From the IMG/VR virus record IMGVR_UViG_3300029922_000031, positions 1 to 64,000 of that record: 64,000 bases of DNA; one strand, given 5' to 3'. Made by a program: the position numbers and the translations under genes. Numbering within the stretch: position 1 is the first letter of the stretch; each line of letters begins with the position of its first letter. The stretch comes from a virus. Positions 1 through 64,000 of the stretch are shown here, piece by piece. Under the pieces are notes generated by a model, which saw only the letters and a program-made list of their open reading frames with translations, did no database searches and was not told where the DNA came from.

Positions 1-66
1 CTCTCTGGCTGCGGTCTCTTCCCCGAGCCGAAGTCCTGAATCTTCGTACTTGGCTCTGAATCTTCG

Positions 67-90
67 TTCTAATTGGGGATTCAATTAGAA
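67..90. repeat. Inverted repeat, 9-bp perfect stem
   Basis: TTCTAATTG and CAATTAGAA flank a 6-base loop. The stem is fully complementary and lies in the gene-free left end. Confidence 0.7.
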
Positions 91-265
91 GCTCGCTGAG
101 CGTTGGGAAATTTCAGATGCTTCATGCTAGCTCTGTCTCTGTGGATGCAGCTTGTTGACGTTCTCTGTTGATCTGTTCGTCATTGGGGACTGTGTTCTGT
201 GCTGCTGTCGAGATTGAGCTTGAAATGATGGATTTGGCCGATCTGTTGGCCGATGTTCCGATAAC

Positions 266-304
266 ATTCGTCTTATGAAGTCCATGGCTTCTGATAAGAC
301 GAAT
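266..304. repeat. Inverted repeat, 11-bp perfect stem
   Basis: ATTCGTCTTAT (266-276) pairs with ATAAGACGAAT (294-304); an inner GAAG/CTTC pair continues the stem around a CCATGG-containing loop. Neither strand shows a clean terminator T-run after it. Confidence 0.7.
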
Positions 305-484
305 CTTGATCTCGGTTGATGTTAACCGGGAAATAAATATTTCTGGATTTGGACTCTGTTCTGAAACCAAATACAACAAAATCTCTGGCTCATTCGCTGT
401 GATTGCGCGAATACAGGTGAACCGGGGCTCTATTGGCTTTGTGGGTTAGAGCCTGATCGCTGTTCGGTTTATCCGAAGTTTCAA

Positions 485-595
485 CTACGAGGGGTTGCGA
501 GTCTGATCAACCGGCGGCTCAACCATATTCGCATCTTCGGCAAGCTCGTCTCGAAACGTTCCGGCCCAGTAGGGCCGGAGGCGGTCATGACCAAT
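485..595 (-). CDS. Possible small protein without a standard start codon
   Basis: A 36-residue open frame with ordinary phage-like composition (DRLRPYWAGTFRDELAED near its N-terminus) overlaps the end of the preceding RMF-like gene. There is no ATG, GTG or TTG; ATT at 595 after AGGGG is the only candidate. It may be the true end of the upstream gene after another frame error, or a remnant. Confidence 0.28.
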   Translation of the reverse strand: MGHDRLRPYWAGTFRDELAEDANMVEPPVDQTRNPS

Positions 596-843
596 CCCCT
601 ATGAGAACGTTCACTACTCCAATGTAGTCGTCGAGGGCGCAGCCCCAACCTTCTCTCCACTCTCTGTGTTCGGAAGAGCCATCGGGGAAGGGGTTGGTGT
701 CGAGGCCGTATTTCGCCTCATCGAAGACGCCTTGTAGGCTCCAGTTTTGGTGGCCGGCGAGCCAGGTGTCGTAACCATCTTGCCAGTGACTCTCGCCGGC
801 CGATCCTGTAGGGCGAAGGCTGTCATTTGGCGGCTTCCTTCAT
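585..843 (-). pseudogene. RMF-like small protein, frameshifted near its start
   Basis: The start at 843 overlaps the previous stop as ATGA, the usual junction in this genome, but the frame reads only MKEAAK before TGA. In the -1 frame a well-formed protein continues to 585 with DGYDTWLAGHQNW, then NPFPDGS and EHREWREGWGCALDDY. The spacing NPF...W..GW..A resembles ribosome modulation factor-like proteins. Adding one A to the AAA run at about 826 would restore a protein of roughly 85 residues. This is either a sequencing or assembly deletion or a real mutation. The RMF resemblance rests on short motifs only. Confidence 0.6.
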
Positions 844-1100
844 TGTCGCTTGGCGCAATAGGCTTCGATCGCTTCGCGGGTGCCGGGGTTTTCTTTGGCG
901 AGCCTGATCCGCATTCGGTCGAACCAGAAGTTGTCGGCGATGTTGTGTCGGAGGCGTTTGATCGTCGCCTCGAGATTGGCTTTGTAGGTGTAAATTGAGA
1001 TTCTGTCGGTCGGGTCAACGACGGTCAGGTCGAAGGACTGCCTGCCCTCCTTGTCGGGCTGACTGTAGATCGTGGGTGTGATTTGCCAGCGATTGGTCAT
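840..1100 (-). CDS. Hypothetical protein, 86 aa
   Basis: The open frame extends further upstream but the good start is ATG at 1100 (MTNRWQITPT), because upstream residues are out-of-frame noise from the neighbouring gene. The 5' end overlaps the 1097-1338 gene by ATGA and the 3' end overlaps the next by ATGA, so it is translationally coupled on both sides. The C-terminal half is basic and helical (LEATIKRLRHNIADNFW). Family not recognised. Confidence 0.6.
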   Translation of the reverse strand: MTNRWQITPTIYSQPDKEGRQSFDLTVVDPTDRISIYTYKANLEATIKRLRHNIADNFWFDRMRIRLAKENPGTREAIEAYCAKRQ

Positions 1101-1338
1101 ATCGGTCTCCCAGCGATGCCACAGTAGCCAAGGTCGAGCGAACCTCGGGGAATCGTACCTTCCGTCCGGCTCTCTTTCTGCCGATCTGCCCATCGCCAGG
1201 CCATCTTGCAGTCGGACGCCTGGCAGCGCTGGTTGGTGTAGATCGGCCCTTGCCATCCCGCACGTCGATCTCGTTGACGCAATAGGTCATGAGCGGGCAG
1301 ACCTGCTTTCGCGCCTCGGCTTCGGTGAGATAGGTCAT
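1097..1338 (-). pseudogene. Small cysteine-rich phage protein, frameshifted
   Basis: The N-terminal part starts at 1338 (MTYLTEAEARKQVCPLMTYC, ATGA overlap with the upstream stop) and runs to about 1240. The C-terminal part, in the -1 frame, reads PIYTNQRCQASDCKMAWRW and ends GYCGIAGRPI at 1097. Together they make a recurrent phage protein layout: an N-terminal CP-x-x-x-YC, a central C-x4-C followed by AWRW, and a final GYCG-x-AGRP, probably a small metal-binding protein of unknown role. The break falls at AAGGGCCG, where one extra G would join the frames. Error or real mutation cannot be told from sequence alone; a programmed -1 shift is less likely because no classic slippery heptamer is seen. 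Confidence 0.72.
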
Positions 1339-1790
1339 TGCGGCCAATCCGTAGCAAAGTCGGTGATTTCGTGGGTCTCGGCGACGTGGTCAAACGCGCC
1401 GTAAAACTGTGAATAGCTGAGCGCCGGCCGCTCGCCCTCGTTTCTGCTGAAACTAAGCGACGATGGGATCATGTAGTCGCGCGCGCCGAAGCTGGCGAGC
1501 AGGCTGATGTAAAGGTTGGCGTTCGGCGGCATCCACCAAACCGCGTCGCTGATCGTCTTGTAGAGCGATCGCCATGAGGTGTGAGCGGTTGCGCGCGGGC
1601 CAATGTCGCTCACGGCGATGCTGGACGTCACCAGCACCTTTTGGAGCTGGATCTTGGTCGAGGTCATGTGAAACTCGACCGCGTCCCAGATGCGAGACTT
1701 GCCGCTCAGATTGAGGACGCGCCCGTTGGCTTGGGCGTAGCTGTCGAAACTTCCGACCAGGTGCCCGCGCTGATAGACGCAATAGGTCAC
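1335..1790 (-). CDS. Hypothetical protein, 151 aa
   Basis: GTG start at 1790 overlaps the upstream stop (GTGA), and its stop overlaps the next start (ATGA). No signal peptide or known motif is visible; the middle is rich in Trp, Tyr and Ser. It opens with MTYCVYQRG, echoing the MTYC segment in the downstream neighbour, which may be coincidence. Function unknown. Confidence 0.6.
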   Translation of the reverse strand: MTYCVYQRGHLVGSFDSYAQANGRVLNLSGKSRIWDAVEFHMTSTKIQLQKVLVTSSIAVSDIGPRATAHTSWRSLYKTISDAVWWMPPNANLYISLLASFGARDYMIPSSLSFSRNEGERPALSYSQFYGAFDHVAETHEITDFATDWPQ

Positions 1791-1990
1791 AGCGTCGGCT
1801 CCAGCTTACCGTCGGCCCATTTGTAGTTGACCGGCTCCTCAGACTCGACGGCGCGAGTCTCCGTGACCAGCAGCCATCTTCGTTTGAGCGCTTTCACGTT
1901 GCCGATCGCCTCGGCTTCGGTGGCGAAGCGCAGTCCGTTGCCGAACCAACTGCCATCTTCGATTGTCTTAACCTCGGGCTTCCAAGACAT
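1787..1990 (-). CDS. Conserved small phage protein, 67 aa
   Basis: Starts MSWKPEVKTIEDGSWFGNGL behind a strong AAAGGAGG site ending 5 bases before ATG. The arrangement of a short beta-rich N-terminus, LRFATEAEA and ALKRRWLLVTETRAVESEEP is a common small alphaproteobacterial/phage protein pattern of unknown function. It overlaps the upstream gene's 3' end by 23 bases. Confidence 0.72.
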   Translation of the reverse strand: MSWKPEVKTIEDGSWFGNGLRFATEAEAIGNVKALKRRWLLVTETRAVESEEPVNYKWADGKLEPTL

Positions 1991-2420
1991 CTGTTCCTCC
2001 TTTGTAGTTTGGCGCTAGGCGCGTGATTTCTTCGGGTGTGGCGAGCCGCGGGGCGTTGAACTCCCACTCCTCGCTGTCTTCGGTTATCCAGCCGTCACCG
2101 AGGATCCATTTGCCGCGAACGTTCTCGATCAGGTAGATGCCGGGCGTCATGATCAGAGCGTCCGTAGCCAGGAATCGCGGGCCGACGGTCTCGTCGATGA
2201 ACCAATCGAAGCCGACGCCTTCATTAATCCAGAAGACGGCGCTGCCATCGTCGTAGGCGAGAACCTCGATCTCATGCTCAAGCTGACGGTGCGCGTCGTA
2301 GTCGATGGATAGAATTTCGGCCAGAATCCAGCCGGGCTTGGCGATCGACGGCGGCTCGTAGTCTTCGATCTCCGCGGGTGTCGTGATCTCGTCGGTGAGG
2401 TCATGCAGGAGGTCAGACAT
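1968..2420 (-). CDS. Hypothetical acidic protein, 150 aa
   Basis: Start MSDLLHDLTDEITT at 2420. Acidic throughout, with a central hydrophobic beta-like stretch (VLAYDDGSAVFWINEG and ALIMTPGIYLIENV). No known family recognised. It partly overlaps both neighbours, as expected for a coupled operon. Confidence 0.6.
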   Translation of the reverse strand: MSDLLHDLTDEITTPAEIEDYEPPSIAKPGWILAEILSIDYDAHRQLEHEIEVLAYDDGSAVFWINEGVGFDWFIDETVGPRFLATDALIMTPGIYLIENVRGKWILGDGWITEDSEEWEFNAPRLATPEEITRLAPNYKGGTDVLEARG

Positions 2421-2610
2421 TGACTGCCACCTGCTCCTGTCGCACCCAGCGGGCGTGCTTATTCTTGGAGACGAGAAAGCCCGCCGCGCCGGCGAGGCAG
2501 ATGGTGTTCTCCTCCGCGGCGATGATCTCCCAGTCCTCTGCGCCTAGCGCGCCGACGATCTGGAGCTCGCGCTGCGTCACAGGTCGCACGGAGCATTTTT
2601 GATTGAGCAT
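2413..2610 (-). CDS. Hypothetical protein, 65 aa
   Basis: The frame is open to 2691, but ATG at 2610 (MLNQKCSVRPVTQREL) has AAGGACAG upstream and lies just downstream of a promoter-like sequence, so it is chosen. The body resembles a small beta fold (DWEIIAAEENTICLAGAAGF). Function unknown. Confidence 0.55.
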   Translation of the reverse strand: MLNQKCSVRPVTQRELQIVGALGAEDWEIIAAEENTICLAGAAGFLVSKNKHARWVRQEQVAVNV

Positions 2611-2644
2611 GTCGCTGTCCTTGTGTCTGCGTTGATCGCAATTA

Positions 2645-2674
2645 CATAGTCGCATCAGCGACTTAGGCGTACAA
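2645..2674 (-). promoter_or_regulatory. Promoter-like sequence before the 2610 start
   Basis: On the minus strand TTGTAC and ACTATG are separated by 18 bases. The upstream GCCAATTGT and the CCTAAGTC spacer recur before the genes at 3975 and 45294, which supports a real signal. Confidence 0.45.
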
Positions 2675-2689
2675 TTGGCAGTTGATGGC

Positions 2690-2703
2690 AATCAAGACTG
2701 ATT
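2690..2703. promoter_or_regulatory. Palindromic operator-like site (AATCA-N4-TGATT)
   Basis: AATCAAGACTGATT: perfect half-sites. One of about twenty copies of the (A)(G/A)TCA-N4-TGA(C/T)T family in the window, here upstream of the 2610 start. Confidence 0.55.
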
Positions 2704-2752
2704 GGACAACACCTCGAAAACGTGGATCATCAGACTGCCGCTATGGAAGCGG

Positions 2753-2965
2753 TCATGTCACCTCCTTGCAGACTGCCCGGCATTTGGCGTGGACGGTCTG
2801 ATCGTCATCGCCGAATTGCATGACCGGCTCGTCTGAGCCCAGCGGATCACCACAGGATGCGCAGAGAGCGCCCGCCAGCAGCTTTCGCAGGTGCAGGGCC
2901 TCCCAACGCCACCCGCGTTCTTCATCGGCGCTCTGGAGCGCCTGCATTGTTTCCTCGAAGCTCAC
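2753..2965 (-). CDS. Small zinc-binding-like protein, 70 aa
   Basis: CASCGDPL at about residue 35 and a later HAKC make a four-ligand site typical of small zinc ribbons. The rest is a charged helix. Start ATG at 2965 lies 10 bases after the DUF6876-like gene. Role unknown. Confidence 0.6.
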   Translation of the reverse strand: MSFEETMQALQSADEERGWRWEALHLRKLLAGALCASCGDPLGSDEPVMQFGDDDQTVHAKCRAVCKEVT

Positions 2966-2975
2966 GGGTCTCTCC

Positions 2976-3350
2976 TCAATATTCGCTGGGAAGCATGATG
3001 GTCATCTGCTCGCCGCGGACGCACCAGAGCTTGAAGTTCTTGCCCGGCTCGATCGGGAAGTCCGAATACTCGATGGACTCTCGGTAGACGACGTTGTCGT
3101 TGCCATCCTCGCACTGGAGGATCCAGGTGTCGCCGCTGGTGCTGCGCGCGAGGATCCAGACCTGAAACTCCTCGCCGGCGACCGCCAGGGTGAACTGGTT
3201 GGTGGCGATCTTGTCGATCAGCCAGTAAGCGCCGGCGCCCTCGGCGAGGGCCTGCACGCCTTCCGTGTAAACGACGCCGCGCACCAGGCTGTGCTGATAG
3301 AACTCGGAACTGCCGGTGAATCCGGTCAGGTCACTCAATTTGAAGGTCAT
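2976..3350 (-). CDS. DUF6876-like protein, 124 aa
   Basis: The sequence FTGSSEFYQHSLVRGVVYTEG, then GAYWLIDKIA, QVWILA, a CEDGNDNVVY segment and a final MLPSEY match the layout I recall for DUF6876, a family found in phages and bacteria with no known function. It overlaps the GNAT-like stop by ATGA. Family name from memory, not searched. Confidence 0.75.
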   Translation of the reverse strand: MTFKLSDLTGFTGSSEFYQHSLVRGVVYTEGVQALAEGAGAYWLIDKIATNQFTLAVAGEEFQVWILARSTSGDTWILQCEDGNDNVVYRESIEYSDFPIEPGKNFKLWCVRGEQMTIMLPSEY

Positions 3351-3763
3351 GACGGCTCCCTAAGAAAACATGGGGAAATTGAGTCGCCGGGCAGTAGCGC
3401 GTAGCCGCGGCGAGTGAGGAAATTGACGATGCGAGCCTGGTTCTCGTTGCTCGTGCCAAGCACGTTTTCCACGAAGATTTGACGGCGAGTGTGTGCCTCG
3501 AGGAAGTCGAGGACGGCGGTGAAGATGCCGCGACCTTGATGCGCCTGCTCCACGTCGATGACGGCGACGTCCAGCGTTTCGCGCAGCGTGTCGCGCGCGA
3601 GGTTGAAGCGGCGCGATCGCCGCAGGTAGAGGCTCAAAGGGCCGGCATGGAACCAGGCGTTGCGAGGCGCTTTGCCGCCGGCAATGAATACGCCAGCCTG
3701 ACGCCGCAGACTAAAGAGCGTCGTGGCGACAGAGCGATCTTCGATGACGAGGCTCGCGCTCAT
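3347..3763 (-). CDS. GNAT-family N-acetyltransferase-like protein, 138 aa
   Basis: ATG at 3763 (MSASLVIEDR) is preferred over an upstream open stretch of non-protein-like sequence. The motif HQGRGIFTAVLDFLE at about residue 85 fits the acetyl-CoA pyrophosphate loop (Q-x-x-G-x-G) followed by its helix, and NENQARIVNFLTRRGY fits the GNAT motif B end. Substrate cannot be inferred. Sits in a run of accessory genes. Confidence 0.6.
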   Translation of the reverse strand: MSASLVIEDRSVATTLFSLRRQAGVFIAGGKAPRNAWFHAGPLSLYLRRSRRFNLARDTLRETLDVAVIDVEQAHQGRGIFTAVLDFLEAHTRRQIFVENVLGTSNENQARIVNFLTRRGYALLPGDSISPCFLREPS

Positions 3764-3765
3764 GA

Positions 3766-3975
3766 TCAGCGCGCCGGCGGATAGAGCGACATGGTCCAAT
3801 TCAGTCGAAAGTCGTGAACGTCCGGCAGAGCATCGGCCCGTGTCGTTGATTCCACAGGGAAGATCGCGATGACGTCGGAACTGCCGTGAGACGTTGCTAT
3901 GGCGAGCCCCTCTTCCCATTCGTCACCCTTTTCGCGCTTGAAATCGCAGTAGCAGGCGGCCAGTTCCATCTTCAT
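3766..3975 (-). CDS. Hypothetical protein, 69 aa
   Basis: Starts MKMELAACYCDFKREKGDEW behind ACAGGAGC and follows the promoter-like sequence at 4020-4049, so it is probably the first gene of a small operon with the GNAT-like gene. No motif recognised. Confidence 0.6.
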   Translation of the reverse strand: MKMELAACYCDFKREKGDEWEEGLAIATSHGSSDVIAIFPVESTTRADALPDVHDFRLNWTMSLYPPAR

Positions 3976-4019
3976 TGATCGCTCCTGTGCGCTTTTGTGT
4001 CGCTTCGCACGACTAAAAG

Positions 4020-4049
4020 CATAATGCGCGCAGAGACTTAGGCACGCAA
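4020..4049 (-). promoter_or_regulatory. Promoter-like sequence before the 3975 start
   Basis: TTGCGT and ATTATG are 18 bases apart on the minus strand, with a CCTAAGTC spacer shared with the 2645-2674 promoter. Confidence 0.45.
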
Positions 4050-4057
4050 TTGGGAGA

Positions 4058-4350
4058 TCACGGTTTGAAGTCGCAATAGTCGCCGACGTGCCAGACGAAC
4101 GCTTGGACGTCCTCGACGTAGCCGTTCTTCACCAGCCACGGCAGGAAGTTGTAGGCGTCGGGCTCGTCGAAGCCCCATTCATCCATCGGCACGAACTCAG
4201 CCACGAATTTTGCAGCGACCTCGGCCTTGGAGAACGCCTTGATCACGCGCGTCGAACCTTCCACTGCTTGTCGGAGTAGAAGCCGCGCTCGATGATGAGG
4301 AGGTCGCCGGCCTGGAACTGCTGATCGGCGACGGGCTCGAGTTTGGTCAT
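4058..4350 (-). pseudogene. Hypothetical small protein, frameshifted in the middle
   Basis: ATG at 4350 overlaps the upstream stop (ATGA) and reads MTKLEPVADQQFQAGDLLII, ending in WKVRRA then TGA at 4243. The -1 frame carries on smoothly with VIKAFSKAEVAAKFVAEF and ends WHVGDYCDFKP at 4058. One additional base around CGACGCGCGTGATC would give a continuous protein of about 97 residues. Same direction of shift as the 585-843 and 1097-1338 genes. Confidence 0.6.
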
Positions 4351-4868
4351 TTGCCCGAAACCTCAAGAATGCGGTAGCGCCTGGTGAAGGGATGATCGAC
4401 GAGGGGTTGGTCGATCTCGTTAGGCCAGTCGGCCCGTCCCCAATGCGCGCCGCCGCCATAGTCGACGGTCGGGTAGCTGATGTCGGCGACGGACATGAAT
4501 CGAGGGCCGTCGACGTCAGCGTTGAGGTCGACGATTCGATCCTCGTCGTCCCATTCGTAGTCTACGCCGCTCTCTGCTCGGCCGAACTCTTCCTCGAGGT
4601 CGTTCATGATGTCGTCGATCATGTCGGCGACGTCGACGGAGCCGTCCGGCGCGTCATAGTCCGAGTGAACCATCCAGGTGCTGCACCCGCGGATGATCCA
4701 ATAGGCTGGGCGCGAGTTGATCGTGCCGACGTAGAACAGCGCGCGTCCGTCGCCGTAGACCTTTGACAGAACGTGCGGCGTGAAGGTGATGGCGTCCGCC
4801 GGCACCCACAGGTGCGCGGTGATCGGGAGCTGGAGCGCCTGTAGGCGGAGGGAGATTGGGTCGGTCAT
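4347..4868 (-). CDS. Hypothetical acidic protein, 173 aa
   Basis: ATG at 4868 (MTDPISLRLQALQLPI) overlaps the upstream stop by ATGA; the longer open frame upstream is an Arg-rich shadow. The C-terminal half is strongly acidic (DDIMNDLEEEFGRAE, VDYEWDDEDRIVDLNADVDG). Family unknown. Confidence 0.65.
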   Translation of the reverse strand: MTDPISLRLQALQLPITAHLWVPADAITFTPHVLSKVYGDGRALFYVGTINSRPAYWIIRGCSTWMVHSDYDAPDGSVDVADMIDDIMNDLEEEFGRAESGVDYEWDDEDRIVDLNADVDGPRFMSVADISYPTVDYGGGAHWGRADWPNEIDQPLVDHPFTRRYRILEVSGK

Positions 4869-5221
4869 GCTCCCTCGCGATCTTCGGGGATGATTGCCGT
4901 CGCGATCCACTGACCGTCTTTGGTCGGGCCGGCGACGACGGTGTTGGCGAAGACGACGGTGATCGGCACCTTCTCGCCGGTCTCGAGGAGCACGGTTTGA
5001 TCGTCGGCTTCGAGGTCGATAGACACGACGCCGACGACGTTCTTCACCTCGACGCCTTCGAGAAACCTGACATCCTTGTCGCAGTCGCTGCACCAAGCGT
5101 TGTCGTAGGTCGACTCGGTCTCCCAGCGCTGCCCCTCGACGTCCCACGTCGAAAAGTAGTCGCACTTGACGGCGGCCGCGCCGCAGTTTGGGCAGACGTA
5201 TTGCAGAAGCTTCTCGGTCAC
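4865..5221 (-). CDS. Zinc-ribbon protein, 118 aa
   Basis: GTG at 5221 has a strong GGAGG and overlaps the previous stop (GTGA). CPNCG at residue ~10 and CSDC at ~43 form a likely treble-cleft or ribbon zinc site; the remainder is beta-rich (VVGVVSIDLEADDQTVLLE). Possibly an RNA- or DNA-binding adaptor, not assignable. Confidence 0.68.
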   Translation of the reverse strand: MTEKLLQYVCPNCGAAAVKCDYFSTWDVEGQRWETESTYDNAWCSDCDKDVRFLEGVEVKNVVGVVSIDLEADDQTVLLETGEKVPITVVFANTVVAGPTKDGQWIATAIIPEDREGA

Positions 5222-5538
5222 GACGCACCTCCGATCGTGTCGATCCAGCAGACCTTTTTGCCGCCGAAGCGACCGTCGAGCGACGTGTCGCCCCATTCGT
5301 AGAGTTCGTCCATCAGACTGTCGAAGTGGTCTGCGATGGCGTCCTCGTCCGTGGTGAGATCGTCGAAAGCCTCAATCAGACCCATCCTCTCCAGCTCAAC
5401 CAGACGTTCGCCGACGAACGGCTCCAAGGCTTTGAGGCGATCGGCGACAATTTGAGCCATCTCTTGAATTGCGATCCGGCCGTTTTGGGCCAAATCCCAC
5501 TCGGGCTGTAGCTTCAGCCTGCGCTGCCAGTTGCTCAT
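5218..5538 (-). CDS. Conserved hypothetical protein, 106 aa
   Basis: MSNWQRRLKLQPEWDLAQNG start with ATGA coupling to the upstream gene. Helical, with acidic TTDEDAIADHFDSLMDELYE in the C-terminal half. The MSNWQRRL-x-LQPEW opening is familiar from other phage small proteins, function unknown. Confidence 0.65.
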   Translation of the reverse strand: MSNWQRRLKLQPEWDLAQNGRIAIQEMAQIVADRLKALEPFVGERLVELERMGLIEAFDDLTTDEDAIADHFDSLMDELYEWGDTSLDGRFGGKKVCWIDTIGGAS

Positions 5539-5825
5539 TTGCTGGGCCATCCCATGAACGGGCCTTTGATCGCTGCGATCGAGGAAATATCGACGAAGGT
5601 GGTCATGGCTTCGCCCTCCGCGTTCTCCTCGTTCGGCGACTCGATGCCGAGTGTGTCCGATCGCCCCGACTCTGGCAGAGCCACTGCGCCGAAGATCTCC
5701 ACGCCGGAGATGAGGAAAACGCGAACGAAGTAGCCCGCGCCCTCTGGGCTCTTTTTGAAGCCGCTGATCGGGGACATACTTTTGTCGAAGTGCTTGATGG
5801 CTTGCTGGAGTTGCGTGAGGTTCAC
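5535..5825 (-). CDS. Hypothetical protein, 96 aa
   Basis: GTG start at 5825 (MNLTQLQQAIKHFDKSM). Two beta-like segments (GYFVRVFLISGVEIFGAVAL and TTFVDISSIAAIKG) suggest a small beta-barrel. Overlaps the downstream start by ATGA. Confidence 0.6.
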   Translation of the reverse strand: MNLTQLQQAIKHFDKSMSPISGFKKSPEGAGYFVRVFLISGVEIFGAVALPESGRSDTLGIESPNEENAEGEAMTTFVDISSIAAIKGPFMGWPSK

Positions 5826-5905
5826 TGCGATTTCTCCTTGATGTTCAGAGTCTTGCGATAGGCGAGCACGATCTGTCCGAGCCAGATTGTTCTTCGATCA
5901 TTCAA
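5822..5905 (-). CDS. Possible 27-aa peptide
   Basis: A TTG-started frame (MNDRRTIWLGQIVLAYRKTL) ends in a GTGA overlap with the 5825 start, the coupling style used throughout. The amphipathic Trp/Leu/Tyr content looks protein-like, but there is no clear ribosome site and it is very short. Confidence 0.3.
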   Translation of the reverse strand: MNDRRTIWLGQIVLAYRKTLNIKEKSQ

Positions 5906-5941
5906 GAATACGTTGATCGACGCGGGTTAGAATTGGCAATC

Positions 5942-5955
5942 AATCAAAGTTGACT
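5942..5955. promoter_or_regulatory. Palindromic operator-like site
   Basis: AATCAAAGTTGACT, half-sites AATCA/TGACT, in the 166-base gap between the 5992-6381 gene and the next operon. Confidence 0.5.
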
Positions 5956-5991
5956 GGCACTTGCAGGTAAGCGAAAGCTAGGCGTATAGGC

Positions 5992-6381
5992 TCAGTTTTC
6001 TTTGGTTACGACGTGCATTACCCAATAACACTGTGGATCGCCGTATGGTCTGGCGCAATACCAGTTGCCGAGCGTCGGGTCGGGGGCATCTGCGGCAAGA
6101 ATCTTATGCTCGATAGCGATCCGCGTGCCTTTGTCGATGAAGCGGCAGAAGCCGATGTTGACGCGCGGTTGCAGGTAGACGACCGCCGCCGCCTGGTCGG
6201 TGTCGGCTAACTCAATCAGTCGCCAGGTTTCCTCGGCGGCGATGCAGCCGACGACAGTGTCCGCGGCGATCGTGTCGGGTGACAGGCCCGAATATTTTTC
6301 CTGACTCTGAACGTGGATGACACCGATCCCAAGCAAACCGAGGGCCATGGTGACTAACAGCAGCGGGTGTTTGTGACTCAT
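5992..6381 (-). CDS. Exported hypothetical protein, 129 aa
   Basis: A signal-peptide-like N-terminus (MSHKHPLLLVTMALGLLGIG, positively charged start then hydrophobic core) is followed by a soluble domain with four cysteines (GCIAAEE, GFCRF, YCARP, QCYW) that could form disulfides. Likely periplasmic or membrane-anchored. It stands as its own unit behind the promoter at 6412. Confidence 0.65.
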   Translation of the reverse strand: MSHKHPLLLVTMALGLLGIGVIHVQSQEKYSGLSPDTIAADTVVGCIAAEETWRLIELADTDQAAAVVYLQPRVNIGFCRFIDKGTRIAIEHKILAADAPDPTLGNWYCARPYGDPQCYWVMHVVTKEN

Positions 6382-6411
6382 TTTGACCTCAGTTTCTCTC
6401 GTCGCGATCTC

Positions 6412-6440
6412 TATAGCGCGCTTTAAGAGCTAGTCATGCG
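6412..6440 (-). promoter_or_regulatory. GCTATA-type promoter for the exported protein
   Basis: Minus strand GCGCTATAGAG with CTCTTAAAG upstream, about 30 bases before the ATG at 6381. Matches the promoter family repeated across the window. Confidence 0.5.
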
Positions 6441-6447
6441 GGATTTC

Positions 6448-6663
6448 TCAGCCGAGAGCGGCGGGTTCTCTTGATTCTCTCACCCGCATCGCCAAGGTGA
6501 GCGCCGCCATTCGATCATCTTTCATGGCTTTAATGGCCGCCTCGCGCAGCGGCAAGTCCGGATGTTCGGTGATCCAGGTCGCGTAGTTGCCCAGATTCGC
6601 GGCGCGGTCGTAGAGGGCGGTCTGGATGATCTCGCGCTCAGCTTGGGTGATTTCGAGGATCAT
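6448..6663 (-). CDS. Hypothetical protein, 71 aa, paralogue of its upstream neighbour
   Basis: Pattern M-x-LEITQAEREIIQTALYDR, YATWITEHPDLPLREAA, then DDRMAALTLAMRVR aligns without gaps to the 6660-6851 protein. Entirely helical. Coupled to it by ATGA. Role unknown. Confidence 0.6.
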   Translation of the reverse strand: MILEITQAEREIIQTALYDRAANLGNYATWITEHPDLPLREAAIKAMKDDRMAALTLAMRVRESREPAALG

Positions 6664-6851
6664 CGGCGCAACCTTTCGCCGAGTTTAAACAAGGCAGATC
6701 GCTCGATGTCGATGGCTTCGACGGCGCGGTCGCGCAGCGTCAGCTTTGAATCGCCGGCGATCCACTTCCGGTATTCAGAGAGGGCATCGGTGCGGGCGTA
6801 GATGGCGCGCATGAGCAGGTCATGCTCGGCGTCGGTGAAGGTGACGTTCAT
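6660..6851 (-). CDS. Hypothetical protein, 63 aa, paralogue of its downstream neighbour
   Basis: MNVTFTDAEHDLLMRAIYAR, YRKWIAGDSKLTLRDRAVEA, then ERSALFKLGERLRR mirror the next gene, so the two arose by tandem duplication. Overlaps the upstream stop by ATGA. Confidence 0.6.
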   Translation of the reverse strand: MNVTFTDAEHDLLMRAIYARTDALSEYRKWIAGDSKLTLRDRAVEAIDIERSALFKLGERLRR

Positions 6852-7255
6852 TTGCTCAGCCTTTCGCAGAGCGCGTCGATCTGCTCGCCGGAGAGCGGTT
6901 CATGCTTGCCGCCGTTGGTGAAAATGGCCTGAATTATGTAACGGAAAATGGCCTGAATCATGTAACGTTCGTTGAACGATAGCGTATATGGGTCGACGCA
7001 CTGCCAAAGCCGCAAGGCGGCAATGACGCCGTCGCGCTCGATTTCGGTCAACTCGATGGTGAACTGCGGCATCATCTTCTCCCCGGTCATTGGATTGAGC
7101 CCGTGCGCGTCGCGCCATAAGCGCTGAAACTCACAGGCGGCGTCTTCCAGCATGAACCCGTGCAGCTTGCCGTCGGGCTCCTGCGCGAACCATTTGGCCG
7201 GCGTTCGCGGTGCCCCTTCGGGCCAATCCATGTCGCCCCGCGCAAAGACCTGCAC
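6848..7255 (-). CDS. Hypothetical protein, about 135 aa, start uncertain
   Basis: The protein-like part runs from VQVFARGDMDWPEG to ALCERLSK. GTG at 7255 or ATG at 7231 could start it, but the upstream gene ends in a GTGA at 7281 whose frame (VKPETGS) breaks into this one after a -1 shift near 7262, so a fourth single-base deletion is possible. The C-terminal half has an in-frame duplication of YMIQAIFR/YIIQAIFT. The segment FTIELTEIERDGVIAALRLW resembles the N-termini of the two following paralogues. Confidence 0.5.
   Translation of the reverse strand: MQVFARGDMDWPEGAPRTPAKWFAQEPDGKLHGFMLEDAACEFQRLWRDAHGLNPMTGEKMMPQFTIELTEIERDGVIAALRLWQCVDPYTLSFNERYMIQAIFRYIIQAIFTNGGKHEPLSGEQIDALCERLSK
6920..6967. 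repeat. 24-bp tandem duplication inside a gene
   Basis: Two copies (6920-6943, 6944-6967) of a 24-base unit beginning GAAAATGGCCTGAAT differ by one base and encode an in-frame 8-residue repeat. Confidence 0.85.
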
Positions 7256-7277
7256 GTCAAGCTGCCAGTTTCGGGCT

Positions 7278-7649
7278 TCACGAGTCCTCTCCGATCTTGT
7301 TGAGCTTGTCGAAGGTCCACTCGTCGCCGGCCTCGTCGATGAAGATGATCTGGCCGTTTTCGCGGTGCGGCACCTGGGAATCCCAGTCGACCTCGCCGCC
7401 TTCGCTGGCGTATTCGGGCTCTCCGTCGTCGTCGATCCCGCTGATCCCAACGACCGTGTAGACGATCTCAAGGACGTCGGTGATCTCGCGCCCAGTGGGC
7501 GACACGTATTTGCTCACGATTCGATCTCCTTCTTCTTCAAATTGCTCTGGGAAAGGGCGCTTGAATGGTCCCCTACCCTTCCGAGCGGGAATCACGCGCT
7601 GACGATACTTGGCCGAGCCAAGATCGCGTGCAATCGGGTTGCGGGTCAT
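7278..7649 (-). CDS. Protein with an ArfA-like basic N-terminus, 123 aa
   Basis: The N-terminus MTRNPIARDLGSAKYRQRVI then PARKGRGPFKRP resembles the ribosome-binding segment of the rescue factor ArfA (F/Y-R-x-RV-x3-KKGKGSY-x-R). The remaining 85 residues form an acidic beta-rich domain (YVSPTGREITDVLEIVYTVV) not seen in ArfA. A role at stalled ribosomes is only a hypothesis; it may be a general nucleic-acid-binding protein. Preceded by the promoter of the 7703-7927 unit. Confidence 0.5.
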   Translation of the reverse strand: MTRNPIARDLGSAKYRQRVIPARKGRGPFKRPFPEQFEEEGDRIVSKYVSPTGREITDVLEIVYTVVGISGIDDDGEPEYASEGGEVDWDSQVPHRENGQIIFIDEAGDEWTFDKLNKIGEDS

Positions 7650-7678
7650 CGTAGTCGCTGCTCCTCGTGCGATCTCTA

Positions 7679-7708
7679 TATAGCTAAGATCGCACGAGTT
7701 GCTTAGGG
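7679..7708 (-). promoter_or_regulatory. GCTATA-type promoter
   Basis: Minus strand AGCTATATAGAG with CTAAGCAACTCG upstream, about 30 bases before the ATG at 7649; overlaps the last codons of the upstream gene. Confidence 0.5.
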
Positions 7709-7927
7709 TGTCTGCTGGCGATTAGCGGCAGTCTTCGCTTGAATCTTGTTGAAGACGTCGACGGCGCCTTTGATGGACTTCGCCAGCGTGACGCGATCCG
7801 TCACCGACAGTTCGCTCCAGACGGGAACGGTGTGATCGGTGCGGTTTGGATTGCGGGTCATCGACTCCCGCATCATTAGCGTGAGGAAGGTCTGGCAGGC
7901 GAGTTCGAGCGGCTGATCGATGATCAC
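7703..7927 (-). CDS. Hypothetical protein, 74 aa
   Basis: GTG at 7927 is coupled to the HD gene by GTGA; an internal ATG (MTRNPNRTDH) at 7861 is an alternative. The MTRNP opening of that version matches the start of the next gene. Helical C-terminus (LAKSIKGAVDVFNKIQAK). Confidence 0.5.
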   Translation of the reverse strand: MIIDQPLELACQTFLTLMMRESMTRNPNRTDHTVPVWSELSVTDRVTLAKSIKGAVDVFNKIQAKTAANRQQTP

Positions 7928-8457
7928 GCTGCGCCCGCCGTCTCGTAATAGGCGTCGAGAATGCCGATCGCGCGGTTCTGCAAGCCCAAGTGAGCCTTTT
8001 GAAGCACCTTCATCAGCGCTTCCTTCTCAGCCATGTAGATCTTGGCAAACTCGGGGTCGAAGGCTGCGATAGTGGACGAGTTGTCGATCAGGTCCGCGAC
8101 CTTGATCGACTGAACGCGGTGGTCGGCGCAAGACAGGCGCACGCGGTCGATCGCCTTGCGACGCGCCCGGTTGAGGCCCCTGCCCGCCGGCGTGTCGGTC
8201 AGCATGACGACCATGTGTTCGATCTCAGGCGAGAAACAGACGCCGATCTCGCACGAGGCGACGCCGGGGCAGTCTTCGAGTACATCGTGCATCCACGCCG
8301 CGCAGAGAGTCGCCTGGTCCGTGATCCCGACCGATCTCAGAATAGCGACCACCGACTGCGGGTGGGTGATATACGGCAAATTCGTGTATTTGCGTCGCTG
8401 ATTGTTCGCGCCGTGCGCCTCTGTCGCGAAAATTCTAGCCTTTTCAATGAGGGACAT
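7924..8457 (-). CDS. HD-domain protein, RelA/SpoT hydrolase-like (MESH1 type), 177 aa
   Basis: Single HD-domain protein of the small ppGpp-hydrolase size. Motifs in order: RRKYTNLPYITHP (H at ~30 region), AAWMHDVLEDC (HD-x-x-ED, ~55) and IKVADLIDN (~120). These are the metal-binding signatures of the SpoT-type (p)ppGpp 3'-pyrophosphohydrolase fold, so it may lower host alarmone levels. The same fold also hydrolyses other nucleotides, and the substrate is not certain. Coupled at both ends with small genes. Confidence 0.75.
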   Translation of the reverse strand: MSLIEKARIFATEAHGANNQRRKYTNLPYITHPQSVVAILRSVGITDQATLCAAWMHDVLEDCPGVASCEIGVCFSPEIEHMVVMLTDTPAGRGLNRARRKAIDRVRLSCADHRVQSIKVADLIDNSSTIAAFDPEFAKIYMAEKEALMKVLQKAHLGLQNRAIGILDAYYETAGAA

Positions 8458-8738
8458 CAGCTTGCGCTCTGTTGAGGAGTGGGACGAAGGAGCTCTCGGC
8501 CGAGCGACGTGATCATGCCGAACTGATCAATCAGCTTGGCCTCGTAGAGCAGCGGCAGGCCATCGATTCGGACCTTGGTGCCATCCTTCGATCGAAAAAT
8601 GCGACCGCCAACCTCCTCCATGAAGCCGACGTCCTTGCCCGGCTCGAAGGTGACGATCATCCGACCGGCGGCCAGGTGCTCCAGCAGCTCGATGGCGCCG
8701 CTCTCCTGCATGATCTCGTAGGCGAGGAGGTTGCTCAT
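8457..8738 (-). CDS. Hypothetical protein, 93 aa
   Basis: MSNLLAYEIMQESGAIELLE start overlaps the rtcB stop (ATGA). A helical N-terminus is followed by GGRIFRSKDGTKVRIDGLPL. No family recognised. Probably co-translated with rtcB. Confidence 0.6.
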   Translation of the reverse strand: MSNLLAYEIMQESGAIELLEHLAAGRMIVTFEPGKDVGFMEEVGGRIFRSKDGTKVRIDGLPLLYEAKLIDQFGMITSLGRELLRPTPQQSAS

Positions 8739-10141
8739 GCGCGCGCCGCTCGCTTGGCGTCCCGCTTGATCCTCCAGGGCGCGTTGGCGGTGTTGTCGCC
8801 AGCCATGATGTTGCCGATCGGCTCGATGGTGTCGACGACCTCGGCGAGGCCAAACTCCTTGATCTGCCGGCGCGTCTCGTCGGCGTTCTTGTAGGCGGAG
8901 GGAAGCTCGGAGACGTCGGGAACGCCGCAGAAATAGCGCACGTCGATGCCGGGCGCCTCTTCGGCGATCATGTCCTCGACTGTCCGATGGGCGTTCTGGC
9001 CCATGAAGGCAGTACGGCTGAGATTGCGCCCTGCCCCGTGCGGCGCGAAGCCGAGACCGTTGATGGCGTCGAGCCCTTTCGTGATCAGGATCGGCTCGGC
9101 CATGTTGAGCGGAATGAGCGTGAAGCCGCTGGCGTCATAGGCGAAGTCCTTGAACGCAGGCGTCGCGCCTTTGGCGTGGTAGAACATGCCGTCCGATTTG
9201 CGGAAGACAAAATTGTGCTCGTTCCAGAAGCGATGCCAAATGGCATTCGGGTTCGGCCGAACGACGTCGTGAATCGCAAAGTGGCTGCGCTTCGTCCACT
9301 CCCGGATGATCTGCAACGCCTCCCAATAGTCCTGCCCATCCTGCGTTTCCGAGGGAATCCAGGCGTTGTGGGGCGCCGTCTCCGGCGACAGCTTGCGGCG
9401 GTACTCCTCCGCCACCTTCATGCCGGCCTTGTAGAGCATGGCGCCGGGGCCGCGCGATCCGTGGTGAGTGACAAGGGCGACTCTGCCGGTGCTGGCTTGC
9501 CGGCCCACGTAGAAGAAGTGGTTGCCGTCGCCCTGAGTGGCATTGTGTTCGATCGCCATACTGATCAATGGCTTAAGGAAGCGATTACCCTCAAAGCGAT
9601 TGAGAATGTCCCCGTCAACTGGAAACTGGAGACCGCGAGCACGACCGCCGGGGCCGAAGTGGCTAAGCTTCATCCCGTCGTCGAGCAGCCTGGTCGGATC
9701 CGTGTCCTGGTCGAACACGCTGATCGCCATCGAGCAGCAGATGTCCGCGGAGTGCATTCCCGGATGAATCGCCTCCTTGGTAACGACGACACCGCCAACG
9801 GGGATCGTGCCGAGTTGATGGCTTGCCGGGCAAGCGTCAGGCATGATGGCGCCGGCGAGGACGGTTGGCAGGCGCATGAGTTCATCCATGTGCTGACCGA
9901 CCTTGACCAGGTTCTCCCGCTCCAGATCGTTAGTTGGACGGAGGTTGGCGTACCAACCGGCTCGATTCTCGTGACTGCGCAGCGGCAGTGTGACCGCTGG
10001 TGGACCGCCGGCGTAGCGATCAAGACAGGCTCGAGCCTCGGCTTCGGTCATTTCGATGTCGCCGAACTCGTAGATCGCCTCTTTCCACCAGCTCGCGCCC
10101 TTGTAGCCGAGATTCTTGATCGTCTGCCCGGTGATCCTCAT
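8735..10141 (-). CDS. rtcB: RtcB-family RNA ligase, 468 aa
   Basis: ATG at 10141 (MRITGQTIKNLGYKGASWW) has an ATGA overlap with the upstream gene; the longer frame upstream is not protein-like. RtcB joins RNA 2',3'-cyclic phosphate or 3'-phosphate ends to 5'-OH ends using GTP and Mn. HPGMHSADICCSM (~145) supplies metal-binding Asp/Cys residues and APHGAGRNLSR (~365) contains the histidine that carries GMP. In phages it is thought to repair tRNAs cut by host defence nucleases. Neighbours are an alarmone-hydrolase-like gene and thyX. Confidence 0.92.
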   Translation of the reverse strand: MRITGQTIKNLGYKGASWWKEAIYEFGDIEMTEAEARACLDRYAGGPPAVTLPLRSHENRAGWYANLRPTNDLERENLVKVGQHMDELMRLPTVLAGAIMPDACPASHQLGTIPVGGVVVTKEAIHPGMHSADICCSMAISVFDQDTDPTRLLDDGMKLSHFGPGGRARGLQFPVDGDILNRFEGNRFLKPLISMAIEHNATQGDGNHFFYVGRQASTGRVALVTHHGSRGPGAMLYKAGMKVAEEYRRKLSPETAPHNAWIPSETQDGQDYWEALQIIREWTKRSHFAIHDVVRPNPNAIWHRFWNEHNFVFRKSDGMFYHAKGATPAFKDFAYDASGFTLIPLNMAEPILITKGLDAINGLGFAPHGAGRNLSRTAFMGQNAHRTVEDMIAEEAPGIDVRYFCGVPDVSELPSAYKNADETRRQIKEFGLAEVVDTIEPIGNIMAGDNTANAPWRIKRDAKRAARA

Positions 10142-10353
10142 TTGGTCTCCTCGCCGACGAGCTGATAGCGGCTGTTGCGGGTCTCGATCCCACCAAAACC
10201 GTCGGTTGCGACGACGAAGCTGGTGTGAAACCCTCGCTCGCCCGCGTAATACGGGTGATCGAGTGACTTGCCGTAGATCATATAACCGAGGCCGCCGTCG
10301 CACTCCACCTTTCGCCAGTTGACGATTCGGCCCAGAAAGGGTTTGTCATTCAT
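10138..10353 (-). CDS. Hypothetical protein, 71 aa
   Basis: MNDKPFLGRIVNWRKVECDG with Gly/Tyr-rich body (GYMIYGKSLDHPYYAGERGF), coupled to rtcB by ATGA. Likely first gene of the rtcB operon, behind the duplicated promoter-like element at 10378-10427. Function unknown. Confidence 0.6.
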   Translation of the reverse strand: MNDKPFLGRIVNWRKVECDGGLGYMIYGKSLDHPYYAGERGFHTSFVVATDGFGGIETRNSRYQLVGEETK

Positions 10354-10377
10354 AGTGTGCCTCGCTTGTGTGCTGAT

Positions 10378-10427
10378 GATCTATAATGACGCGCGAATAG
10401 TTGATCTATAATGACGCGCGAATAGTT
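10378..10427. repeat. Perfect 25-bp tandem duplication with promoter-like core
   Basis: Two exact copies of a 25-base unit starting GATCTATAATGACGCGCGAA lie at 10378-10402 and 10403-10427. On the minus strand each holds GTCATTATAGATC, resembling the -10 part of the window's promoters, and the pair covers the last 15 codons of thyX just upstream of the 10353 start. Confidence 0.85.
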
Positions 10428-11331
10428 GGTTGTCGGGTGGCGACCACTGGCATTCGCCTGGCAAGGTCTTGCGGTATTGAACCCACCCTGCCCCTAGATT
10501 CCCGCCGAGCTCCGGATTCGCCCATCTCGGCTCACACATCTCGTCGACTTGCCAGGGCTCGTCCGCCTTCGCCTGGTGTTCGCAGGGCGAAGCGTGGAGC
10601 GGCACGCTGGCGACGAGCTTGTCGTGGAGAGCGATGGCGCGTTCGAGCGTCATGTCGAAGCCCTCGATCGTTTTGTAGCTTGTCGAGGCGCACCGGGCGA
10701 CGGAGAGCTTGATGGCGTTGCTCAAGGCTTCCCCGTTGAGATCGTAGACCGGCTCGTCCAGCGAGTTCACCGGCTCGACAAACGGCAGATGCCACTGCCC
10801 CGGCTGAAGGGTCTGAACGTAGGCGCCGTCGATTGCTTTGCGGACCTCGCGCGCCAGCATCGCGATGTGAGGCTCGGCCGCCGGATGATCCCGCAAGGCG
10901 AGAAAATTCGACCACTGCGTCCCCGTCACGACGACGGTAATGTGAGCGTAGGGCTCGTAGACGCGGTTGACGATCTGCTTGTGGGCGCCGACGCCAGCCA
11001 GGCGCTTCGCGTGGATCAGAGCAGCATTCATCGCCTGCTCCCAAATTACCTTCGCGTCGCGGATTTCGCGCTCGGACATTTCCTCCGTCGCCTGCATCCC
11101 CTTCTGGTTCTTGCCCCAGAACAGCGGAACGAAGGGATCATCGACGACGGCCTTAATCAGCTTGTCGACGGGGATAGCGCGCGACGACGAGGCGTTGCGG
11201 CCGAAGACCCGGTGGGTCATGAATTCGCTGTGGATGCACCGCGGATAGCGCAGAAGAAGGGTATCGACGCGCTTGCTCAGGTCGTTAGCGTGGCGCGAGG
11301 CGAGAATGCTGGTCGCGGTGATCGTTGTCAT
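10381..11331 (-). CDS. thyX: Flavin-dependent thymidylate synthase ThyX, 316 aa
   Basis: Makes dTMP from dUMP with FAD, NADPH and methylene-tetrahydrofolate. The ThyX signature is visible as THRVFGRNASSSRAIP near residue 45, and QWSNFLALRDHPAAEPHIAM near 145 is the conserved nucleotide-site segment. A C-terminal extension (WVQYRKTLPGECQWSPPDNQ) exceeds short bacterial ThyX. The final residues are encoded by the 25-bp tandem duplication and so are probably recent and not conserved. Confidence 0.93.
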   Translation of the reverse strand: MTTITATSILASRHANDLSKRVDTLLLRYPRCIHSEFMTHRVFGRNASSSRAIPVDKLIKAVVDDPFVPLFWGKNQKGMQATEEMSEREIRDAKVIWEQAMNAALIHAKRLAGVGAHKQIVNRVYEPYAHITVVVTGTQWSNFLALRDHPAAEPHIAMLAREVRKAIDGAYVQTLQPGQWHLPFVEPVNSLDEPVYDLNGEALSNAIKLSVARCASTSYKTIEGFDMTLERAIALHDKLVASVPLHASPCEHQAKADEPWQVDEMCEPRWANPELGGNLGAGWVQYRKTLPGECQWSPPDNQLFARHYRSTIRASL

Positions 11332-11354
11332 ATTGATGCTATCTCCAGAAGTAG

Positions 11355-11400
11355 CGAAGGGGCAAAGTCGCCCCTTCGTAGTGCTCGGACTTCGCGAAGT
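11355..11400. terminator. Double hairpin downstream of the 11853 gene
   Basis: Stem CGAAGGGGC/GCCCCTTCG (11355-11363 with 11370-11378) followed by the palindrome ACTTCGCGAAGT (11389-11400). The same pair of hairpins occurs at 13763-13807. It lies between two minus-strand genes, so it may end or process transcripts; no long U-run follows. Confidence 0.5.
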
Positions 11401-11406
11401 TGGAGC

Positions 11407-11853
11407 TTACGCCGTCAGGACGTCGTCCCCGGTCTTGCTTGCGCCGCCGGTAGCTTCCAGCATCGCCTTTCGGGCTTCCCTGCCCGCCTTCAGCGCTTTG
11501 CCGGCCGCAATCCGGGTCTGCGCAGCGACGATGGCAGCCTGAAGCTCCTTCTCGGCGTCGTTGGACGAGAGGGATTCGATGCCGTCGATACCGAGCTCCA
11601 GGTCGCTCGCCCAGATGTCGAACATCTGAACGAGGAAGCGTTCGGCCTTGTTGAGCTTCTTGGTGGTCTCGGCGTGGTCCAGGATCTCCTGGTCGTAGGC
11701 GGCCGACAGGTCGGCGTATTCGAGGTTATGGGCCTCGAGTTCCGTCTCGAGTGCAAGGATGCGATCGCCGACGGTCTCTTCGGCGGGCGCGGCGTCGTCC
11801 GTGATCGGCACGAGCGAGGCGGTTTCTTCGGTCTGAAAAGTGGTATCGGTCAT
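11407..11853 (-). CDS. Coiled-coil hypothetical protein, 148 aa
   Basis: After an acidic N-terminus (MTDTTFQTEETASLVPITDD) comes a long heptad helix (ILALETELEAHNLEYADLSA, then AETTKKLNKAERFL), and an Ala/Lys-rich end. No catalytic motif. Behind the operator-like site at 11870. Confidence 0.65.
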   Translation of the reverse strand: MTDTTFQTEETASLVPITDDAAPAEETVGDRILALETELEAHNLEYADLSAAYDQEILDHAETTKKLNKAERFLVQMFDIWASDLELGIDGIESLSSNDAEKELQAAIVAAQTRIAAGKALKAGREARKAMLEATGGASKTGDDVLTA

Positions 11854-11869
11854 GTTGTTTCCTTGTTGC

Positions 11870-11883
11870 AGTCAGTGCTGATT
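11870..11883. promoter_or_regulatory. Palindromic operator-like site
   Basis: AGTCAGTGCTGATT, 17 bases upstream of the ATG at 11853. Confidence 0.6.
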
Positions 11884-11904
11884 GACGACGGTAGGCAAAT
11901 AAAA

Positions 11905-12309
11905 TCACTTGTTGCGTTTCACGATAAAGCGAACCGTAGAAGCGCTCCATTCTAGCGAGCGAAAAGGCTTGACCCTCCCACGATTATTAAGCTCTGCGGC
12001 CATCGCCTCGTAGCTCAACTCACCCTTCTCTACTAGGATCGCACGAATCTCGGCTATCACTAGACGATGCCGAGCCTTCATGCGAGTCTGCGAGACCTCC
12101 GCGGCGATCTTGCGAACCTCCGCCAGAGGCTTGTAGCTCTGCCCGCGCGCAATCTTTACTCGGTCGAGAGCGAACTTTGCGGCGCGACGCAGGTCGACAA
12201 GCTGCTGGTAGAGATCCGCTTTACGAAGATCAAGATCGAGAACTCGCTGGGCGACCTTACGGAGCCTGTCGATTTCCCTTTCGAGATCAATGGTTTCGGT
12301 CTCAGCCAC
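11905..12309 (-). CDS. DNA-binding-like protein with a recombinase-type C-terminus, 134 aa
   Basis: GTG at 12309 behind AGAGGGCAGG is preferred to TTG at 12330. An N-terminal coiled coil (LEREIDRLRKVAQRVLDLDL) leads to a C-terminal segment AAELNNRGRVKPFRSLEWSA then STVRFIVKR, similar to the helix-turn-helix end of the 'Recombinase' region in large serine recombinases (LN-x-RG...WS-x-STVR). No resolvase catalytic domain is present, so it is more likely a DNA-binding protein than a recombinase. Has its own promoter and a variant operator, hence a possible regulator. Confidence 0.55.
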   Translation of the reverse strand: MAETETIDLEREIDRLRKVAQRVLDLDLRKADLYQQLVDLRRAAKFALDRVKIARGQSYKPLAEVRKIAAEVSQTRMKARHRLVIAEIRAILVEKGELSYEAMAAELNNRGRVKPFRSLEWSASTVRFIVKRNK

Positions 12310-12324
12310 CCTGCCCTCTTTCTG

Positions 12325-12376
12325 AGTCAACGCTCGCTGACTTTCTCTGTTATAGCGCTCACGACGCGGGACGCTA
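12325..12376 (-). promoter_or_regulatory. Promoter with a wide-spaced operator variant
   Basis: GCTATAAC at 12351-12356 (plus-strand TATAGC) with CGTCCCGC upstream. AGTCA (12325-12329) and TGACT (12338-12342) are 8 bases apart instead of the usual 4, just downstream of the -10. Confidence 0.5.
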
Positions 12377-12670
12377 GTGCATTGACGCGATATTGAGAAT
12401 CTTGTCCCCCACGATCTTGGGATCGTTCGCCATCGTGACCAAAAGGTGCATGATCGCGGGAATTTGCAGCGCGACGGACAGCGCCTGAAGAATCTGGCCT
12501 TGCTCGACCTGGCGGGGTGTCAGGGCCGCCGGGTCAATTTCGCCGGTCGAGAACACGGAGAAACCCCCTTCTCTCTTCAGGACGATGCCAGCGTCGCCGG
12601 CTTCGATCGGGCGGCTCAGAATGTTCTCGACTTCCAACAAGGCTTCCATCTGTGCGTATTCCTTTTGCAT
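12374..12670 (-). CDS. Hypothetical protein, 98 aa
   Basis: MQKEYAQMEALLEVENILSR start. A beta-like middle (DAGIVLKREGGFSVFSTGE) precedes a hydrophobic helix (ILQALSVALQIPAIMHLLVT). Single-gene unit behind a GCTATATC promoter-like site at 12705. Function unknown. Confidence 0.6.
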   Translation of the reverse strand: MQKEYAQMEALLEVENILSRPIEAGDAGIVLKREGGFSVFSTGEIDPAALTPRQVEQGQILQALSVALQIPAIMHLLVTMANDPKIVGDKILNIASMH

Positions 12671-12704
12671 GAAATTTCAATGAAATTGACGACTACGTTA
12701 TTGA

Positions 12705-12730
12705 TATAGCGTGCCTATCTTGATTAGAAC
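12705..12730 (-). promoter_or_regulatory. GCTATA-type promoter
   Basis: Minus strand CACGCTATATCAATAACG, about 35 bases before the ATG at 12670. Confidence 0.45.
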
Positions 12731-12743
12731 GAGGAAAATGCGC

Positions 12744-12932
12744 TCAGTGAACGACGACCTGAGCCGAGCCGGTCGGGTGGCCCTTCGCCAGTTTGCGCGC
12801 GAAAGCGACCGCCTCTTTCTTGGTGAATAGCTTGGCGCTGACGATAGCGCCAAAGACGTGATCCGTGAAGCGGTGGAGAACTCGCCAGAAACCGTCTGTG
12901 TTTTTGTAGACCTCGTAGATGTGGTACGCCAT
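12744..12932 (-). CDS. Small DUF2188-like protein, 62 aa
   Basis: MAYHIYEVYKNTDGFWRVLH start, then FTKKEAVAFARKLAKGHPTG and a final SAQVVVH, the layout of DUF2188-type proteins (beta strands, 'T-x-x-EA-x-x-x-A' helix, VVH end). Their role is unknown. Family name recalled, not searched. Confidence 0.6.
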   Translation of the reverse strand: MAYHIYEVYKNTDGFWRVLHRFTDHVFGAIVSAKLFTKKEAVAFARKLAKGHPTGSAQVVVH

Positions 12933-12969
12933 AGCGAAGCTCCAAAGTACGAGTGATCGAGCGCGCGGA

Positions 12970-13006
12970 CTTCGCGAAGCGGCGAAGGACGAACGTACGG
13001 ACGTTC
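12970..13006. terminator. Hairpins of the CTTCGCGAAG family
   Basis: Palindrome CTTCGCGAAG (12970-12979) then GAACGT/ACGTTC (12991-12996, 13001-13006). Same CTTCGCGAAG core as at 11390, 13798 and 35672, between two minus-strand genes. Confidence 0.45.
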
Positions 13007-13316
13007 AGTCTTCCAGAAGCTCGAACAGCCGATTGCCGCGAAGGACGATCTTCCGGACTATCGAGGGTGGCGACAAGCCGAAGTCCGAGGGGTCGAGCGT
13101 CCGAAGTTCGAGAATATCGTGCATGGCGATAGATCGAATTAGCGAAGCGCTGACGCGCGTCAATTCTGCGTGCTGCAATGTAACGTCGCGCTCGATCCCG
13201 TCGCTCAGCGACGTGCTAATTGAATCCCCGCGAGCGTTCGCGCGTTCGACAGTCTGATCGTTCGAAAGTTCGAGCTTCGGGAAGATCGATAGTCCGGACT
13301 TCGCGACGTCGGACAT
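13005..13316 (-). CDS. Hypothetical protein, 103 aa
   Basis: ATG at 13316 overlaps the upstream stop as TAATG. The gene is unusually rich in TTCG/CGAA words shared with the flanking hairpins. The protein (MSDVAKSGLSIFPKLELSND) has a helical middle and ends LRGNRLFELLED; no motif recognised. Confidence 0.5.
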   Translation of the reverse strand: MSDVAKSGLSIFPKLELSNDQTVERANARGDSISTSLSDGIERDVTLQHAELTRVSASLIRSIAMHDILELRTLDPSDFGLSPPSIVRKIVLRGNRLFELLED

Positions 13317-13732
13317 TAGAACATGCCCCACTGGTGCGAGCGAAACGCGGAAGGGGAGGGGGCCGCTTCGGGCTCCGGATCCTCGGCGATCTCGGTCTGG
13401 GCGACGGCTTCGTCGATGAGGATCTCCTCGCCAGAAAGCTCCATGCGCCTGAAAATGATGGCGAGATTTACGTGCAGGCGATGCCTCATCATCAAGTCGT
13501 AGGCGTAGTTCGCCTGTTTCTCGGTCAGAATGCTTGAGGCGCTGACCCGGAGACGATTCGCCATATCACGTAAGACCTCGAAATCCTTACGCTTTCCCGA
13601 GACGGGATCGGCGAAGAAAGCCTCGGCGTTCAACAGCCGAAGGGCGTAGCTAATGTTGGCGATACGGGTAGGCGACTGATCCTGAAGGACTCTGAAAACG
13701 TCGGAGTCGCGCCATAACCTTGCAGCGGCCAT
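13316..13732 (-). CDS. Hypothetical protein, 138 aa
   Basis: Helical N-terminal two-thirds (RVLQDQSPTRIANISYALRL, SILTEKQANYAYDLMMRHRL) then an acidic, Pro/Ala-rich tail ending HQWGMF. That end weakly resembles the NPN(W/Y)G(A/S)F termini of three other proteins in the window. Function unknown. Confidence 0.6.
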   Translation of the reverse strand: MAAARLWRDSDVFRVLQDQSPTRIANISYALRLLNAEAFFADPVSGKRKDFEVLRDMANRLRVSASSILTEKQANYAYDLMMRHRLHVNLAIIFRRMELSGEEILIDEAVAQTEIAEDPEPEAAPSPSAFRSHQWGMF

Positions 13733-13762
13733 AATTCGCCCTTTCGGAAAGTAGTAAATTCG

Positions 13763-13807
13763 CGAAAGGGCGACTTAGCCCTTTCGCTATGTTCGGACTT
13801 CGCGAAG
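13763..13807. terminator. Double hairpin upstream of the 13732 gene
   Basis: CGAAAGGGC/GCCCTTTCG (13763-13771, 13778-13786) then CTTCGCGAAG (13798-13807). A third CCCTTTCG copy lies at 13739-13746. Counterpart of the 11355-11400 element. Confidence 0.5.
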
Positions 13808-13808
13808 C

Positions 13809-14540
13809 TCAGAGCGCCGCGAGCTTGTCGGCGAGGACGGAGTTCGGACGAATGGTGAGCGTGTTGCCGCTGCGATCGGCGATGCCGAGCACGTCGAACA
13901 AGTGCATGATCTGGCCAGCCTGCGAGCGAGCCGTGCCCAGAGCCTTGCCGGAGCCGCCCTTCGTGGTGCTGGCGGTGATCGCCGCCATCAGGTCCGTCGA
14001 CTTGACGGTGCCGGCGGCTTTGAGCGTCTTGAAGCAATCCATGACGTAGACGCTCGGACGCTTGCCGGCGGCGAGGGCCATCAGGATGTTGTCGAACTTC
14101 TCGGCGATCTTGACCTGCGTCGGGCGCAGGGTGAGAACGGCCGCCTTGTTCGCGTCGAGGTCCGCCGGAGCTTCGTCGGTCAGGATGAATGCCTCGTTGG
14201 GCAGGGCGTTGATGTCGCGCGCGGCGCGCGGTGTGCCGGGGACCTTCGGAGTCCGGGGCGTCTTGGCGGCCTTCGTCGGGGCAGGGGCCTCGTCCGCAGC
14301 GACGATCGGCTCGCCGGCGGGCTGCTCCTCGTAGACCTCGGAGCGCGCGATCGCGGCTTCGAGCTGGCGCTCTTGCTCGGGGTCCAGCTCGGTGATCTCC
14401 TCGACCGGCGTCTCGATCTCCTCGACAGCGGAGGCTTCGACGATGGTCGGGTCGAGCTCCATGTCGCCGAGGATGCTCTCGATGCTTTCGAGTTCGGCGA
14501 CGTTGATGGGCGCGTTCATGCTCGTTCCGATGTTGCTCAT
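13809..14540 (-). CDS. Hypothetical protein with acidic and basic linker regions, 243 aa
   Basis: Residues 1-80 are very acidic (ELDPEQERQLEAAIARSEVY), 85-110 are Lys/Pro/Thr-rich (KAAKTPRTPKVPGTPRAARD), and 120-243 form a helical domain with possible DNA-binding character (PTQVKIAEKFDNILMALAAG ... IMHLFDVLGIADRSGNTLTI). Could bind DNA as an accessory replication or silencing factor; not recognised. Confidence 0.6.
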   Translation of the reverse strand: MSNIGTSMNAPINVAELESIESILGDMELDPTIVEASAVEEIETPVEEITELDPEQERQLEAAIARSEVYEEQPAGEPIVAADEAPAPTKAAKTPRTPKVPGTPRAARDINALPNEAFILTDEAPADLDANKAAVLTLRPTQVKIAEKFDNILMALAAGKRPSVYVMDCFKTLKAAGTVKSTDLMAAITASTTKGGSGKALGTARSQAGQIMHLFDVLGIADRSGNTLTIRPNSVLADKLAAL

Positions 14541-14605
14541 AGTGTAGCTCCTGTGTTTCGAATGTCTGTTGCGAGCTTAGCTTTGCGTTTGCTCGATAAT
14601 GAGAG

Positions 14606-14630
14606 AATAGCGCAAGCCCTGATGGGTGTC
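14606..14630 (-). promoter_or_regulatory. GCTATT-type promoter
   Basis: Minus strand GGGCTTGCGCTATTCTC, about 65 bases before the ATG at 14540; one base off the GCTATA consensus. Confidence 0.35.
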
Positions 14631-14658
14631 GGTAGGCAACGAAAGGAGAAGGTTGGGT

Positions 14659-14925
14659 TTAGATCGTTGCTTTGCGCGTTCGGTCTTCATTGATATGGCC
14701 TACGAGGCCCAGCAGAAGAATGCCAGCAGTCGATAATACGAAGGCCAGCATCCCCATGACTAACAGGCCAAGGCCGCTCAGCACGACGAGGATGGGCAGA
14801 ATCACGTTGGCGACGAAGCGCGTGGGTGCCCAGCCGACCGCGACCTTGAGCGCTACGGCGACGGAATTGAACCAACTGGCGTTACGCTCATAGGTCACGC
14901 GGGGCAGGGTGATCTTTATGTTCAC
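14659..14925 (-). CDS. Small membrane protein, 88 aa
   Basis: GTG at 14925 is coupled to the exonuclease stop (GTGA). Two long hydrophobic segments (FVANVILPILVVLSGLGLLV and MLAFVLSTAGILLLGLVG) form a helical hairpin; the C-terminus NEDRTRKATI is charged. Function unknown; it lies at the end of the operon. Confidence 0.65.
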   Translation of the reverse strand: MNIKITLPRVTYERNASWFNSVAVALKVAVGWAPTRFVANVILPILVVLSGLGLLVMGMLAFVLSTAGILLLGLVGHINEDRTRKATI

Positions 14926-15467
14926 ACAGTCTCCTTGGGTAGTTCGAACCACTTCCAGTCACACCCGCGGAAGAAGCACTCGACCATTACCTCAACATCG
15001 TAGCTGGCGGCGTGGGCCTTCGCAGGGTCGTAGGGAACGTCGCAGGCGAAGCACAGCTCGCCAAGGTTGGGTAGCTTGCCGTTGGGCGTCGCCCATCTCC
15101 CCGAGAGCATCGTGTCGAAGCTCGGCGTGGTGATCAGCGGGAAGCCGCAGCGCTTGAGCTCCTGATTGAGGTAGGGCACGTCGAAGCCGTCGCCGTTGTG
15201 GGCGACGATTAGATCCGCATCGCCAAGAAAGGTGATCAAGTGCGGCGCGATGGCGTGGAACGTCGGCTTACCGATCAGATCCGAGGCGCTGATGCCATGA
15301 ACGCGCTGTGCGTCGGCAGCGATCGAGCGCTCAGGGTTGATCCGGTATTCCAGCACGCGCTCGCGCTTGTGAGTGTCAAAGTCCCACAATCCAGCGTATA
15401 CCTCAATGATTCTGTGGTCAGGCGTAAAGAGCCCGGTCGTTTCAGTGTCTAGGCCGACGATCTTCAT
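14922..15467 (-). CDS. DnaQ-like 3'-5' exonuclease (DEDDh), 181 aa
   Basis: Exo I VGLDTETTGLFT (residues 4-15), Exo II in ADLIVAHNGDGFDVPYLN (~85-103) and Exo III KAHAASYDVEVM (~158) give the complete D-E-D-D-H set. Related to the DNA polymerase III epsilon proofreading subunit. The phage DnaE in this window lacks an integral exonuclease, so this protein may proofread for it, though the two genes are 20 kb apart. Coupled to the next gene by GTGA. Confidence 0.85.
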   Translation of the reverse strand: MKIVGLDTETTGLFTPDHRIIEVYAGLWDFDTHKRERVLEYRINPERSIAADAQRVHGISASDLIGKPTFHAIAPHLITFLGDADLIVAHNGDGFDVPYLNQELKRCGFPLITTPSFDTMLSGRWATPNGKLPNLGELCFACDVPYDPAKAHAASYDVEVMVECFFRGCDWKWFELPKETV

Positions 15468-15805
15468 TTCTCGATCGCCGCCTTGTTGACGATGCGCAGG
15501 TTCGACATACCAGCAATAGAGTGCCAGATTCGCGAGTCGAGGGTAGCGTCGGCGAGGCGAACGCCGATATAGCCACCGTCAATGCCAATCACGAGCCATT
15601 CGGTTGAGCCCGTTCCCCAAGTGATCGTCTGACCGATCTTAGGCTTGAAGAGCGCCGGCCGATGCTCGACGATCTCGTGGACGCCAATATCGAACAGCGC
15701 CCCACCAGAGAGCCGCAGCGTAATGCCAGTGTCCCTCATTTTTGTGACCACGCCGGCGATCAGCACGGTGTCGCCGACCTGAATGTTCTCGATTTCGAAG
15801 ATCAT
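15464..15805 (-). CDS. Hypothetical beta-rich protein with a GQTITWG module, 113 aa
   Basis: ATG at 15805 (MIFEIENIQVGDTVLIAG) has GAGGAGC and ATGA coupling. The second half KPKIGQTITWGTGSTEWLVI is closely similar to KVGQTITWGDGTHSYKVLG in the 16176-16991 protein two genes upstream, so they share a small domain. Function unknown. Confidence 0.65.
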   Translation of the reverse strand: MIFEIENIQVGDTVLIAGVVTKMRDTGITLRLSGGALFDIGVHEIVEHRPALFKPKIGQTITWGTGSTEWLVIGIDGGYIGVRLADATLDSRIWHSIAGMSNLRIVNKAAIEK

Positions 15806-16173
15806 TGCTGCTCCTCTGCCCAACGCGAGCGCTCGCCCCTATGGGCATCGTGGCCACGAAAGACCGTGTATTCGCCGTCGTGGTTTCGGGCGTGGTAGTG
15901 TGAGTCTGGATATTGCGACGCCTTGTACATCGCCTGCTTGTGCGTTGTGCCGAGCCAGCCGAACCACTTGTTGATCCAGGCGATCACCAGTTGGAAGCGG
16001 ATGCTGTCCGCGTAGTCGCGCGCAGTCAGCATGTTCACCTGGCATCTGGGGCAGGGGTAGCCGATCAGATTTGGCCCGAAGGGTAGGGGCTGCGGTAGAT
16101 CGTAGCCGCAGGCGTCGCAGTGCAGCTTGCCGCGCTGGTCGTCGAGGATGTGAATGAGCTTGCGGTCGCCCAT
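15802..16173 (-). CDS. Zinc-binding hypothetical protein, 123 aa
   Basis: MGDRKLIHILDDQRGKLHCD with CDAC at ~20 and CPRC at ~42 form a four-cysteine zinc site. A basic, aromatic C-terminal half follows (WINKWFGWLGTTHKQAMYKA). Possibly nucleic-acid binding. Short gap after the upstream stop. Confidence 0.62.
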   Translation of the reverse strand: MGDRKLIHILDDQRGKLHCDACGYDLPQPLPFGPNLIGYPCPRCQVNMLTARDYADSIRFQLVIAWINKWFGWLGTTHKQAMYKASQYPDSHYHARNHDGEYTVFRGHDAHRGERSRWAEEQQ

Positions 16174-16175
16174 CG

Positions 16176-16991
16176 TCAGACCTCCCACTCGAATGGGACG
16201 CAATCGAGGCGGTAGTTGACGGCGTTTTTAGCGGCTTTATCCGCCTCGGCTCGCGTCGGCCAGGAGGCCGCCGTGCCAGTGCGGTAGACGTTGATCCAGC
16301 CGATCTTTTTGACCTTCGGCTTGGCCTTGACGCCGGGCGCGGGCCGCAGACCTGGCAGCTTGTTCCGCTTCCAAACGGCGTCTCCTCGCTCCAAATCGAC
16401 CCACAGCTTCTCGGCCGACACGCCCAACACCTTGTAACTGTGCGTTCCGTCTCCCCAGGTGATCGTCTGGCCGACCTTCGGCTCGAAAGGCTCGGCTTTC
16501 GGGGCAGTCGCGGCGAACTCGATGGTCCCGCAAACCATACCCATCGAGCTTGAGGCGCTGTCTCTGTTCATCCCGCTGAATGAGGTTGTTCCGCCGCCGC
16601 TACCGGCAGCGGTGGCGAGGCCGGCGATCGAGCGCTCGGCTCCGCCGAACGTTACGTCTTTGGGCTTCGCAGCCCTCTCCAGTCGATCGAGCCGGTCGGT
16701 CGTATTGGAGTTTCGAGCGAGCGCGCCATTCTGAGCTCGTTCGAAGTCGGCGCGATGATTCTTGAGCGCGTCTTCCAGCCTGACGAAGCGATCGATCAGC
16801 GCGTTGTACCGATTCTGAACTCTCGTAAAGCCAGTCTTGAGCGTATCTTCCAGTTGGCAGGTGCGCTTTTCGAGCGTCTCGTACCGATCTTGAACGAGGC
16901 GCAGCACCGCGACGGTTTCGGGATGCTGAACGTCGAACACGGCGACGGGCGCCGGCTTCGCTTTGGTTTTACGCTTCACGGGGGCCTTCAT
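16176..16991 (-). CDS. Coiled-coil protein with GQTITWG module, 271 aa
   Basis: Basic N-terminus (MKAPVKRKTKAKPAP), a long coiled coil (~25-95, VLRLVQDRYETLEKRTCQLE), a Gly/Ser linker, then the GQTITWG module (~170-215) shared with the 15464-15805 protein and a final domain GWINVYRTGTAASWPTRAEA seen in other phage small proteins. Likely a multidomain adaptor; role unknown. Confidence 0.62.
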   Translation of the reverse strand: MKAPVKRKTKAKPAPVAVFDVQHPETVAVLRLVQDRYETLEKRTCQLEDTLKTGFTRVQNRYNALIDRFVRLEDALKNHRADFERAQNGALARNSNTTDRLDRLERAAKPKDVTFGGAERSIAGLATAAGSGGGTTSFSGMNRDSASSSMGMVCGTIEFAATAPKAEPFEPKVGQTITWGDGTHSYKVLGVSAEKLWVDLERGDAVWKRNKLPGLRPAPGVKAKPKVKKIGWINVYRTGTAASWPTRAEADKAAKNAVNYRLDCVPFEWEV

Positions 16992-17197
16992 CGCAGTAGC
17001 TCCTTCGAGATAGTGTTGATGACGTCGAGGCAGTCCCAGGGAACTAGACCGGAGACCGTGTCGTATAGAGAGTCGACGATTAGGCGTAGAGTTGTCTCAT
17101 CGTACTTGCCGTCGACTACGCATTCATGGACGCGACTTTCGAGGACGGTCAGAACCTTGCGGCTCAACTCATCCGAGTGCGATGCCCATTCGCTCAT
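16988..17197 (-). CDS. Hypothetical protein, 69 aa
   Basis: MSEWASHSDELSRKVLTVLE, all-helical and acidic. Thirteen bases after a 31-aa membrane peptide gene and coupled to the next start by ATGA. Confidence 0.58.
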   Translation of the reverse strand: MSEWASHSDELSRKVLTVLESRVHECVVDGKYDETTLRLIVDSLYDTVSGLVPWDCLDVINTISKELLR

Positions 17198-17210
17198 GGC
17201 CGTCTCAGCC

Positions 17211-17306
17211 TCACCGTTTTGAAAAAGTGAACCGTGCAGCGGCGATCGCGATCGCCCCCAAGAGGGAGATGACCCCTGCTACCTGCCAGGCTGAAACGTC
17301 GTGCAT
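17211..17306 (-). CDS. 31-aa single-span membrane peptide
   Basis: MHDVSAWQVAGVISLLGAIA then IAAARFTFSKR: one hydrophobic helix with a positive C-terminus. AGGGG lies 8 bases before the ATG, and the peptide is the first frame after the strong promoter at 17345-17370. No homologue can be named. Confidence 0.55.
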   Translation of the reverse strand: MHDVSAWQVAGVISLLGAIAIAAARFTFSKR

Positions 17307-17344
17307 GTCGTCGACCCCTGAAAATGTGAAGCTCTGCAATCGTT

Positions 17345-17370
17345 TATAGCGATTGCAGAGCGGGTTGCAA
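17345..17370 (-). promoter_or_regulatory. Strong promoter, TTGCAA-16-TATAAA
   Basis: Minus strand TTGCAA, 16 bases containing CCCGCTCT, then TATAAA. The clearest example of the CCCGCT...GCTATA promoter family. TTGAC and GTCAA inverted arms flank the upstream side (17380-17398). Confidence 0.65.
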
Positions 17371-17394
17371 CAGGCAGCATTGACTTATCTTAGG

Positions 17395-17673
17395 TCAACG
17401 CAACACTCGTGTCTGAAACAGGTCCGCGCGCTTCGGGAACTCCGTCTGATATTTTCGCGCGTAATAGGCCGTGAAATCATTGTTGATTTTGTAGGGCTCG
17501 GCGCCGGCGGTCACGACGCTCTGCTCCCATCGAATACGCTCGATGATCATCTTCGCCGCCGTGCGGCGTAGACCGGCCGCCCACACGCTGAACGCATATC
17601 GCTTGAACAGTTTCCAGATGGCGGGATTCGCCCGGTCGTAGTCGTCGAAGCGGGCTTTGATCGCGGTGCTCAT
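17395..17673 (-). CDS. Conserved phage protein of unknown function, 92 aa
   Basis: ATG at 17673 (MSTAIKARFDDYDRANPAIW). The pattern F-x-x-Y-x-x-x-NP-x-IW-x-x-F..., a central IIERIRWE, then KINNDFTAYYARKYQTEFPK and a final F-x-TR is one I recognise from many phage early regions, with no assigned activity. Upstream open sequence is a shadow. Confidence 0.75.
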   Translation of the reverse strand: MSTAIKARFDDYDRANPAIWKLFKRYAFSVWAAGLRRTAAKMIIERIRWEQSVVTAGAEPYKINNDFTAYYARKYQTEFPKRADLFQTRVLR

Positions 17674-17675
17674 GT

Positions 17676-17993
17676 TCAGCGCCTCGCAATCGAGCGCGAG
17701 CGGGCAGGGGTGCTGCGCGAGCGACCGGGGTTCTTCCTCGGACCGCCCGGCGGCTTGGCGTCCGGCGCGTCGTTCTTCACCTGCCCGAGATCGACCTTGA
17801 GCGCCTTGACGAGGACAAGCTGCTGCTCGTCGACCGTGACGGGGTCGATCAAACCGCCGTCTTTCAGCTTGGTCGAATCGAGAACATACCGCTTGCAGCC
17901 GTTGATCCACTGGATGCGGCCGCTCGCGACGCCGATGAAGCCCGAGATCAGATCCTTGAGTTCGTCGCCGAGATTGAATTTGAAAATGCTCAC
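17676..17993 (-). CDS. Conserved phage protein (KDLISGFIG type), 105 aa
   Basis: GTG at 17993 behind AAAGGAGAG. LGDELKDLISGFIGVASGRI and NGCKRYVLDS form a small beta-barrel found as a free protein in many phages and prophages; role unknown. The C-terminus is disordered and Arg/Pro/Ser-rich. Confidence 0.68.
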   Translation of the reverse strand: MSIFKFNLGDELKDLISGFIGVASGRIQWINGCKRYVLDSTKLKDGGLIDPVTVDEQQLVLVKALKVDLGQVKNDAPDAKPPGGPRKNPGRSRSTPARSRSIARR

Positions 17994-18014
17994 TTTGCTC
18001 TCCTTTGGGTGGTC

Positions 18015-18028
18015 AGTCAGTGTTGATT
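18015..18028. promoter_or_regulatory. Palindromic operator-like site
   Basis: AGTCAGTGTTGATT, 22 bases upstream of the GTG at 17993 and overlapping the last codons of the HD gene. Confidence 0.55.
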
Positions 18029-18613
18029 GGCGCGCCGGGCCATGAGTTCGTCGAAGCGCTTGAGAAACCTCCACTTCGCTTGCCGAGGCGACCAGTTTCG
18101 CATGAAGATGTGCGGCGGAACCTCCTTTTCGTCGTGCATGGCGCCCTTGTTCTTGTTGGCTAGATTATCCCGCATCTCCATGTTGACCATGACCTCGTCG
18201 GCGTGCTTGACCGCCGGCGACCAGGGCCACCGAAGCTGGAAGCGCTCGGCGATCACCTTCTCGTTCTTCCGCTCCAGCTCCAGGTAGATCGGCATGAGCT
18301 CAGGCAGATATTTCATCGGCCGAATCCAGTCTTGGATGTAGGCTTCGGCGGCGTCGTGCATCAGCTTTTCGAGGGCGTCTTCCTCTTCGTCGACATAGGA
18401 GGCGCCCCAGGAATGCTCGGCGACCGAGTCAAAGTCGATGCAGGCGCCGGCATAGCGGCACTGCATACTCAGGTGGTGGGCGATGTCCTCGATTTTGACG
18501 TCCTCGACCCTCGGATCGCAGGGAAAGTAGAACTTGCCGCTGAACGTGTGCATGTGAAGACCGCGGCGGCCTTCGTGGCCCGGTAGGCCCGAGTAGGCGA
18601 ATTCAATGCCCAT
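18017..18613 (-). CDS. HD-domain nucleotide phosphohydrolase, 198 aa
   Basis: VEDVKIEDIAHHLSMQCRYA, VAEHSWGAS and KLMHDAAEAYIQDWIRPMK carry the H...HD...D metal ligands of the HD superfamily in the arrangement of YfbR-like and phage deoxynucleoside monophosphate phosphohydrolases. It probably dephosphorylates dNMPs and belongs with the adjacent kinase-like and dUTPase genes in nucleotide pool control. Substrate not proven. Confidence 0.8.
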   Translation of the reverse strand: MGIEFAYSGLPGHEGRRGLHMHTFSGKFYFPCDPRVEDVKIEDIAHHLSMQCRYAGACIDFDSVAEHSWGASYVDEEEDALEKLMHDAAEAYIQDWIRPMKYLPELMPIYLELERKNEKVIAERFQLRWPWSPAVKHADEVMVNMEMRDNLANKNKGAMHDEKEVPPHIFMRNWSPRQAKWRFLKRFDELMARRANQH

Positions 18614-18625
18614 TGGTCCGTTCTC

Positions 18626-19231
18626 CTAGTGGTGTCGCGCTTGAACGCGCAGCTTTTCCATACCCATGGTCGACTCGTTGATCGCCGCGAGCGCGTAGTC
18701 TAAACGCTCGCTCGCGCTTGTCGTGTGGATGTGAAAGACGTCGGTGTTGCCCAGCCGGGCAGAGGCGCCTCGAACGAGGAGCTGGTGCTCGAGCTGGTAG
18801 GCGAGATTGACGGGCGGCCGCTTGAGGTCGGCGTCGTAGCCGGGCAAGCGATCGACGATGATGATGCCCATAAAGGTGTTGGCGGCGGCGTTGATCGCCC
18901 GCTCGACGAACGCATCGACGCGAGCGCCTAGCTCAGCCGACGTGTTGTGCATCGTCACCTCGGCCAGCATGTAGCCGATGTAATCGAGCGGGGTCCGGTC
19001 GCTGATGAACGGCCGGGCGTGAGCCTGGCTGATCTCCCAGAACCGATTGAGCAGGTGGTCTTGGGCGAGGAAGCGGCTCTCCATGTCGAGAACGCCGACC
19101 CCGCTGATACCGATCTCGGCGAGGAGCTCGGACGTCTTGGTCTCGAAGAACGGGATGCCCGCAGCATCGGCGATCGCTTTCGCGAGCGTCGTCTTGCCCG
19201 AGTTATGGCAACCTGACAGCCCGAAGCTCAC
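18626..19231 (-). CDS. P-loop nucleoside/nucleotide kinase-like protein, 201 aa
   Basis: GTG at 19231, coupled to dut by GTGA. Walker A GCHNSGKTTLAKAIAD at residues 7-22, a helical lid, and ISDRTPLDYIGYML (~82) matching the D-R-x-x-x-D/Y of deoxynucleoside and thymidylate kinases. AAA-type phage kinases of this size phosphorylate dNMPs or thymidine. Specific substrate unknown. Confidence 0.7.
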   Translation of the reverse strand: MSFGLSGCHNSGKTTLAKAIADAAGIPFFETKTSELLAEIGISGVGVLDMESRFLAQDHLLNRFWEISQAHARPFISDRTPLDYIGYMLAEVTMHNTSAELGARVDAFVERAINAAANTFMGIIIVDRLPGYDADLKRPPVNLAYQLEHQLLVRGASARLGNTDVFHIHTTSASERLDYALAAINESTMGMEKLRVQARHH

Positions 19232-19794
19232 GAGCGGATGCCGCTTGAGCCGAAACCGCCGGCGCCGCGCACCGTGTCGTTGAGTTGGGTGACTTCCTGG
19301 AACGGCAGGCGGATGGCCGGGGTGATGACCATCTGGGCGATGCGATCGCCGCGATAAACGAAGAAGTCCTCTTTGCCGTGGTTGATCAGAATGACGCCAA
19401 CCTCGCCGCGGTAGTCCGCATCGATCGTGCCGGGCGCGTTCAGGACCGTGACGCCGTTCTTGAGCGCCAGGCCGGAGCGCGGCCGAATCTCGATCTGGAG
19501 GCCGGGCGGGATTTCGAAGGCGAGGCCGGTCTTGATCAGCTCGCGGCCGCCCGGCCGGATCAGCGTGACCGCCCAAGCGAAGTCGGCGTAGAGATCGGCG
19601 CCGGCGGCGAACTGCGTCTCATAGGTCGGCAGCTTCGCCTCGGGATGGAGCTTCTTGATCCGCAGGGGCGGGATCATCGCCTGCAAGTGCTGCTGTTGCG
19701 CCCGCATCTGCTGCTCGGCCTTGAGCTGGGCAGCGACGTCAGACGGGAGATCGTCAACGCCAAGCAGCTTGAAACCCTTTGGAAATCCGTTCAT
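19228..19794 (-). CDS. dut: dUTP diphosphatase (dUTPase), 188 aa
   Basis: Trimeric dUTPase motifs in order: AGADLYA (I, ~65), PRSGLALKNGVTVLNAPG (II/III, ~105-125), TIDADYRGEVGVILINHG (III), RGDRIAQMVI (IV, ~150) and RGAGGFGSSG (V, C-terminus). Converts dUTP to dUMP, feeding ThyX and keeping uracil out of DNA. An extra N-terminal helix of about 40 residues (VAAQLKAEQQMRAQQQHLQA) is Gln-rich and not typical. Confidence 0.95.
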   Translation of the reverse strand: MNGFPKGFKLLGVDDLPSDVAAQLKAEQQMRAQQQHLQAMIPPLRIKKLHPEAKLPTYETQFAAGADLYADFAWAVTLIRPGGRELIKTGLAFEIPPGLQIEIRPRSGLALKNGVTVLNAPGTIDADYRGEVGVILINHGKEDFFVYRGDRIAQMVITPAIRLPFQEVTQLNDTVRGAGGFGSSGIRS

Positions 19795-19810
19795 GTGTCC
19801 CTCGTCTAAC

Positions 19811-19838
19811 AGTCAGCGTTGACTGACAACTATATAGC
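19811..19838 (-). promoter_or_regulatory. GCTATA promoter with palindromic operator
   Basis: Operator AGTCAGCGTTGACT (19811-19824; 16-bp core CAGTCAGCGTTGACTG) lies 8 bases downstream of GCTATATAG (19833-19838) and 17 bases before the dut start. Confidence 0.7.
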
Positions 19839-19855
19839 GCGAAAAGCACGGCGCG

Positions 19856-20071
19856 TTAGATCGTTTCGCTCTCCGTGGGCTCGCCCTTGTGACAGTCCCA
19901 GGTCGTCTCGGTGTTGACCATGACTTTGAAGGTCTTCCCGCAATGCGGGCATTCCTCCTCGTCATAGCTCGAATCGTAATAGAACGATTCGTCCGCGGTG
20001 ATCTGGCACTCGCAATAGGGGCACTGCGGGCCTTCGGAGGAGAATGTCTCCTTGTCGCTCAGGCGGGTCAT
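19856..20071 (-). CDS. Zinc-ribbon protein, 71 aa
   Basis: CPYCEC at ~18 and CPHCGK at ~42 form a classic zinc ribbon, followed by TFKVMVNTETTWDCHKG. Possibly binds RNA or polymerase, unproven. Coupled to the upstream gene by ATGA. Confidence 0.7.
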   Translation of the reverse strand: MTRLSDKETFSSEGPQCPYCECQITADESFYYDSSYDEEECPHCGKTFKVMVNTETTWDCHKGEPTESETI

Positions 20072-20418
20072 GCGACCTCCTCAGGAAGCAGCGATTTCAG
20101 GAACTTGATCTCCTTGCGCTCGGCGCGTTGGAAATTCTTCCGACCCTCGTCGGCCGAGCGGTAGCCATACCTATCGCACCAGTCGGTATGCGCCTTGGAA
20201 AGTTCCTCATACGGAGATCCAACGCAGCCCTCCTCGCCCGTCTTCAACTTGACGGGACAATTGCCGCACCGCAGCTTGTCGATGAATAAGCCGCAAAGAG
20301 CGCACTCATCCGAACCGAGACGTACATCGTAGGGCTCCGCAGCTCTGAGATTGGTCTTATGGTGAGCGATCGAGGCGAGGAGGGCGGCGATCGTGCGTTT
20401 GGCGAGCGGGCGGGCCAT
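20068..20418 (-). CDS. Cysteine-rich conserved phage protein, 116 aa
   Basis: ATG at 20418 overlaps the previous stop as TGATG. CALCGLF...RCGNCPVK...GCVGSPYEE (~45-75) gives five cysteines in a pattern recurrent in phage proteins, probably metal-binding. A Lys/Arg-rich helix ends the protein (FQRAERKEIKFLKSLL). Confidence 0.65.
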   Translation of the reverse strand: MARPLAKRTIAALLASIAHHKTNLRAAEPYDVRLGSDECALCGLFIDKLRCGNCPVKLKTGEEGCVGSPYEELSKAHTDWCDRYGYRSADEGRKNFQRAERKEIKFLKSLLPEEVA

Positions 20419-20999
20419 CAGGCAGCCGCCTTCAGGCCGAGAGCCGTGTTGATGACGCTGATCTGAATCATCGGGACGCCCGCGCGCGGCTTCAGGTGCG
20501 AGTAGAACGCCTTGCCCTCGGGCCACATACCGGCGAGCGTGCGAAGCGTGACGGAGCGATCGAGAAGCGCCTGAATCTGAGCCTGCGCGACCTTGCGCTC
20601 CGATTTGAGCACTTCCTGCGCCGCCGTGAGATCGCGATAACGATCGACGAGCCGCCTGCCGTCGATGATGCCGATGCAGGTCTGTTCGGCGTCGCTCTTG
20701 ACGTGCAGGGCGATGTCGGTGAGCTGGAGCGAGACGACTTGCCCGCCAATCTGAACGATCAGGCGCCTGCACCAGTCGCGCCTGGCGCCCTTGCCGACGA
20801 TCGTGAGCCAACCCTTCGGGATGGCTGCGAGCTGATCGCGGAGCGTCTTCGAATAGATGGTGTCGTAGCAGGCGACTGCCAGTGCGTCCTCGCGTGTCGC
20901 GAGATCCTTTGTGCGCTTAGCGAAGCCGAACTCCATCGCCTTCTGCAAGATGCCCGCTTTGTCATCCTTGTTCAGACGCAGATTGGCTAATTCACTCAT
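20418..20999 (-). CDS. Nmad5-like hypothetical protein, 193 aa
   Basis: The layout MSELANLRLNKDDKAGILQK, ALAVACYDTIYSKTLRDQLA, IPKGWLTIVGKG and a later helical arm resembles proteins I recall as 'nucleotide modification associated domain 5'. Next to a DNA methyltransferase gene, which would fit a DNA-modification context. Assignment is tentative. Confidence 0.45.
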   Translation of the reverse strand: MSELANLRLNKDDKAGILQKAMEFGFAKRTKDLATREDALAVACYDTIYSKTLRDQLAAIPKGWLTIVGKGARRDWCRRLIVQIGGQVVSLQLTDIALHVKSDAEQTCIGIIDGRRLVDRYRDLTAAQEVLKSERKVAQAQIQALLDRSVTLRTLAGMWPEGKAFYSHLKPRAGVPMIQISVINTALGLKAAA

Positions 21000-21018
21000 G
21001 TCGCTGTCTCCTTCGCTA

Positions 21019-21050
21019 AGTCATTGCTGACTGTCAGCGATAGATATAGC
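21019..21050 (-). promoter_or_regulatory. GCTATA promoter with palindromic operator
   Basis: AGTCATTGCTGACT (21019-21032, perfect half-sites) downstream of GCTATATCTATC (21045-21050), 20 bases before the ATG at 20999. Confidence 0.7.
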
Positions 21051-21053
21051 AGC

Positions 21054-21695
21054 TTACGAGAGGGTCGCGACTGGCAACGAAGCGGGTTTCGAGAGCGGGC
21101 GGTATTGCGGATAACCCGAAAAACCCTGATACCACACTACCCATTGTACTTCCATCGTCGGCCGACCGAGACATAGGAAGTCCGGGCGCCACAGCAGCGG
21201 GTAAATTCGCGCCGGCCGGAACTCGTCAAATAGAGCCTTGCGGACCTTGGCATGGAAATAGGTCGATTTGAGCACCAGCGCGATCTTGCGCTGGTTGAGA
21301 GTCATCAGGTGGCGGATGATGTCCGCTGCGTCGCGGCCGTCGCCGAGCTGGAAAGGCGGGTTCGAAATCGTGCTGTGCGAAACCTGGCGCTTGACCGAGA
21401 ACAGATCGCGCTTCACGCCGTAGCCGCGCGGGTTGATGTCGGATGCGACCACCTTATAGCCCGCGGCTTCAATTAGCCGGCCCATGGCGCCATCGCCGCA
21501 GCAGGGCTCCCAGATCACGCCCTCGAATTTCTCGACCTCCAGTAGCGCCTGTGTGACTTCTGAGGGCGTGGCGTACCAGTCATCCGCTTGGCGACCCTTC
21601 TTCGGGTTGCCGCCGGCCATCATCGAGCCGAGTCCGACCTTCGGCGGGACGATGCCCGCCGGAGGGTCGGAGTAGTCGACGACGGCGTCGCTCAT
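21054..21695 (-). CDS. SAM-dependent DNA N6-adenine methyltransferase-like protein, 213 aa
   Basis: ATG at 21695 is coupled to nrdJ (ATGA). DDWYATPSEVTQALL, then IWEPCCGDGAMGRLIEAAGY (SAM-binding motif I) and TISNPPFQ (motif IV, NPPF variant) at ~115 support a gamma-type amino-methyltransferase. RHLMTLNQRKIALVLKSTYF follows as motif V-like. No target-recognition domain and no restriction enzyme is seen, so it is probably an orphan, protecting phage DNA or regulating it. Confidence 0.78.
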   Translation of the reverse strand: MSDAVVDYSDPPAGIVPPKVGLGSMMAGGNPKKGRQADDWYATPSEVTQALLEVEKFEGVIWEPCCGDGAMGRLIEAAGYKVVASDINPRGYGVKRDLFSVKRQVSHSTISNPPFQLGDGRDAADIIRHLMTLNQRKIALVLKSTYFHAKVRKALFDEFRPARIYPLLWRPDFLCLGRPTMEVQWVVWYQGFSGYPQYRPLSKPASLPVATLS

Positions 21696-24004
21696 GCGGT
21701 GGCCTCCATGACTTCGCGGATGCTCTGCGCGGCAAAATCGACGGGGCAACCACCCGCGCCGCAGTCGACATGCTCGAAGCCGACGTCCTCGGTGACTGCC
21801 CCCTTGATTGCCGTCCGGATCATTTCATACTGAGCCTTGTTCACAGGCTCTTCCGGCTGGTATTCGTAGGCGGAGGCGTCGCCCTGCGGCATGACGGAGC
21901 AGCATTTGACGCTGAACTGGCCCTCGATCAGCGTGTCGAGGAAGCGGTCGAACGTCAGTTCCTCGGGCTTGTATTTGAGGGTGTAGGAGACCTGGTTGCC
22001 GGTGTCCTCGGTCAGCGGCGTGACGCCGTCCTCTTGAACGCCCCGGATCCAGTATTTCTCCATCAGTCGAAGAAACTGGTATTGCTCCTCCGGCGTCGCT
22101 TCGGCCGCAGTCGTCACCCAATCGCCACCGTCGAGATCGCAGATGATCGGGCGGGTCGGGAAGCCGACGATCGTCGTGCCCTCATAGGTCTTGAGGTGCT
22201 TGATCGGGTAGCCCTTCGCCTGATATTCCGCGACCAACGGATCGTCGTGGCGGAACTGCACCCAACGCAGATATTCCCGCATTGAAGGCAGATGCGCGCC
22301 TTCGGTTAATCCGAAAAGCTTCGAAGTTGTTCCAGCCGGCTTCATTGTCGTGTTGGTGTGGGGAACGGTCACGCCGAGCTGGCCGGAATACCAGGTCGCC
22401 TCGTCGCAGACGGCCCGCTTGAAGCGCGAGAGCATCTGCCACATCTCCTTCGACTTTTCCTCATCGATGATGTCCTTCCAGGCGAATTTGAAGCGGTTGT
22501 AGGCCCACTCGTGGAAGCCGGTCATGCCGACGCCGATGCGGTTGGTCCGCTTGACCTCGCTCTTGTAGATCGAGGTCATCGTGTTGACGCGGATCAGCGC
22601 CCGCGTCGCGGTTCGGAAGGCGTCCTCGGCGTCGTCGTCGTTGGCCGCGAAGAAGGGGACTACGTCGGCAATGACGCAGTAGCCGCCAAACAGCAGGAGC
22701 GCGATCTCGCCGCACGGATTGGTGATCATATTGTAGCGGATGCTGAAGTTCATCCGCCAAAGTGTCTTCATGAGATCGACGCCGCCCTCCGAGAGTTGAA
22801 GCTTCTCGTTGCCGGGAACCTCGTAGCCGTCGTTCTCGCCCATGCCTTTGTCGTTGCGACGCAGCTTGTCCTGATTGATTAGGCCAGGCTCGCCGGTGCC
22901 GTCATTGTAGGCGGCTTCGGCCAAAGCAACGAGCACCTCGTAGGCATGCCAGTCGAGCTTTGAGAAGTCGCCAGCCTTGATCATGCGATTGATCGCGGTC
23001 TTGGTGAACTTGCGATTGACGAACTTCACCTTGAGCGTTTCCCGGACCTTCTTCACGCCGGAGCGGAAGTCCTCATCGATCGTGACCGAGTTGTTCGAGC
23101 TCCACAGAAAGCCGCCGCGCTTCAACTCGATGAAGTCGAATATGGTCGCGTCGCGCCAGGATTTCGTCGACATACGGGCGGCGCGACGGGCGCCGCCGAC
23201 CAGCACGCATTCGGCCGCATAGTGATCGGCGTAGATCGCCGCCCGCCACGGGGCCATTCCAGCGTCGCGAAGCTTGGCGATCGAGGCGATCGCGCTCATG
23301 AGCGGGCCGGGGCCGGACGCCGGCCGGTTCTGCATTCCCTTGATGGGCGCGTTGCGCGGCCGCACCTTCGAGAAGTCGATGATAAGGACGGAATCGCGCA
23401 GTCGCTTAAAGGCCATCACCTCGATCTTTTCGACGGCCTGCGCCCAGCCCTCGCGACTGTCAGGGACGACGAACCGGACAATGTCGCGGCCTTCGTAGAG
23501 GTGCTCGGCGTCCTTAGGCGTCAGGAAGCCCTTGACCTCGCCGCTCTCGACGTCCTTGTGTCCCCAATCGATGACCGGGACGACGATTGGCATGTGATTG
23601 AAGTCTGCGACGATCAGTTCGTCGTCATAGGCGCGGCCGACACCGGAGCCGTTGAGCAGGAGATAGAACAGAAGGAACGTTGTCGCGGCGGTCGAACAGT
23701 TCGAAAAGACCTCGAGATTGCGGCTCGGCTGAGTGTCGTCGCCATGCTGAAGATGGCGGCCGGACATGAGCAGCGACGCCTGGCGCAGGTGATGCTGCAT
23801 CGACGTGAACTCGGCGAAGTAGGCTTCGGCGCCGCCGAACGGCAATTGGAGAAGGGCGTTGCCGTGCGAGACGCGATCGGCGACGTCTTGCCAGGTCTCG
23901 ACGCGGGTCTTACCCGCTTTGGTGATCTTTCGATTGATCGTGCGGTCTGCAACAGCGCTGCCAAGGCCGGGGAAATAGCTACGCGCAGGCGTCAATTCGC
24001 CCAT
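21692..24004 (-). CDS. nrdJ: Class II (adenosylcobalamin-dependent) ribonucleotide reductase, 770 aa
   Basis: Reduces ribonucleotides to deoxyribonucleotides. NCSTAATTF near residue 102 and NPCGEIALL near 429 carry the active-site and thiyl-radical cysteines, and the C-terminal CGAGGC pair (~748) is the redox relay; size and layout match monomeric class II enzymes such as that of Lactobacillus leichmannii. No beta subunit or NrdD/NrdG gene is nearby. ATG at 24004 has TGGAGC upstream and is preferred to 24055, which lacks a site. The operator at 24050 sits upstream. Confidence 0.88.
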   Translation of the reverse strand: MGELTPARSYFPGLGSAVADRTINRKITKAGKTRVETWQDVADRVSHGNALLQLPFGGAEAYFAEFTSMQHHLRQASLLMSGRHLQHGDDTQPSRNLEVFSNCSTAATTFLLFYLLLNGSGVGRAYDDELIVADFNHMPIVVPVIDWGHKDVESGEVKGFLTPKDAEHLYEGRDIVRFVVPDSREGWAQAVEKIEVMAFKRLRDSVLIIDFSKVRPRNAPIKGMQNRPASGPGPLMSAIASIAKLRDAGMAPWRAAIYADHYAAECVLVGGARRAARMSTKSWRDATIFDFIELKRGGFLWSSNNSVTIDEDFRSGVKKVRETLKVKFVNRKFTKTAINRMIKAGDFSKLDWHAYEVLVALAEAAYNDGTGEPGLINQDKLRRNDKGMGENDGYEVPGNEKLQLSEGGVDLMKTLWRMNFSIRYNMITNPCGEIALLLFGGYCVIADVVPFFAANDDDAEDAFRTATRALIRVNTMTSIYKSEVKRTNRIGVGMTGFHEWAYNRFKFAWKDIIDEEKSKEMWQMLSRFKRAVCDEATWYSGQLGVTVPHTNTTMKPAGTTSKLFGLTEGAHLPSMREYLRWVQFRHDDPLVAEYQAKGYPIKHLKTYEGTTIVGFPTRPIICDLDGGDWVTTAAEATPEEQYQFLRLMEKYWIRGVQEDGVTPLTEDTGNQVSYTLKYKPEELTFDRFLDTLIEGQFSVKCCSVMPQGDASAYEYQPEEPVNKAQYEMIRTAIKGAVTEDVGFEHVDCGAGGCPVDFAAQSIREVMEATA

Positions 24005-24049
24005 AATCAGGTGCTCCAAAAGGTTGGGAGATGCGGAAACGAAAGAGTA

Positions 24050-24063
24050 AATCAAAACTGATT
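24050..24063. promoter_or_regulatory. Palindromic operator-like site upstream of nrdJ
   Basis: AATCAAAACTGATT, 46 bases before the nrdJ start. Confidence 0.6.
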
Positions 24064-24092
24064 GAAGAAACAGCCTTGAAGAAAATCGATGT

Positions 24093-24659
24093 TTATGCCG
24101 CGCGCGTTCTCCGCATCGCCATCAGTTGAAGGAACTGATCTGTCGCGATCCCAGCGTGCGCAATTGCCACAGCGTCAGCCAGATGCTCGTTCGAATTGAG
24201 GACCTGTTTCTTGCCGCCCTTCGCGCGCAACCACGGCGCATCGGGGAACTTTTCGGTCGCCCAGATGATCATTTCCTCCTTCGAAGCGGTCTTTGTGCCG
24301 ACAGTGGCCATTTTTGTCTCGAATGGCTGCACCTGAATGAGCGGCTTAGGGCAAGAGGCCAGCAGCCCGATGGAAATGCCGAAAGAGAGGGCGGCGCGCG
24401 CACTCTGGGCGCCGCTCGGGATTTCGGCGAACGCCAGCGAGCAATCGCCGACGAAGGCGTGAAAAAGCTTGATGATCTCGCGCGAGCGCCGCAGATCGTC
24501 GGAGTTCTGCCGCACCGACTTGTTGACCATGCGCTCTGTATCGATCAGCTCCAGATCGAGGACGCCGAGCGTCATGGTGTCGAGATCGAGTTCCAATTTC
24601 GCCATGCCAAAATGACGAAGCGATGGGTCTAAGGCCGCGACCCTCATAATGCTGGACAT
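24093..24659 (-). CDS. RuvC-like Holliday junction resolvase, 188 aa
   Basis: ATG at 24659 (MSSIMRVAALDPSLRHFG) has TTAGGA. The RNase H-fold acid residues are visible: D in AALDPSLRHFG (~10), E in LAFAEIPSG (~75), and D/H in NEHLADAVAIAHAG (C-terminal). Cleaves four-way junctions or branched replication intermediates. Other branch nucleases of this fold cannot be excluded. Confidence 0.75.
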   Translation of the reverse strand: MSSIMRVAALDPSLRHFGMAKLELDLDTMTLGVLDLELIDTERMVNKSVRQNSDDLRRSREIIKLFHAFVGDCSLAFAEIPSGAQSARAALSFGISIGLLASCPKPLIQVQPFETKMATVGTKTASKEEMIIWATEKFPDAPWLRAKGGKKQVLNSNEHLADAVAIAHAGIATDQFLQLMAMRRTRAA

Positions 24660-24723
24660 GATTTTCCTAAAAGTGACAAGGATGGAAGTTTGCGTCGAAA
24701 TTCCCCGGCGCCAGGTTTGGGTT

Positions 24724-25311
24724 TTAGAAAGCGCCCCAGTTAGGGTTGCCGCCGTAGACCTTCTCTTTTTCTTCGGCCGCGGCCATGTCGGTCTGCTTCT
24801 TCGCCTTGGTGATGGCCTTCGCGTGCTGCCAGACGAATGCGCCCATAACATTCTTGAGGCGCTCGCCGGGCATATCCAAACCCGTTATGGCGGCGAGCTC
24901 GGGGTTGCCGAGACTGATCTCGGCGCAGAGCGACTGCTCGATGGACGGGAACGCCACGCAGAGCGAACTCTCGTCGAACTCCACCTGCTTGAACGGCTGA
25001 GCGTCGACCGGCCTGAAACTGAAAATGTAGCGTTTGTCGCGGGCGCCTTTGCGGACATTCTTGAAGGTGTATTCGCCCGAAGGGACCGACGCGGTCTTGT
25101 AGGTGCCATTCTCCATCAGAATGGGCTGCTTCAACGGCATGTCGAGGGTGTAGACGACCTCGGGCGACATTCCCGCGTTGATGATATTGACCAATTTGTC
25201 GCGAGCGTGATCGAACGGTGTCTGCTCGGTCACGACGCCGTCAGCGTTCTCGGTGGCGATAGGCTCGCCGCTATCCCACCCCTTCTTCGGAATTCTCTTT
25301 CTTCGTGCCAT
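24724..25311 (-). CDS. Hypothetical protein with C-terminal NPNWGAF peptide, 195 aa
   Basis: MARRKRIPKKGWDSGEPIAT is basic; the middle is beta-rich (YTFKNVRKGARDKRYIFSF); a helix (LKNVMGAFVWQHAKAITKAK) leads to a charged linker and the extreme C-terminus GGNPNWGAF. The same ending occurs in the 50427 and 51122 proteins. Located beside the resolvase and below an operator-promoter, so probably a DNA-metabolism protein. Confidence 0.6.
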   Translation of the reverse strand: MARRKRIPKKGWDSGEPIATENADGVVTEQTPFDHARDKLVNIINAGMSPEVVYTLDMPLKQPILMENGTYKTASVPSGEYTFKNVRKGARDKRYIFSFRPVDAQPFKQVEFDESSLCVAFPSIEQSLCAEISLGNPELAAITGLDMPGERLKNVMGAFVWQHAKAITKAKKQTDMAAAEEKEKVYGGNPNWGAF

Positions 25312-25327
25312 TGTCGCCTCTGTCGAA

Positions 25328-25351
25328 AGTCAGTGTTGATCTATCTATAGC
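25328..25351 (-). promoter_or_regulatory. GCTATA promoter with palindromic operator
   Basis: AGTCAGTGTTGATC (25328-25341) overlaps the expected start of transcription from GCGCTATAGAT (25346-25351), with GTGCAAACCGC upstream. Confidence 0.68.
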
Positions 25352-25355
25352 GCGA

Positions 25356-25547
25356 TTATGCGCGGTTTGCACTAGGCGGTGTGATCTTCTCTTCCGGCAC
25401 CTTTTCCCAGCCAAACTCATGCATGTTCCAGAACCACTCGCGAGCCTCTTCTTCGATCTCCTCGTCGGTGGCGTCGTCTTCGACCTCGATCACGTCGTGG
25501 CGATCACCACCCACCATCCCATTGCCGCACCAGACTGCGATTTTCAT
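25356..25547 (-). CDS. Small DUF7167-like acidic protein, 63 aa
   Basis: MKIAVWCGNGMVGGDRHDVI, then DDATDEEIEEEAREWFWNMH and EFGWEKVPE: the layout of a small phage family I recall as DUF7167 (beta strands plus an EEI-x-EEAREW helix). Function unknown; name not searched. Confidence 0.6.
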   Translation of the reverse strand: MKIAVWCGNGMVGGDRHDVIEVEDDATDEEIEEEAREWFWNMHEFGWEKVPEEKITPPSANRA

Positions 25548-25604
25548 GTCGTAATCCTTCCTGAGTAAATCTCGCGCTTCAACTGGCGAAGAAGCTGGCG
25601 CGCC

Positions 25605-27539
25605 TCACGCTACGCTCGCTTCGATGCGGGATACTTCACCCTCTTTAATTACCGTGATTACATTGGAAATCCAATCACGCAAGGGCGTGTGGCTGATCAC
25701 GAACACGGTGCCGCGCTCTTTGGCCTTCTCCTCCAGAATCGCCATCAGTCGCTCGATGCCGGCCGAGTCGAGGGCGTTGTCGATTTCGTCGCCGATGAAG
25801 AGGTTGATCTGCTTCGTGGCGCGGCTCGAGACCAGGTCTTGCAGCGCCAGCGCCGCGGCGATCATCACCTTGCGCTTCTCGCCGCCCGATAGGAGTCCGA
25901 ACGAGCTGCCACCCTTCGAGTTGTCGACCTCGATGGCGAATTTCTCCCGAAGTTCGCCCTTGGAATTCCGGACCAGCGTGGTCCATGTCCCGCGGATGTT
26001 GCCGTCGGACAGAGTGCCGAGGTACTTCGCCGTCTGATCGTTCAGATAGGGCGTCACCTCATCGAGGATCTGGCCGCGGACGCCGGCGGGTGAGAACACT
26101 TTGGCCGCGTTTTCGGCGATCGTCAGGTGGGTCGTGTGGGCAGCGATCGTCTCGTTCACCAGGTCGAGACTCTTAAGCTTGTCTTCGATCTCCTTGGAGA
26201 GCTTGTCGATGCGTCCGACATGCGGGTTAACCTCCGCCCCAAGATCCTTGACCGCCTTGTCGGCGAGCCGAATCTCTCGGAGAATGCGCGCGAGAACCTC
26301 AGTCTGAGCGAGAATGGCGTTGCGCTCGTCGTTTAGAAGCTTGCTGAGCGCGATCGACGACGTCGTGTCTGTCATCGACGCTCGAAACGCTTCCAAGCTC
26401 TCAGTGAGCGTCTTACGCGCTGCTAGCGCTGTAACAGCTTCGTCTCTGATGCTCGAAAATTCAGTCGCGATCACTCTGAGCTTGGATTCGTAGGTGCTCT
26501 TGAGCGGTACGAGTTCGAGAGCGGTCAATGGGCGGCCGCACTCGTCGCAGGGGCAGCCGATCTTGTGGTCGACGCCGGCGATCGCCGTCTTGGCCCGGTC
26601 GTGCTGCTCCTTGAGCGCCTTGAGCTTGGCGTTCTTCACATCGAGGCTGCTGGTCAGCCGCCCGAGAGAGCTTTCAAGCTTGCGCTCCTCGGCCTGCTCG
26701 CCGCCGACCGCAGCGAGCGCGACCTCGAGACCCTTGATCTTCGACTCGATCGTCGGCAGGTCCGCGGAGTTGATTGCCTTGCGTAGACGCTCGGCCTCCT
26801 CTTCCTTGGTCGCGACCAAGGCGCGCGCCGCGACAAGTTTGTTGGCTTGATTGAGCGTCCAGGTGTCACGATCGGCCACAAGATCGGCCAAAAGGCCCTC
26901 GGACTGGCCGATTTGCTCATTGAGACTTTGCTTTCGGCGCACGCTTTCGTCGGCCAGATTTTTTGCTGCGCCAAGCCGCGCGCGCGCCTCCGCATAGGCG
27001 GCCTCGAGGATGGTGACGCCGGCGGCTTCTTCGACCAGCGCCTTAAGGTTGCGGTCGGTCATGCCGGGCAGATCGGGCATGGTGTCCTGGCCAGCGTAGA
27101 TCGAGGCTCGGAACACCTCGTAGGAGCAGCCAAGAATCTTCTCGATTTCGACCTGCGTCAGCTTGTCGGTGCCCTTGCTGAGATCGACACCGGGAGCGGT
27201 ATTTGATCTCCACAGTTGGACGGCGTTCTTGCCCTTCGAATGCTTTCGGAAGCGATTGATCATGTATTTATCTCCGTCATCCTCAAGAATGACTGAGACC
27301 ATGCATTCTTTGCCCGCCTTCTGATTGACGATCGTATCGCCGCTCTCGCCGCGCGCGGTCGTTCCAAACAGCGCCCAGCACAGGGCGTCGGCGATCGACG
27401 ACTTGCCAGCGCCATTGGAGTTGGCGCTGGTGTCATCGCGGTTTTCTCCCTCGACGAGCACCAGGCCGCGGTCGGCAAGGCTGATCTCGGCCTCGCCAAT
27501 TGCCATGAAGTTCTGAATAGCCAGATTGAGAATCTTCAC
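25605..27539 (-). CDS. sbcC: SbcC/Rad50-like ATPase (T4 gp46 type), 644 aa
   Basis: Walker A ANSNGAGKSSIADALCW (~40), a long coiled coil with a central zinc hook GCPCDECGRPL (~330), ABC signature SFGLLSGGEKRKVMIAAALA (~550) and Walker B INLFIGDEIDNALD (~580). With the SbcD-like protein it forms a nuclease complex processing DNA ends and hairpins, used by phages in recombination-dependent replication. Shorter than bacterial SbcC, close to phage gp46 size. Coupled by ATGA to the 27536 gene. Confidence 0.93.
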   Translation of the reverse strand: MKILNLAIQNFMAIGEAEISLADRGLVLVEGENRDDTSANSNGAGKSSIADALCWALFGTTARGESGDTIVNQKAGKECMVSVILEDDGDKYMINRFRKHSKGKNAVQLWRSNTAPGVDLSKGTDKLTQVEIEKILGCSYEVFRASIYAGQDTMPDLPGMTDRNLKALVEEAAGVTILEAAYAEARARLGAAKNLADESVRRKQSLNEQIGQSEGLLADLVADRDTWTLNQANKLVAARALVATKEEEAERLRKAINSADLPTIESKIKGLEVALAAVGGEQAEERKLESSLGRLTSSLDVKNAKLKALKEQHDRAKTAIAGVDHKIGCPCDECGRPLTALELVPLKSTYESKLRVIATEFSSIRDEAVTALAARKTLTESLEAFRASMTDTTSSIALSKLLNDERNAILAQTEVLARILREIRLADKAVKDLGAEVNPHVGRIDKLSKEIEDKLKSLDLVNETIAAHTTHLTIAENAAKVFSPAGVRGQILDEVTPYLNDQTAKYLGTLSDGNIRGTWTTLVRNSKGELREKFAIEVDNSKGGSSFGLLSGGEKRKVMIAAALALQDLVSSRATKQINLFIGDEIDNALDSAGIERLMAILEEKAKERGTVFVISHTPLRDWISNVITVIKEGEVSRIEASVA

Positions 27540-27955
27540 GCCGCAGAGCCTTTCAGGAGTTCGTTGATGACGCCCGCGTAGCCAGCCTCCGGCGTCGAAA
27601 CAACCACGGTCTCACGCTCAGGAAGAACCTTCTCGTCAGCGCTCGTGACGCGCGAGACGTAGGCGGACTGCTCGCGCTTGCGAAGGTCAGCGCCGTCGGC
27701 TTCCCACCACTTGATCGGGGTCAGATTGGCGGGTGCGTTGTGTTCGCCGATTTCGATCTTCGGCTTACGGCCGAGTTCGCTCTTTTGCTTCTCGACGGTG
27801 ACGTCGATGCCTGCATGCTTGGCTTGCAGGGCGCCGATCGCCTTCCACGAGAGATCGTAGTAGGTTTCGATGATGTCCTGAATGCGATCGCCCGCGGTGG
27901 TCTTGATCGGCACGGAGCGCACCAGCGTCACCGTGTAAAGATCATGAGCCGACAT
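27536..27955 (-). CDS. Hypothetical protein between sbcC and sbcD, 139 aa
   Basis: MSAHDLYTVTLVRSVPIKTT with LSWKAIGALQAKHAGIDVTV; no motif recognised. Its place in the operon suggests an accessory role to the SbcCD complex, as inference only. Confidence 0.6.
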   Translation of the reverse strand: MSAHDLYTVTLVRSVPIKTTAGDRIQDIIETYYDLSWKAIGALQAKHAGIDVTVEKQKSELGRKPKIEIGEHNAPANLTPIKWWEADGADLRKREQSAYVSRVTSADEKVLPERETVVVSTPEAGYAGVINELLKGSAA

Positions 27956-27981
27956 AATAAACCTCGCTGCTTGATGATGTT

Positions 27982-28010
27982 CTATAGTAGCGCAATGCTA
28001 TTGCGTTGTC
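27982..28010 (-). promoter_or_regulatory. TATAG promoter-like sequence
   Basis: Minus strand TTGCGCTACTATAGAAC, about 25 bases before the ATG at 27955. Confidence 0.35.
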
Positions 28011-28016
28011 GGGTGG

Positions 28017-29066
28017 TTACGATGCGACGGTCGTTACTGCCGTCATGATCTCTCGACAGGCGTCGATGACTGCGGGGTCGCCGATCGTGTCGTTGATGTA
28101 TTTAGCGATCGATGCCTCAAGACTTGTGATCTTGGCCGGGGCCGAGCCGGTGCGGGCGGAGATGACCTCGCGCGCAACCTGGAACGAGACGCCGGCCGCG
28201 CCCATAGCCCGCAGCTCCTCGCCCATCTGCTTGATCTGCTCGTTGGTCATTTTCAGACCACGAATACGGACGTAGTTACCGTCCACGATCAGCGGAATTT
28301 CCTCGGGGTCGGTGTTCTCGTCGATGTCCACGAAGCTCGGCGCGCGCGAGGCGTTCCAGCGAACGCTCTCGTCGTCGACGATCAGGAAGCCAGCCTTGGC
28401 GGCGACGTCGCTCCAGGTCTGCGGAACAAGAGCGCCGATGGAATAGATGCCATTTTCCAGATACTTATGGTGATGATAATGACCGGACATCACCCGCTTG
28501 AAACCCCACTTCGCGATCTCCTCGATCGACAGTCCGTGATCAGGCACATCGATCAGAACACCGTTGATCCCCGTGTGAAGGATCAGATCGAAGTCTCCGG
28601 TGCTGGTGAGAGAGCTGGCAATGGCGTCGACTGCCGCACGCACTCCATCGGCGCTTGAAATCCACGGCACAAAGACGATGCCCTGACGAACACAGATCTC
28701 TGTAATGACCGTGAAACCCTCGAGTGCTCCAAGCGTCTGAATGGCGTTCCCTAGCTCCGTCGTCTCCTTGCCTTTAAGATCATGGTTCCCGACGATCGCC
28801 TCGATGGAGACACCGCGCGCCAGGATTCGACAGAAAGCCTCGTGAACGGGGTTGAAGACCTCCGGATCGATGCTTCCTCGAACGTGAAAAGTATCACCCG
28901 CAATGATCATCCGAGTTCCGCCGGCTTTCAGCAGCGTGTCCGCGGCTCGTTCTAGCTCGTCGATGGCAATCCGCAGACGCGAGTTGATGCCATCCGCGCT
29001 CGGCTTGGCAAACTGACTCCAACCGTGAAAGTGCATATCGGAGACGACACAGCGAGGATTAAGCAT
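28017..29066 (-). CDS. sbcD: SbcD/Mre11-like metallophosphoesterase (T4 gp47 type), 349 aa
   Basis: ATG at 29066 (MLNPRCVVSDMHFHGWSQF) overlaps the HNH gene end; longer versions run through that gene. Calcineurin-type motifs SDMHFH, AGDTFHVRG, VGNHDLKG and SGHYHHHKY are all present. Nuclease partner of the SbcC-like ATPase. The C-terminal helix bundle (MTNEQIKQMGEELRAMGAAG) probably contacts the coiled coil. Confidence 0.9.
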   Translation of the reverse strand: MLNPRCVVSDMHFHGWSQFAKPSADGINSRLRIAIDELERAADTLLKAGGTRMIIAGDTFHVRGSIDPEVFNPVHEAFCRILARGVSIEAIVGNHDLKGKETTELGNAIQTLGALEGFTVITEICVRQGIVFVPWISSADGVRAAVDAIASSLTSTGDFDLILHTGINGVLIDVPDHGLSIEEIAKWGFKRVMSGHYHHHKYLENGIYSIGALVPQTWSDVAAKAGFLIVDDESVRWNASRAPSFVDIDENTDPEEIPLIVDGNYVRIRGLKMTNEQIKQMGEELRAMGAAGVSFQVAREVISARTGSAPAKITSLEASIAKYINDTIGDPAVIDACREIMTAVTTVAS

Positions 29067-29586
29067 GAGCCCATCTCTTTCTAGTTGCGATGCCTGAGAT
29101 TGTTTGCTGACTGATACCATATAGTCGGGCTATTTCATGCTGCGGAATACTACCGCACAGTGATCGAATTTCTTTCACTTGGGCGATTGTAACCCGAGCG
29201 TTCCCGTTGCGCTCGCCGCGATTATCTGTGCCATGTCTGTTGCGATCGAGTTGATTTTGCGAGCGCGTACCGTATTCTAGATTGTCGGCGCGGCGATTGA
29301 GACGATCACCATCTTGATGACGAACCTCCTGACCGGGAGGTGTTGGGCCGATAAACGCACGCGCCACAATAATGTGAACGCCAATACGCTTGCGTTGTCC
29401 ATTCTTACTAAGATCAAGCATCGGATAGCCGTGAGTACCCGGCGAGTCGCGTAAGACGATTCCGCGTAACGAAAAGAGCCTGCCGTCCTTGGTTCGCACA
29501 ACGCGATCTAAGCTCTTGACGCGACCGAGGCTCGAGACCTGATAGCGGCCCTCGTAACCCGCAACGTCGCGCCACTCCTCGATCAT
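29059..29586 (-). CDS. HNH homing endonuclease with NUMOD4, 175 aa
   Basis: N-terminal NUMOD4 (EEWRDVAGYEGRYQVSSLGR), HNH core VRHQDGDRLNRRADNLEYGT at ~85, and a C-terminal helix-turn-helix (QHEIARLYGISQQTISGIA). Free-standing mobile gene: its ATG is coupled to the MazG-like gene and its end overlaps the sbcD start by 8 bases. Likely moves by cutting nearby phage DNA lacking it. Confidence 0.9.
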   Translation of the reverse strand: MIEEWRDVAGYEGRYQVSSLGRVKSLDRVVRTKDGRLFSLRGIVLRDSPGTHGYPMLDLSKNGQRKRIGVHIIVARAFIGPTPPGQEVRHQDGDRLNRRADNLEYGTRSQNQLDRNRHGTDNRGERNGNARVTIAQVKEIRSLCGSIPQHEIARLYGISQQTISGIATRKRWAHA

Positions 29587-29978
29587 CGGATTGGCCTCGT
29601 CGAGAAGATGGCATCGGGCTTCTTCGCCGCCTTGATGCGAATGGCGTCCTGATTGTTCCAGACGCGGTCGCTCTCGCGATTGATCATCTGAATCGCATCA
29701 AGCCCGTGAACGTCAGCCAGTGACAGAAGCGTCACGCCGACGCCGCCGATCTCCTGAAAGATTTCGCCGGGCTTCTGTCCCCAAACGTGTCTGCCCATCT
29801 CGACGTATTCTTCGAACGTCAGGCCGCAGGCTTGCTGCGTCTCAGCCGACTCCTCGGAGAAGCGCAGAAGCCGCTCCTTCGTATCGCCCATTGAGGCTCG
29901 GCCGAAGACCGTGCGCCCAATGAAGACGACCTTGCGCTGAACATCATCCAGCAGAATCGAAGGAGGCTGGTCGATCAT
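29583..29978 (-). CDS. MazG-like nucleotide pyrophosphohydrolase, 131 aa
   Basis: TKERLLRFSEESAETQQACG (~35) with ExxEE-like metal-binding and IGGVGVTLLSLADVHGLDAI (second helix pair) match small all-alpha NTP pyrophosphatases carried by phages. May lower dNTP analogues or ppGpp. ATGA coupling to the HNH gene. The operator at 30009 is upstream. Confidence 0.65.
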   Translation of the reverse strand: MIDQPPSILLDDVQRKVVFIGRTVFGRASMGDTKERLLRFSEESAETQQACGLTFEEYVEMGRHVWGQKPGEIFQEIGGVGVTLLSLADVHGLDAIQMINRESDRVWNNQDAIRIKAAKKPDAIFSTRPIR

Positions 29979-30008
29979 TGTTGGGGCTCCACGTCGCTCG
30001 CTGCCGTC

Positions 30009-30035
30009 TGTCAGAATTGACTTATCATTTATAGC
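30009..30035 (-). promoter_or_regulatory. GCTATA promoter with operator
   Basis: TGTCAGAATTGACT (30009-30022) downstream of GCTGCTATAAATG (30030-30035), with GACCCGCTCTTTC upstream: a full match to the promoter family. Confidence 0.68.
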
Positions 30036-30059
30036 AGCGAAAGAGCGGGTCTTAAGCGG

Positions 30060-30452
30060 TTATCGTCGCTTCACGATCTTGCCAGGCCGCCGCGCGAACG
30101 AGTGCAGCCCGACACAGCGCTGAATGCCGCCGCGGCCGGGGACGCTCATGATTCTGACCGTCGTGTGGTTCAGAAAGACGGCGATCGGCGCTAGGAAGCG
30201 GTCGCCGGTCTCTCTAACCAGCACGCCGACGTAGCCGACGCCTCGGGACTGCATCTGAATGATGACGTCGTTCTCGACTGCCCAGCAGGCCACGTTCTTG
30301 CGGATAGCCTCGGCAATGTTTCGCTCTTTTGCCCTGTAAATGTCGCCTACGCGACGGGCGGCCAGGTAGACAAGCCGCCCGCCCGAGACCTCATAGATCG
30401 ACCCGAGCGTTCGCCGGCCTTTCTTGATCGGCAGGGCTTTGAGCTTGATCAT
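30060..30452 (-). CDS. Hypothetical beta-rich protein, 130 aa
   Basis: ATG at 30452 (MIKLKALPIKKGRRTLGSIY) lies inside the 3' end of the ASCH gene, a 62-base overlap. Pattern of beta strands and basic residues (RGVGYVGVLVRETGDRFLAP) and a basic C-terminus (SFARRPGKIVKRR). No family recognised. Confidence 0.58.
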   Translation of the reverse strand: MIKLKALPIKKGRRTLGSIYEVSGGRLVYLAARRVGDIYRAKERNIAEAIRKNVACWAVENDVIIQMQSRGVGYVGVLVRETGDRFLAPIAVFLNHTTVRIMSVPGRGGIQRCVGLHSFARRPGKIVKRR

Positions 30453-30867
30453 TGAACAGCCAAATGCCTTGGCCCCCACGGGCGAAGATGGGTTGGTCGT
30501 AGGGCGCCAAATCCTCGAGCAGCCACGCGAACCGACCGGGGGTCCAGTAGCCGAAAGTTCTCTCCGTCTCGGTCACAGCCGCCATCGATTCCGCAGTCAT
30601 GATCTCGGACGATCGCAAAAGCGCCGTGCCGAGAATACAGCCGCGAGGCAGCTCCGTCAGCGCCGACAAACCCGTCTGCGAATAGGCGTGCTGAAACTCC
30701 TGCCCCATAAGCGCGACAATCTGCTCTTGCTTGATCTGCTTCGTCGCCGCAATCCCAATCCGAGTCCCAATAACGGAGGTGGGCGCCTGCCACGTTCTCG
30801 TCTCGAACTTCTTGAAGCCCTGAATGAGAAGCGTAGCCCACGGTTGCCAAACGCTGATAACCTTCAT
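30391..30867 (-). CDS. ASCH-domain protein, 158 aa
   Basis: MKVISVWQPWATLLIQGFKK, FETRTW, a middle ALTELPRGCILGTALL and a late RFAWLLEDLAPYDQPI are the signature of ASCH domains, which bind RNA or modified bases and can act as nucleases or regulators. The last 25 residues (Gln/Pro-rich) overlap the next gene and are unlikely to be part of the fold. Confidence 0.78.
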   Translation of the reverse strand: MKVISVWQPWATLLIQGFKKFETRTWQAPTSVIGTRIGIAATKQIKQEQIVALMGQEFQHAYSQTGLSALTELPRGCILGTALLRSSEIMTAESMAAVTETERTFGYWTPGRFAWLLEDLAPYDQPIFARGGQGIWLFNDQAQSPADQERPANARVDL

Positions 30868-30922
30868 CGCGCACCCTCACTGTCCGCTCCCTCGCTGCAA
30901 AACTCAGAGGGGCTGATCCCTC

Positions 30923-30945
30923 TATAGCGCTCGTTTAGAGGCTGT
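30923..30945 (-). promoter_or_regulatory. GCTATA promoter
   Basis: Minus strand GAGCGCTATAGAGGG with CTCTAAACGAG upstream, about 55 bases before the ASCH start. Confidence 0.5.
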
Positions 30946-31354
30946 TCACAAAGACCAATGGAAGAAGAACCTCCCGCCAGAAGATCACAGCCAGGAAGAT
31001 GCCGTACTCGATGCCCACCAGCGCTGCGAATGCGGCGAGCTTGTCGCTCCAATGATGGCGCTTTACCGCGCTCTCGGCTCTGCGAGCCCGCTCCAGATAG
31101 ACGTTGTTCGCCGTTTGAAGATCGCTGCACTGACGCAAGGACGCATGGAGCAGCATCTTGAACGTGAGGTTGTCGAACTTGGCGTTGCCCCAAGCGGTCA
31201 CGCTGTCCTGTATGCGAATGCGAGCCGCCGTCAGCTCCTCCTTCAGAGCGACGACTTTGGTTTGATGCTCTTGACCAAGGAGTCGCTCGCTCTCCAGCCA
31301 GGTGATCTTAGCGATCAGTTGGTCGCGAGTGAAGTCGTCGAGGTTCTCGCTCAC
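30935..31354 (-). CDS. Coiled-coil protein with a C-terminal membrane anchor, 139 aa
   Basis: Long helix (ITWLESERLLGQEHQTKVVA) followed by FAALVGIEYGIFLAVIFW near the C-terminus, a single hydrophobic span. Coupled by ATGA to the recombinase gene. A membrane tether for DNA is a guess only. Confidence 0.62.
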   Translation of the reverse strand: MSENLDDFTRDQLIAKITWLESERLLGQEHQTKVVALKEELTAARIRIQDSVTAWGNAKFDNLTFKMLLHASLRQCSDLQTANNVYLERARRAESAVKRHHWSDKLAAFAALVGIEYGIFLAVIFWREVLLPLVFVNSL

Positions 31355-32415
31355 GCTACGGCCTCGTCATCTTCGACGACCGCGACGACCGGCGGCTCAT
31401 AAGCCTTCGGCAGAAGGGCAATCAGTTCGTTCCAGGCGCCGGCCTTCTCGAGCTTCTCGGCGAGCGCTGCGGCGTAGTGCTTTACGCCGCCCCAAACGAT
31501 GTAGGCGCCTGCCGTTTCGAGCAGTTTCTCGCGGTTGAGGAAGTCGATCAGCGAGCGATAGTAGGCGAACTTGCCGGTGCCGTCGGGCTGGAACTCGAAG
31601 CGCCAGGTGGCGCCGAGGAACGGCCGCGCGACCTTGTTCTTGATGATCTGCGCGGTGATCTGGGCGCCGAGAACGTCCTTGTCCTTCCTGATCTGCGCCG
31701 AGCCGAGCATGACGCGCTGCGAGGCGTAGAACTTCGGCGCGTCGCCGCCGGGCGTGGTGCGCGGGTCGCCGTAGAGGACGCCGAGCTTGGTGCGAACCTG
31801 ATTGAGGAAGATCGCGCAGATGTTGAGCTCCTCGATATGCTGCGCGAATGCAGGCATTGCCGCCGACGTGGCGCGGGCGAGGGCGGTGTTGTCGTGCATC
31901 GAGCGCTGCTCGGCGGTCTTCTCGACGCCGGTCTTGGCGTCAAAGAGCGCCGTCTGCGGCACCATTGAGGCGAGCGAGTCGAAGCACCAGGCGATCGGCG
32001 CGTGCGGCGAGATCAGCTTCTTCTCGCGAATGTGCTGCGCGGCCAGAACGCAGAGGGCGATCGACGCTTCGAACGTGCGCGGCTTCTTGAACACGAAGCG
32101 GCCAGGCTTGATGTCCAGACCAAGCTTCGGAGCGAGAATGGTCGAGAAGCTCCGCTCGTGGTCGTTGAAGCCGGCGATGCCGCCCTGCTTCTGCGCGTTC
32201 GCCATGATCGCAGTCGCGATCGCTGTCTTGCCAGCCGAGGGTGGGCCGGCGATCTCGATCATGCGGCCGACGGCAGCGCCGCCATCCCAGCGGGAGGCGA
32301 GGGCGTAGTCGAGCTCCGGGTAGCCCGTCGAGAGGAACTGCGTGACGGTCGAGGGATCATCGTTATGGCCGATGATACCGTCGAGTGACTTGGCAATGTC
32401 AGATGCAGAGGTCAA
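31351..32415 (-). CDS. RecA/UvsX-like recombinase, 354 aa
   Basis: LSTGYPELDYALASRW leads to Walker A EIAGPPSAGKTAIATAI (~53-69), Walker B region APIAWCFDSLASM (~140) and the loop NQVRTKLGVLYGDPRTTPGG (~205), which fits the RecA L1/L2 region. Forms filaments on ssDNA and performs strand exchange. C-terminal acidic end VEDDEAVA is short. Gene names recA or uvsX both possible. Partners: SSB, SbcCD and the 36111 protein. Confidence 0.85.
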   Translation of the reverse strand: MTSASDIAKSLDGIIGHNDDPSTVTQFLSTGYPELDYALASRWDGGAAVGRMIEIAGPPSAGKTAIATAIMANAQKQGGIAGFNDHERSFSTILAPKLGLDIKPGRFVFKKPRTFEASIALCVLAAQHIREKKLISPHAPIAWCFDSLASMVPQTALFDAKTGVEKTAEQRSMHDNTALARATSAAMPAFAQHIEELNICAIFLNQVRTKLGVLYGDPRTTPGGDAPKFYASQRVMLGSAQIRKDKDVLGAQITAQIIKNKVARPFLGATWRFEFQPDGTGKFAYYRSLIDFLNREKLLETAGAYIVWGGVKHYAAALAEKLEKAGAWNELIALLPKAYEPPVVAVVEDDEAVA

Positions 32416-32427
32416 TGAATTGATTCC

Positions 32428-32907
32428 TTATTTGTCCAGAAGAGTGATGCCGGTCTCAGGGTCGAGCTCGGCACCCTTGAGAAGAGGCGACTCGAGCGCG
32501 GCATGAGTGAGCTTGCCGGCCTGCTCGGTGTTCGGGGAGTTCGCTGAGATGCGGCCGGTGGGCTTCTTCCACTCGGGGCGGGGAGGGGCCACAGGAAGCG
32601 CCGCCGGCGCGGCCGGCTGAGTCTGCGGGACGATCGGGGCCGCGTAGTGAACTGCCGGCGCAGCGGCCAATGGAGCGTCCCAGGAGAACTCGCCGGCGGA
32701 GATGATTACGCGGTCCTTGCGCGCCTGCTCCTCGACCTTGGCCAGCGTCGCCCGGAGGAAGCCAAACACCTTCTCGAACTGGTCAGCACCGATCGTGCTG
32801 CCTTCCTTCTCCAGGAGCTTGAGCAGTTCGCCGAGTGATTTCCCGATTGTCTGAACCTGCGCCACGATGGCGCCGGCGCCGACGACCTTTCTCACGCCGC
32901 GGGGCAT
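32428..32907 (-). CDS. Hypothetical protein with Ala/Pro linker, 159 aa
   Basis: Helical N-terminus (TIGKSLGELLKLLEKEGSTI), a Pro/Ala linker at 80-115 and a short C-terminal segment (KLTHAALESPLLKGAELDPE). Coupled to the upstream gene by TGATG. No motif. Confidence 0.58.
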   Translation of the reverse strand: MPRGVRKVVGAGAIVAQVQTIGKSLGELLKLLEKEGSTIGADQFEKVFGFLRATLAKVEEQARKDRVIISAGEFSWDAPLAAAPAVHYAAPIVPQTQPAAPAALPVAPPRPEWKKPTGRISANSPNTEQAGKLTHAALESPLLKGAELDPETGITLLDK

Positions 32908-33140
32908 CAGAACACCTCCTCAATGAACTCGATCGCTCCTAAGCCCGCCTTCGGATATGACTTGACAAACTCCACCTCGCGATCGTCCTTCATCTGAACG
33001 ATTCGCAGGAAGTTGACGTCGCCGGTGCTGACGACGTGGAGGTGCCACTCCACCACATCGTTAGCGATCATCCTGCCGCCCAGCATAAGTTGGTAAACGA
33101 ACAGACTCGGCAGCTTTTTCTTCCAGAATTTCCAATTCAC
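32907..33140 (-). CDS. Hypothetical protein, 77 aa
   Basis: GTG at 33140 overlaps the exonuclease stop (GTGA); an upstream in-frame ATG at 33170 lies within that gene. Beta-rich (WHLHVVSTGDVNFLRIVQMK). Function unknown. Confidence 0.55.
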   Translation of the reverse strand: MNWKFWKKKLPSLFVYQLMLGGRMIANDVVEWHLHVVSTGDVNFLRIVQMKDDREVEFVKSYPKAGLGAIEFIEEVF

Positions 33141-34120
33141 GACGTCACTCCTTCGAAGGGTTCGATCCAATTGTCAAAGTCAGTCAGTATTGACTGAAAC
33201 ATCCAAGCCGAACAAAACTCACGAAAGCCTTCCTTGTCCAGCTTTGGTGAGGAGAGTGTCAGTCCATTGGGCTTCGGCGCAAGCCTACTGTCCAAGTTCA
33301 TCAGCATATCGTTACGTCTAAATATATCGTTCTTTTCGACGGACAGCGCGAAATCTTTGAGCTTCTTCGGAAGACTGTCCACATCCAGCGATTTGTCGAG
33401 AACCATATTGAAGAAGTTGGCGACCGAGCCGTACTTGCGAACCAGCTCGATCGCGCCCTTCTCACCGATGCCGCCGACGCCGGGGACTCCATCCGACGTG
33501 TCGCCCATCAGACACTTGACGTCAGCCCACTGGTCGGGCCGGCTGATGCCGACCCACTCGCCGGCGCGCTCGAAGCCCAAGCCGACACTGGCGGTGTTCT
33601 TGTTGTTCTCGCTGAAGGTCTTGAAGCCGATGCGCCGGTCGTTGATCACGTCCATCCATGTGACGCTCGGCCGCACGAGTTGTAGCCAGTCTTTGTCGCC
33701 CGACAGCATGAGAATACGGCGATCGCCGGCGTAGCGCTTAACCAGCATCGCCGCCAGGTCGTCCGCCTCGAGGTTCAAGGCGTGCATTCGCCTGACGCCG
33801 AGCAGGCCGAGCGCCTGGATCAGGAGCTTCTTCTGCGACTTGAAGCCCTTTCGGATCTCCGCGATCTTGAGCTCCTGCTTTGTCTCCGGCTCTTTGTTCC
33901 GTGACGCCTTGTATTCGGGGAAGCGCTCGTAGCGCCAGGATATGCCGTCGGCCAGGCTGATCGGGTTCAGCATGGGGAACGTCGCCAGAATCGAGCGTAG
34001 CCGGCGGATGAAGCCGAATACGACGTGCGTCTCCTGTTCGCCGATCGACAGGCGCTGGGTCGCGGCAGCCGCATGACCCCAGTTGCTTTCATCAATCAGC
34101 ATGAAGCCTTTGCTGCTCAT
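33137..34120 (-). CDS. 5'-3' exonuclease / flap endonuclease, 327 aa
   Basis: ATG at 34120 (MSSKGFMLIDESNWGH) is coupled to the upstream gene by ATGA. NLEADDLAAMLVKRY (~120), LSGDKDWLQL (~138) and GDTSDGVPGVGGIGEKGAIE (~190, helix-hairpin-helix) are the PIN/FEN family motifs of T5 D15, T4 RNase H and the Pol I 5' domain. Removes RNA primers and flaps. An operator copy lies within its last codons. Confidence 0.9.
   Translation of the reverse strand: MSSKGFMLIDESNWGHAAAATQRLSIGEQETHVVFGFIRRLRSILATFPMLNPISLADGISWRYERFPEYKASRNKEPETKQELKIAEIRKGFKSQKKLLIQALGLLGVRRMHALNLEADDLAAMLVKRYAGDRRILMLSGDKDWLQLVRPSVTWMDVINDRRIGFKTFSENNKNTASVGLGFERAGEWVGISRPDQWADVKCLMGDTSDGVPGVGGIGEKGAIELVRKYGSVANFFNMVLDKSLDVDSLPKKLKDFALSVEKNDIFRRNDMLMNLDSRLAPKPNGLTLSSPKLDKEGFREFCSAWMFQSILTDFDNWIEPFEGVTS
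33182..33195. promoter_or_regulatory. Palindromic operator-like site inside the exonuclease 3' end
   Basis: AGTCAGTATTGACT (extended TCAGTCAGTATTGACTGA, 18-base palindrome), 42 bases upstream of the GTG at 33140. Confidence 0.55.
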
Positions 34121-34356
34121 TTCAGGAGCTCCCGCGCTTCGCGGATCATCTCCCAGAGAGTCAGTGTCTCGCTGCACAGAAACTCGTCGTCGGTGCAGGC
34201 GAGTACATCGCCTTCGACGTCGTCGTCGCCCGTATTCATCTCGACCTGAGCAGCCTTGACGCGAGCGGCCATCGCCGGATCGTCATCGCCGGGCACGACC
34301 ATGCGCGCCATCTGTTCGACGAAGGCTTGAAGCCTCATTTGAAACGGATTGATCAT
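34117..34356 (-). CDS. Hypothetical protein, 79 aa
   Basis: MINPFQMRLQAFVEQMARMV, acidic (MNTGDDDVEGDVLACTDDEF), helical end. Overlaps the exonuclease start by ATGA. Stands next to the tRNA gene. Confidence 0.55.
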   Translation of the reverse strand: MINPFQMRLQAFVEQMARMVVPGDDDPAMAARVKAAQVEMNTGDDDVEGDVLACTDDEFLCSETLTLWEMIREARELLK

Positions 34357-34372
34357 GTCGCTGTCCTTGAAT

Positions 34373-34448
34373 TGGCTCCCAGGGCAGGGCTCGAACCTGC
34401 GACCGCTCGATTAACAGTCGAGCGCTCTACCAACTAAGCTACCTGGAA
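34373..34448 (-). tRNA. tRNA-Asn (anticodon GUU)
   Basis: Acceptor arms TTCCAGG/CCTGGGA, anticodon stem CTCGA/TCGAG around CTGTTAA, T arm GCAGG TTCGAGC CCTGC, and an encoded 3' CCA. 76 nucleotides, the only tRNA seen in the window. It may offset codon-use differences or replace host tRNA damaged by defence nucleases. Confidence 0.96.
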
Positions 34449-34467
34449 TAGATCGCTGAAAGAAATT

Positions 34468-34513
34468 GGGTGGGCGCTACGTGAGACTGTGGATCTCTCG
34501 CGCGCGCCCACCC
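34468..34513 (-). terminator. Long hairpin downstream of the SSB gene
   Basis: GGGTGGGCGC (34468-34477) pairs with GCGCCCACCC (34504-34513), a 10-bp GC-rich stem. On the minus strand it is followed by AATTTCTTTC, U-rich, so it should end transcription after ssb and before the tRNA. Confidence 0.7.
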
Positions 34514-34549
34514 TATCGACCGTCGGCAGCGACGACGACGGCCTGTTCC

Positions 34550-35626
34550 TTAGATCGCGTCGAGCTCCGCGAGGATCGAATTGACCTCGCTCGGATCGAG
34601 ATCGGTCGACTCTTCCATCGCCGTGCCCGGCGCCGAAGGTGCGGGCTTCTCGACGGCCGCAGTTTTCTCGACGGCCGCAGTCTTGGCCTTCGCCGCCTTC
34701 GCCTTCGCGGCGGCCGCAGTCTTGGCGGCGTCAGCAGCGTCGGCGGCGGCAACCAGTCGGCGCATCTTGTCCATTTCGGACTCGACCGCCACGACGGGCT
34801 CGGCTTCGGTTTCGGTAGCGACGATCTCCTCGGCGATCTTCTCGATCTCCGGATCGACCACCGCTTCGGCGACACGCGCCGACGGACTGGTCAGCAACGC
34901 CGCCGATCTCGGCCCAGCGATCGCAATGCCCGACGTCGAAATGCCGGTCATGTTGACGATGGACGTGATCGCCTTCGTCTCTTCTCCGCGGAAGAACTCG
35001 CGTTCAACCAGGGCGAACAGGTCGACGGCCTTGTCGATCGACGCCTTCGAAACAGGCTTCGCGCTGGGGTGAGGCATGACGGTATATTTGGTGTCGAAGC
35101 CCTTGCCAGTGCGCTCGATGGTGAAGTCGAAGCCCTTCTCGTAGTCGAGAATGTTGCCACTCTCGGCCTCGTATTCGTCGATCATGGAGAGGATCGTACC
35201 GAAAGTGGTCGGCGTCACCTCGAACGGAACCGGATCCTCGGAAGCATCCGGGCCGGAGCGAATGACGGCGTTCAACAGAACGGCCTTCTTCGCCTTCCAT
35301 TCCGTCATCAGCTTGATGTCGTCGTCGGAGACGGCACCCTTGATAGCGCGTTCGACAGCGGCGGCGACAGGACTCGGGGTGCCGTAGACGATGTCGGAGT
35401 TGCCGACGACTGCGACGGGCTTGCCGCCCATCTCGGTCTTGATCCAGTGGACGCCGTACTCGAGCCAGAACTGGCCGGGGACCGCAAGCGGACCCATCGC
35501 CTGGACTGGCAGAATGCGAAGACGGGTCTTGCCCTCCTTCGCCTTCTTGATCTCGTTGGTTCCACGAGAATATTTGTTCTTCGCGCCTTTGATCAGCGCG
35601 AGCATAGCGGGAGACATGGTAGCCAT
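34550..35626 (-). CDS. ssb: gp32-like single-stranded DNA-binding protein, 358 aa
   Basis: FWLEYGVHWIKTEMGGKPVA, then EWKAKKAVLLNAVIRSG, FEVTPTTFGTILSMIDEY and IERTGKGFDTKYTVMPHPSA give the OB-fold core as in T4 gp32-like proteins of phages. Residues ~270-330 are Ala/Lys-rich with repeats (KTAAVEKTAAVEK) and the C-terminus DLDPSEVNSILAELDAI is the acidic tail that recruits partners. Coats ssDNA in replication and recombination. Confidence 0.85.
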   Translation of the reverse strand: MATMSPAMLALIKGAKNKYSRGTNEIKKAKEGKTRLRILPVQAMGPLAVPGQFWLEYGVHWIKTEMGGKPVAVVGNSDIVYGTPSPVAAAVERAIKGAVSDDDIKLMTEWKAKKAVLLNAVIRSGPDASEDPVPFEVTPTTFGTILSMIDEYEAESGNILDYEKGFDFTIERTGKGFDTKYTVMPHPSAKPVSKASIDKAVDLFALVEREFFRGEETKAITSIVNMTGISTSGIAIAGPRSAALLTSPSARVAEAVVDPEIEKIAEEIVATETEAEPVVAVESEMDKMRRLVAAADAADAAKTAAAAKAKAAKAKTAAVEKTAAVEKPAPSAPGTAMEESTDLDPSEVNSILAELDAI

Positions 35627-35671
35627 TGTGCTTGGTTCTTTCGTGCTTTTAGAGACTTTGGGTTCTTGCCT

Positions 35672-35753
35672 CTTCGCGAAGTCGCGAATTAGCTAACTCT
35701 ATTATAGCGAGAAACGAGCGGTCTGACGTGGGAAAAGTAAGTCAGAATTGATG
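35672..35753 (-). promoter_or_regulatory. ssb promoter region with operator and CTTCGCGAAG palindrome
   Basis: GCTATAATAG (35703-35708) with GTCAGACCGCTC upstream is a near-perfect promoter for ssb. AGTCAGAATTGATG (35740-35753) lies upstream of it, and CTTCGCGAAG (35672-35681) lies downstream in the leader. Confidence 0.7.
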
Positions 35754-35756
35754 GGT

Positions 35757-35840
35757 CGCGGTCGGCGGGCTCTATGCGGTTAAATGCCGCGATCTTGCCT
35801 GTTCATGTCGACCCGATCTATGCCAAGCGAGCCGACCGCG
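35757..35840 (-). ncRNA. Possible structured RNA, 84 nt, 10-bp closing stem
   Basis: CGCGGTCGGC (35757-35766) and GCCGACCGCG (35831-35840) are fully complementary, with an inner GCGG/CCGC hairpin around the bases at 35776-35790. It has no tRNA arms and lies between the 36101 gene's stop and the ssb promoter. It may be a terminator, a leader or a stable RNA; the call is based on pairing only. Confidence 0.4.
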
Positions 35841-35852
35841 AAACTTGGTAGG

Positions 35853-36101
35853 TCAGTCGCGAGGCGGCCAAACCCAATAGCGGGACGACCCGCCGAGCGA
35901 GTCATTCTTGTGAGCGACGGAGCCGGCGTAGAAATCATCGCCGAAGGGCACGAAGACCTTCAGATTGGCGTAGGGGCCGTCAGGGAACACCTGCGCGACC
36001 AGCGCTGCGTAGGGGCCTTTACCCGCACCGTTGTTGGCGTCGTCGAACTTGGCGTCGTCGTAGTAGTGGACGATGCGGCCGACGGTTGCTTTCTGAGTCA
36101 T
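35853..36101 (-). CDS. Conserved small phage protein, 82 aa
   Basis: GRIVHYYDDAKFDDANNGAG, KGPYAALVAQVFPDGPYANL, KVFVPFGDDF and a final RYWVWPPRD: the layout of a small beta protein widespread in phages (GRIVHYY...G-x-GP-A-A-x-V...WPP). Function unknown. Confidence 0.72.
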   Translation of the reverse strand: MTQKATVGRIVHYYDDAKFDDANNGAGKGPYAALVAQVFPDGPYANLKVFVPFGDDFYAGSVAHKNDSLGGSSRYWVWPPRD

Positions 36102-36110
36102 GTTGTTTCC

Positions 36111-36620
36111 TTAGCTGCTCGCACCGGCGAGTCTCGCGGCCACCCGCGAGCCCATCGCCTGCACGCCTTCCTGCGCGACGGACTTGGCCCTCAAGGACAA
36201 CTCGCCCCGCATTTCTTCCCGCTCGGTCGACCCGTGCTGGATCAGCATGTCCTTGCGCTGCCGGAAGGCGTCGACCGCCGTACGGGCAACCGCCTCGACC
36301 TGCTTCGCCTCGTTCAGCGCCAGGCGCAGACTGATGACGACTGGATCACAGTCGACTTCCTTGTCGAGCGTCGCGACGGCGACCTTCTCGCCGGCCGCCG
36401 CGTAGCTGTCCCGCAGCTTGCGGTAAATCTTCGACTTGCCGAGATCCAGGAGAAGCTCGAAGTCATCGACCTGCTTCGCCGCCTGCGACGCCAGCACGCC
36501 GTAGTGAACGTACAGAGAGGCTTGCTGCATCATCGCCGTGCTGAGATCGGCGAGTGAGTAGGCCAGGTCCTTCTTGACCTGGTCCTTGTCGATGAAGTTG
36601 GTGATCTTGCGCGTCGACAT
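36111..36620 (-). CDS. Helical protein, possible recombination mediator, 169 aa
   Basis: DLAYSLADLSTAMMQQASLY, LASQAAKQVDDFELLLDLGK and VVISLRLALNEAKQVEAVAR form a long helical hairpin as in small UvsY-like or tail-chaperone-like helical phage proteins. It sits next to ssb and 4 kb from the RecA-like gene, which favours a recombination accessory. Not firmly identified. Confidence 0.5.
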   Translation of the reverse strand: MSTRKITNFIDKDQVKKDLAYSLADLSTAMMQQASLYVHYGVLASQAAKQVDDFELLLDLGKSKIYRKLRDSYAAAGEKVAVATLDKEVDCDPVVISLRLALNEAKQVEAVARTAVDAFRQRKDMLIQHGSTEREEMRGELSLRAKSVAQEGVQAMGSRVAARLAGASS

Positions 36621-36633
36621 TTGCTTCTCTGTA

Positions 36634-36657
36634 AGTCAGCGTTGATCTATGTATAGC
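36634..36657 (-). promoter_or_regulatory. GCTATA promoter with palindromic operator
   Basis: AGTCAGCGTTGATC (36634-36647) overlaps the expected start from GTGCTATACAT (36652-36657), with GTGCAAACCGC upstream, the same upstream block as at 25346. Confidence 0.7.
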
Positions 36658-36681
36658 ACGAAATAAGCGGTTTGCACGCGG

Positions 36682-36837
36682 TCAGTCGTCTTCCTCGTGA
36701 TCGTCCGTGAGAATCTCGACGTTCTTGGACTGACACTGAGGACAGCCGTCGAACTCAAGCTCGCTGAGATCCGCGACGCCACCCTTGCCGCAGTCCACAC
36801 AGCGGAAAGCAACCCATTCGTCATCACCCATAGCCAT
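36682..36837 (-). CDS. Small zinc-ribbon protein, 51 aa
   Basis: MAMGDDEWVAFRCVDCGKGG, then CPQC at ~33 and an acidic end (DDHEEDD). Two C-x-x-C pairs make a zinc knuckle. GGAG lies 6 bases before the ATG at 36837, and the gene is 11 bases below the DnaE stop. Similar small ribbons often bind polymerase or helicase. Confidence 0.68.
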   Translation of the reverse strand: MAMGDDEWVAFRCVDCGKGGVADLSELEFDGCPQCQSKNVEILTDDHEEDD

Positions 36838-36848
36838 AATTCACTCCA

Positions 36849-39800
36849 TCAGATCAGTGATTGAACCGCGTCGAAGACCTTGATCAGGCTGTCGAATTTC
36901 TCGGGCGCATGGTAGATTTCACCCGGATTAAAGCCGACCACCAGGTTAGCGTCGTAAGTTGCGCTGTAGTGAATCGAGCCGGCGTCGTCCGAAGCCTTGC
37001 CCTTGAAGTCGGGCAGAAAGGTTCGCACGGTTGTCCCGCCCATCAGGACGATGATTGGCGGCTTGATGATGTCCAGTTCCTTGTCGAGAAAGGGGCGATA
37101 GGTCTTGAGCTCCTCGGCCGAGACCTGCTTGCCCTCCTTTGGACGCTTGATCAGCGCCGTCCAATAGCCCTGGTCGACCCGTAGGCCGACTTCATCCATC
37201 GCAGCCTGCGTCTGCTCGACCGCGTAGGGGCGCCGGCTAGGCGAGGACATGAACATCATATTGGCCTCTTCCTCGGCAGCCGAGGGCGCGTCGAAGATGA
37301 TGGCGAACTCGGCGTCCTCGGAAGCATAGGCTCGGACGGGCACGCCGTCCTTCACCACTGCCGAGAGCATGACGTTGTAGAGCTTCTCCAGGCGCCGGCG
37401 ATCGGGCTCCTCCAGGGCCATTTCCCGGTGGATGGGTACGATGCTCGTCACCAGGCCGGGGATTAGCTCGCGCTGGTCCTTGATCCTGGTCGGGCTATCG
37501 ATCGGGACGTGGGTCGGTTCGATCGCCGCGAAGCAGCCGATCCTATTAAGAAGTTCGATCTTAGCGACGTTGACCAGGCGTCTATTAACGCGCGCCGATA
37601 AGTCGGCCATGCTGTCGAACTTGCGATAGCCTGCCGTGCCGTCGCCTCTAGCCTCGACGATCGCCGCGGCCGCGTTCTCGGAAAGCCCTTTGACGCGCGT
37701 GAAAGGGATCATGAGCTTGAAGTCCGTGATGATTTCGAACCGCTCGGTGGCAAGGTTGATCTCGGGCATGTCGATCGTCACGCCATGTGAGGCGGCGTCG
37801 GCGAGTAGGGCAGGGAGCTTCTCGTCCTTCACCAGCGAGAGCGTCGCGGCGAAATACTCGACCGGATAGTAGGTCTTCAGCCACATCGCCTGGTAGGAGA
37901 TCAGCGTGTATTCGACCGAGTGAGACTTGTTGAAGCCGTAGCCGGCGAAGCCTTCGATCTTGTCGAACAGATGACCCGCCCATTCGACGTCGCAGCCGAC
38001 TGTCTTGACGCACCCGTCGACGAACTTGCCGCGCTCCTTCTTCATCTCCTCGGGCAGCTTTTTGCCCATAATCTTGCGCAGCTTGTCGGCGTCCGGCGCC
38101 GAATAGCCGGCGATCACACGCGACGCCTGCATGACCTCTTCCTGATAGACGAAGACGCCATAGGTCTCTTTTAGAACTGCCTCGAGCAGCGGGTGGTCGT
38201 ATTCGACCGTCTCGATGCCCTGCTTGCGCTTCCAATAGGAGTCCATCATCCCCGACTCCATCGGGCCTGGCCGGTAGAGCGCGGTGGCGGCCGTGATGTC
38301 CTCGAAAGTGATCGTGCCGTCCTTGCCGAGCTCCTTGAGCAGGCGCCTCATGCCGCCCGACTCGAACTGGAACACGCCGGTCGTCTTGCCGATCGCGAAG
38401 TTGCCGAGCACCTTCTCGTCGTCGAGCGGGATCGACATAAGGTTGACCTTCGCCGAGTGCCGCTTGCGGATGTATTGGGTCGTCAGGTCGATAATGTCGA
38501 GGGTTTCGAGGCCCAGAAGATCCATCTTGATCAAGCCCTGGTCCTCGACGATGCGCTTGTCCCAACAGACCACTTTCTCAGCGCCCGATCGGCGCTCGAC
38601 GACCGCGCGCTCGACAATGTCGCAGCCGCCGACGATGACGCCGGCAGCGTGCTGGCCGAGGTTGCGCATGACGCCTTCAAGCTTGAGGCAGACGCCCCAG
38701 ATGGGCGGGAACTTGTCGCGGAAGGCGCCGATCTCAGCGACTTGCTCAGCCGCTTCGGTCAGAGGGACGTGCGCACCGTGCTTCTTTGGGGTCAGCTTCG
38801 AGCAGCCGAACTCCCTCTCCTCGAGCCCGAACGCCTTCGCGACGTCCCGGATGGCCGAAGCCGGCCCGAGGGTGGAGAAGTTTGAGACGCCAGCGACGCG
38901 CGCTGTGCCGTATTTGTTGACCAGATACTCGACGACCTCATGCCGGCGGGCCGACATGAAGTCCAAATCGGCGTCAGGCAGATCGAGACGATCGGGGTTG
39001 ATGAAGCGTTCGAACAGGAGGCCAAAGCGAATCGGGTCGCATTCGGTGATGCCCATGAGGTAAGCGACGAGCGAGCCGCCGACGGAGCCGCGGCCAGGTC
39101 CGACGAGAATGCCTTGCGACTTGGCGTAGTTGACGACGTCCTCGACAAGCAGAAAGTAGCCGGAAAAGCTCAGCGACTTGAGGATCTGAAGTTCGTAGAC
39201 CAGCCGAGGTCGATAGACCGCCTCCAGCTCCGCCTTCTCGGGCTTGTGACCGAAGACCGAGGCGCTGAAACGCTTGGCCCAGCCGAGCTTGCACTTTGCG
39301 ACGACCGCAGCGAACTCATCCGGCGCCATCTTCGGCAGCGAAGGCTTCTGCTTCTTCCACTCGTAGTGAACCAGATCGACGAGCTTCTCGGTGTTCATCA
39401 GCCCGTCTCTAAACGCGAGCGCCGTCTCCTTGGGGTCCATTCCGCGGGCGTTCAGCCGCTTGCAGCCCTCGACCACTTGCGACGCCAGCGCCGCATTCGC
39501 CATCGGATGAAGATCGCGAAACGCCGGCGACTTGTTCCACATCGACGATAGCGGCGTGTTCGAACAGATCGCGCCCATCACCTCGGTCGCATCCGCTTCA
39601 TTCTCGTCGTAGCAGACGGGGCGTGTGACAAGCGGTAGGAAGCCATACGTGCGTGCCGCTTCGATCGCCTTCTTGTTGAGGGTGTCGAACAGCGGCGTGT
39701 TGACCGGCGTGAGCGTGACGAAGACATTAGAAGCACTGAGAGCGTCGCGAATTTTTGAGAGTATCAACGTAGCATCGCGATGCCCCAACACGCTGTAGAC

Positions 39801-40241
39801 GTCGCTAGAAGCGATTGCGACGTCGTCCGCGCTCAAGTCTGCGAGCGCTGCGAACAGATCGCTAAAGCCCAGTTTCGCGTTGTTATAGAAATGGGCCTCG
39901 TCGTTGGCGAGCGACAGCAGCCGAAACAGCGCCAGCAAGCCCTTCTCCGATAGGACGTAATAGGTCAGGAAGAACTCCGGCGGCGCCTTCGCCTTGCCCT
40001 CTTTGCGAGGCGGCTTGCGCCAGGTGAAATCGTCGACCAGCCGCAGCCGGCAGCCTACGATCGGCTTGACGCCTTTCTTTTTGCAACGATTGGTGAAGTC
40101 GATCATCGAGGTAACGTTCATGGTCTCGGTGAGAGCGACGGCCTTGGCCTCAGCCTTCACCGCGGCATCGACCAGCCGCTCCACCGATAGAATGGATTCT
40201 CCGAGAGAGAAGTTCGATCGAGCGGCTAAAATCGCGTGCAT
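36849..40241 (-). CDS. dnaE: DNA polymerase III alpha (DnaE-like) with UDG-like C-terminal domain, 1130 aa
   Basis: Replicative polymerase. ATG at 40241 has GAGGG upstream. Order: a PHP domain (~1-230) whose first metal motif is degraded to ARSNFSLGES (no H-x-H); palm with GPGRGSVGGSLVAYLMGITE (~385), PDADLDF (~420) and IKMDLLGLETLDI (~570) holding the three catalytic Asp; fingers and tail. From about residue 950 a domain TALIKRPKEGKQVSAEELKT, YRPFLDKELDIIKPPIIVLM and VVGFNPGEIYHAP looks like family-4 uracil-DNA glycosylase, without a clear GEAPG motif. Proofreading probably comes from a separate DnaQ-like protein. Confidence 0.93.
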   Translation of the reverse strand: MHAILAARSNFSLGESILSVERLVDAAVKAEAKAVALTETMNVTSMIDFTNRCKKKGVKPIVGCRLRLVDDFTWRKPPRKEGKAKAPPEFFLTYYVLSEKGLLALFRLLSLANDEAHFYNNAKLGFSDLFAALADLSADDVAIASSDVYSVLGHRDATLILSKIRDALSASNVFVTLTPVNTPLFDTLNKKAIEAARTYGFLPLVTRPVCYDENEADATEVMGAICSNTPLSSMWNKSPAFRDLHPMANAALASQVVEGCKRLNARGMDPKETALAFRDGLMNTEKLVDLVHYEWKKQKPSLPKMAPDEFAAVVAKCKLGWAKRFSASVFGHKPEKAELEAVYRPRLVYELQILKSLSFSGYFLLVEDVVNYAKSQGILVGPGRGSVGGSLVAYLMGITECDPIRFGLLFERFINPDRLDLPDADLDFMSARRHEVVEYLVNKYGTARVAGVSNFSTLGPASAIRDVAKAFGLEEREFGCSKLTPKKHGAHVPLTEAAEQVAEIGAFRDKFPPIWGVCLKLEGVMRNLGQHAAGVIVGGCDIVERAVVERRSGAEKVVCWDKRIVEDQGLIKMDLLGLETLDIIDLTTQYIRKRHSAKVNLMSIPLDDEKVLGNFAIGKTTGVFQFESGGMRRLLKELGKDGTITFEDITAATALYRPGPMESGMMDSYWKRKQGIETVEYDHPLLEAVLKETYGVFVYQEEVMQASRVIAGYSAPDADKLRKIMGKKLPEEMKKERGKFVDGCVKTVGCDVEWAGHLFDKIEGFAGYGFNKSHSVEYTLISYQAMWLKTYYPVEYFAATLSLVKDEKLPALLADAASHGVTIDMPEINLATERFEIITDFKLMIPFTRVKGLSENAAAAIVEARGDGTAGYRKFDSMADLSARVNRRLVNVAKIELLNRIGCFAAIEPTHVPIDSPTRIKDQRELIPGLVTSIVPIHREMALEEPDRRRLEKLYNVMLSAVVKDGVPVRAYASEDAEFAIIFDAPSAAEEEANMMFMSSPSRRPYAVEQTQAAMDEVGLRVDQGYWTALIKRPKEGKQVSAEELKTYRPFLDKELDIIKPPIIVLMGGTTVRTFLPDFKGKASDDAGSIHYSATYDANLVVGFNPGEIYHAPEKFDSLIKVFDAVQSLI

Positions 40242-40243
40242 TA

Positions 40244-40495
40244 TCAACCCTCTAGCATCCGCCAATGTGTGATCTGGACGCGATCAAACTGACCATTCGT
40301 CTTGATGAAGCCTTCGTAAGCTTCGAGCTCCGTCTGAAGACGAATGTTCAGCGCGCCGGTGAAGATCACCCGACCGCTGTCTTTGATCTCGCCCTTGATG
40401 AAGTCGAACCAGACAGCCAACTTCGACGTGTAGACGGTCGGCGCGGGCGTCATCGCAACCTGCTCGTCGGCAACGTCTTTATCGATCTCATTCAT
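40244..40495 (-). CDS. Hypothetical protein, 83 aa
   Basis: MNEIDKDVADEQVAMTPAPT then beta-rich VYTSKLAVWFDFIKGEIKDS and a helix. Two bases from the dnaE start. Possibly a polymerase accessory; not recognised. Confidence 0.58.
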   Translation of the reverse strand: MNEIDKDVADEQVAMTPAPTVYTSKLAVWFDFIKGEIKDSGRVIFTGALNIRLQTELEAYEGFIKTNGQFDRVQITHWRMLEG

Positions 40496-40498
40496 CTT

Positions 40499-41032
40499 CT
40501 AGTCTCTCCTGATTGAGAATCGGCCGTCGATCTCCAAGGTCGCTCCGATGGCGGTGAACACCTGCAAAGCGTGATTCGCGTGAGCGATGGCCGTCTCACG
40601 TCCCCAATCCAGTTTCGTCGTGTAGGCGAGAATCAGATCGTCTTTCGTCATCCCGTCGTTGCCTTCAAGCAGCACGTCGCATGCGATCCGCAGCCAGACA
40701 CGCTTCGTCTTGTCGACGATGGGGTTGACGCCTTTGAGCAGCGCCGACTTGAAGTCCGAGCAGACCGCCTCAACGCGATCGACCGTTTTCATCGCCTTCT
40801 TTGAGATCAGCACGCCGCCGACCTCAAGCCGGGGAGGGGGCAGGGGCGCTGCGACGGCCGGAGCTGGGGCCGCAATGCCAAAGTGGGCGTGCAGAACGGC
40901 AAGGCGCACTGCCGCCTTCGGCCGACATTCAGTGATGAAGGCGCATGTCGAACAGACCGCGTGCGTGCCGTTGAAGATCAGCGGCGAGCCGAAACAGCCA
41001 GGCGCGAGGCCCGGATCCATGACATCGGTCAT
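40499..41032 (-). CDS. Hypothetical protein with cysteine cluster, 177 aa
   Basis: CFGSPLIFNGTHAVCSTCAF and ITEC (residues 13-36) give four cysteines that could bind zinc or Fe-S. After an Ala/Pro linker comes a helical domain (VDRVEAVCSDFKSALLKGVN, WGRETAIAHANHALQVFTAI). Unknown. Confidence 0.58.
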   Translation of the reverse strand: MTDVMDPGLAPGCFGSPLIFNGTHAVCSTCAFITECRPKAAVRLAVLHAHFGIAAPAPAVAAPLPPPRLEVGGVLISKKAMKTVDRVEAVCSDFKSALLKGVNPIVDKTKRVWLRIACDVLLEGNDGMTKDDLILAYTTKLDWGRETAIAHANHALQVFTAIGATLEIDGRFSIRRD

Positions 41033-41035
41033 TAC

Positions 41036-41668
41036 TTACCTGTATCTCTTGGCGGCGAGAGCCAGCTCACGATAGACCGCAGCGCGATCTGTCTTGGAAA
41101 GTCCCATGAAATCAAAGACCATTGCCGCGGTTACACGCCCAACAGCGAAGACGGCAATGTCGCGGCCGCGGCCTGACTGCGCGCGGGCCTGACTGTGCTG
41201 AACCGCGTCGAGAAGGAATTGCGGTGGCTTGTCGATCAGGTCGACGAACAACCGCGCCCGCGGCGAAAGCCGATTCATCACGAAGTCGCGGGTGTCGGCG
41301 CGTTCGAACGCCTCGATGCCGGATAGGCCAGCATCATCCTCGATCGCCTCGTGCAACCCGCCCGAATCTTCGGCGGGCTCGTCACCCGGCATTATGTCGA
41401 GCGAAGTGCATTGACCGTTGTCGATCTGATCCTGCACCCATCGGTTGATGTGGTGATGCATTCCTCGGCTCAGAAACGCCAGGAAGGGGACGCCGTATTC
41501 CTCGCTCCAGGCGTCCCGAGCCTTGCACCAGGCGATGCAGAGCTCCTGATAGATGTCCTGCGCCGTTAGGCTGGCGGCGCCGGCCGCGTGAGCGCGTCGT
41601 AAAACGCGCCACGCGAAGCTCTTGATGGCCTTGTCGTGCTGCGGCGTGAAGGCAAGCTGGGTGTTCAT
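41036..41668 (-). CDS. Sigma-70-like factor, 210 aa
   Basis: LTAQDIYQELCIAWCKARDA, WSEEYGVPFLAFLSRGMHHH and INRWVQ resemble sigma region 2 (D-x-x-QE, then A-W/Y-F-x-x-x-FL-R-HH-INRW). The C-terminal VTAAMVFDFMGLSKTDRAAV is a possible region 4 helix-turn-helix. ATG 41668 or GTG 41671 may start it; both overlap the CobS-like stop. May direct host polymerase to the GCTATA phage promoters. Region 4 is weak, so an anti-sigma or DNA-binding role is possible. Confidence 0.6.
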   Translation of the reverse strand: MNTQLAFTPQHDKAIKSFAWRVLRRAHAAGAASLTAQDIYQELCIAWCKARDAWSEEYGVPFLAFLSRGMHHHINRWVQDQIDNGQCTSLDIMPGDEPAEDSGGLHEAIEDDAGLSGIEAFERADTRDFVMNRLSPRARLFVDLIDKPPQFLLDAVQHSQARAQSGRGRDIAVFAVGRVTAAMVFDFMGLSKTDRAAVYRELALAAKRYR

Positions 41669-42828
41669 CACACGCCGCCAAAGACACGTTGAGCGAAGCC
41701 GTCGGCGGTCTCTTTATCGACGCGCGAGAGACGCGCAGCCCAGGCGGCGATCAGACCCGCCCGCCAGGCGCCACCCTTCATCACCGCGAAGCGCGCGGCG
41801 TTGATCAGCTCGCGCGGCGAGATCGTCGAGCCCAACCGGGCGGCCTTGAACGCCTCGCGAATGCTGTTGGCGAACTCGACGAGCTTGTCGGCGTCCTTTT
41901 TGTCGATGTTCGCCTGACCGGCGATCACCATCGACTCGACCTTCGGCTCCATGTAACCGATCTCGATCGTGACGCCGAAGCGCGAGAAGTTCGCGCCGTC
42001 CTGCATCTGGGTGCCCTGATAGAGACCCGTCTCGTCGCCGCAACCGTTCGTGTTGCCGGTCGCGACGAAGCGGAAGTTTGGGTGCGGCCGGATCACGCGC
42101 TGCGCCGGCGGAGCCTCTTTGATGTAGAGAGCCTTGCCTTCGAGAACCGGCTGATAGACCGAGAGAACGGGCGCGGTGCCGCGGTCATACTCGTCGGCGC
42201 AGTAGACGAAGCCTTCGAGCATCGCGACGGCCAGCGGACCGAGTTCGAACTTGGTCTCGCCTTCCTTGACGACATATTGCCCGATGATATGCGATTCCTC
42301 GGTGTTGACGGTGTGCTGGACGCGCATGAAGGGGCGCTTCGTGCGCGCCGCGATCTGCTCGAGAAGCGTGGTCTTGCCGGTGCCGTGATAGCCCCAGACG
42401 TAGAGCGGGGCCTTAAGCTCCTGTGCAATCAGGATTGACTTAAGGTTCTCGATGTCAAAAACGTAGTTCTGGTCCACGTCGGGCACGAGCTGTTCGGCTT
42501 CCGGCGTCAGCTCGGACATGACCGGGATCATGATCGGCTGGCCGCGCGCGTTCATCGCCGCCTTGACCTCGCCGAGAGCGAAGATTTCGTGCATCGGCTG
42601 ACGATCGCCGCCGACGACTTTGGCCTGCTCCTTCTGAGCCTGCTTGACGCGGATCATGCTCTTGGCGGCCTCGGAAAGGATGGGCTCGCCGGGGTATTCG
42701 CGCTGGTAGCGGGCAATGTCCCAGCCAGGATGATTCTCGCGAAGGTAAACTTGGATGGAGTGGCACAGTGCTCCGTCGAGCTTGCACTCGATTTTGCCGC
42801 CACCGATAGCGGGCGTCGTCTCCGTCAT
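41668..42828 (-). CDS. cobS: CobS-like AAA+ ATPase (MoxR group), 386 aa
   Basis: Walker A VWGYHGTGKTTLLEQIAAR (~143), Walker B MLEGFVYCADEYDRG (~205, CADEYD), sensor 1 FRFVATGNTNGCGDE (~260) and sensor 2 region ISPRELINAARFAV (~345). Together with the CobT-like neighbour it forms an AAA+/VWA pair. In bacteria CobS-CobT-CobN insert cobalt into hydrogenobyrinic acid diamide; in phages the pair's target is unknown and no CobN is seen here. Confidence 0.85.
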   Translation of the reverse strand: MTETTPAIGGGKIECKLDGALCHSIQVYLRENHPGWDIARYQREYPGEPILSEAAKSMIRVKQAQKEQAKVVGGDRQPMHEIFALGEVKAAMNARGQPIMIPVMSELTPEAEQLVPDVDQNYVFDIENLKSILIAQELKAPLYVWGYHGTGKTTLLEQIAARTKRPFMRVQHTVNTEESHIIGQYVVKEGETKFELGPLAVAMLEGFVYCADEYDRGTAPVLSVYQPVLEGKALYIKEAPPAQRVIRPHPNFRFVATGNTNGCGDETGLYQGTQMQDGANFSRFGVTIEIGYMEPKVESMVIAGQANIDKKDADKLVEFANSIREAFKAARLGSTISPRELINAARFAVMKGGAWRAGLIAAWAARLSRVDKETADGFAQRVFGGV

Positions 42829-42869
42829 GATCGTCTCCTTTGTCGCTGCGTCGCTGCAAACGATGCGCT

Positions 42870-42911
42870 GTTATCGCGCATCGTGTCTTGGTTCACAAGT
42901 CAATTCTGACT
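42870..42911 (-). promoter_or_regulatory. Promoter and palindromic operator before the CobS-like gene
   Basis: GATAAC (42870-42875) on the minus strand with the operator AGTCAATTCTGACT (42898-42911, perfect half-sites) upstream of it. Confidence 0.58.
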
Positions 42912-42915
42912 GGCG

Positions 42916-45294
42916 TCAAGCGGCAAGTAGAATCCGCTTGAGCTCCTTCATAATCGTCGAGGGGAGCTCCTCGATCCGCTTAAGAACAACATGCTTCGGG
43001 TAATAGTGCCGAACCGAGTCATCCATGATCCCGATACCGATCACCTCGATGCCGCGCTTTGTCGACTCCTCGATGACCTGATGGAGATGCGAATTTAGCG
43101 CAGCCTCTGGCCTTTCACCGCTACGATAGGTGTAGTGGGCGGCGGCCGAGGGCGACCCGTCGGACAGAACGATCAGCACCTTGCGCTTCTCCTTGCGCCT
43201 CATAAGACGAGTCGCCGCGACCTCGATGCACTCGCCATCGACGTTGTTGCGCAGGAAGTTCTGATGCTCGGCGGCGACCGCGAACCGCTGCTTGACCGCC
43301 GGCGTCAGACGCTCGTTGAAGTCCTTGTAGATTGGCATGTAGATCGGCTCGATGCGGCCGTATTGCTTGCCGATGCGAGCCTCCTCGGCCGTGATCAGAT
43401 CGTCCAGCGTGCGGTTCGCGGGAAGCGTCGTGAAGCCGAGCACCTCATGCGCGATCTTCACCCGTTCCAGCGTCTGCGAGAGGGCGTAGGCCGCCTGCAT
43501 CGCCGTCGTCATCTTCTTCCCGCCCATCGAGCCGGAGTTGTCGACCACCAGTCCGACCGCTGTGTCCTTCGACGTGTTCTCGTGGAGACGGCGGAAGACC
43601 CGATCGTCGCCGACGAGCAACTTGTGCAGGCTCGCCGCGTGCAGCCGACCCGACCGGAAGCCGGGCAGCTTGAGCACGTTCGAGCGGGACGCCATGAGCC
43701 GCTCAATGTCCTTTTGCATCGGCCCAATCATGTGCCGCGTCGAGCTGTCAAAAGACTCAAACTCCTCGTCCGTGACTTTACCCGTGATGACCGAGACGTC
43801 GTCGTAGTCCTTGGTGAAGACGCGATATTCGGCGCCGCGCGTCATCCGGGTCGCAAGATCGGTGATCTCGCCGACGATCGCGTCCTTGAATTTGTCGCCG
43901 TCGACCTCGATCTCCATGTCGGAGAACGCCGACGAACCCATGCCTGGATCCTTGCTTTCGCCGGACTCCTCTAGTTCGTCGCTGGGCTCTCCGCCGGCGG
44001 AACCTTCTCCAGCTTCTCCGCCGGACCCTTCGTCGCCTGCGTCGCTGTCGTCAGACTCAGACCCAGCGCCTGCGCTGCCATCGTCAGACTCCTCATCCTC
44101 TCCGCCGTCACTGGCAGACGTTCCGACTTCGCCGTCGTCGCCGTCTTCATCCCGCTCTCGATCGGCGGGCTCTCCGTGATCGTTGTCCCGTTCTCCATCG
44201 TCACCGTCGGCGTCATCCTCTGACTCCTCGGGGTCGACAGCTCCGTCACCGTCTCCGTCGCTCCCATCAGCATCACCAGCACCTTCGCTGGGGAGTTCCG
44301 AATCATCGCTCTCTGACTCACTCGAGCCAGAAGTCTCTTCATCCTCGGATTCATCTTCGCCTTTCTCGCCCTCGCCGGGCTTCTCGGTCTCTTTCGGTCC
44401 GTCAGCTTCCTCGCCGGCATCCTCCTCGGACGACTCGCCCTTGTCTTCGCTGGGCTTCTCGTCATCGCCAGTCGATGCTGACTTATCCTTTTCGGCAGAC
44501 TTTTCGCCGCCGGCACCCTCGTCTTCCTCGTCCTCGGGCTTGTCCTTGTTCGCGCCCTTGCCGTCGCTCTTGGTCTTCTCGGTCGAGTCCGACTTGGACG
44601 GCTCGGTCGGGGAGCCAGGCGGCGGAGCGGGCGGGGCAGGGGGCGGCGGCGGGCAGAGAACGCTGTGATAGACCTCTGCGATCGCGAAGGCGTCGCGGGT
44701 GTTCTTCATGCCCGTCATGCGAGCGCGAATGTCTTTCGGCAGCCCGTCGAGCAGCGACTTGACAAGCGGATGCTCCCAGTAGCCCTTGCCCGTCATCCAG
44801 TCATTGAACACCTTCTGGCCGCAAAGCGCGCGCGCCATCACGACGATGATCGCCTCGAACTCCTTCTTCGGATCGCCCTTGGCTTCCGCGATGTGCGGCT
44901 CGGTGATCTTCTTGAGGAAGAACTCGTGCAGTCGGCCGAGATTGTAGTGCGAGCCGGGGAACTTGTCGGCCATCCGCTTCTCGATCAGCGGATCTTCGAG
45001 CATGTTCCACAGGCCGTGCAGCTTCGCGCTCGCCCTGCGCTCCTTCATCTTGTAGGTGAACTCGGTGAAGAGGATGTGCGCAACCTCGTGGTCGATGAAG
45101 CCCTGGATCGCCATGAGCAACTCGGCCGTCGCAGTGTCGGGGATTTGCGGGATGTTGACCCGGATCGGCTTCCCGGCCTTGTCGTTCTCCACATACGCAG
45201 AAGCGCCTCGCTGAGTGACGACCAGCCCCTTGCCTGCAAGGAGCTGGGTCACTTTGACGATGACCTCGCGCATTAGCGCAATATCTTGATTCAT
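42916..45294 (-). CDS. cobT: CobT-like protein with HExxH and von Willebrand A domain, 792 aa
   Basis: N-terminal domain with HEVAHILFTEF (~68, HExxH type), a very acidic Asp/Glu/Ser/Gly region from ~220 to ~450, and a C-terminal VWA domain with the MIDAS sequence VVDNSGSMGGKKM (~590) and VLIVLSDGSPSAA (~720). This matches the CobT layout and partners the CobS-like ATPase just downstream. The acidic stretch makes strong shadow ORFs on the other strand. Role in phage unknown; chaperone-like remodelling of a target complex is one view, cobalamin supply another. Confidence 0.85.
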   Translation of the reverse strand: MNQDIALMREVIVKVTQLLAGKGLVVTQRGASAYVENDKAGKPIRVNIPQIPDTATAELLMAIQGFIDHEVAHILFTEFTYKMKERRASAKLHGLWNMLEDPLIEKRMADKFPGSHYNLGRLHEFFLKKITEPHIAEAKGDPKKEFEAIIVVMARALCGQKVFNDWMTGKGYWEHPLVKSLLDGLPKDIRARMTGMKNTRDAFAIAEVYHSVLCPPPPPAPPAPPPGSPTEPSKSDSTEKTKSDGKGANKDKPEDEEDEGAGGEKSAEKDKSASTGDDEKPSEDKGESSEEDAGEEADGPKETEKPGEGEKGEDESEDEETSGSSESESDDSELPSEGAGDADGSDGDGDGAVDPEESEDDADGDDGERDNDHGEPADRERDEDGDDGEVGTSASDGGEDEESDDGSAGAGSESDDSDAGDEGSGGEAGEGSAGGEPSDELEESGESKDPGMGSSAFSDMEIEVDGDKFKDAIVGEITDLATRMTRGAEYRVFTKDYDDVSVITGKVTDEEFESFDSSTRHMIGPMQKDIERLMASRSNVLKLPGFRSGRLHAASLHKLLVGDDRVFRRLHENTSKDTAVGLVVDNSGSMGGKKMTTAMQAAYALSQTLERVKIAHEVLGFTTLPANRTLDDLITAEEARIGKQYGRIEPIYMPIYKDFNERLTPAVKQRFAVAAEHQNFLRNNVDGECIEVAATRLMRRKEKRKVLIVLSDGSPSAAAHYTYRSGERPEAALNSHLHQVIEESTKRGIEVIGIGIMDDSVRHYYPKHVVLKRIEELPSTIMKELKRILLAA

Positions 45295-45329
45295 CGCTGC
45301 TGTCCTCTTAAGACTGAAATCGTGTTCTA

Positions 45330-45358
45330 ACGATACAGTCAGAGAGAGTGGGTCACAA
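45330..45358 (-). promoter_or_regulatory. Sigma-70-like promoter for cobT
   Basis: TTGTGA-17-TATCGT on the minus strand with GCCAATTGT upstream, the same block as at 2671. About 38 bases before the ATG at 45294. Confidence 0.55.
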
Positions 45359-45394
45359 TTGGCAATGTAAGGGAGGGTAGAGAAAGCGGATGAC

Positions 45395-45619
45395 TTATCT
45401 GAGTAGCATCAAGGACGGGCCGAGCGGGTTCAGAACGATGTAGATGTTGCCGAAGATCGGATGAGTTCCGAAAATCGCGTGATTAGGGCGAGTTGTAAAA
45501 TCGCTTCGGTCGGTGAGTTGCTCGGCGTATGTCAGCGCGACGTCATACGCAATTTCGCTGATCTGATCGATAACGCGGGCTGCCGCCAGCGGCTCTGATT
45601 TGACTGTGGCTAGATTCAC
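45395..45619 (-). CDS. Hypothetical protein, 74 aa
   Basis: GTG start MNLATVKSEPLAAARVIDQI, helical, then beta-rich GTHPIFGNIYIVLNPLGPSL. Stands alone between the cobT promoter and the region with the 45721 promoter. Unknown. Confidence 0.52.
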   Translation of the reverse strand: MNLATVKSEPLAAARVIDQISEIAYDVALTYAEQLTDRSDFTTRPNHAIFGTHPIFGNIYIVLNPLGPSLMLLR

Positions 45620-45913
45620 TGTTCGTTATCCCCATCATATTTGGGCCGCCTAAGCTTCACTGTTTGCTCGTGAAATCTAAAGCAGCTTTGAATTACATTT
45701 CGACGTTTGTCGTTAAAACATATAGCGCTTTCCCGGTGGGTCGTCTAAAAAAATCAATCGACGTTGACTGTTTCCGGCTGCGTCACCGCTGCAAACTCCG
45801 TTACATAGGGAGGTGTATCAATCAAGGACAAACTCGTGTGACTTTTTAGCGTCTCTGAAAATGTAACGCTAAAGCGGTGCGGCGCTCTCGCTGCACACGC
45901 TCACGTTACGAAG
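45620..45913. other. Gene-free control region
   Basis: About 290 bases with no gene I can support; a plus-strand frame at 45664-45849 has no ribosome site and is Lys/Ser/Arg-rich noise. It holds a minus-strand promoter, an operator copy, and an inverted repeat TTTAGCG/CGCTAAA (45845-45851, 45867-45873) near the stop of the XRE gene. Confidence 0.55.
45721..45769 (-). promoter_or_regulatory. GCTATA promoter and imperfect operator
   Basis: GCGCTATATG (45721-45726) with GACGACCCACCGGG upstream; AATCGACGTTGACT (45756-45769) has one mismatch and lies on the far side. Could drive the 45619 gene. Confidence 0.5.
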
Positions 45914-46357
45914 TCACTTTTTCAGCATGTTCTTCGGCAACATGTTCAGAAACACAGCCATCGCGGCCATTGTTTCCACCGTCTGCTTCGGGTCGAGATT
46001 GCCGGTCGCCGCGCGCCACGGCTTCAGAAGAATCTCCTCCTCATTCGGCGTCGCGATGCGACCAAACACCGTCTCGATCGCTTCGCCCAGATTCGGCCAA
46101 TATTGCTGAAGCGCCAGACGAAATAGGTGGGTAGGGTCGACGTGCAGCGCCTTGGCGAGCGCTGGAATTTTGTCAAGCGGGACTTTCGCTTCACCACGCT
46201 TGAACATGGAGATAATATTCGGCTTGTCGTAGCCGGCTTCGAGGGCAATTTCACGTTGAGTCTTCACGCCCTTAAGAGCATCGATCTGTTTATCCAAGTA
46301 TTTCGCAACCATCGTGCCCGCGAATGGCATTCCGGCTTTCACTTCTGAGACGGACAT
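45914..46357 (-). CDS. XRE-family helix-turn-helix regulator, 147 aa
   Basis: TQREIALEAGYDKPNIISMF, KRGEAKVPLDKIPALAKALH with VDPTHLF (residues ~33-82) is the Cro/CI-type helix-turn-helix. The C-terminal helices (EILLKPWRAATGNLDPKQTV) could dimerise. It is the only clear classic repressor-type gene in the window and lies between cobT and repC, so it is a candidate for reading the palindromic operators and for controlling repC; unproven. Confidence 0.8.
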   Translation of the reverse strand: MSVSEVKAGMPFAGTMVAKYLDKQIDALKGVKTQREIALEAGYDKPNIISMFKRGEAKVPLDKIPALAKALHVDPTHLFRLALQQYWPNLGEAIETVFGRIATPNEEEILLKPWRAATGNLDPKQTVETMAAMAVFLNMLPKNMLKK

Positions 46358-46462
46358 TGTCTATTCTCCCTCTTATACGCTTATAATACGCTTCGTAGTC
46401 GTTCTTTAGCCAGTGACGCTCGAAAACATTCATCATTGAATGATACCGGGCTCAATGAATGA

Positions 46463-46485
46463 TATAGCGCGTCGCGTCAGCAGTT
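46463..46485 (-). promoter_or_regulatory. GCTATA promoter for the XRE gene
   Basis: Minus strand GACGCGCTATATCATTC, about 105 bases before the ATG at 46357, followed by a near-repeat of CATTCAATGATG words that might be an autoregulatory site. Confidence 0.5.
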
Positions 46486-46724
46486 CGTGGGAACTGCTCG
46501 GGTTCGCTTGGAATATCAATCACCATTTACTGAGAGTCAATCGTCGCTTATGGCAGTTTGCGATGCCCACGAGAATCTCAGGTCGTTTTGTTCCATAATC
46601 TATATTATGCGAATCAGAAATGTTAATTACTTGGCGGGCGAATCCGCCTTCTCCGAATCGCACGACTCAGACAGAGTACCCTTGTTTATCAACGGGGTGA
46701 TTCTGCCCATGAGCTAATCGGACA

Positions 46725-46812
46725 AAGCAAAAGCCCCGCCAGGGTTGCCGCCCTGGCAGGGCTTTGGGTCTCCAAGATGGGTCCGCGCTAAAGGGACCGA
46801 CCAAATCGCAAT
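46725..46812 (-). ncRNA. Predicted ctRNA-like antisense RNA in the repC leader
   Basis: A minus-strand promoter TTGACA-18-TAGAAG (46841-46846, 46817-46822) would start an RNA near 46810. It contains a hairpin GGTCC/GGACC (46780-46798) and ends in a 15-bp stem with one mismatch (46730-46744 with 46751-46765) followed by TTTTGCTTTG, a standard terminator. Size, position and antisense direction match the ctRNA of repABC plasmids, which lies upstream of repC and limits RepC synthesis. Confidence 0.65.
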
Positions 46813-46816
46813 TCCC

Positions 46817-46846
46817 CTTCTAGCGCGCGGCTGATTCGGTTGTCAA
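46817..46846 (-). promoter_or_regulatory. Promoter of the antisense RNA
   Basis: Perfect -35 TTGACA and a -10 TAGAAG 18 bases away, on the strand opposite repC. It resembles a host sigma-70 promoter rather than the phage GCTATA family. Confidence 0.6.
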
Positions 46847-46893
46847 CAGTCTTCTGGCTGGTGAGCGCCCGAGCTTTGTCCAAAGGAGGACAA

Positions 46894-48045
46894 ATGCTTC
46901 AGACCGGCATTCGCCGCTTGAGCCCTGGCGCTCTAGCGGTCAGGGAGATTCGCGCTCAAAAGACCGAAGGTGTCAACCGCAGGGCGCTGCTCGCCGCGGC
47001 GCGCGACGCCAGCCAGGCTCTCGACCTTCGCAGCTCCGTGCGGCAGGTTCTTGGTGAGCTTGCCGCCTGCTATGGCGAACAGGAGCTCCAGCGCGGGCTC
47101 ATGGTCTGGCCCTCGAACGAGTATCTCTGCCGCAAGACGGGCTTGGCCGAGCGCACGATCCGTAAGTGCATTCGAGCCTTGATCGACGCCGAGCTGATCG
47201 AGCCGGTCGACAGCGCCAATCGCAAGCGCTTCGCCGTGCGCGGGCCTGGCGGGATCATTCGCGACGCCTACGGCTTCAATCTTGAGCCTATCTACGCCCG
47301 GCGCGCTGAGTTCGCCGGCGTGATCCTCGAGCACCAGCTTGCAGCCGCTCGTCGATCGGCGTTGTTCGACGAACTGACCATCCAGCGCAAGGGCGCCGAG
47401 GAAGCCCTGAGAGCGCTCAGGGCGAGCTTCCCCGCGGTCGAGTGCCACGAGCACGAAACGGCGATGATCGCGCTCCTGGCCACCCTGCCCCGCCGCTCAG
47501 GTAGGAGTGCGCCGGATGCTGCCGTGGCGGCGTGGTTGAATCTGAGAACCGCCTTGGAGAACCTGTTCTTCGAAGCCTCTCGAAATCAAAAAGAGTCCGG
47601 CAGAGCCGGCGATCCGTGCCGTCACAAAGAGCCAGACAAAAATTTCTCTATCGAGCTTTGCCAGAGGCAGCCGGAAGGCTGCGACCCGGTTCGTCAAAAC
47701 GAACAGCCAGCATTGGATCTGATCGTTGAAGCCTGCCCAGCGGCTGCGGCCTATTCCCGGCCTATCTCAAATGAAGATGACCTGATCCGGATCGGCCGGG
47801 AACTTCGGGGTTCGCTTGGAGCGTCAGCCGAGGCGTGGGTCGAAGCGACGGAAGGGATTGGATTACGGCGCGCGGCCGCGCTGGTGCTCTATGTTCTCCA
47901 GCTCGCCGACGATGATCAGAACTCGGGCGAGCAGAAGATCAGAAAGCCCGGCGGGCTGTTCCGTCACCTGGCGCGCAAGCTCGCCGAGGATCAGATGGAC
48001 TTTAACGCCGAGCTGATGGCTTTGCGCCGGCGACACCTGGCGTAG
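46894..48045 (+). CDS. repC: RepC-family plasmid replication initiator, 383 aa
   Basis: The only convincing plus-strand gene. ATG at 46894 is 4 bases after AAAGGAGG; an upstream ATG at 46840 has no site. RGLMVWPSNEYLCRKTGLAE, RTIRKCIRALIDAELIEPVD and FAVRGPGGIIRDAYGFNLEP form the RP-C N-terminal domain with its winged helix; the C-terminal part (EDDLIRIGRELRGSLGASAE) matches the RepC second domain. Residues 215-275 are variable. RepC binds the origin, which in repABC replicons lies inside repC itself; a locally AT-rich stretch near 47585-47650 is a possible site. No RepA or RepB is visible. Confidence 0.88.
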   Translation: MLQTGIRRLSPGALAVREIRAQKTEGVNRRALLAAARDASQALDLRSSVRQVLGELAACYGEQELQRGLMVWPSNEYLCRKTGLAERTIRKCIRALIDAELIEPVDSANRKRFAVRGPGGIIRDAYGFNLEPIYARRAEFAGVILEHQLAAARRSALFDELTIQRKGAEEALRALRASFPAVECHEHETAMIALLATLPRRSGRSAPDAAVAAWLNLRTALENLFFEASRNQKESGRAGDPCRHKEPDKNFSIELCQRQPEGCDPVRQNEQPALDLIVEACPAAAAYSRPISNEDDLIRIGRELRGSLGASAEAWVEATEGIGLRRAAALVLYVLQLADDDQNSGEQKIRKPGGLFRHLARKLAEDQMDFNAELMALRRRHLA

Positions 48046-48166
48046 GCGAAAGAATTTTACACAGCAGATAGAGAGACGTGCAGCCGAGAACCAGAAAGAC
48101 CGAAACAGTGCTGAGCGCCAAGGCGACGCATGCCAGTGTGTCTGCGACGTCGGGTGCGTAGTGCAT
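48002..48166 (-). CDS. Possible 54-aa membrane peptide
   Basis: MHYAPDVADTLACVALALST then VSVFLVLGCTSLYLLCKILS is one strongly hydrophobic span with a basic end. It overlaps the repC 3' end tail to tail. A terminator lies directly upstream, which argues against expression from the ligase operon. Confidence 0.38.
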   Translation of the reverse strand: MHYAPDVADTLACVALALSTVSVFLVLGCTSLYLLCKILSPTPGVAGAKPSARR

Positions 48167-48177
48167 TGATAAGCCTA

Positions 48178-48209
48178 AGAAAAAAGGGCGACCCTTTCGA
48201 GCCGCCCTT
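48178..48209 (-). terminator. Rho-independent terminator after the ligase gene
   Basis: AAGGGCGG...CGCCCTT hairpin (48184-48190 with 48203-48209) followed on the minus strand by a run of six T. Strong and well placed. Confidence 0.82.
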
Positions 48210-48263
48210 GGGACAGAGAGGGCTGCGAACAGCCACCCATTAGTCTACAGACGGGTATGGATA

Positions 48264-48277
48264 AGTCAACGCTGACG
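48264..48277. promoter_or_regulatory. Palindromic operator-like site near the ligase stop
   Basis: AGTCAACGCTGACG, one base from perfect, just beyond the ligase stop codon. Confidence 0.45.
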
Positions 48278-48278
48278 G

Positions 48279-49808
48279 CTACTCCGCGGCAACGGCGAGC
48301 GCCGGGTCTTTGTCGTCGCGGAATCGGATGAAGCGCGGGTGGCGCAGCGAGCCATCAGGGGTGACTTCATGGAACTCGACCTCGATCAGCCGGCCGATGA
48401 TCTCGCAGCCTAGCGCCTGATATTCGAATGGCTGAATGTCGTCGTGACCCAGCAACCGCACCTGGTCGGCCTTGTATAGCCGCCAGAACTCCTCACGCTG
48501 CGCGTCAGAGAAACCGCCACCGACGCGAACGCTGACGCCCTTGCGATCGACGATCAGCCCGCCGAGCTTGCCGACGTACTTGCCCTCGCCCTCGAAGGCG
48601 TCGATCACCCGAAGATCCTCAGTCTCCTCATTTTTCATCTTGAGCCAGGAGCGCGACCGCTTCTTCTGATAGGTGCCGTCGAGCGGCTTGACGATGGCTC
48701 CTTCGAGCATCTTGTAGCCGCCAGTGACAGGATCGGGCGTGACCGCGAGCAGCTCCTTCTCGAGCTCCTCGTCGCCGCGCGCCAGATAGGAGGCGAGTGT
48801 CGTCGTCCGATATTCCTCGAAGATCGAATCGATCTCCTCGTGCGAGTGAGCCAGCCGACGCGGCACCAAGCGAATCCAGTTGCCGGCCGGGGCGAACTGA
48901 ACCAGCCAGATCAGGAAGGCACGGCGCAGGTCGTGCTTCATATTGAACTCGCCGAGGTTCCGAGCGGTCATGAACGCAAACGGCACGGCGTCGAAGACGT
49001 GATAGATCATCTCCGTCGCTTCGACGCTCTTGCGACGCACGGCGCCGGAGCTCTCGCCGAACAGGCCACTGAGCGCCTCGCCCTCCAGAGCAATCGACGC
49101 GCCGGCGTCGCCGCCCAGTATCGCGTAATACAATTTTGCCAGCGGATGAGGGGGCGCTAGTGGCGGGGGCACTGCGTCGGCAGCGTGCTTCGCCGTCCAG
49201 TGAGCCTTCTTGACCATCTCCGCGACGTGGACGCCTAGACCGTCGAGCGCCGGGAAGTGATTGCCGACGCGGCTGAAGAACTTGCCAGTGCCATCTTTCA
49301 CCAGACAGGGCGCCCGCAGGCCGTCGAGCTTGGGCTCCATCGCCACCGGGAAGGTCTTGATGCGCTTCGGCTCGTATTTGTGGCTCAGCATGACCTCGAA
49401 GGTCGGAATCAGGCCGGGCTTCAACTTGTTGACCGTCTTGGCCGTGACGCCGCAGCGGAGATCCTTCGACAAAATCCGCCAGAGCAGCTCCGAGCTGGTT
49501 GCATCCAGCATGTTCATGAGATCCAGAACGTTCTCCTGCGCCAGGTTGCCGGTCATGATGCGAGCCGCGAGACCGCGAATCGTCGCCCAGACCAGGACGT
49601 TGCTCGCGTCGAAGCGCTTCGTGCCAATCGACTCGACGTGCGGCGGCGTGATGCCGAACGTAATGAACGGATCGCAGGCGTATTTGAGAACCTCGATCAT
49701 GAAGGGATCGCCGATCGTGCCGTTCAGGATTCGCTCCTTCTCGACGCGCGATGAGGTCTTGTCGATGGCCCAGAACGTCTCCATCACGTCGTAAGCAGTC
49801 ATTCCCAT
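48279..49808 (-). CDS. lig: ATP-dependent DNA ligase, 509 aa
   Basis: Seals nicks using ATP. Nucleotidyltransferase motif I EPKLDGLRAPC (lysine ~159), motif III EGEALSG region (~250), motif IV MLEGAIVKP (~390) and motif V WLKMKNEETED (~410), then an OB-fold end (GCEIIGRLIEVEFHEVTPDG). A Pro/Ala insertion near 215-235 separates motifs I and III. ATG at 49808 has AAGGAAA upstream. Resembles T4/T7-type phage ligases. Confidence 0.92.
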   Translation of the reverse strand: MGMTAYDVMETFWAIDKTSSRVEKERILNGTIGDPFMIEVLKYACDPFITFGITPPHVESIGTKRFDASNVLVWATIRGLAARIMTGNLAQENVLDLMNMLDATSSELLWRILSKDLRCGVTAKTVNKLKPGLIPTFEVMLSHKYEPKRIKTFPVAMEPKLDGLRAPCLVKDGTGKFFSRVGNHFPALDGLGVHVAEMVKKAHWTAKHAADAVPPPLAPPHPLAKLYYAILGGDAGASIALEGEALSGLFGESSGAVRRKSVEATEMIYHVFDAVPFAFMTARNLGEFNMKHDLRRAFLIWLVQFAPAGNWIRLVPRRLAHSHEEIDSIFEEYRTTTLASYLARGDEELEKELLAVTPDPVTGGYKMLEGAIVKPLDGTYQKKRSRSWLKMKNEETEDLRVIDAFEGEGKYVGKLGGLIVDRKGVSVRVGGGFSDAQREEFWRLYKADQVRLLGHDDIQPFEYQALGCEIIGRLIEVEFHEVTPDGSLRHPRFIRFRDDKDPALAVAAE

Positions 49809-49824
49809 CAGATGTTTCCTTTCG

Positions 49825-50427
49825 TTATGTAGAAGCTTTGATGGCCGCATTAAGCGCGGCAGTCAGATCACCCGTTGCGGCCGCGCTCGGCGTTTCTGCG
49901 GCGGGCTCCGCCGGAGGCGGTGACGAAAAGATGCCGCGTGAAATCTTCTTGCCTTGCTTGGCTTCCGGCGGGTACTCGGGAATTTCGCGATAGCCAATGT
50001 CTTCGAGAGTAGCGATCTCGAGACCCTTGAATTTATCGAAGCCCTTGAGCCCGTTGCAGGCGCGAATGCGATCGAGATGTTGCGGCAGAATACCGGGGTA
50101 GTTCGTTATCGTCGTCTCCGGGACGACGATGGGCGCGATCGCTCGCAGCACCTTATCGGAAAGACGGCCGAGCTTCGGCGTAGTCGAGAAATAGGGATCG
50201 ACGCCGGCGTCCGGGTCGAGCTCCTTAAACACAGCGCCCATCGGGCACTTGGAGGCGGACATGCACGCCTGACAGCCCTTGCGAACCTCTGGCCCCTGCC
50301 CTCGCCAGACCATATCGCGAAGCTTGTTACACTCGCGCATTTCGACCTCGGCCCCGAAGATCGGGCAGACGAAGCGAAAGCGATTCTCGGCGCTGAGCGA
50401 CTTGCAGGGCGTCATTGATATCGTCAT
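49825..50427 (-). CDS. Cysteine-rich hypothetical protein, 200 aa
   Basis: FVCPIFGAEVEMRECNKLRD, then GCQACMSASKCPMGAVFKEL (residues ~20-65) carry five cysteines in a zinc or Fe-S arrangement. The middle (TTPKLGRLSDKVLRAIAPIV) is helical and the tail is Ala/Pro-rich. Family known in phage replication regions; role unassigned. Confidence 0.6.
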   Translation of the reverse strand: MTISMTPCKSLSAENRFRFVCPIFGAEVEMRECNKLRDMVWRGQGPEVRKGCQACMSASKCPMGAVFKELDPDAGVDPYFSTTPKLGRLSDKVLRAIAPIVVPETTITNYPGILPQHLDRIRACNGLKGFDKFKGLEIATLEDIGYREIPEYPPEAKQGKKISRGIFSSPPPAEPAAETPSAAATGDLTAALNAAIKAST

Positions 50428-51122
50428 CAGAAAGCTCCATAGTTCGGGTTTGCTTCAGTCCGCTTCTGCGGCGGCGCAAGAACTGAAAGTATATGATCGT
50501 ATTGCGCGGACACTGACCCACAATTGATCAAGTCAATGTCTGCGATCTTGAATTTCTGTTGCGTGCTTATATTAACAAAGATCAAGCATTGATCAAATGG
50601 GCGTCGATAGTATTCAAACTTACCATCGTGAAAAGCACCGCCGAGCATGTCGTCTATGCTGAGATAGCTTGCGTGCGCCGCTGGCTCTTTGACTTTGGGA
50701 GCAACTGGCGGCGTGTGACTCCGCGGCTCGACTGAACTTGAGATTATCTCGAACGCGCGTTGCGCGACCTTGTCGTAAAGCCCGGCCATCATTGCCGCAG
50801 AGCATCGCTCCTGCTCCTCTTTATTGATCGACCCGACGATCTTGCGACCTACGAAAGCGCCATCGCGATCCGTTATCTCCGCCCACAATTGAGTGGCGTC
50901 GGTCGCGTAATCCTGAAACGTCGTGAGATTGCAGTCGCCGCCGGTGGGCGAATGCGCGGTACACTTTGGCGGACCCGCGACGACATGGGCGGGCATGACA
51001 GAGCCCGTCCCATAGATCTCCTTCACGAACGGTTTGACGTCGATCCCGAAGCCATTTTCGGAGAGCAACTGCAACGTTCTGGAGAGAAGCTCGCTGCCAG
51101 TGTCGAGCGTCGCAAGCGCCAT
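50427..51122 (-). CDS. Hypothetical protein with C-terminal NPNYGAF peptide, 231 aa
   Basis: ATG at 51122 overlaps the previous stop (TGATG). N-terminal helices (LATLDTGSELLSRTLQLLSE), a middle FEIISSSVEPRSHTPPVAPK linker, then a beta-rich SVSAQYDHILSVLAPPQKRT and ANPNYGAF at the end. Shares that last peptide with the next gene and with 24724-25311. Probably part of the replication complex by location. Confidence 0.58.
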   Translation of the reverse strand: MALATLDTGSELLSRTLQLLSENGFGIDVKPFVKEIYGTGSVMPAHVVAGPPKCTAHSPTGGDCNLTTFQDYATDATQLWAEITDRDGAFVGRKIVGSINKEEQERCSAAMMAGLYDKVAQRAFEIISSSVEPRSHTPPVAPKVKEPAAHASYLSIDDMLGGAFHDGKFEYYRRPFDQCLIFVNISTQQKFKIADIDLINCGSVSAQYDHILSVLAPPQKRTEANPNYGAF

Positions 51123-51670
51123 CAGAACGAGCCCCAATTGGGGTTGCGCGCCAGATGATCAATCACCGGCTCGGGCTTCTTTGGCGTCTCGGCGGACCTT
51201 GTTCTCGTGCCGATTGGGCGATCATCGACGACGGGCGACAGCTCGAATTTCATGTTGAAGAGGTGCTCGAGCGGGCTCTGGCTAGACTCGGAGCTTTCAC
51301 CCTCGGTCAGTTTGTCCATGAACGCACCGATCTCGTGTTCCAGATCAGACCTAGTGGCGCAGACTCGCTCGATTCCGTAGCTGAGCGATGAGGATCTGAT
51401 CCCGCCGCCGGTGGCATCCGAGTAGTCTCGACTCTGTTTTTCCGAAATCTTCGTGTTGCCTTCATCGAAGGCGTAGCCTACGCTTACCTTCTTCGTGCAG
51501 GTGATGATGGGCTTGCGCGCGCCGATTTTGCCCCACTTGAATAGTAGAAGCGCCGGCGCGATCGGCTGCTTGTACTTCGAGATCACAATGACCTCGTAGT
51601 CCTTGGTGCCGCCGATGTGCTTCAGATAGGTCCGCGTGACCAGGATCGGGAACGGGAACTTGTCGCTCAT
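51122..51670 (-). CDS. WGR-domain-like protein with C-terminal NPNWGSF peptide, 182 aa
   Basis: ATG at 51670 (MSDKFPFPILVTRTYLKHIG) is favoured because an upstream ATG at 51703 sits inside the operator and transcription start. TYLKHIGGTKDYEVIVI, then LLLFKWGKIGARKPIITCTK resembles WGR domains (R/KWG-R/K-IG), which bind nucleic acid ends. A long Ser/Glu linker leads to ARNPNWGSF. WGR likeness is by eye only. Confidence 0.55.
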   Translation of the reverse strand: MSDKFPFPILVTRTYLKHIGGTKDYEVIVISKYKQPIAPALLLFKWGKIGARKPIITCTKKVSVGYAFDEGNTKISEKQSRDYSDATGGGIRSSSLSYGIERVCATRSDLEHEIGAFMDKLTEGESSESSQSPLEHLFNMKFELSPVVDDRPIGTRTRSAETPKKPEPVIDHLARNPNWGSF

Positions 51671-51697
51671 AAGGTGTCGCCGCCTCGCTGCTTCGTC

Positions 51698-51716
51698 AGT
51701 CATTATTGACTATAGC
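51698..51716 (-). promoter_or_regulatory. GCTATA promoter overlapped by palindromic operator
   Basis: AGTCATTATTGACT (51698-51711, perfect) directly abuts GCTATAGTC (51711-51716), with GTCCCGCTTCG upstream. Confidence 0.72.
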
Positions 51717-51740
51717 GACTACGAAGCGGGACGCTCGCGG

Positions 51741-52817
51741 CTATGCGTAGGGATTTCGAATCCGAAATTTTACGTCTAAGAGCGTCGAATATGACTCGGC
51801 CTTCCGGAAGCTCTCGCGCACGACGACGCCCGGCACCTCATTTGGATCCATGTCTTTGGGCAGCCGGGCGATGCGAACCCGCAGACCGAGACGCTGGAGC
51901 ATCTTTGCGGCGTCGAGGGCAGCGATTAGGGCGGCAGACTCGCCGTCCCACATCAGGGTTACTTCCTCGAGCCCGGCCGCCTTGAGCCGCAGGAAGCGAC
52001 CGAGCTGATCGTTGCCCGATGGATCGCCGTAGGAGAGGTGCTTGCCGAACGACCCGACGCACACGACACTGCGAAGATCGACCTCTTCGTCGAAGGCCAT
52101 TTTGGTGGCGATCACGTCGAAGGCGCCCTCTCCCATGCAGACGCGCTTCACACCGACGGCGTTCTGACCGTTGAAGAGATAGCGGCCGGTGCCGGGCAGG
52201 CCCTTGGGGAAGAGGTACTTGCTCTCCGAGTTGCCGGTGATGTCGCGGCCCTGGAAGGTGACGAACTCGCCGTCGAGATCGTAGACGGGGATGATAACCC
52301 GCATGTCGAACTTCTGGCCGCCTTTGGAGCCGTCTTCCTTCTTGAAGTTCCACCAGCCGGTCTCACAGAAGCGCAGATGGAAATGCTTGGCCATTTCGAC
52401 CGTGCAGCCGCGCTCCTCGAGATAGAGCAGGTTCTGACCGTCAGACGTCGGCAGCTCGAACGAGTTCGGGAATTCCGCCTTCTCGTTCTCGACCGCCGCG
52501 GTCGTTAGGCGGCGCGGGCGCCAGCCCTGCTCACGTAGCGCGGTGCGCGCGTGTTCGAATGTCTCCCGCCAGGAGCCGCCGAGGTGTTCGTGAATGAATT
52601 TGAGCTTGTTGAAGCCCTCGCCGCAGGAGAAGCAGTTGCCAATGCCGGTGTCGGCATTCAAATATATTTTCCAACGGCGCTTTCCACACGTTGGGCATTC
52701 GTGCAGTTGAAGCTGGCGGCCGCTGCGCCCGTGAACTGACTTAAAGGCGATGCCTTCGTTCTCGAGATAGGTCTCCAGATCGAGAACCTCCGTGATCTCG
52801 TCAGCGTCGTCTTTCAC
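51741..52817 (-). CDS. dnaG: DnaG-type primase, 358 aa
   Basis: Zinc ribbon HECPTCGKRRWKIYLN...GNCFSCGEGF (~38-70), then a primase core FDMRVIIPVYDLDGEFVTFQ (~170) and a TOPRIM-like VCMGEGAFDVIATKMAF (~235) and EVTLMWDGESAALIAALDAA (~290). Lays RNA primers for the DnaE polymerase with the DnaB-like helicase encoded two genes upstream. Shorter than bacterial DnaG; no C-terminal helicase-binding domain is clear. Confidence 0.85.
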   Translation of the reverse strand: MKDDADEITEVLDLETYLENEGIAFKSVHGRSGRQLQLHECPTCGKRRWKIYLNADTGIGNCFSCGEGFNKLKFIHEHLGGSWRETFEHARTALREQGWRPRRLTTAAVENEKAEFPNSFELPTSDGQNLLYLEERGCTVEMAKHFHLRFCETGWWNFKKEDGSKGGQKFDMRVIIPVYDLDGEFVTFQGRDITGNSESKYLFPKGLPGTGRYLFNGQNAVGVKRVCMGEGAFDVIATKMAFDEEVDLRSVVCVGSFGKHLSYGDPSGNDQLGRFLRLKAAGLEEVTLMWDGESAALIAALDAAKMLQRLGLRVRIARLPKDMDPNEVPGVVVRESFRKAESYSTLLDVKFRIRNPYA

Positions 52818-53017
52818 TGGTGAAACTCGAGGAAAGCCAGGCGCTTCTGCCGATCCAGCTTACGCTCAACGGCGTCGAGATAGTCGTCGACCTCGGGTGA
52901 AACGACGGTGGCGGGGACTGCTCGCATGGACCGGCGCCAATTGCGCGGCTCGAACCGAAGCTCGGTCTCTTTGTCGCCGACCTCGATCGCCAGTTGAATC
53001 GCGTGTGTTGCGATCAA
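52814..53017 (-). CDS. Hypothetical protein, 67 aa
   Basis: MIATHAIQLAIEVGDKETEL and a helical end (YLDAVERKLDRQKRLAFLEF). Coupled at both ends with helicase and primase genes, so possibly a helicase-primase linker; not recognised. Confidence 0.55.
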   Translation of the reverse strand: MIATHAIQLAIEVGDKETELRFEPRNWRRSMRAVPATVVSPEVDDYLDAVERKLDRQKRLAFLEFHQ

Positions 53018-54375
53018 TGGGGCAACTCCTTCCCGATAACTCCTTTGAGAAATTGCATTTTTGATCTGTCAGATTTTATTCTAAGGATGAAGCCGTCCTC
53101 GCTGTTTCGCGCGGCCGCAAAGAACAGGCGACACTCGCCGGCTAGGCGCTCAGGCTCGGTCGAGTTGATGGAGATGACAACGTCGGCGGTGCGAATCTTG
53201 TTCAGATCCTCGGCGACGTCGGTCATCCTGGCGACGGACGCCTTGGCGCCTTCGCGGTTGGTCTGCGTAGCAGTGAGAACGGCGGCGTTGTAGTCGAAGG
53301 CGATCGCGCGCAGATCGATGAAGATCGTCCGGAGATTCTCGCGCTCGACGTCTGAGCGGTTCTCCGGAGCCATGATGTCGCCGTAGTCGGTGATGATCAG
53401 GTCGAAGATGATGCCGCGGGCTCGGTGGCGATCCAGAACGCGCCGAACTTCCGAGCATTTGAGCGAGCCGGAGGCATACTCCTCGATGATATATTGCCCT
53501 GCCCGCTTCTGCGCGGCTTCGACCGCCTCCTGCACCTTGAACGGGTTCGTGCCGACCAGCTTGATCAGCATGTCGGAGACGCTGGCGTCGACGCGATCGG
53601 CGATGATCTTGGCGCCCACCTCGCACGAGAAATAGATGACGTTCTTGCCGCCCAGCGCCGCCTGTTTGCCGAAGTCGCCAAGCGACATCGACTTACCGCC
53701 CTTGGGCGGCCCCATCATCACCGAGAGCTCTTTGCGGCCCCAGCCGTGGTGGTAGAGAAGCTTATCGAACTCCTCAATCCCGGTCGGGATGCCGTCGCGC
53801 ACGCGAACACCAGACAGAAGGTCTTTGCGTTCGGTAGTGCGGTGCTCGATCTCGGCCCAATAGTCGTAGCTGTTGCCCTCCTGCCCGGCGCCGACCATCA
53901 GCGCCTCGGACATGAGCTTCTGAATCTTGCCGTATTCCTTTTTGCTGACCAGCTCGGCCGAGGTGAGAATCGCCTTCTCGACCGCGCGATTGCGGGCGAA
54001 GTCGGAGATCTCCGCGATGACCATTTCGCGGTCGCCGATCGGCGTGACGACCAGCTTCTTGAGCTGAATGACAACCTCCGGCAGAAGGTCGGAGCGAATC
54101 TTCTTGGCTTCGAATGCGCGCTTGACGACGTGCGCGAGCGCCGAGCCGGGCGCCTCCTTGAAGCGAGTGAAGTGGTCCAAGCCGACCGCGACCAACGAAG
54201 CGTTGATTTCGCTGTCGAAATACTCGGGCTTGATCAGACCGTAGGTTCGAACCGCAAACGAAGTGTCGCGCAGAAGCAGCGCGACGATCTTCGATTGGAT
54301 GCTCTCGCCGAAGTCGTAGCCCGGCTCCGAGGGGTCTTCCTCGGGTGCGATAGCTGTCGCCGCGGTCACGGTCAT
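53014..54375 (-). CDS. dnaB: DnaB-like replicative helicase, 453 aa
   Basis: An N-terminal helical domain, then the RecA-type core: IPTGIEEFDKLLYHHGWGRK (~200), Walker A MMGPPKGGKSMSLGDFG (~225), Walker B-like LIITDYGDIM (~330) and VLTATQTNREGAKA (motif H3 region, ~365). Hexameric 5'-3' helicase. An operator copy is located 42 bases upstream, inside the Hfq-like gene end. Confidence 0.88.
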   Translation of the reverse strand: MTVTAATAIAPEEDPSEPGYDFGESIQSKIVALLLRDTSFAVRTYGLIKPEYFDSEINASLVAVGLDHFTRFKEAPGSALAHVVKRAFEAKKIRSDLLPEVVIQLKKLVVTPIGDREMVIAEISDFARNRAVEKAILTSAELVSKKEYGKIQKLMSEALMVGAGQEGNSYDYWAEIEHRTTERKDLLSGVRVRDGIPTGIEEFDKLLYHHGWGRKELSVMMGPPKGGKSMSLGDFGKQAALGGKNVIYFSCEVGAKIIADRVDASVSDMLIKLVGTNPFKVQEAVEAAQKRAGQYIIEEYASGSLKCSEVRRVLDRHRARGIIFDLIITDYGDIMAPENRSDVERENLRTIFIDLRAIAFDYNAAVLTATQTNREGAKASVARMTDVAEDLNKIRTADVVISINSTEPERLAGECRLFFAAARNSEDGFILRIKSDRSKMQFLKGVIGKELPH

Positions 54376-54650
54376 TCCTTCGCGAGCGTGAAGCTCTCCA
54401 GAGTGTGCTTGAAAACAATCAGCGTTGATTGATCTTCGAAGACAAGCTTAAGGGCGTACTTGTCCGCCTCAAGAAGGAGTGCGGTTATCATGCCGCCGTC
54501 GTTGCCAGCGACAGTGATCATCTTGCCCCTCATGGAGGCCAGCTCGTCGTCGTGCGACCAGCTCTTTGGCTTCGGCATCGACGCCTTACGTCTTAAGCGA
54601 TCGGCGGAAAAAGTCTCACGGGCCTTGTAAACCTGCGGGGCGTTGCTCAT
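54372..54650 (-). CDS. Hfq/LSm-like protein, 92 aa
   Basis: After a basic N-terminus, MRGKMITVAGNDGGMITALL then EADKYALKLVFEDQ and STLIVFKHTLESF read like an Sm fold: Sm1 strands followed by an Sm2 'hydrophobic-YKHA-I' equivalent, FKHTL, as in Hfq. It has only about 50 residues of Sm core and no typical C-terminal tail. Could bind sRNA, mRNA or ssDNA. A host Hfq likeness by eye; structure prediction would decide. Confidence 0.5.
   Translation of the reverse strand: MSNAPQVYKARETFSADRLRRKASMPKPKSWSHDDELASMRGKMITVAGNDGGMITALLLEADKYALKLVFEDQSTLIVFKHTLESFTLAKE
54417..54430. promoter_or_regulatory. Palindromic operator-like site upstream of dnaB
   Basis: AATCAGCGTTGATT, within the 3' end of the Hfq-like gene, 42 bases before the helicase ATG. 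No GCTATA accompanies it. Confidence 0.5.
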
Positions 54651-54679
54651 CCGTAACTCTCTGTTTCGTGTGATGAATT

Positions 54680-54705
54680 TATAGCAGACGCAAAGCGGCT
54701 TACGT
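54680..54705 (-). promoter_or_regulatory. GCTATA promoter for the Hfq-like/helicase/primase operon
   Basis: Minus strand GTCTGCTATAAATTC (54680-54685) with GTAAGCCGCTTTG upstream, 30 bases before the Hfq-like ATG. Confidence 0.6.
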
Positions 54706-55406
54706 TAGGCCGCCTCGAGAATTCTTTGCGAGACCTCGTGGCCGAACCGGGCCTCGATCTTGGCGATCGGGAGAAGATCACCGTCAAACATGCCCTTGAG
54801 AGACATGAAGGAGTTGCTTCGCTTGGTCGCCTGGTTCATCAGCCACTCGTGGTGGTCGTCCTGCGCCGGCGTGCCGACGTAGTGCTGAACCCGGAAGCTG
54901 TAGTGGTCGCCAACGTGCAGAAAGCCCTGCTGATGATCCTCCCATTTTTTCTGGACGAACTCACAGACCTCGCCGGAGTAGAGCTGGGCGGGCCGCGGCA
55001 GATGCGGGCGCTTCCAGAATCGAAGGCACGCCTCCATCGCGAAGTCGATGTAGAGATCGTAAGGGATTCCCATCGCGTCGGCGTGTTGCCGGCCGCGCCA
55101 GATCGCTGAGATCAGCGCCTGCGGGCATTCGAACAGATCGTCCCTCTTGAGTGGTCGAACGGCTTCGGCGCCTCTGTAGTCGATCGTCTTACGAAAGAAG
55201 CGCCGATAGACCTTCTTGAACTCGTGGGCATAGAGATAGGTCGCCTTGACGGGGTTGAGATAGCGATAGTCGAACCACTTCGAGGTGAAGAGGTCGCACT
55301 CGTAATCGCGCCAGTCCTTTCGGACAAACCGAAACATGGCCTCGTCGCACTCCTCGTCCGACAGCGCCATGCCGATGATTTCTTCATTGCTTGCTGCGTC
55401 GCTCAT
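54705..55406 (-). CDS. Hypothetical protein, 233 aa
   Basis: MSDAASNEEIIGMALSDEEC, aromatic and helix-rich with many basic-acidic pairs (WRDYECDLFTSKWFDYRYLN, FAMEACLRFWKRPHLPRPAQ). No catalytic motif identified. Single gene behind the 55416 promoter. Confidence 0.58.
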   Translation of the reverse strand: MSDAASNEEIIGMALSDEECDEAMFRFVRKDWRDYECDLFTSKWFDYRYLNPVKATYLYAHEFKKVYRRFFRKTIDYRGAEAVRPLKRDDLFECPQALISAIWRGRQHADAMGIPYDLYIDFAMEACLRFWKRPHLPRPAQLYSGEVCEFVQKKWEDHQQGFLHVGDHYSFRVQHYVGTPAQDDHHEWLMNQATKRSNSFMSLKGMFDGDLLPIAKIEARFGHEVSQRILEAA

Positions 55407-55415
55407 GTCATTGAT

Positions 55416-55436
55416 TATAGCGCGCAGAGCGACGGT
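55416..55436 (-). promoter_or_regulatory. GCTATA promoter
   Basis: Minus strand GCGCGCTATAATC (55416-55421) with TGACCGTCGCTC upstream, 10 bases before the 55406 start, which implies a very short leader. Confidence 0.6.
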
Positions 55437-56233
55437 CAGACGCTGAGAATGCGCTTTAATCCGTCGAACGCCTCGCTCGGCGCGGCGTCGTCGTCTTCAT
55501 AAGCGAGCACAATCGTCTTGCACACCCCTGACCGAACAATATCGTCGGTTGTGAAATGAACATGACCGAATTGATGCTTGTTGGCGAAGCGACGAACGGC
55601 GTCGGCCAGGCCCGAGCTGCCGTCAATGTCCTTCTGCTTCATGTCGCCGTTGATGACGACCTTGCAGTGCTGACCGACGCGGGTCAGGAACATCTTCATC
55701 TGAACCGGCGTGGAGTTCTGCGCCTCGTCGAAAATGACGAACGCGTTTTTGAGGGACGCGCCGCGGAGAAACGCGAGCGGCCGCGCCTCAATGACGCCGG
55801 ACTTCAAGAGATATTCTAGGTGGCCGCTGCCGAGGCACTCTTCGAGAGCGTCGCGAACCGGGCGCAGATATGGCTCAAACTTCTCGTCAAGCTCACCGGG
55901 CAAAAAGCCCATCGACTCGCCGGCCTCGACCATCGGCCGAGTGACGATCAGCTTTTCGATCCGATCTTCCTTCAGCTCTTGCGCGGCGAGCGTCACGGCG
56001 TAAAACGTCTTGCCTGTGCCGGCCGGGCCAGTACCGAAGGTGATGATATTGGATCGAATTGATTGATCGTATAGACGTTGATTGTCCGTGAGCGGCTTAA
56101 GAATAGTGCGGGTTGGTTTGACGAGTTCCCGAAGCTGTTCTTCCTTTACGACGGCCAGAAGATTGTCATTGTTGCGTCGTTTACTTCCGCGTCTCTCGGC
56201 TCTATTGCCGGCGCGCGATCGGGAAGAACCCAT
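55436..56233 (-). CDS. phoH: PhoH-like ATPase, 265 aa
   Basis: Walker A TFGTGPAGTGKTFYAVTLAA (~68), then KLIVTRPMVEAGESMGFLPG (~95), Walker B AFVIFDEAQNSTPVQMKMFL (~165) and NGDMKQKD (~195). Helicase-like P-loop ATPase widespread in phages, linked to RNA metabolism or stress; exact role unknown. N-terminus is very basic (RSRAGNRAERRGSKRR). GAGG 8 bases upstream of the ATG at 56233. Confidence 0.9.
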   Translation of the reverse strand: MGSSRSRAGNRAERRGSKRRNNDNLLAVVKEEQLRELVKPTRTILKPLTDNQRLYDQSIRSNIITFGTGPAGTGKTFYAVTLAAQELKEDRIEKLIVTRPMVEAGESMGFLPGELDEKFEPYLRPVRDALEECLGSGHLEYLLKSGVIEARPLAFLRGASLKNAFVIFDEAQNSTPVQMKMFLTRVGQHCKVVINGDMKQKDIDGSSGLADAVRRFANKHQFGHVHFTTDDIVRSGVCKTIVLAYEDDDAAPSEAFDGLKRILSV

Positions 56234-56331
56234 TACAGTGCCTCGTTCGAAAGGTAGGGGTCTCTTTATTCCAAAAGCTTAGAGCATAAATCAGGAATGA
56301 TCTACTCTTGTTTTTGAAAAATTCCTCCCGC

Positions 56332-57420
56332 TTACATTTCGTACCAGCCCTTCCCCCACAGCAGCAGCAGACGCTCAAAGTACGCCTCGTATTTGGCGCC
56401 GATGACGGCGTGCGAATAGCGATCGATGACGTGGTTCTGAATTTTGAGCGGCGTTAGCGATCGAGCTTTGATCGCCGCGTCGCAGAATTCCTTGAACGTG
56501 CGGCAGCGAAAGCCGGTGACGCCGTCGATAACGGTCTCGGTGAACGCGCCCCAGTCGCTGGTGATGACTGGCGTGCCGCAGGCCATCGCTTCGATCGCGA
56601 CGTTGCCGAAGGGCTCGATATAGATCGTAGGAACGAACACGGCCGTCGCCTCACTCATGAGCTTGCCGCGCTCTTCCGGGCCGACGACACCGACGTATTC
56701 GACTTCGGGCGACCAGACGAGACCGGCCTCTTTGGCGCCAGGGCCTGCAATCACGAGTCGCTTGCCGAGCCTCTGGCAGACCTCGATCGCGATCTTGTAG
56801 CCCTTGCGATCGATCAGCCGGCCGACGAAGAGGTAGTAGTCCTTCTTCTTGCGAGTCGCCGCAGATCCCAGAGGAAACATGGCCGGATCGAGATAGCCGG
56901 GAATGACGGCCTCGAACCATTCGCCGTTGGCGTTCTGCGGATTGCCGTGCGTCGCGGCGCCGTAGCAGGTGTGCATCCAGGCGTAGCTCTCCCACACCCG
57001 ATATTTCGAGAACGTCCCGCCGTAGCCAATGCCAAACTCGACGGTCATGAACTCGGGGAAAGCGTCGGCGATCGCCTTGTGCGGGTAGCCGCCGATCACG
57101 CAGATGAAGTCCTTGGGGAGCGCACGCCTACGAATCTCGGTGATCGCGTTGGCGTTAAAGAGACGCCAATGAGCGTCGTTGGGGTCGAAGCTGGCGCTGA
57201 CGTAGTGCTTGTCGCCGACTGCGGCCGCTCGAACGATTTCCGAGATACAGGGGATGTGTTCGGTGCAGGGCGCCTCGTTCTGTTCGCCGGCGTAGAGAAA
57301 GACCTCATGACCGCGCGCCATCATCATCTTGCAGAAGCCGATGACCTTCGCCGTGTAGGCGCAGGTTGAAAACTCGGCGACCGTGTTCGTGTGGGGTAAA
57401 CTGACAACGTGGAAGCGCAT
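56332..57420 (-). CDS. Glycosyltransferase family 4-like protein, 362 aa
   Basis: ATG at 57420 (MRFHVVSLPHTNTVAEFSTC). GT-B features: YLFVGRLIDRKGYKIAIEVC (~195), RLVIAGPGAKEAGLVWSPEV, and the donor-site end VPTIYIEPFGNVAIEAMACG with TPVITSDWGAFTE (~270-300). Could add sugar to phage DNA, tail fibres or host surface. The neighbouring tail-fibre genes make virion or receptor decoration plausible, as inference. Confidence 0.82.
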   Translation of the reverse strand: MRFHVVSLPHTNTVAEFSTCAYTAKVIGFCKMMMARGHEVFLYAGEQNEAPCTEHIPCISEIVRAAAVGDKHYVSASFDPNDAHWRLFNANAITEIRRRALPKDFICVIGGYPHKAIADAFPEFMTVEFGIGYGGTFSKYRVWESYAWMHTCYGAATHGNPQNANGEWFEAVIPGYLDPAMFPLGSAATRKKKDYYLFVGRLIDRKGYKIAIEVCQRLGKRLVIAGPGAKEAGLVWSPEVEYVGVVGPEERGKLMSEATAVFVPTIYIEPFGNVAIEAMACGTPVITSDWGAFTETVIDGVTGFRCRTFKEFCDAAIKARSLTPLKIQNHVIDRYSHAVIGAKYEAYFERLLLLWGKGWYEM

Positions 57421-57436
57421 GTCCCTGCCCTGAATC

Positions 57437-57461
57437 AATCATCACTGACTGATGTTATAGC
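57437..57461 (-). promoter_or_regulatory. GCTATA promoter with palindromic operator
   Basis: AATCATCACTGACT (57437-57450) just downstream of GCGCTATAACA (57456-57461), before the glycosyltransferase start. Confidence 0.65.
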
Positions 57462-57486
57462 GCACAGAGAGCCCCGTGTAGAGCGA

Positions 57487-58044
57487 TCAGTAGTTGGCCA
57501 CAAGCGCGAGCACGGCGGCTGAGCACGCCGGCCAGTGCGAGTCATCGGCATAGGTCGCGTCGGCAGCGGTGATGAGCGCTCGGCACGCGGCGACCGTCGA
57601 GGCGATCCACCCGACGGCAGTCTGATACGTAGTCATGTCGGCGGCACTGAGAAGCCCCGCCGCCGCGTTTCCGATCATGTTCTGCTGAGTAGTTGCGGAA
57701 GCGACGGCGTAGATGCGCCGAGAGCATTCGGCATTGATGGTGTTGGCGAGAACGTTGGGGTCGAACTGCTGTCCATAGACGACCGTCTTGATAGTCTGCG
57801 TGCCATCGAACGTGATGGTCACACCCGTCGGTGTGTACCAGGGCGCGGGTGGTGCATCGACGAGCTGGCGCAGCACCAGCTTGCTGCCATCGGCCAACAC
57901 CTGACCGAGCGCGGCGCAGTGAACGAAGTCGCCGTTCGAGAGCTTGATGACGTCGGGGATGCTGGGGAATTGACCCGCTGTATCGCCGAAGAACTGTAGC
58001 TCTTTGCCCGTGGCGTCGACGAGCGAGTAGCCAATCTGTTGCAT
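57487..58044 (-). CDS. Tail-fibre-associated protein, 185 aa
   Basis: ATG at 58044 (MQQIGYSLVDATGKELQFFG). C-terminal region FDPNVLANTINAECSRRIYA with many Ala residues resembles the helical end of tail fibre assembly proteins (INAE-x-RRI, as in DUF4376-like). Coupled to the glycine-rich fibre gene. Probable chaperone or distal fibre part. Confidence 0.6.
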   Translation of the reverse strand: MQQIGYSLVDATGKELQFFGDTAGQFPSIPDVIKLSNGDFVHCAALGQVLADGSKLVLRQLVDAPPAPWYTPTGVTITFDGTQTIKTVVYGQQFDPNVLANTINAECSRRIYAVASATTQQNMIGNAAAGLLSAADMTTYQTAVGWIASTVAACRALITAADATYADDSHWPACSAAVLALVANY

Positions 58045-58045
58045 G

Positions 58046-59068
58046 TCACATCCCAAGCATTGCTAGGTTGAAGCCGAAAGTCGCGCTAATGTAGAAGGTG
58101 TAGCGGACCATGCCCGCCGCGCCGGTGCCGCCCGATCCCGACGCCCAGTTGCCGCCACCCCCGCCGCTAGGGGCCGCCCCGGCGTTCGACGACGTCCCAG
58201 CGTTGCCGCCTGCACCGCCATCTGGAGGGCCGCCCGCACCACCTGTACCAGTGGGAGACGCTGCACCGGCTGTGCCAGCTCCAGTTGGGCCGCCGCCGCC
58301 GCCACCCCCGCCGCCGGGACTGACCTGGCTGGAGTTTCCACCACCATTGCCTCCATTTTTCCCTGTAGCCCCTGTTGGCCCATAAGTGCCACCCGTACCA
58401 CCGACCGTATTGGTGATGGCGTCTCCGCCCGTACCACCCGTTGCATAGAGGCCATTGGCAATTGAAGTTGGCTGCGAGGTAGCTGAGATATTCAGCCACG
58501 AATTTGTTCCGGTCGCGCCAACGTTGATCGATCCAGCGGTCGTGGCGCCGACAGACCAATGAAGCGTACTTCCTGATGTAAAGGAGAGCAGGAGCAGGCC
58601 GGCATAACCACCACCAGCGCCACCCGATCCCGCCTTATTGTGGCCACCGCCTGCCCCGCCGCCAGCGTAAGCTTCAAGCCCGACGGCATATGTGCTGGCC
58701 GGGGCGCTTGCGCTGCCCGCGCCGGTCGCCGTGACGGTCGTCGAGAACTCGTAGGTGACGTCGCCGCCGATGCCTGGCGCCCAGCAGGGCGTCGGCAGAT
58801 CCCACAAGCTCGGCTGCAACGGCAGCGTGCCAGAGCCAAGCGCCTTGAGGAAGCGCTCCGACTGCGCGCGCGTTCGAAAGAAGCCGATCCACGCAGCGTT
58901 CCCGTCAGGGCGACGCGCGATCAGGTAGCGCTGCGGACGAGCAACGCCGTCGAGCGGGCGGGCCACGCGCTCCGAGCGCGCGATCGCCGTCCCTAGCGTT
59001 TCAAGCGCGCGCGCGGCAAGAAGACCAGGCGGTGGCTTGAAGCTGGGATTGTAGTGAGCCAGCATCAT
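58046..59068 (-). CDS. Glycine-rich tail fibre tip protein, 340 aa
   Basis: N-terminal ~110 residues are ordinary ([40 protein letters not shown]), then a long Gly/Ala/Ser/Asn-rich part ([20 protein letters not shown] and Gly-runs near residue 250) ends in a hydrophobic strand ([19 protein letters not shown]). Glycine-rich adhesins of tailed phages form polyglycine-II sandwiches that touch receptors. Start is ATG 59068 or the adjacent ATG 59065. Confidence 0.75.
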
Positions 59069-61425
59069 TGCAGCGCGTAGATGCTGTAGGTCGACACACC
59101 GTTGATGCGTCGGATGAAGAGGATGAACTTGCTACCGCTCGTCGTCGTCAGCGGGCTGCCGATCGACGAACCAACTGTGTAGCCAGAGAACGTGATCGAG
59201 CCGGCGGATGCCCCATTGGTGACGAGGATGTCGATCTCGCAGTCAGACGCCGGCGCCGCCAATGTGAAGGCGCCGTTGTTCGTCAGATACTGCACGTTGC
59301 CGAGCGCCGGGTTTGGCGTCGTGGTGCCGCTCGAGACGGTGCCAAGGTTGTTTGGCGCGAGCGAGAAGCCGACGCCGATCGTCGCCGTCGCTGAGAAGTT
59401 CGGTCCCGATGCGCCGGTGGCGCCGGTCGGGCCGATTGCACCCGTGGCGCCTGACGCTCCTGATGCTCCGACGCCCGTTGGGCCGGTGGCTCCAACAGCG
59501 CCGGTAGCTCCCGTCACGCCGACGCCGGTCGGTCCGACAGGACCCGTCACACCGATAGGTCCAGTAACGCCTACGGGGCCGGTGGCCCCCGTCACGCCCG
59601 CTCCGGTGGCTCCAACAGGGCCGGTAGCTCCAACAGGGCCGGTGAAGCTCGCGCCAGTGACACCAATCGGACCAGTGACACCGATCGGACCAGTGACACC
59701 AATCGGACCAGTGACACCGATCGGACCAGTGACACCAATCGGACCAGTGACACCGATCGGACCAGTCGCGCCGGTCGCTCCGACTTGGGCGATCAACGTC
59801 CAGTAGGTGCTCCAGCTTGCGCCAATTCCAGGCTCGGTCGTCGAGCCGGAGGTGTTTCCGAGCTTGCAATAATAGCTTGCGCCACCATCCGAGACTGCGT
59901 CGTTGATCGCGTAGACGGTGGCCGTAACCCAAGCGCCACGCCAATTGATCGCAGGACCCGTGACGCCGGTCGGTCCGATCGCGCCGGTGACTCCTACGGG
60001 ACCAGTGACGCCGGCGGGGCCGGTTGCCCCTGTAACGCCCGCGCCGGTCGCCCCAACGGGACCAGTTGCGCCAGTGACACCTGCCCCGGTCGCCCCGACG
60101 GAGCCTGTCACGCCTACGGGACCAGTGACGCCGGCCGGGCCGGTAGAGCCGGTTGGACCAGTGGCGCCCCGCTGCGCGATCAGCGTCCAATAGGTCGTCC
60201 AGGTTCCACCGACACCGGGCTCAGTGCCCGATGCAGACGTGTGCGCCGACGTGCAGATATAGCTCGAGCCGGAATCCGCGACGGCGTCGTAAACGGCGTA
60301 GGCGGTGCTCAGCGCCCAAGCGGAGCGCCAGGTGGTTGAGCCGCCCGCGGGACCGGTTGCTCCGGTCGCTCCGGTTGCTCCACTTACGCCGGAGTCGCCA
60401 ACCTGAGCGAGCAGACTCCACTTCGCCGTCCAAGCCGACCCAAGGCCGGGCTCGTTGAGGGCGGCGCTCGACGTGTGTGCGGTCGTACAAATGTAGCTGG
60501 AGCCGGAATCCGCGACGGCGTCATTGACGACGTACGCCGTTGCGTCGGCCCACGCTTGACGCCAGTTCGTGGAGCCGCCCGCGGGGCCGGTCGACCCAGA
60601 GGGGCCACTGGCGCCGGTCGGACCGGTTGATCCCGTCACACCGGCGGGGCCGGTCGGGCCAGTGGGGCCGGTTGCTCCGGATGCGCCGGGTCCGGTGGGA
60701 CCAGTGAGACCCGTCGTGCCCGTCGCGCCTACGGCGCCTGTAACGCCGACAGGTCCAGTGACACCGACAGGTCCCGTGGGGCCTTCGGCGCCAGTCGGGC
60801 CGATTGCACCCGTGGCGCCTTGCTGCGCCATGAGCGACCAGTAAGTCGTCCAGCTTGCGCCAACGCCGGGTTCAGTCGTCGAACTCGACGTGTTCCCAAG
60901 CTTGCAGTAGTAGCTGGAGCCGCCGTTTGAGACGGCGGCGTTGATCGCGTAGACGGTGTCCGTGAGCCAGTCTGAGCGCCAATCGATGACCGGGCCAGTG
61001 ACGCCGGCGGGACCGGTGACACCCGCGGGGCCGCTCGCTCCCGAAGGACCGGTCGAACCGCTGGCGCCGGAAGCGCCCATGACGCCGGTTGGGCCTGTCG
61101 TACCTTGAGCGCCGGTCGGGCCGACGGAGCCCGTGGGTCCAACAGGTCCTGTGGGACCACTTGCGCCGGAAGCGCCAGTCGAAGCGAGAAGACTCCACTT
61201 CGTCGTCCAGCTTGCGCCGACGCCGGGCTGCGTCGTAGAACCCGAAGTGTGTGCAGCGGTGCAGATGTAACTCGAGCCGTCGAGCGAGACTGCGTCGTTG
61301 AGGAGATAAGCGGTGGCGGTGAGCCAGACATCACGCCAGTTTGTCGAGCCGCCCGCGGGGCCGGTGGGGCCGGTGACGCCGATCGGGCCGGTAGAGCCGA
61401 CAACTTGAAGGATAACGCTCGTCAT
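59065..61425 (-). CDS. Collagen-like tail fibre protein with five carbohydrate-binding-like modules, 786 aa
   Basis: Gly-X-Y collagen blocks ([18 protein letters not shown]) separate five repeats of a 50-residue module (W-x-x-x-W...TAY-x-x-N/Y-DAV...GSSY-x-C...EPG-x-G...WSLLAQ), similar to small CBM5/12-type domains, each with one Cys. The C-terminal ~110 residues ([20 protein letters not shown] ... [20 protein letters not shown]) form a distinct tip. Likely a trimeric side or tip fibre binding host sugars. Confidence 0.85.
59654..59761. repeat. Six tandem copies of an 18-bp unit (three of 36 bp)
   Basis: Units CCAGTGACACCRATCGGA alternate A and G at the variable base, so the true step is 36 bp repeated three times. 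Encodes the GVTGPI collagen repeat and suggests recent slippage or recombination. Confidence 0.88.
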
Positions 61426-61456
61426 CTGCCCATGGTCCTAGAGAAACCCCAGAGTA

Positions 61457-61470
61457 AGTCAAAACTGATT
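61457..61470. promoter_or_regulatory. Palindromic operator-like site before the fibre gene
   Basis: AGTCAAAACTGATT, 32 bases upstream of the ATG at 61425. Confidence 0.58.
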
Positions 61471-61475
61471 GATAT

Positions 61476-63353
61476 TCAAGCTCGCCATTTTCCCTTCTGG
61501 AAAGTCACGAGGCTGCGCTTGTCGTTCGGGTAGTGAATGATGTCGGCCGTAGCCCAGCTCGACGGGCCAAGATTGTAGCCGTGATGCAAATTCATCCCGC
61601 CGGCGCCATAGACGCCGTCGTTAATCGAGGGCGAGTGCTTATCGCCGACAGACATTTTCCGACCCATCTTCGCGTAGCCCATCATGGTCGCGCGGGTGCC
61701 GTTCGACCCACGAAAGCCGTGATGACCGCACTCGATCCCGCCAATCAGGTAGGAATAGCCGTCATAGGCCCACTCGACGTGGTCGACGCTCTTGCCCATC
61801 AGATCGCGCAGGGCGTATTCGAGCAGCGCGAACCGTTCTGGCTCCTTGTAGGCGTCGAGCGCCTTGGCGACTCGATAGCGATTGTTCGCCATCGCCGCCT
61901 CGAGTTTTAGACCGAATGAAAGATTGATGCCGTCATTCCGATAGCGCCCCTCTTTGATGTAGCGATTGAGGGCGAGATCGTGATTCGATTCGACGTTGAC
62001 GATCTTGAGACCGGGTCGTTTGAGCGCGGCGTAGAAGGCGCCGAGGTTCTCGACCTCCGTCTGAACCGACGAGCGGCCGCGCACCGCCAGCTCATAGGCG
62101 GCATGGCCGTCGTCTGCCCTGTGATGGTTGCCGATCTCCTGATCGTGCCCGTCATGAATGAAGATCGTCTCCGGCTTCAGAACGTCGAGGATCGACTGAT
62201 TCCAGATGTGCTTGTTCGTACGAACGTCGAGACCGAAGTTGCCGCGCGCGTTCGCCGGGTCGAGCTTGGCGTGATGCAGGTCGCCGAAGACGATCGCCTT
62301 GACCGTGTGACCGGTCTCGACCAGGCCGTCATGCACGAAGATGTTGAGGTCGTAGAAACTTCCATCCTCGCTGGCGTTGAGCTGCCGGCAGAAGACATCG
62401 CCATCTTCGTCGAACTCGACCAGCGTCGCGCCGATGACATGGTGAAAGATCGACTTTGAGCCGGCTTTCCGGGCGATCACCTTGGGGCGCGTGACGGCGC
62501 CGGAGGTCATGATCTGATAGGCTTGAACGCCCGGATCGGTCGACGGGATGCTTTCGAGCGCGAGCTTGGAATGCGGGAAGACTGCCCAGCGGCTGCGGCT
62601 GTATGTGGCGAGACCGGAGAGCGGCCGATCGGCGGTCGGCAGCGTGTTCATTTCGCCGCAGAAGACGAAGTTATCGCCGATGGCGAGCTGACCGAAGCAC
62701 AGATGCGGCGTCAGTTCATTGGCGTAGGAGCGCGAGATCGGGTTGTTCTCGCTCCACCACTGCGTCTCATAGGTCCATGGGCCGACGATGATCTCGGCGC
62801 CGATCGCCGTGGCGTAGGCTTGAAGATTGATCCAGAACTCGGCGTGAAGCGGCGCGTCGTTCTGAGCGCCGGCGAAGATGAACTTGCGATCGCGGCAGTC
62901 GGCGATCGGCGCGACCCGGAGGGTGTCTGAGATCCAGGTGCGCGGGGTGCCCTCGATCATTTCATAGACGCCAGTATCGCGGTCATAGCGCTCGGAGAGA
63001 TAGCTGTCGACGATGATCGCTTCGGGATTGATGACGGGATAGTCAGAGCGCTGCAACAGCGTTGTGATCTCTGCGTTCAGTCGCGTAGCGCGCGCTTTGG
63101 CATGATCTTGGGCGGTGAGCTCGGGCGCTTCTTCTGTCTTGACCTCGACATCCTTCTCACGCGACCGGGTGACGATCAGCGGCAGGCTCATGCCCGCCTC
63201 GAGGAGCTGACGATGCGTCGCGGCGCGGTTGATCACCGATTTGCGGGAGAGGCCGAGAGCTGCCGCAACATGCGCGATAGTCGGGCAATCATCGAGATCG
63301 TTGTACGCGGCGATGAACTCGTCCATCTTCGGGACAGATTGGAAACCCACCAT
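61476..63353 (-). CDS. T5 A1-like protein: metallophosphoesterase with N-terminal HTH, 625 aa
   Basis: N-terminal helix-turn-helix (IAHVAAALGLSRKSVINRAA, ~28-48), then a long beta region and a metallophosphoesterase core: VFGDLHHAKLDP (~370), IFIHDGHDQEIGNHHRADD (~405), VNVESNHDLALNRYI (~455) and IECGHHGFRGSNG (~550). Layout matches phage proteins annotated A1, the T5 pre-early protein needed for host DNA degradation and second-step transfer. Its own operator-promoter at 63405-63431 fits early control. Confidence 0.75.
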   Translation of the reverse strand: MVGFQSVPKMDEFIAAYNDLDDCPTIAHVAAALGLSRKSVINRAATHRQLLEAGMSLPLIVTRSREKDVEVKTEEAPELTAQDHAKARATRLNAEITTLLQRSDYPVINPEAIIVDSYLSERYDRDTGVYEMIEGTPRTWISDTLRVAPIADCRDRKFIFAGAQNDAPLHAEFWINLQAYATAIGAEIIVGPWTYETQWWSENNPISRSYANELTPHLCFGQLAIGDNFVFCGEMNTLPTADRPLSGLATYSRSRWAVFPHSKLALESIPSTDPGVQAYQIMTSGAVTRPKVIARKAGSKSIFHHVIGATLVEFDEDGDVFCRQLNASEDGSFYDLNIFVHDGLVETGHTVKAIVFGDLHHAKLDPANARGNFGLDVRTNKHIWNQSILDVLKPETIFIHDGHDQEIGNHHRADDGHAAYELAVRGRSSVQTEVENLGAFYAALKRPGLKIVNVESNHDLALNRYIKEGRYRNDGINLSFGLKLEAAMANNRYRVAKALDAYKEPERFALLEYALRDLMGKSVDHVEWAYDGYSYLIGGIECGHHGFRGSNGTRATMMGYAKMGRKMSVGDKHSPSINDGVYGAGGMNLHHGYNLGPSSWATADIIHYPNDKRSLVTFQKGKWRA

Positions 63354-63404
63354 GAATCAGTTCTCTCTGCTGCGCTGGAACCGCTTGAAAGCGATCCCTT
63401 CTAA

Positions 63405-63431
63405 TATAGCAAGATCAGTCAACGTTGACTG
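63405..63431 (-). promoter_or_regulatory. A1-like gene promoter with perfect 16-bp palindrome
   Basis: CAGTCAACGTTGACTG (63416-63431) is the most symmetrical operator copy. It lies upstream of GCTATATTAG (63405-63410), overlapping the -35 position. Confidence 0.7.
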
Positions 63432-63434
63432 GAA

Positions 63435-63761
63435 TCATTGGAGTTTCGTCCGTTTCATAGCGGCAGTCGCCTTCTCGTAGTAGTTTACGATGTTGCTCAT
63501 CCGCAGCATCCAGCTTGCCACTTGGACGTCGTTCTGGAGGGCGAGCTTCTCGTCGCCCATCGACACGCAGGCCATTGTGCCGCAGAGACCCCAGTGAATG
63601 CGCGAGAGCTTGACCGGCGCCGGGCGAGCCGGCTGCGCGATCGCGATAGGCTCAACGCTTAACTGGACGGGCGGCGCCGGAGGCTGACTCGAGCAGGCTG
63701 TCAACAGCGTCATTGTCGCGATTGATAGCGTCAATCGCCTTGACCATTTCAGGATCGACAT
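63435..63761 (-). CDS. Outer-membrane spanin lipoprotein (Rz1-like), 108 aa
   Basis: ATG at 63761 (MSILKWSRRLTLSIATMTLL) with a lipobox LTAC, then SSQPPAPPV proline-rich linker, typical of o-spanins. The 5' part is nested out of frame in the upstream coiled-coil gene, the classical Rz/Rz1 arrangement. Joins inner and outer membranes at lysis. C-terminal helix (VASWMLRMSNIVNYYEKATA). Confidence 0.72.
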   Translation of the reverse strand: MSILKWSRRLTLSIATMTLLTACSSQPPAPPVQLSVEPIAIAQPARPAPVKLSRIHWGLCGTMACVSMGDEKLALQNDVQVASWMLRMSNIVNYYEKATAAMKRTKLQ

Positions 63762-64000
63762 TTGCATCTTCCTTCTTTGCTGGCGTGATTGGCGGCTTCG
63801 GCTCAGTGATGGTTTGGATCTGCGTCTGAACATCAGCCGCTTGGCTAGACGCCGCCGCATCGGAATTCACGAGCCCCACAAGGGCGCCCGCCTGCGATCG
63901 CGCCTGCTGGCGCTGAATCTCCGAGGACTGCGCCTGATACTGCGTGACGACCTCTGCCCTGGCAGCGATCTGCGCCTGTGCAATCAGTCGGTTCTGAGTG
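63652..64000 (-). CDS. Partial i-spanin-like coiled-coil protein, runs off the right edge
   Basis: The frame is open from 63652 to the end of the window, so the N-terminus is missing. Gln/Ala-rich helix (NRLIAQAQIAARAEVVTQYQ) and an acidic end (NRDNDAVDSLLESAS). It overlaps the o-spanin lipoprotein, so it is probably the inner-membrane spanin, although no membrane span is in view. A structural coiled-coil protein is the alternative. Confidence 0.55.
   Translation of the reverse strand, partial: TQNRLIAQAQIAARAEVVTQYQAQSSEIQRQQARSQAGALVGLVNSDAAASSQAADVQTQIQTITEPKPPITPAKKEDANVDPEMVKAIDAINRDNDAVDSLLESASGAARPVKR

Follow-up and report, generated by a model that had tools for sequence, protein, structure and literature searches.

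A family-4 uracil-DNA-glycosylase fold, predicted to be non-cutting, at the C-terminus of a phage DnaE polymerase

The replicative DNA polymerase of this virus, a C-family enzyme (DnaE), ends in a domain that, by sequence profile and structural model, is a family-4 uracil-DNA-glycosylase (UDG) fold. The domain takes up the last ~185 residues, and it has lost the residues with which UDGs recognize and excise uracil. The DnaE–UDG fusion itself has been known since 2013 (PMC3919608), and its role seems to be unstudied. New here are the wide spread of the fusion among phages and phage-plasmids, its apparently single origin, the uniform loss of the catalytic and uracil-reading residues, the members that keep three cysteines, and a set of conserved lysines. 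The window, meaning the whole 64,000-nucleotide stretch that was analysed, corresponds to the opening 64 kb of a virus record of 105,074 bases.

The polymerase and its C-terminal domain

The gene and its parts, in window coordinates, are these:

36849..40265, minus strand: dnaE, phage C-family replicative DNA polymerase; ORF of 1138 amino acids as called from TTG
39759..40220, minus strand: PHP domain with its metal-binding motifs replaced (residues 16–169, Pfam)
38004..39296, minus strand: Pol3 palm/thumb/fingers core (residues 324–754, Pfam)
37515..37784, minus strand: helix-hairpin-helix domain HHH_6 (residues 828–917, Pfam)
37452..37478, minus strand: DQRELIPGL, putative internal beta-clamp-binding motif (residues 930–938; from conservation and position)
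36852..37409, minus strand: family-4 UDG-like C-terminal domain, replacing the OB and tau-binding domains (residues ~953–1138; profile searches and AlphaFold/Foldseek)

Judged by its sequence, the ORF is a C-family polymerase, with PHP, Pol3 and helix-hairpin-helix (HhH) domains and an intact aspartate triad. Pfam divides the Pol3 core into DNA_pol3_alpha (324–585) and DNA_pol3_finger (588–754). The catalytic aspartates lie in PDADLDF (430–436) and KMDLLGL (580–586), which align with PDFDVDF and KFDFLGL of the E. coli enzyme. Met9 (ATG at 40241), near-invariant across the DnaE–UDG family, is a likelier start than the called TTG.

The initial annotation reported the first PHP metal motif as lost. 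So it is—the HxH has become A-R, near-invariantly in the family—and the damage is wider than was described, since the other aligned metal motifs are gone as well: compared with Taq DnaE, TDH is replaced by TET, IGYE by VGCR, FHLT by FFLT and NDGHY by RPVCY. This decay has an ordinary explanation, because the DnaE1s of alpha-, beta- and gammaproteobacteria also have extensive PHP-site substitutions (PMC3919608), and because the phage encodes a DnaQ-like exonuclease of its own. This and the other genes of the window that bear on the discussion are:

14922..15467, minus strand: DnaQ-like 3'-5' exonuclease, a separate gene, the likely proofreader
34550..35626, minus strand: phage single-strand DNA-binding protein (SSB)
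51741..52817, minus strand: DnaG-type primase
53014..54375, minus strand: DnaB-type helicase
10381–11331: ThyX
19240–19641: dUTPase
46840–48045, plus strand: RepC-type plasmid replication protein

Several comparisons place the tail among the UDGs, far beyond what chance would give. PF03167 (UDG) matches residues 983–1116 of the whole protein above the curated cut-off (E=4.2e-7), and matches the tail alone with 35 bits where the cut-off is 24.3. From the single sequence, phmmer finds the Sulfolobus UDG 4zbx in the PDB (E=1.7e-6). A profile of 36 tails, that of the window included, finds family-4 UDGs and UdgX there (E=1.6e-15 to 1e-11), a Sulfolobus UDG being the best, and in profile-to-single-protein comparison a Gloeothece UDG matches the tail profile with a probability of 97.9%. 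The AlphaFold model of residues 918–1138 (mean pLDDT 87.9, pTM 0.85) has the predicted alpha/beta/alpha fold of family 4. Its top 36 Foldseek matches in the PDB are all family-4 UDGs or UdgX (best E=3.2e-12), with TM-scores of 0.6–0.69 and ~20% identity over ~190 columns. In a model of the full-length protein (pLDDT 87.4), DnaE structures match most of the length, and UDG4 structures match separately.

The initial annotation had read the last ~180 residues as UDG-like from ALIKRPKEGKQVSAEELKTY, KPPIIVLMGG and NPGEIYH (residues 1113–1119), and had taken them to replace the usual OB/tau tail. The strings and the coordinates agree with the fold as modelled, and the profile searches and structure prediction it called for return a UDG, not an ordinary DnaE tail. 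OB and tau-binding (CTD) domains have no Pfam match anywhere in the DnaE protein. An ordinary OB/tau tail mistaken for a UDG is refuted by the model and the profile searches—Pfam, PDB profile, AlphaFold, Foldseek and the tree discussed below all give UDG—and we put its likelihood at practically nil. The typical DnaE1, of the E. coli type, has a C-terminal OB fold and tau-binding CTD, where this protein has the UDG instead; it conforms to DnaEX, in which PF03167 stands in place of both (PMC3919608).

The former active site

Family-4 UDGs are characterized by the motifs GE(A/G)PG, TN and HPS (PMC10359453). Aligned with them, the tail has only remnants:

37266..37295, minus strand: remnant of UDG motif A, FDAPSAAEEE (GE[A/G]PG in family 4)
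37137..37166, minus strand: remnant of the uracil-selecting strand and FeS loop, YWTALIKRPK (Y.TN..KCRPP in family 4)
36909..36929, minus strand: remnant of UDG motif B, NPGEIYH (HPS/HPA..LR in family 4)

Residues were counted over 86 distinct aligned DnaE tails, the window's among them. The Glu of motif A is Asp in every tail (86/86; Asp992, in FDAPS, in the window). The uracil-selecting Asn (position 1037) is A, G, S or T in all 86, Ala in the window, and the motif B His (position 1113) is N, S, A or G, again in 86 of 86, the window having NPG. The Arg of motif B is lost from the tail too. The aromatic residue of the pocket is not conserved either: one occurs near the stacking position in only 53/86 tails. 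The third FeS cysteine, that of the KC motif, is missing from all 86, and the window tail has none of the four (0/4). Ten tails (L003, L005, L052, L058 and L135–L140) keep three of the four, namely the CxxC pair and the last Cys; L003 and L058 belong to Acinetobacter and L005 to Pseudomonas, Pseudomonas phage hairong being one source of such tails, and in all ten the catalytic residues are already gone. The GEQPG motif of UdgX is absent as well, and the alignment has no loop corresponding to its R-loop, KRRIH, with the covalent His.

From these losses, of both the catalytic and the uracil-recognition residues, the UDG of the DnaE tails is predicted to be non-cutting. The suspicion in the initial annotation that the domain might not cut is borne out in the window by the disappearance of motif A, the uracil-selecting Asn, the motif B His and all four cysteines. 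With the Asn absent from 86/86 tails and no conserved aromatic in the pocket, canonical recognition of uracil is unlikely. The database label ‘uracil-DNA glycosylase’ is probably wrong about the function of such tails. A glycosylase that remains active with rearranged catalytic residues is imaginable, in that the invariant Asp992 occupies the position of the motif A Glu, with acidic residues after it, and might activate water. We rejected this on the residues of the alignment: the domain of the window has kept neither the Asn and His nor the FeS cysteines and the motif B Arg. A replicase with a cutting domain fixed to it would, besides, cut the template that it is copying at the fork, and we consider such an enzyme highly improbable. 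No second, active UDG occurs elsewhere in the 105,074-base record.

The residues that have been kept are as uniform as those that have been lost. T1036 and the two lysines next to the old pocket, K1040 and K1043, are invariant (86/86), position 1088 is K or R in all 86 tails, and position 1081 is R or K in 82/86. Mean column entropy is 0.70–0.74 bits at the former pocket motifs (1.26 at motif A), about half the domain mean of 1.4. Y1100, D1105 and N1107 are conserved and have no UDG4 counterpart. Some of this conservation may serve folding only. As to the order of loss, the three-cysteine tails fall outside the branch containing the window tail and the other cysteine-free ones, which suggests, from an outgroup-rooted tree with several weak inner branches, that catalysis and the third cysteine went first and the remaining cysteines later. 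There is one exception in the tree, L141, a cysteine-free tail that falls among the three-cysteine ones.

Possible roles of the domain

We give about an even chance to the reading that the dead UDG domain is a fixed, sequence-independent DNA grip, a processivity module near the clamp-binding-like motif, for which we infer DNA binding, a part in processivity and use of the host clamp. Such a grip fits best with a DNA-binding fold, a basic face that has been kept, and dead chemistry. An ancestral DnaE would have lost its OB fold and tau-binding domain, following the HhH/clamp-binding segment, and would have gained one family-4 UDG. The captured UDG would then have lost catalysis and uracil recognition, and kept its fold and strongly basic face. 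Seated in the place of the OB fold, it would grip the template or product duplex; the host beta clamp would bind the conserved DQ.EL.PGL segment; and grip and clamp together would allow processive synthesis without a tau tether.

There is a precedent, by analogy and not homology. Vaccinia D4, in the E9–A20–D4 complex, is a UDG with a role in processive synthesis that is independent of its glycosylase activity (PMC4450493). Unlike the DnaE tail, D4 belongs to family 1, is still active, and is joined non-covalently, via A20, to a B-family polymerase.

In C-family polymerases the clamp-binding motif sits between the HhH and OB domains (PMC3919608). DQ.EL.PGL is conserved at that site (Q931 in 79/86 tails, E933 in 74/86, L934 in 76/86), and QRELI occupies the expected place of the QL[S/D]LF pentapeptide, without its canonical final Phe; binding of the beta clamp through this segment is only plausible. 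The 105-kb record, possibly incomplete, has no match to DNA_pol3_beta, gp45 or delta', neither a sliding clamp nor a clamp loader being found, and since no phage clamp is found, the phage DnaE likely uses that of its host.

The domain could be, instead of a DNA grip, a protein-docking module standing in for the tau-binding CTD and linking the polymerase to the phage DnaB-type helicase, primase, SSB or a RecA-like protein, with no direct role at DNA. It sits where the tau-binding domain was, the loss of which removes the normal link to the helicase and clamp loader (PMC3919608). Helicase, primase and SSB are all encoded by the phage itself, and Y1100, D1105 and N1107 could make the interface. 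Pure docking has no need of the invariant basic pair, K1040 and K1043, at the old DNA-facing loop, and it names no partner; we regard it as a tentative possibility.

The initial annotation proposed a uracil sensor carried by the polymerase itself. More broadly put, the domain would be a non-cutting sensor, running along the template in front of the polymerase and halting it at uracil, another altered base or an abasic site. Few parts of the domain are as conserved as the former pocket, and in UdgX the family has a member able to bind uracil-DNA covalently (PMC10359453). Some PolA-fused UDGs, too, come from phages that encode a thymidylate synthase or a pyrimidine hydroxymethylase. The dUTPase and ThyX cited in favour of uracil sensing are indeed present; being common phage genes, they do not single it out. 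Against a sensor stand the same 86-tail counts for the selecting Asn and the motif B His, together with the patchy aromatic, and they leave its uracil form unsupported. The phage also has no candidate for a dUMP hydroxymethylase of the thymidylate-synthase type: PF00303 has no match in the 105-kb record, which may be incomplete, and on this ground DNA of the hydroxymethyl-dU type was rejected as the reason for the domain. Since no tail retains the uracil-reading Asn, the sensor is weakened and, in our estimate, unlikely.

Less likely again is a clade-wide reader with a pocket rebuilt around the invariant Asp992, Thr1036, Lys1040 and Lys1043. It would detect, without excising them, abasic sites or a modified base, no longer uracil, and would stall or re-aim the polymerase. 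Such a reader would be the C-family counterpart of the read-ahead pocket of archaeal PolB.

Origin, distribution and known relatives

Forty UDG domains (DnaE tails, cellular family-4 enzymes, UdgX and domains fused to phage PolA) were placed in a maximum-likelihood tree, where the 28 DnaE tails make up one side of a branch with 100/100 support, apart from all the others. A single capture of the domain by a DnaE lineage is the simplest reading. The same tail is found on homologues in RHEph10-type Rhizobium phages, nickie-like Pseudomonas phages, Stenotrophomonas phages and SSU5-like phages; in many records of plasmids (Klebsiella, Escherichia, Acinetobacter and others), matched at a loose cut-off that lets in a few ordinary UDGs; in many IMG/VR contigs; and in contigs of 109–118 kb in Faunimonas, Ancylobacter and Phyllobacterium genomes. 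Taken together, the carriers form a large clade of alpha- and gammaproteobacterial phages and phage-plasmids. The virus of the window encodes a RepC-type protein and is therefore probably a phage-plasmid of Alphaproteobacteria. Its relatives share a conserved block of CobT-like, CobS-like and DnaE genes, in most accompanied by an exonuclease and RecA. In the window, the CobS-like and CobT-like genes (41668–45294, minus strand) lie directly upstream of dnaE, a position conserved in Rhizobium, Pseudomonas and Salmonella relatives.

Three relatives have a fractured dnaE, broken at one shared place that corresponds to window residues ~751–757 (L026:5938-10140, L044:4763-8432 and L003:2201-6444). 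The N part comes first, then a gap, then the C part with the UDG domain; the gap holds a NUMOD4/HNH endonuclease in L003 and apparently in L026. The N parts end in a similar tail of ~45 aa, and the C parts begin with a KIASIEVL-like head. Full-length DnaEs of the SSU5 type (L004, which is SSU5, L049 and L061) have an in-frame fingers insertion of ~57 aa at the fracture site, before FNKSHS. The insertion resembles the tails of the fractured forms, and is reminiscent of a decayed intein fragment. A group I intron was rejected as the cause of the split, there being no Rfam match. The window has a free-standing NUMOD4/HNH endonuclease (29059–29586, minus strand), which overlaps the start of an sbcD-like gene (28017–29120), and an RtcB-like RNA ligase gene (8735–10303, minus strand).

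The closest known system is DnaEX. Timinskas et al. (2013) described replacement of the OB and CTD domains by an archaeal-type UDG (PF03167) in this additional polymerase of some Yersinia pestis and Salmonella enterica strains (PMC3919608), in one sentence that includes neither residue analysis nor function. The architecture, PHP–Pol3–(HhH)2–UDG with no OB or CTD, is the same. SSU5, a Salmonella phage with a polymerase of the DnaEX type, which stands in here for the Y. pestis plasmid copy, has a homologue 34% identical to the window protein. The window clade differs in being alphaproteobacterial and phage-borne, and in lacking the ~57-aa SSU5 fingers insertion. We found nothing further on DnaE–UDG in the literature beyond PMC3919608; earlier mention is possible in Aravind and Koonin (2000) and in Kazlauskas and Venclovas (2011), and the fusion goes unmentioned in a 2026 survey of bacterial polymerases. 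With the family-4 UDGs of Thermus, Sulfolobus and Thermotoga, and with UdgX, the tail shares fold and order of motifs; it differs from them in having no GE[A/G]PG, TN, HPS, FeS cysteines or KRRIH loop, and in being covalently part of a polymerase.

UDG4-type domains are also fused to phage replicative polymerases of the A family, in SPO1 and others, with the UDG at the N-terminus, the opposite end from the DnaE tail, and on a different polymerase family. These PolA fusions (SPO1-like, Lysinibacillus, Almagne and Lebethron) are, on the tree, separate from DnaE–UDG, because their UDGs do not group with the DnaE tails. The aligned PolA-fused UDGs keep the motif B His, and one, that of L063, keeps all the cysteines and the Asn. 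The A-family polymerase in question (L063:3869-6283) has an N-terminal UDG with GEAPG, TN, HPA and four cysteines, and may represent the fusion of an active UDG to a replicase. The same phage has genes for thymidylate synthase and for a pyrimidine hydroxymethylase-like protein. Among predicted viral structures, many more phage polymerases turn out to contain the UDG fold, which also recurs inside many A-family phage polymerases.

UDG folds have entered viral replicases in at least three separate ways: beside the PolB of poxviruses, inside the PolA of phages, and at the end of phage DnaE. That the DnaE tails have kept the domain despite losing its chemistry could show what the UDG fold offers a replicase beyond base excision, and the system could also show how a DnaE works without an OB fold and a tau tether.
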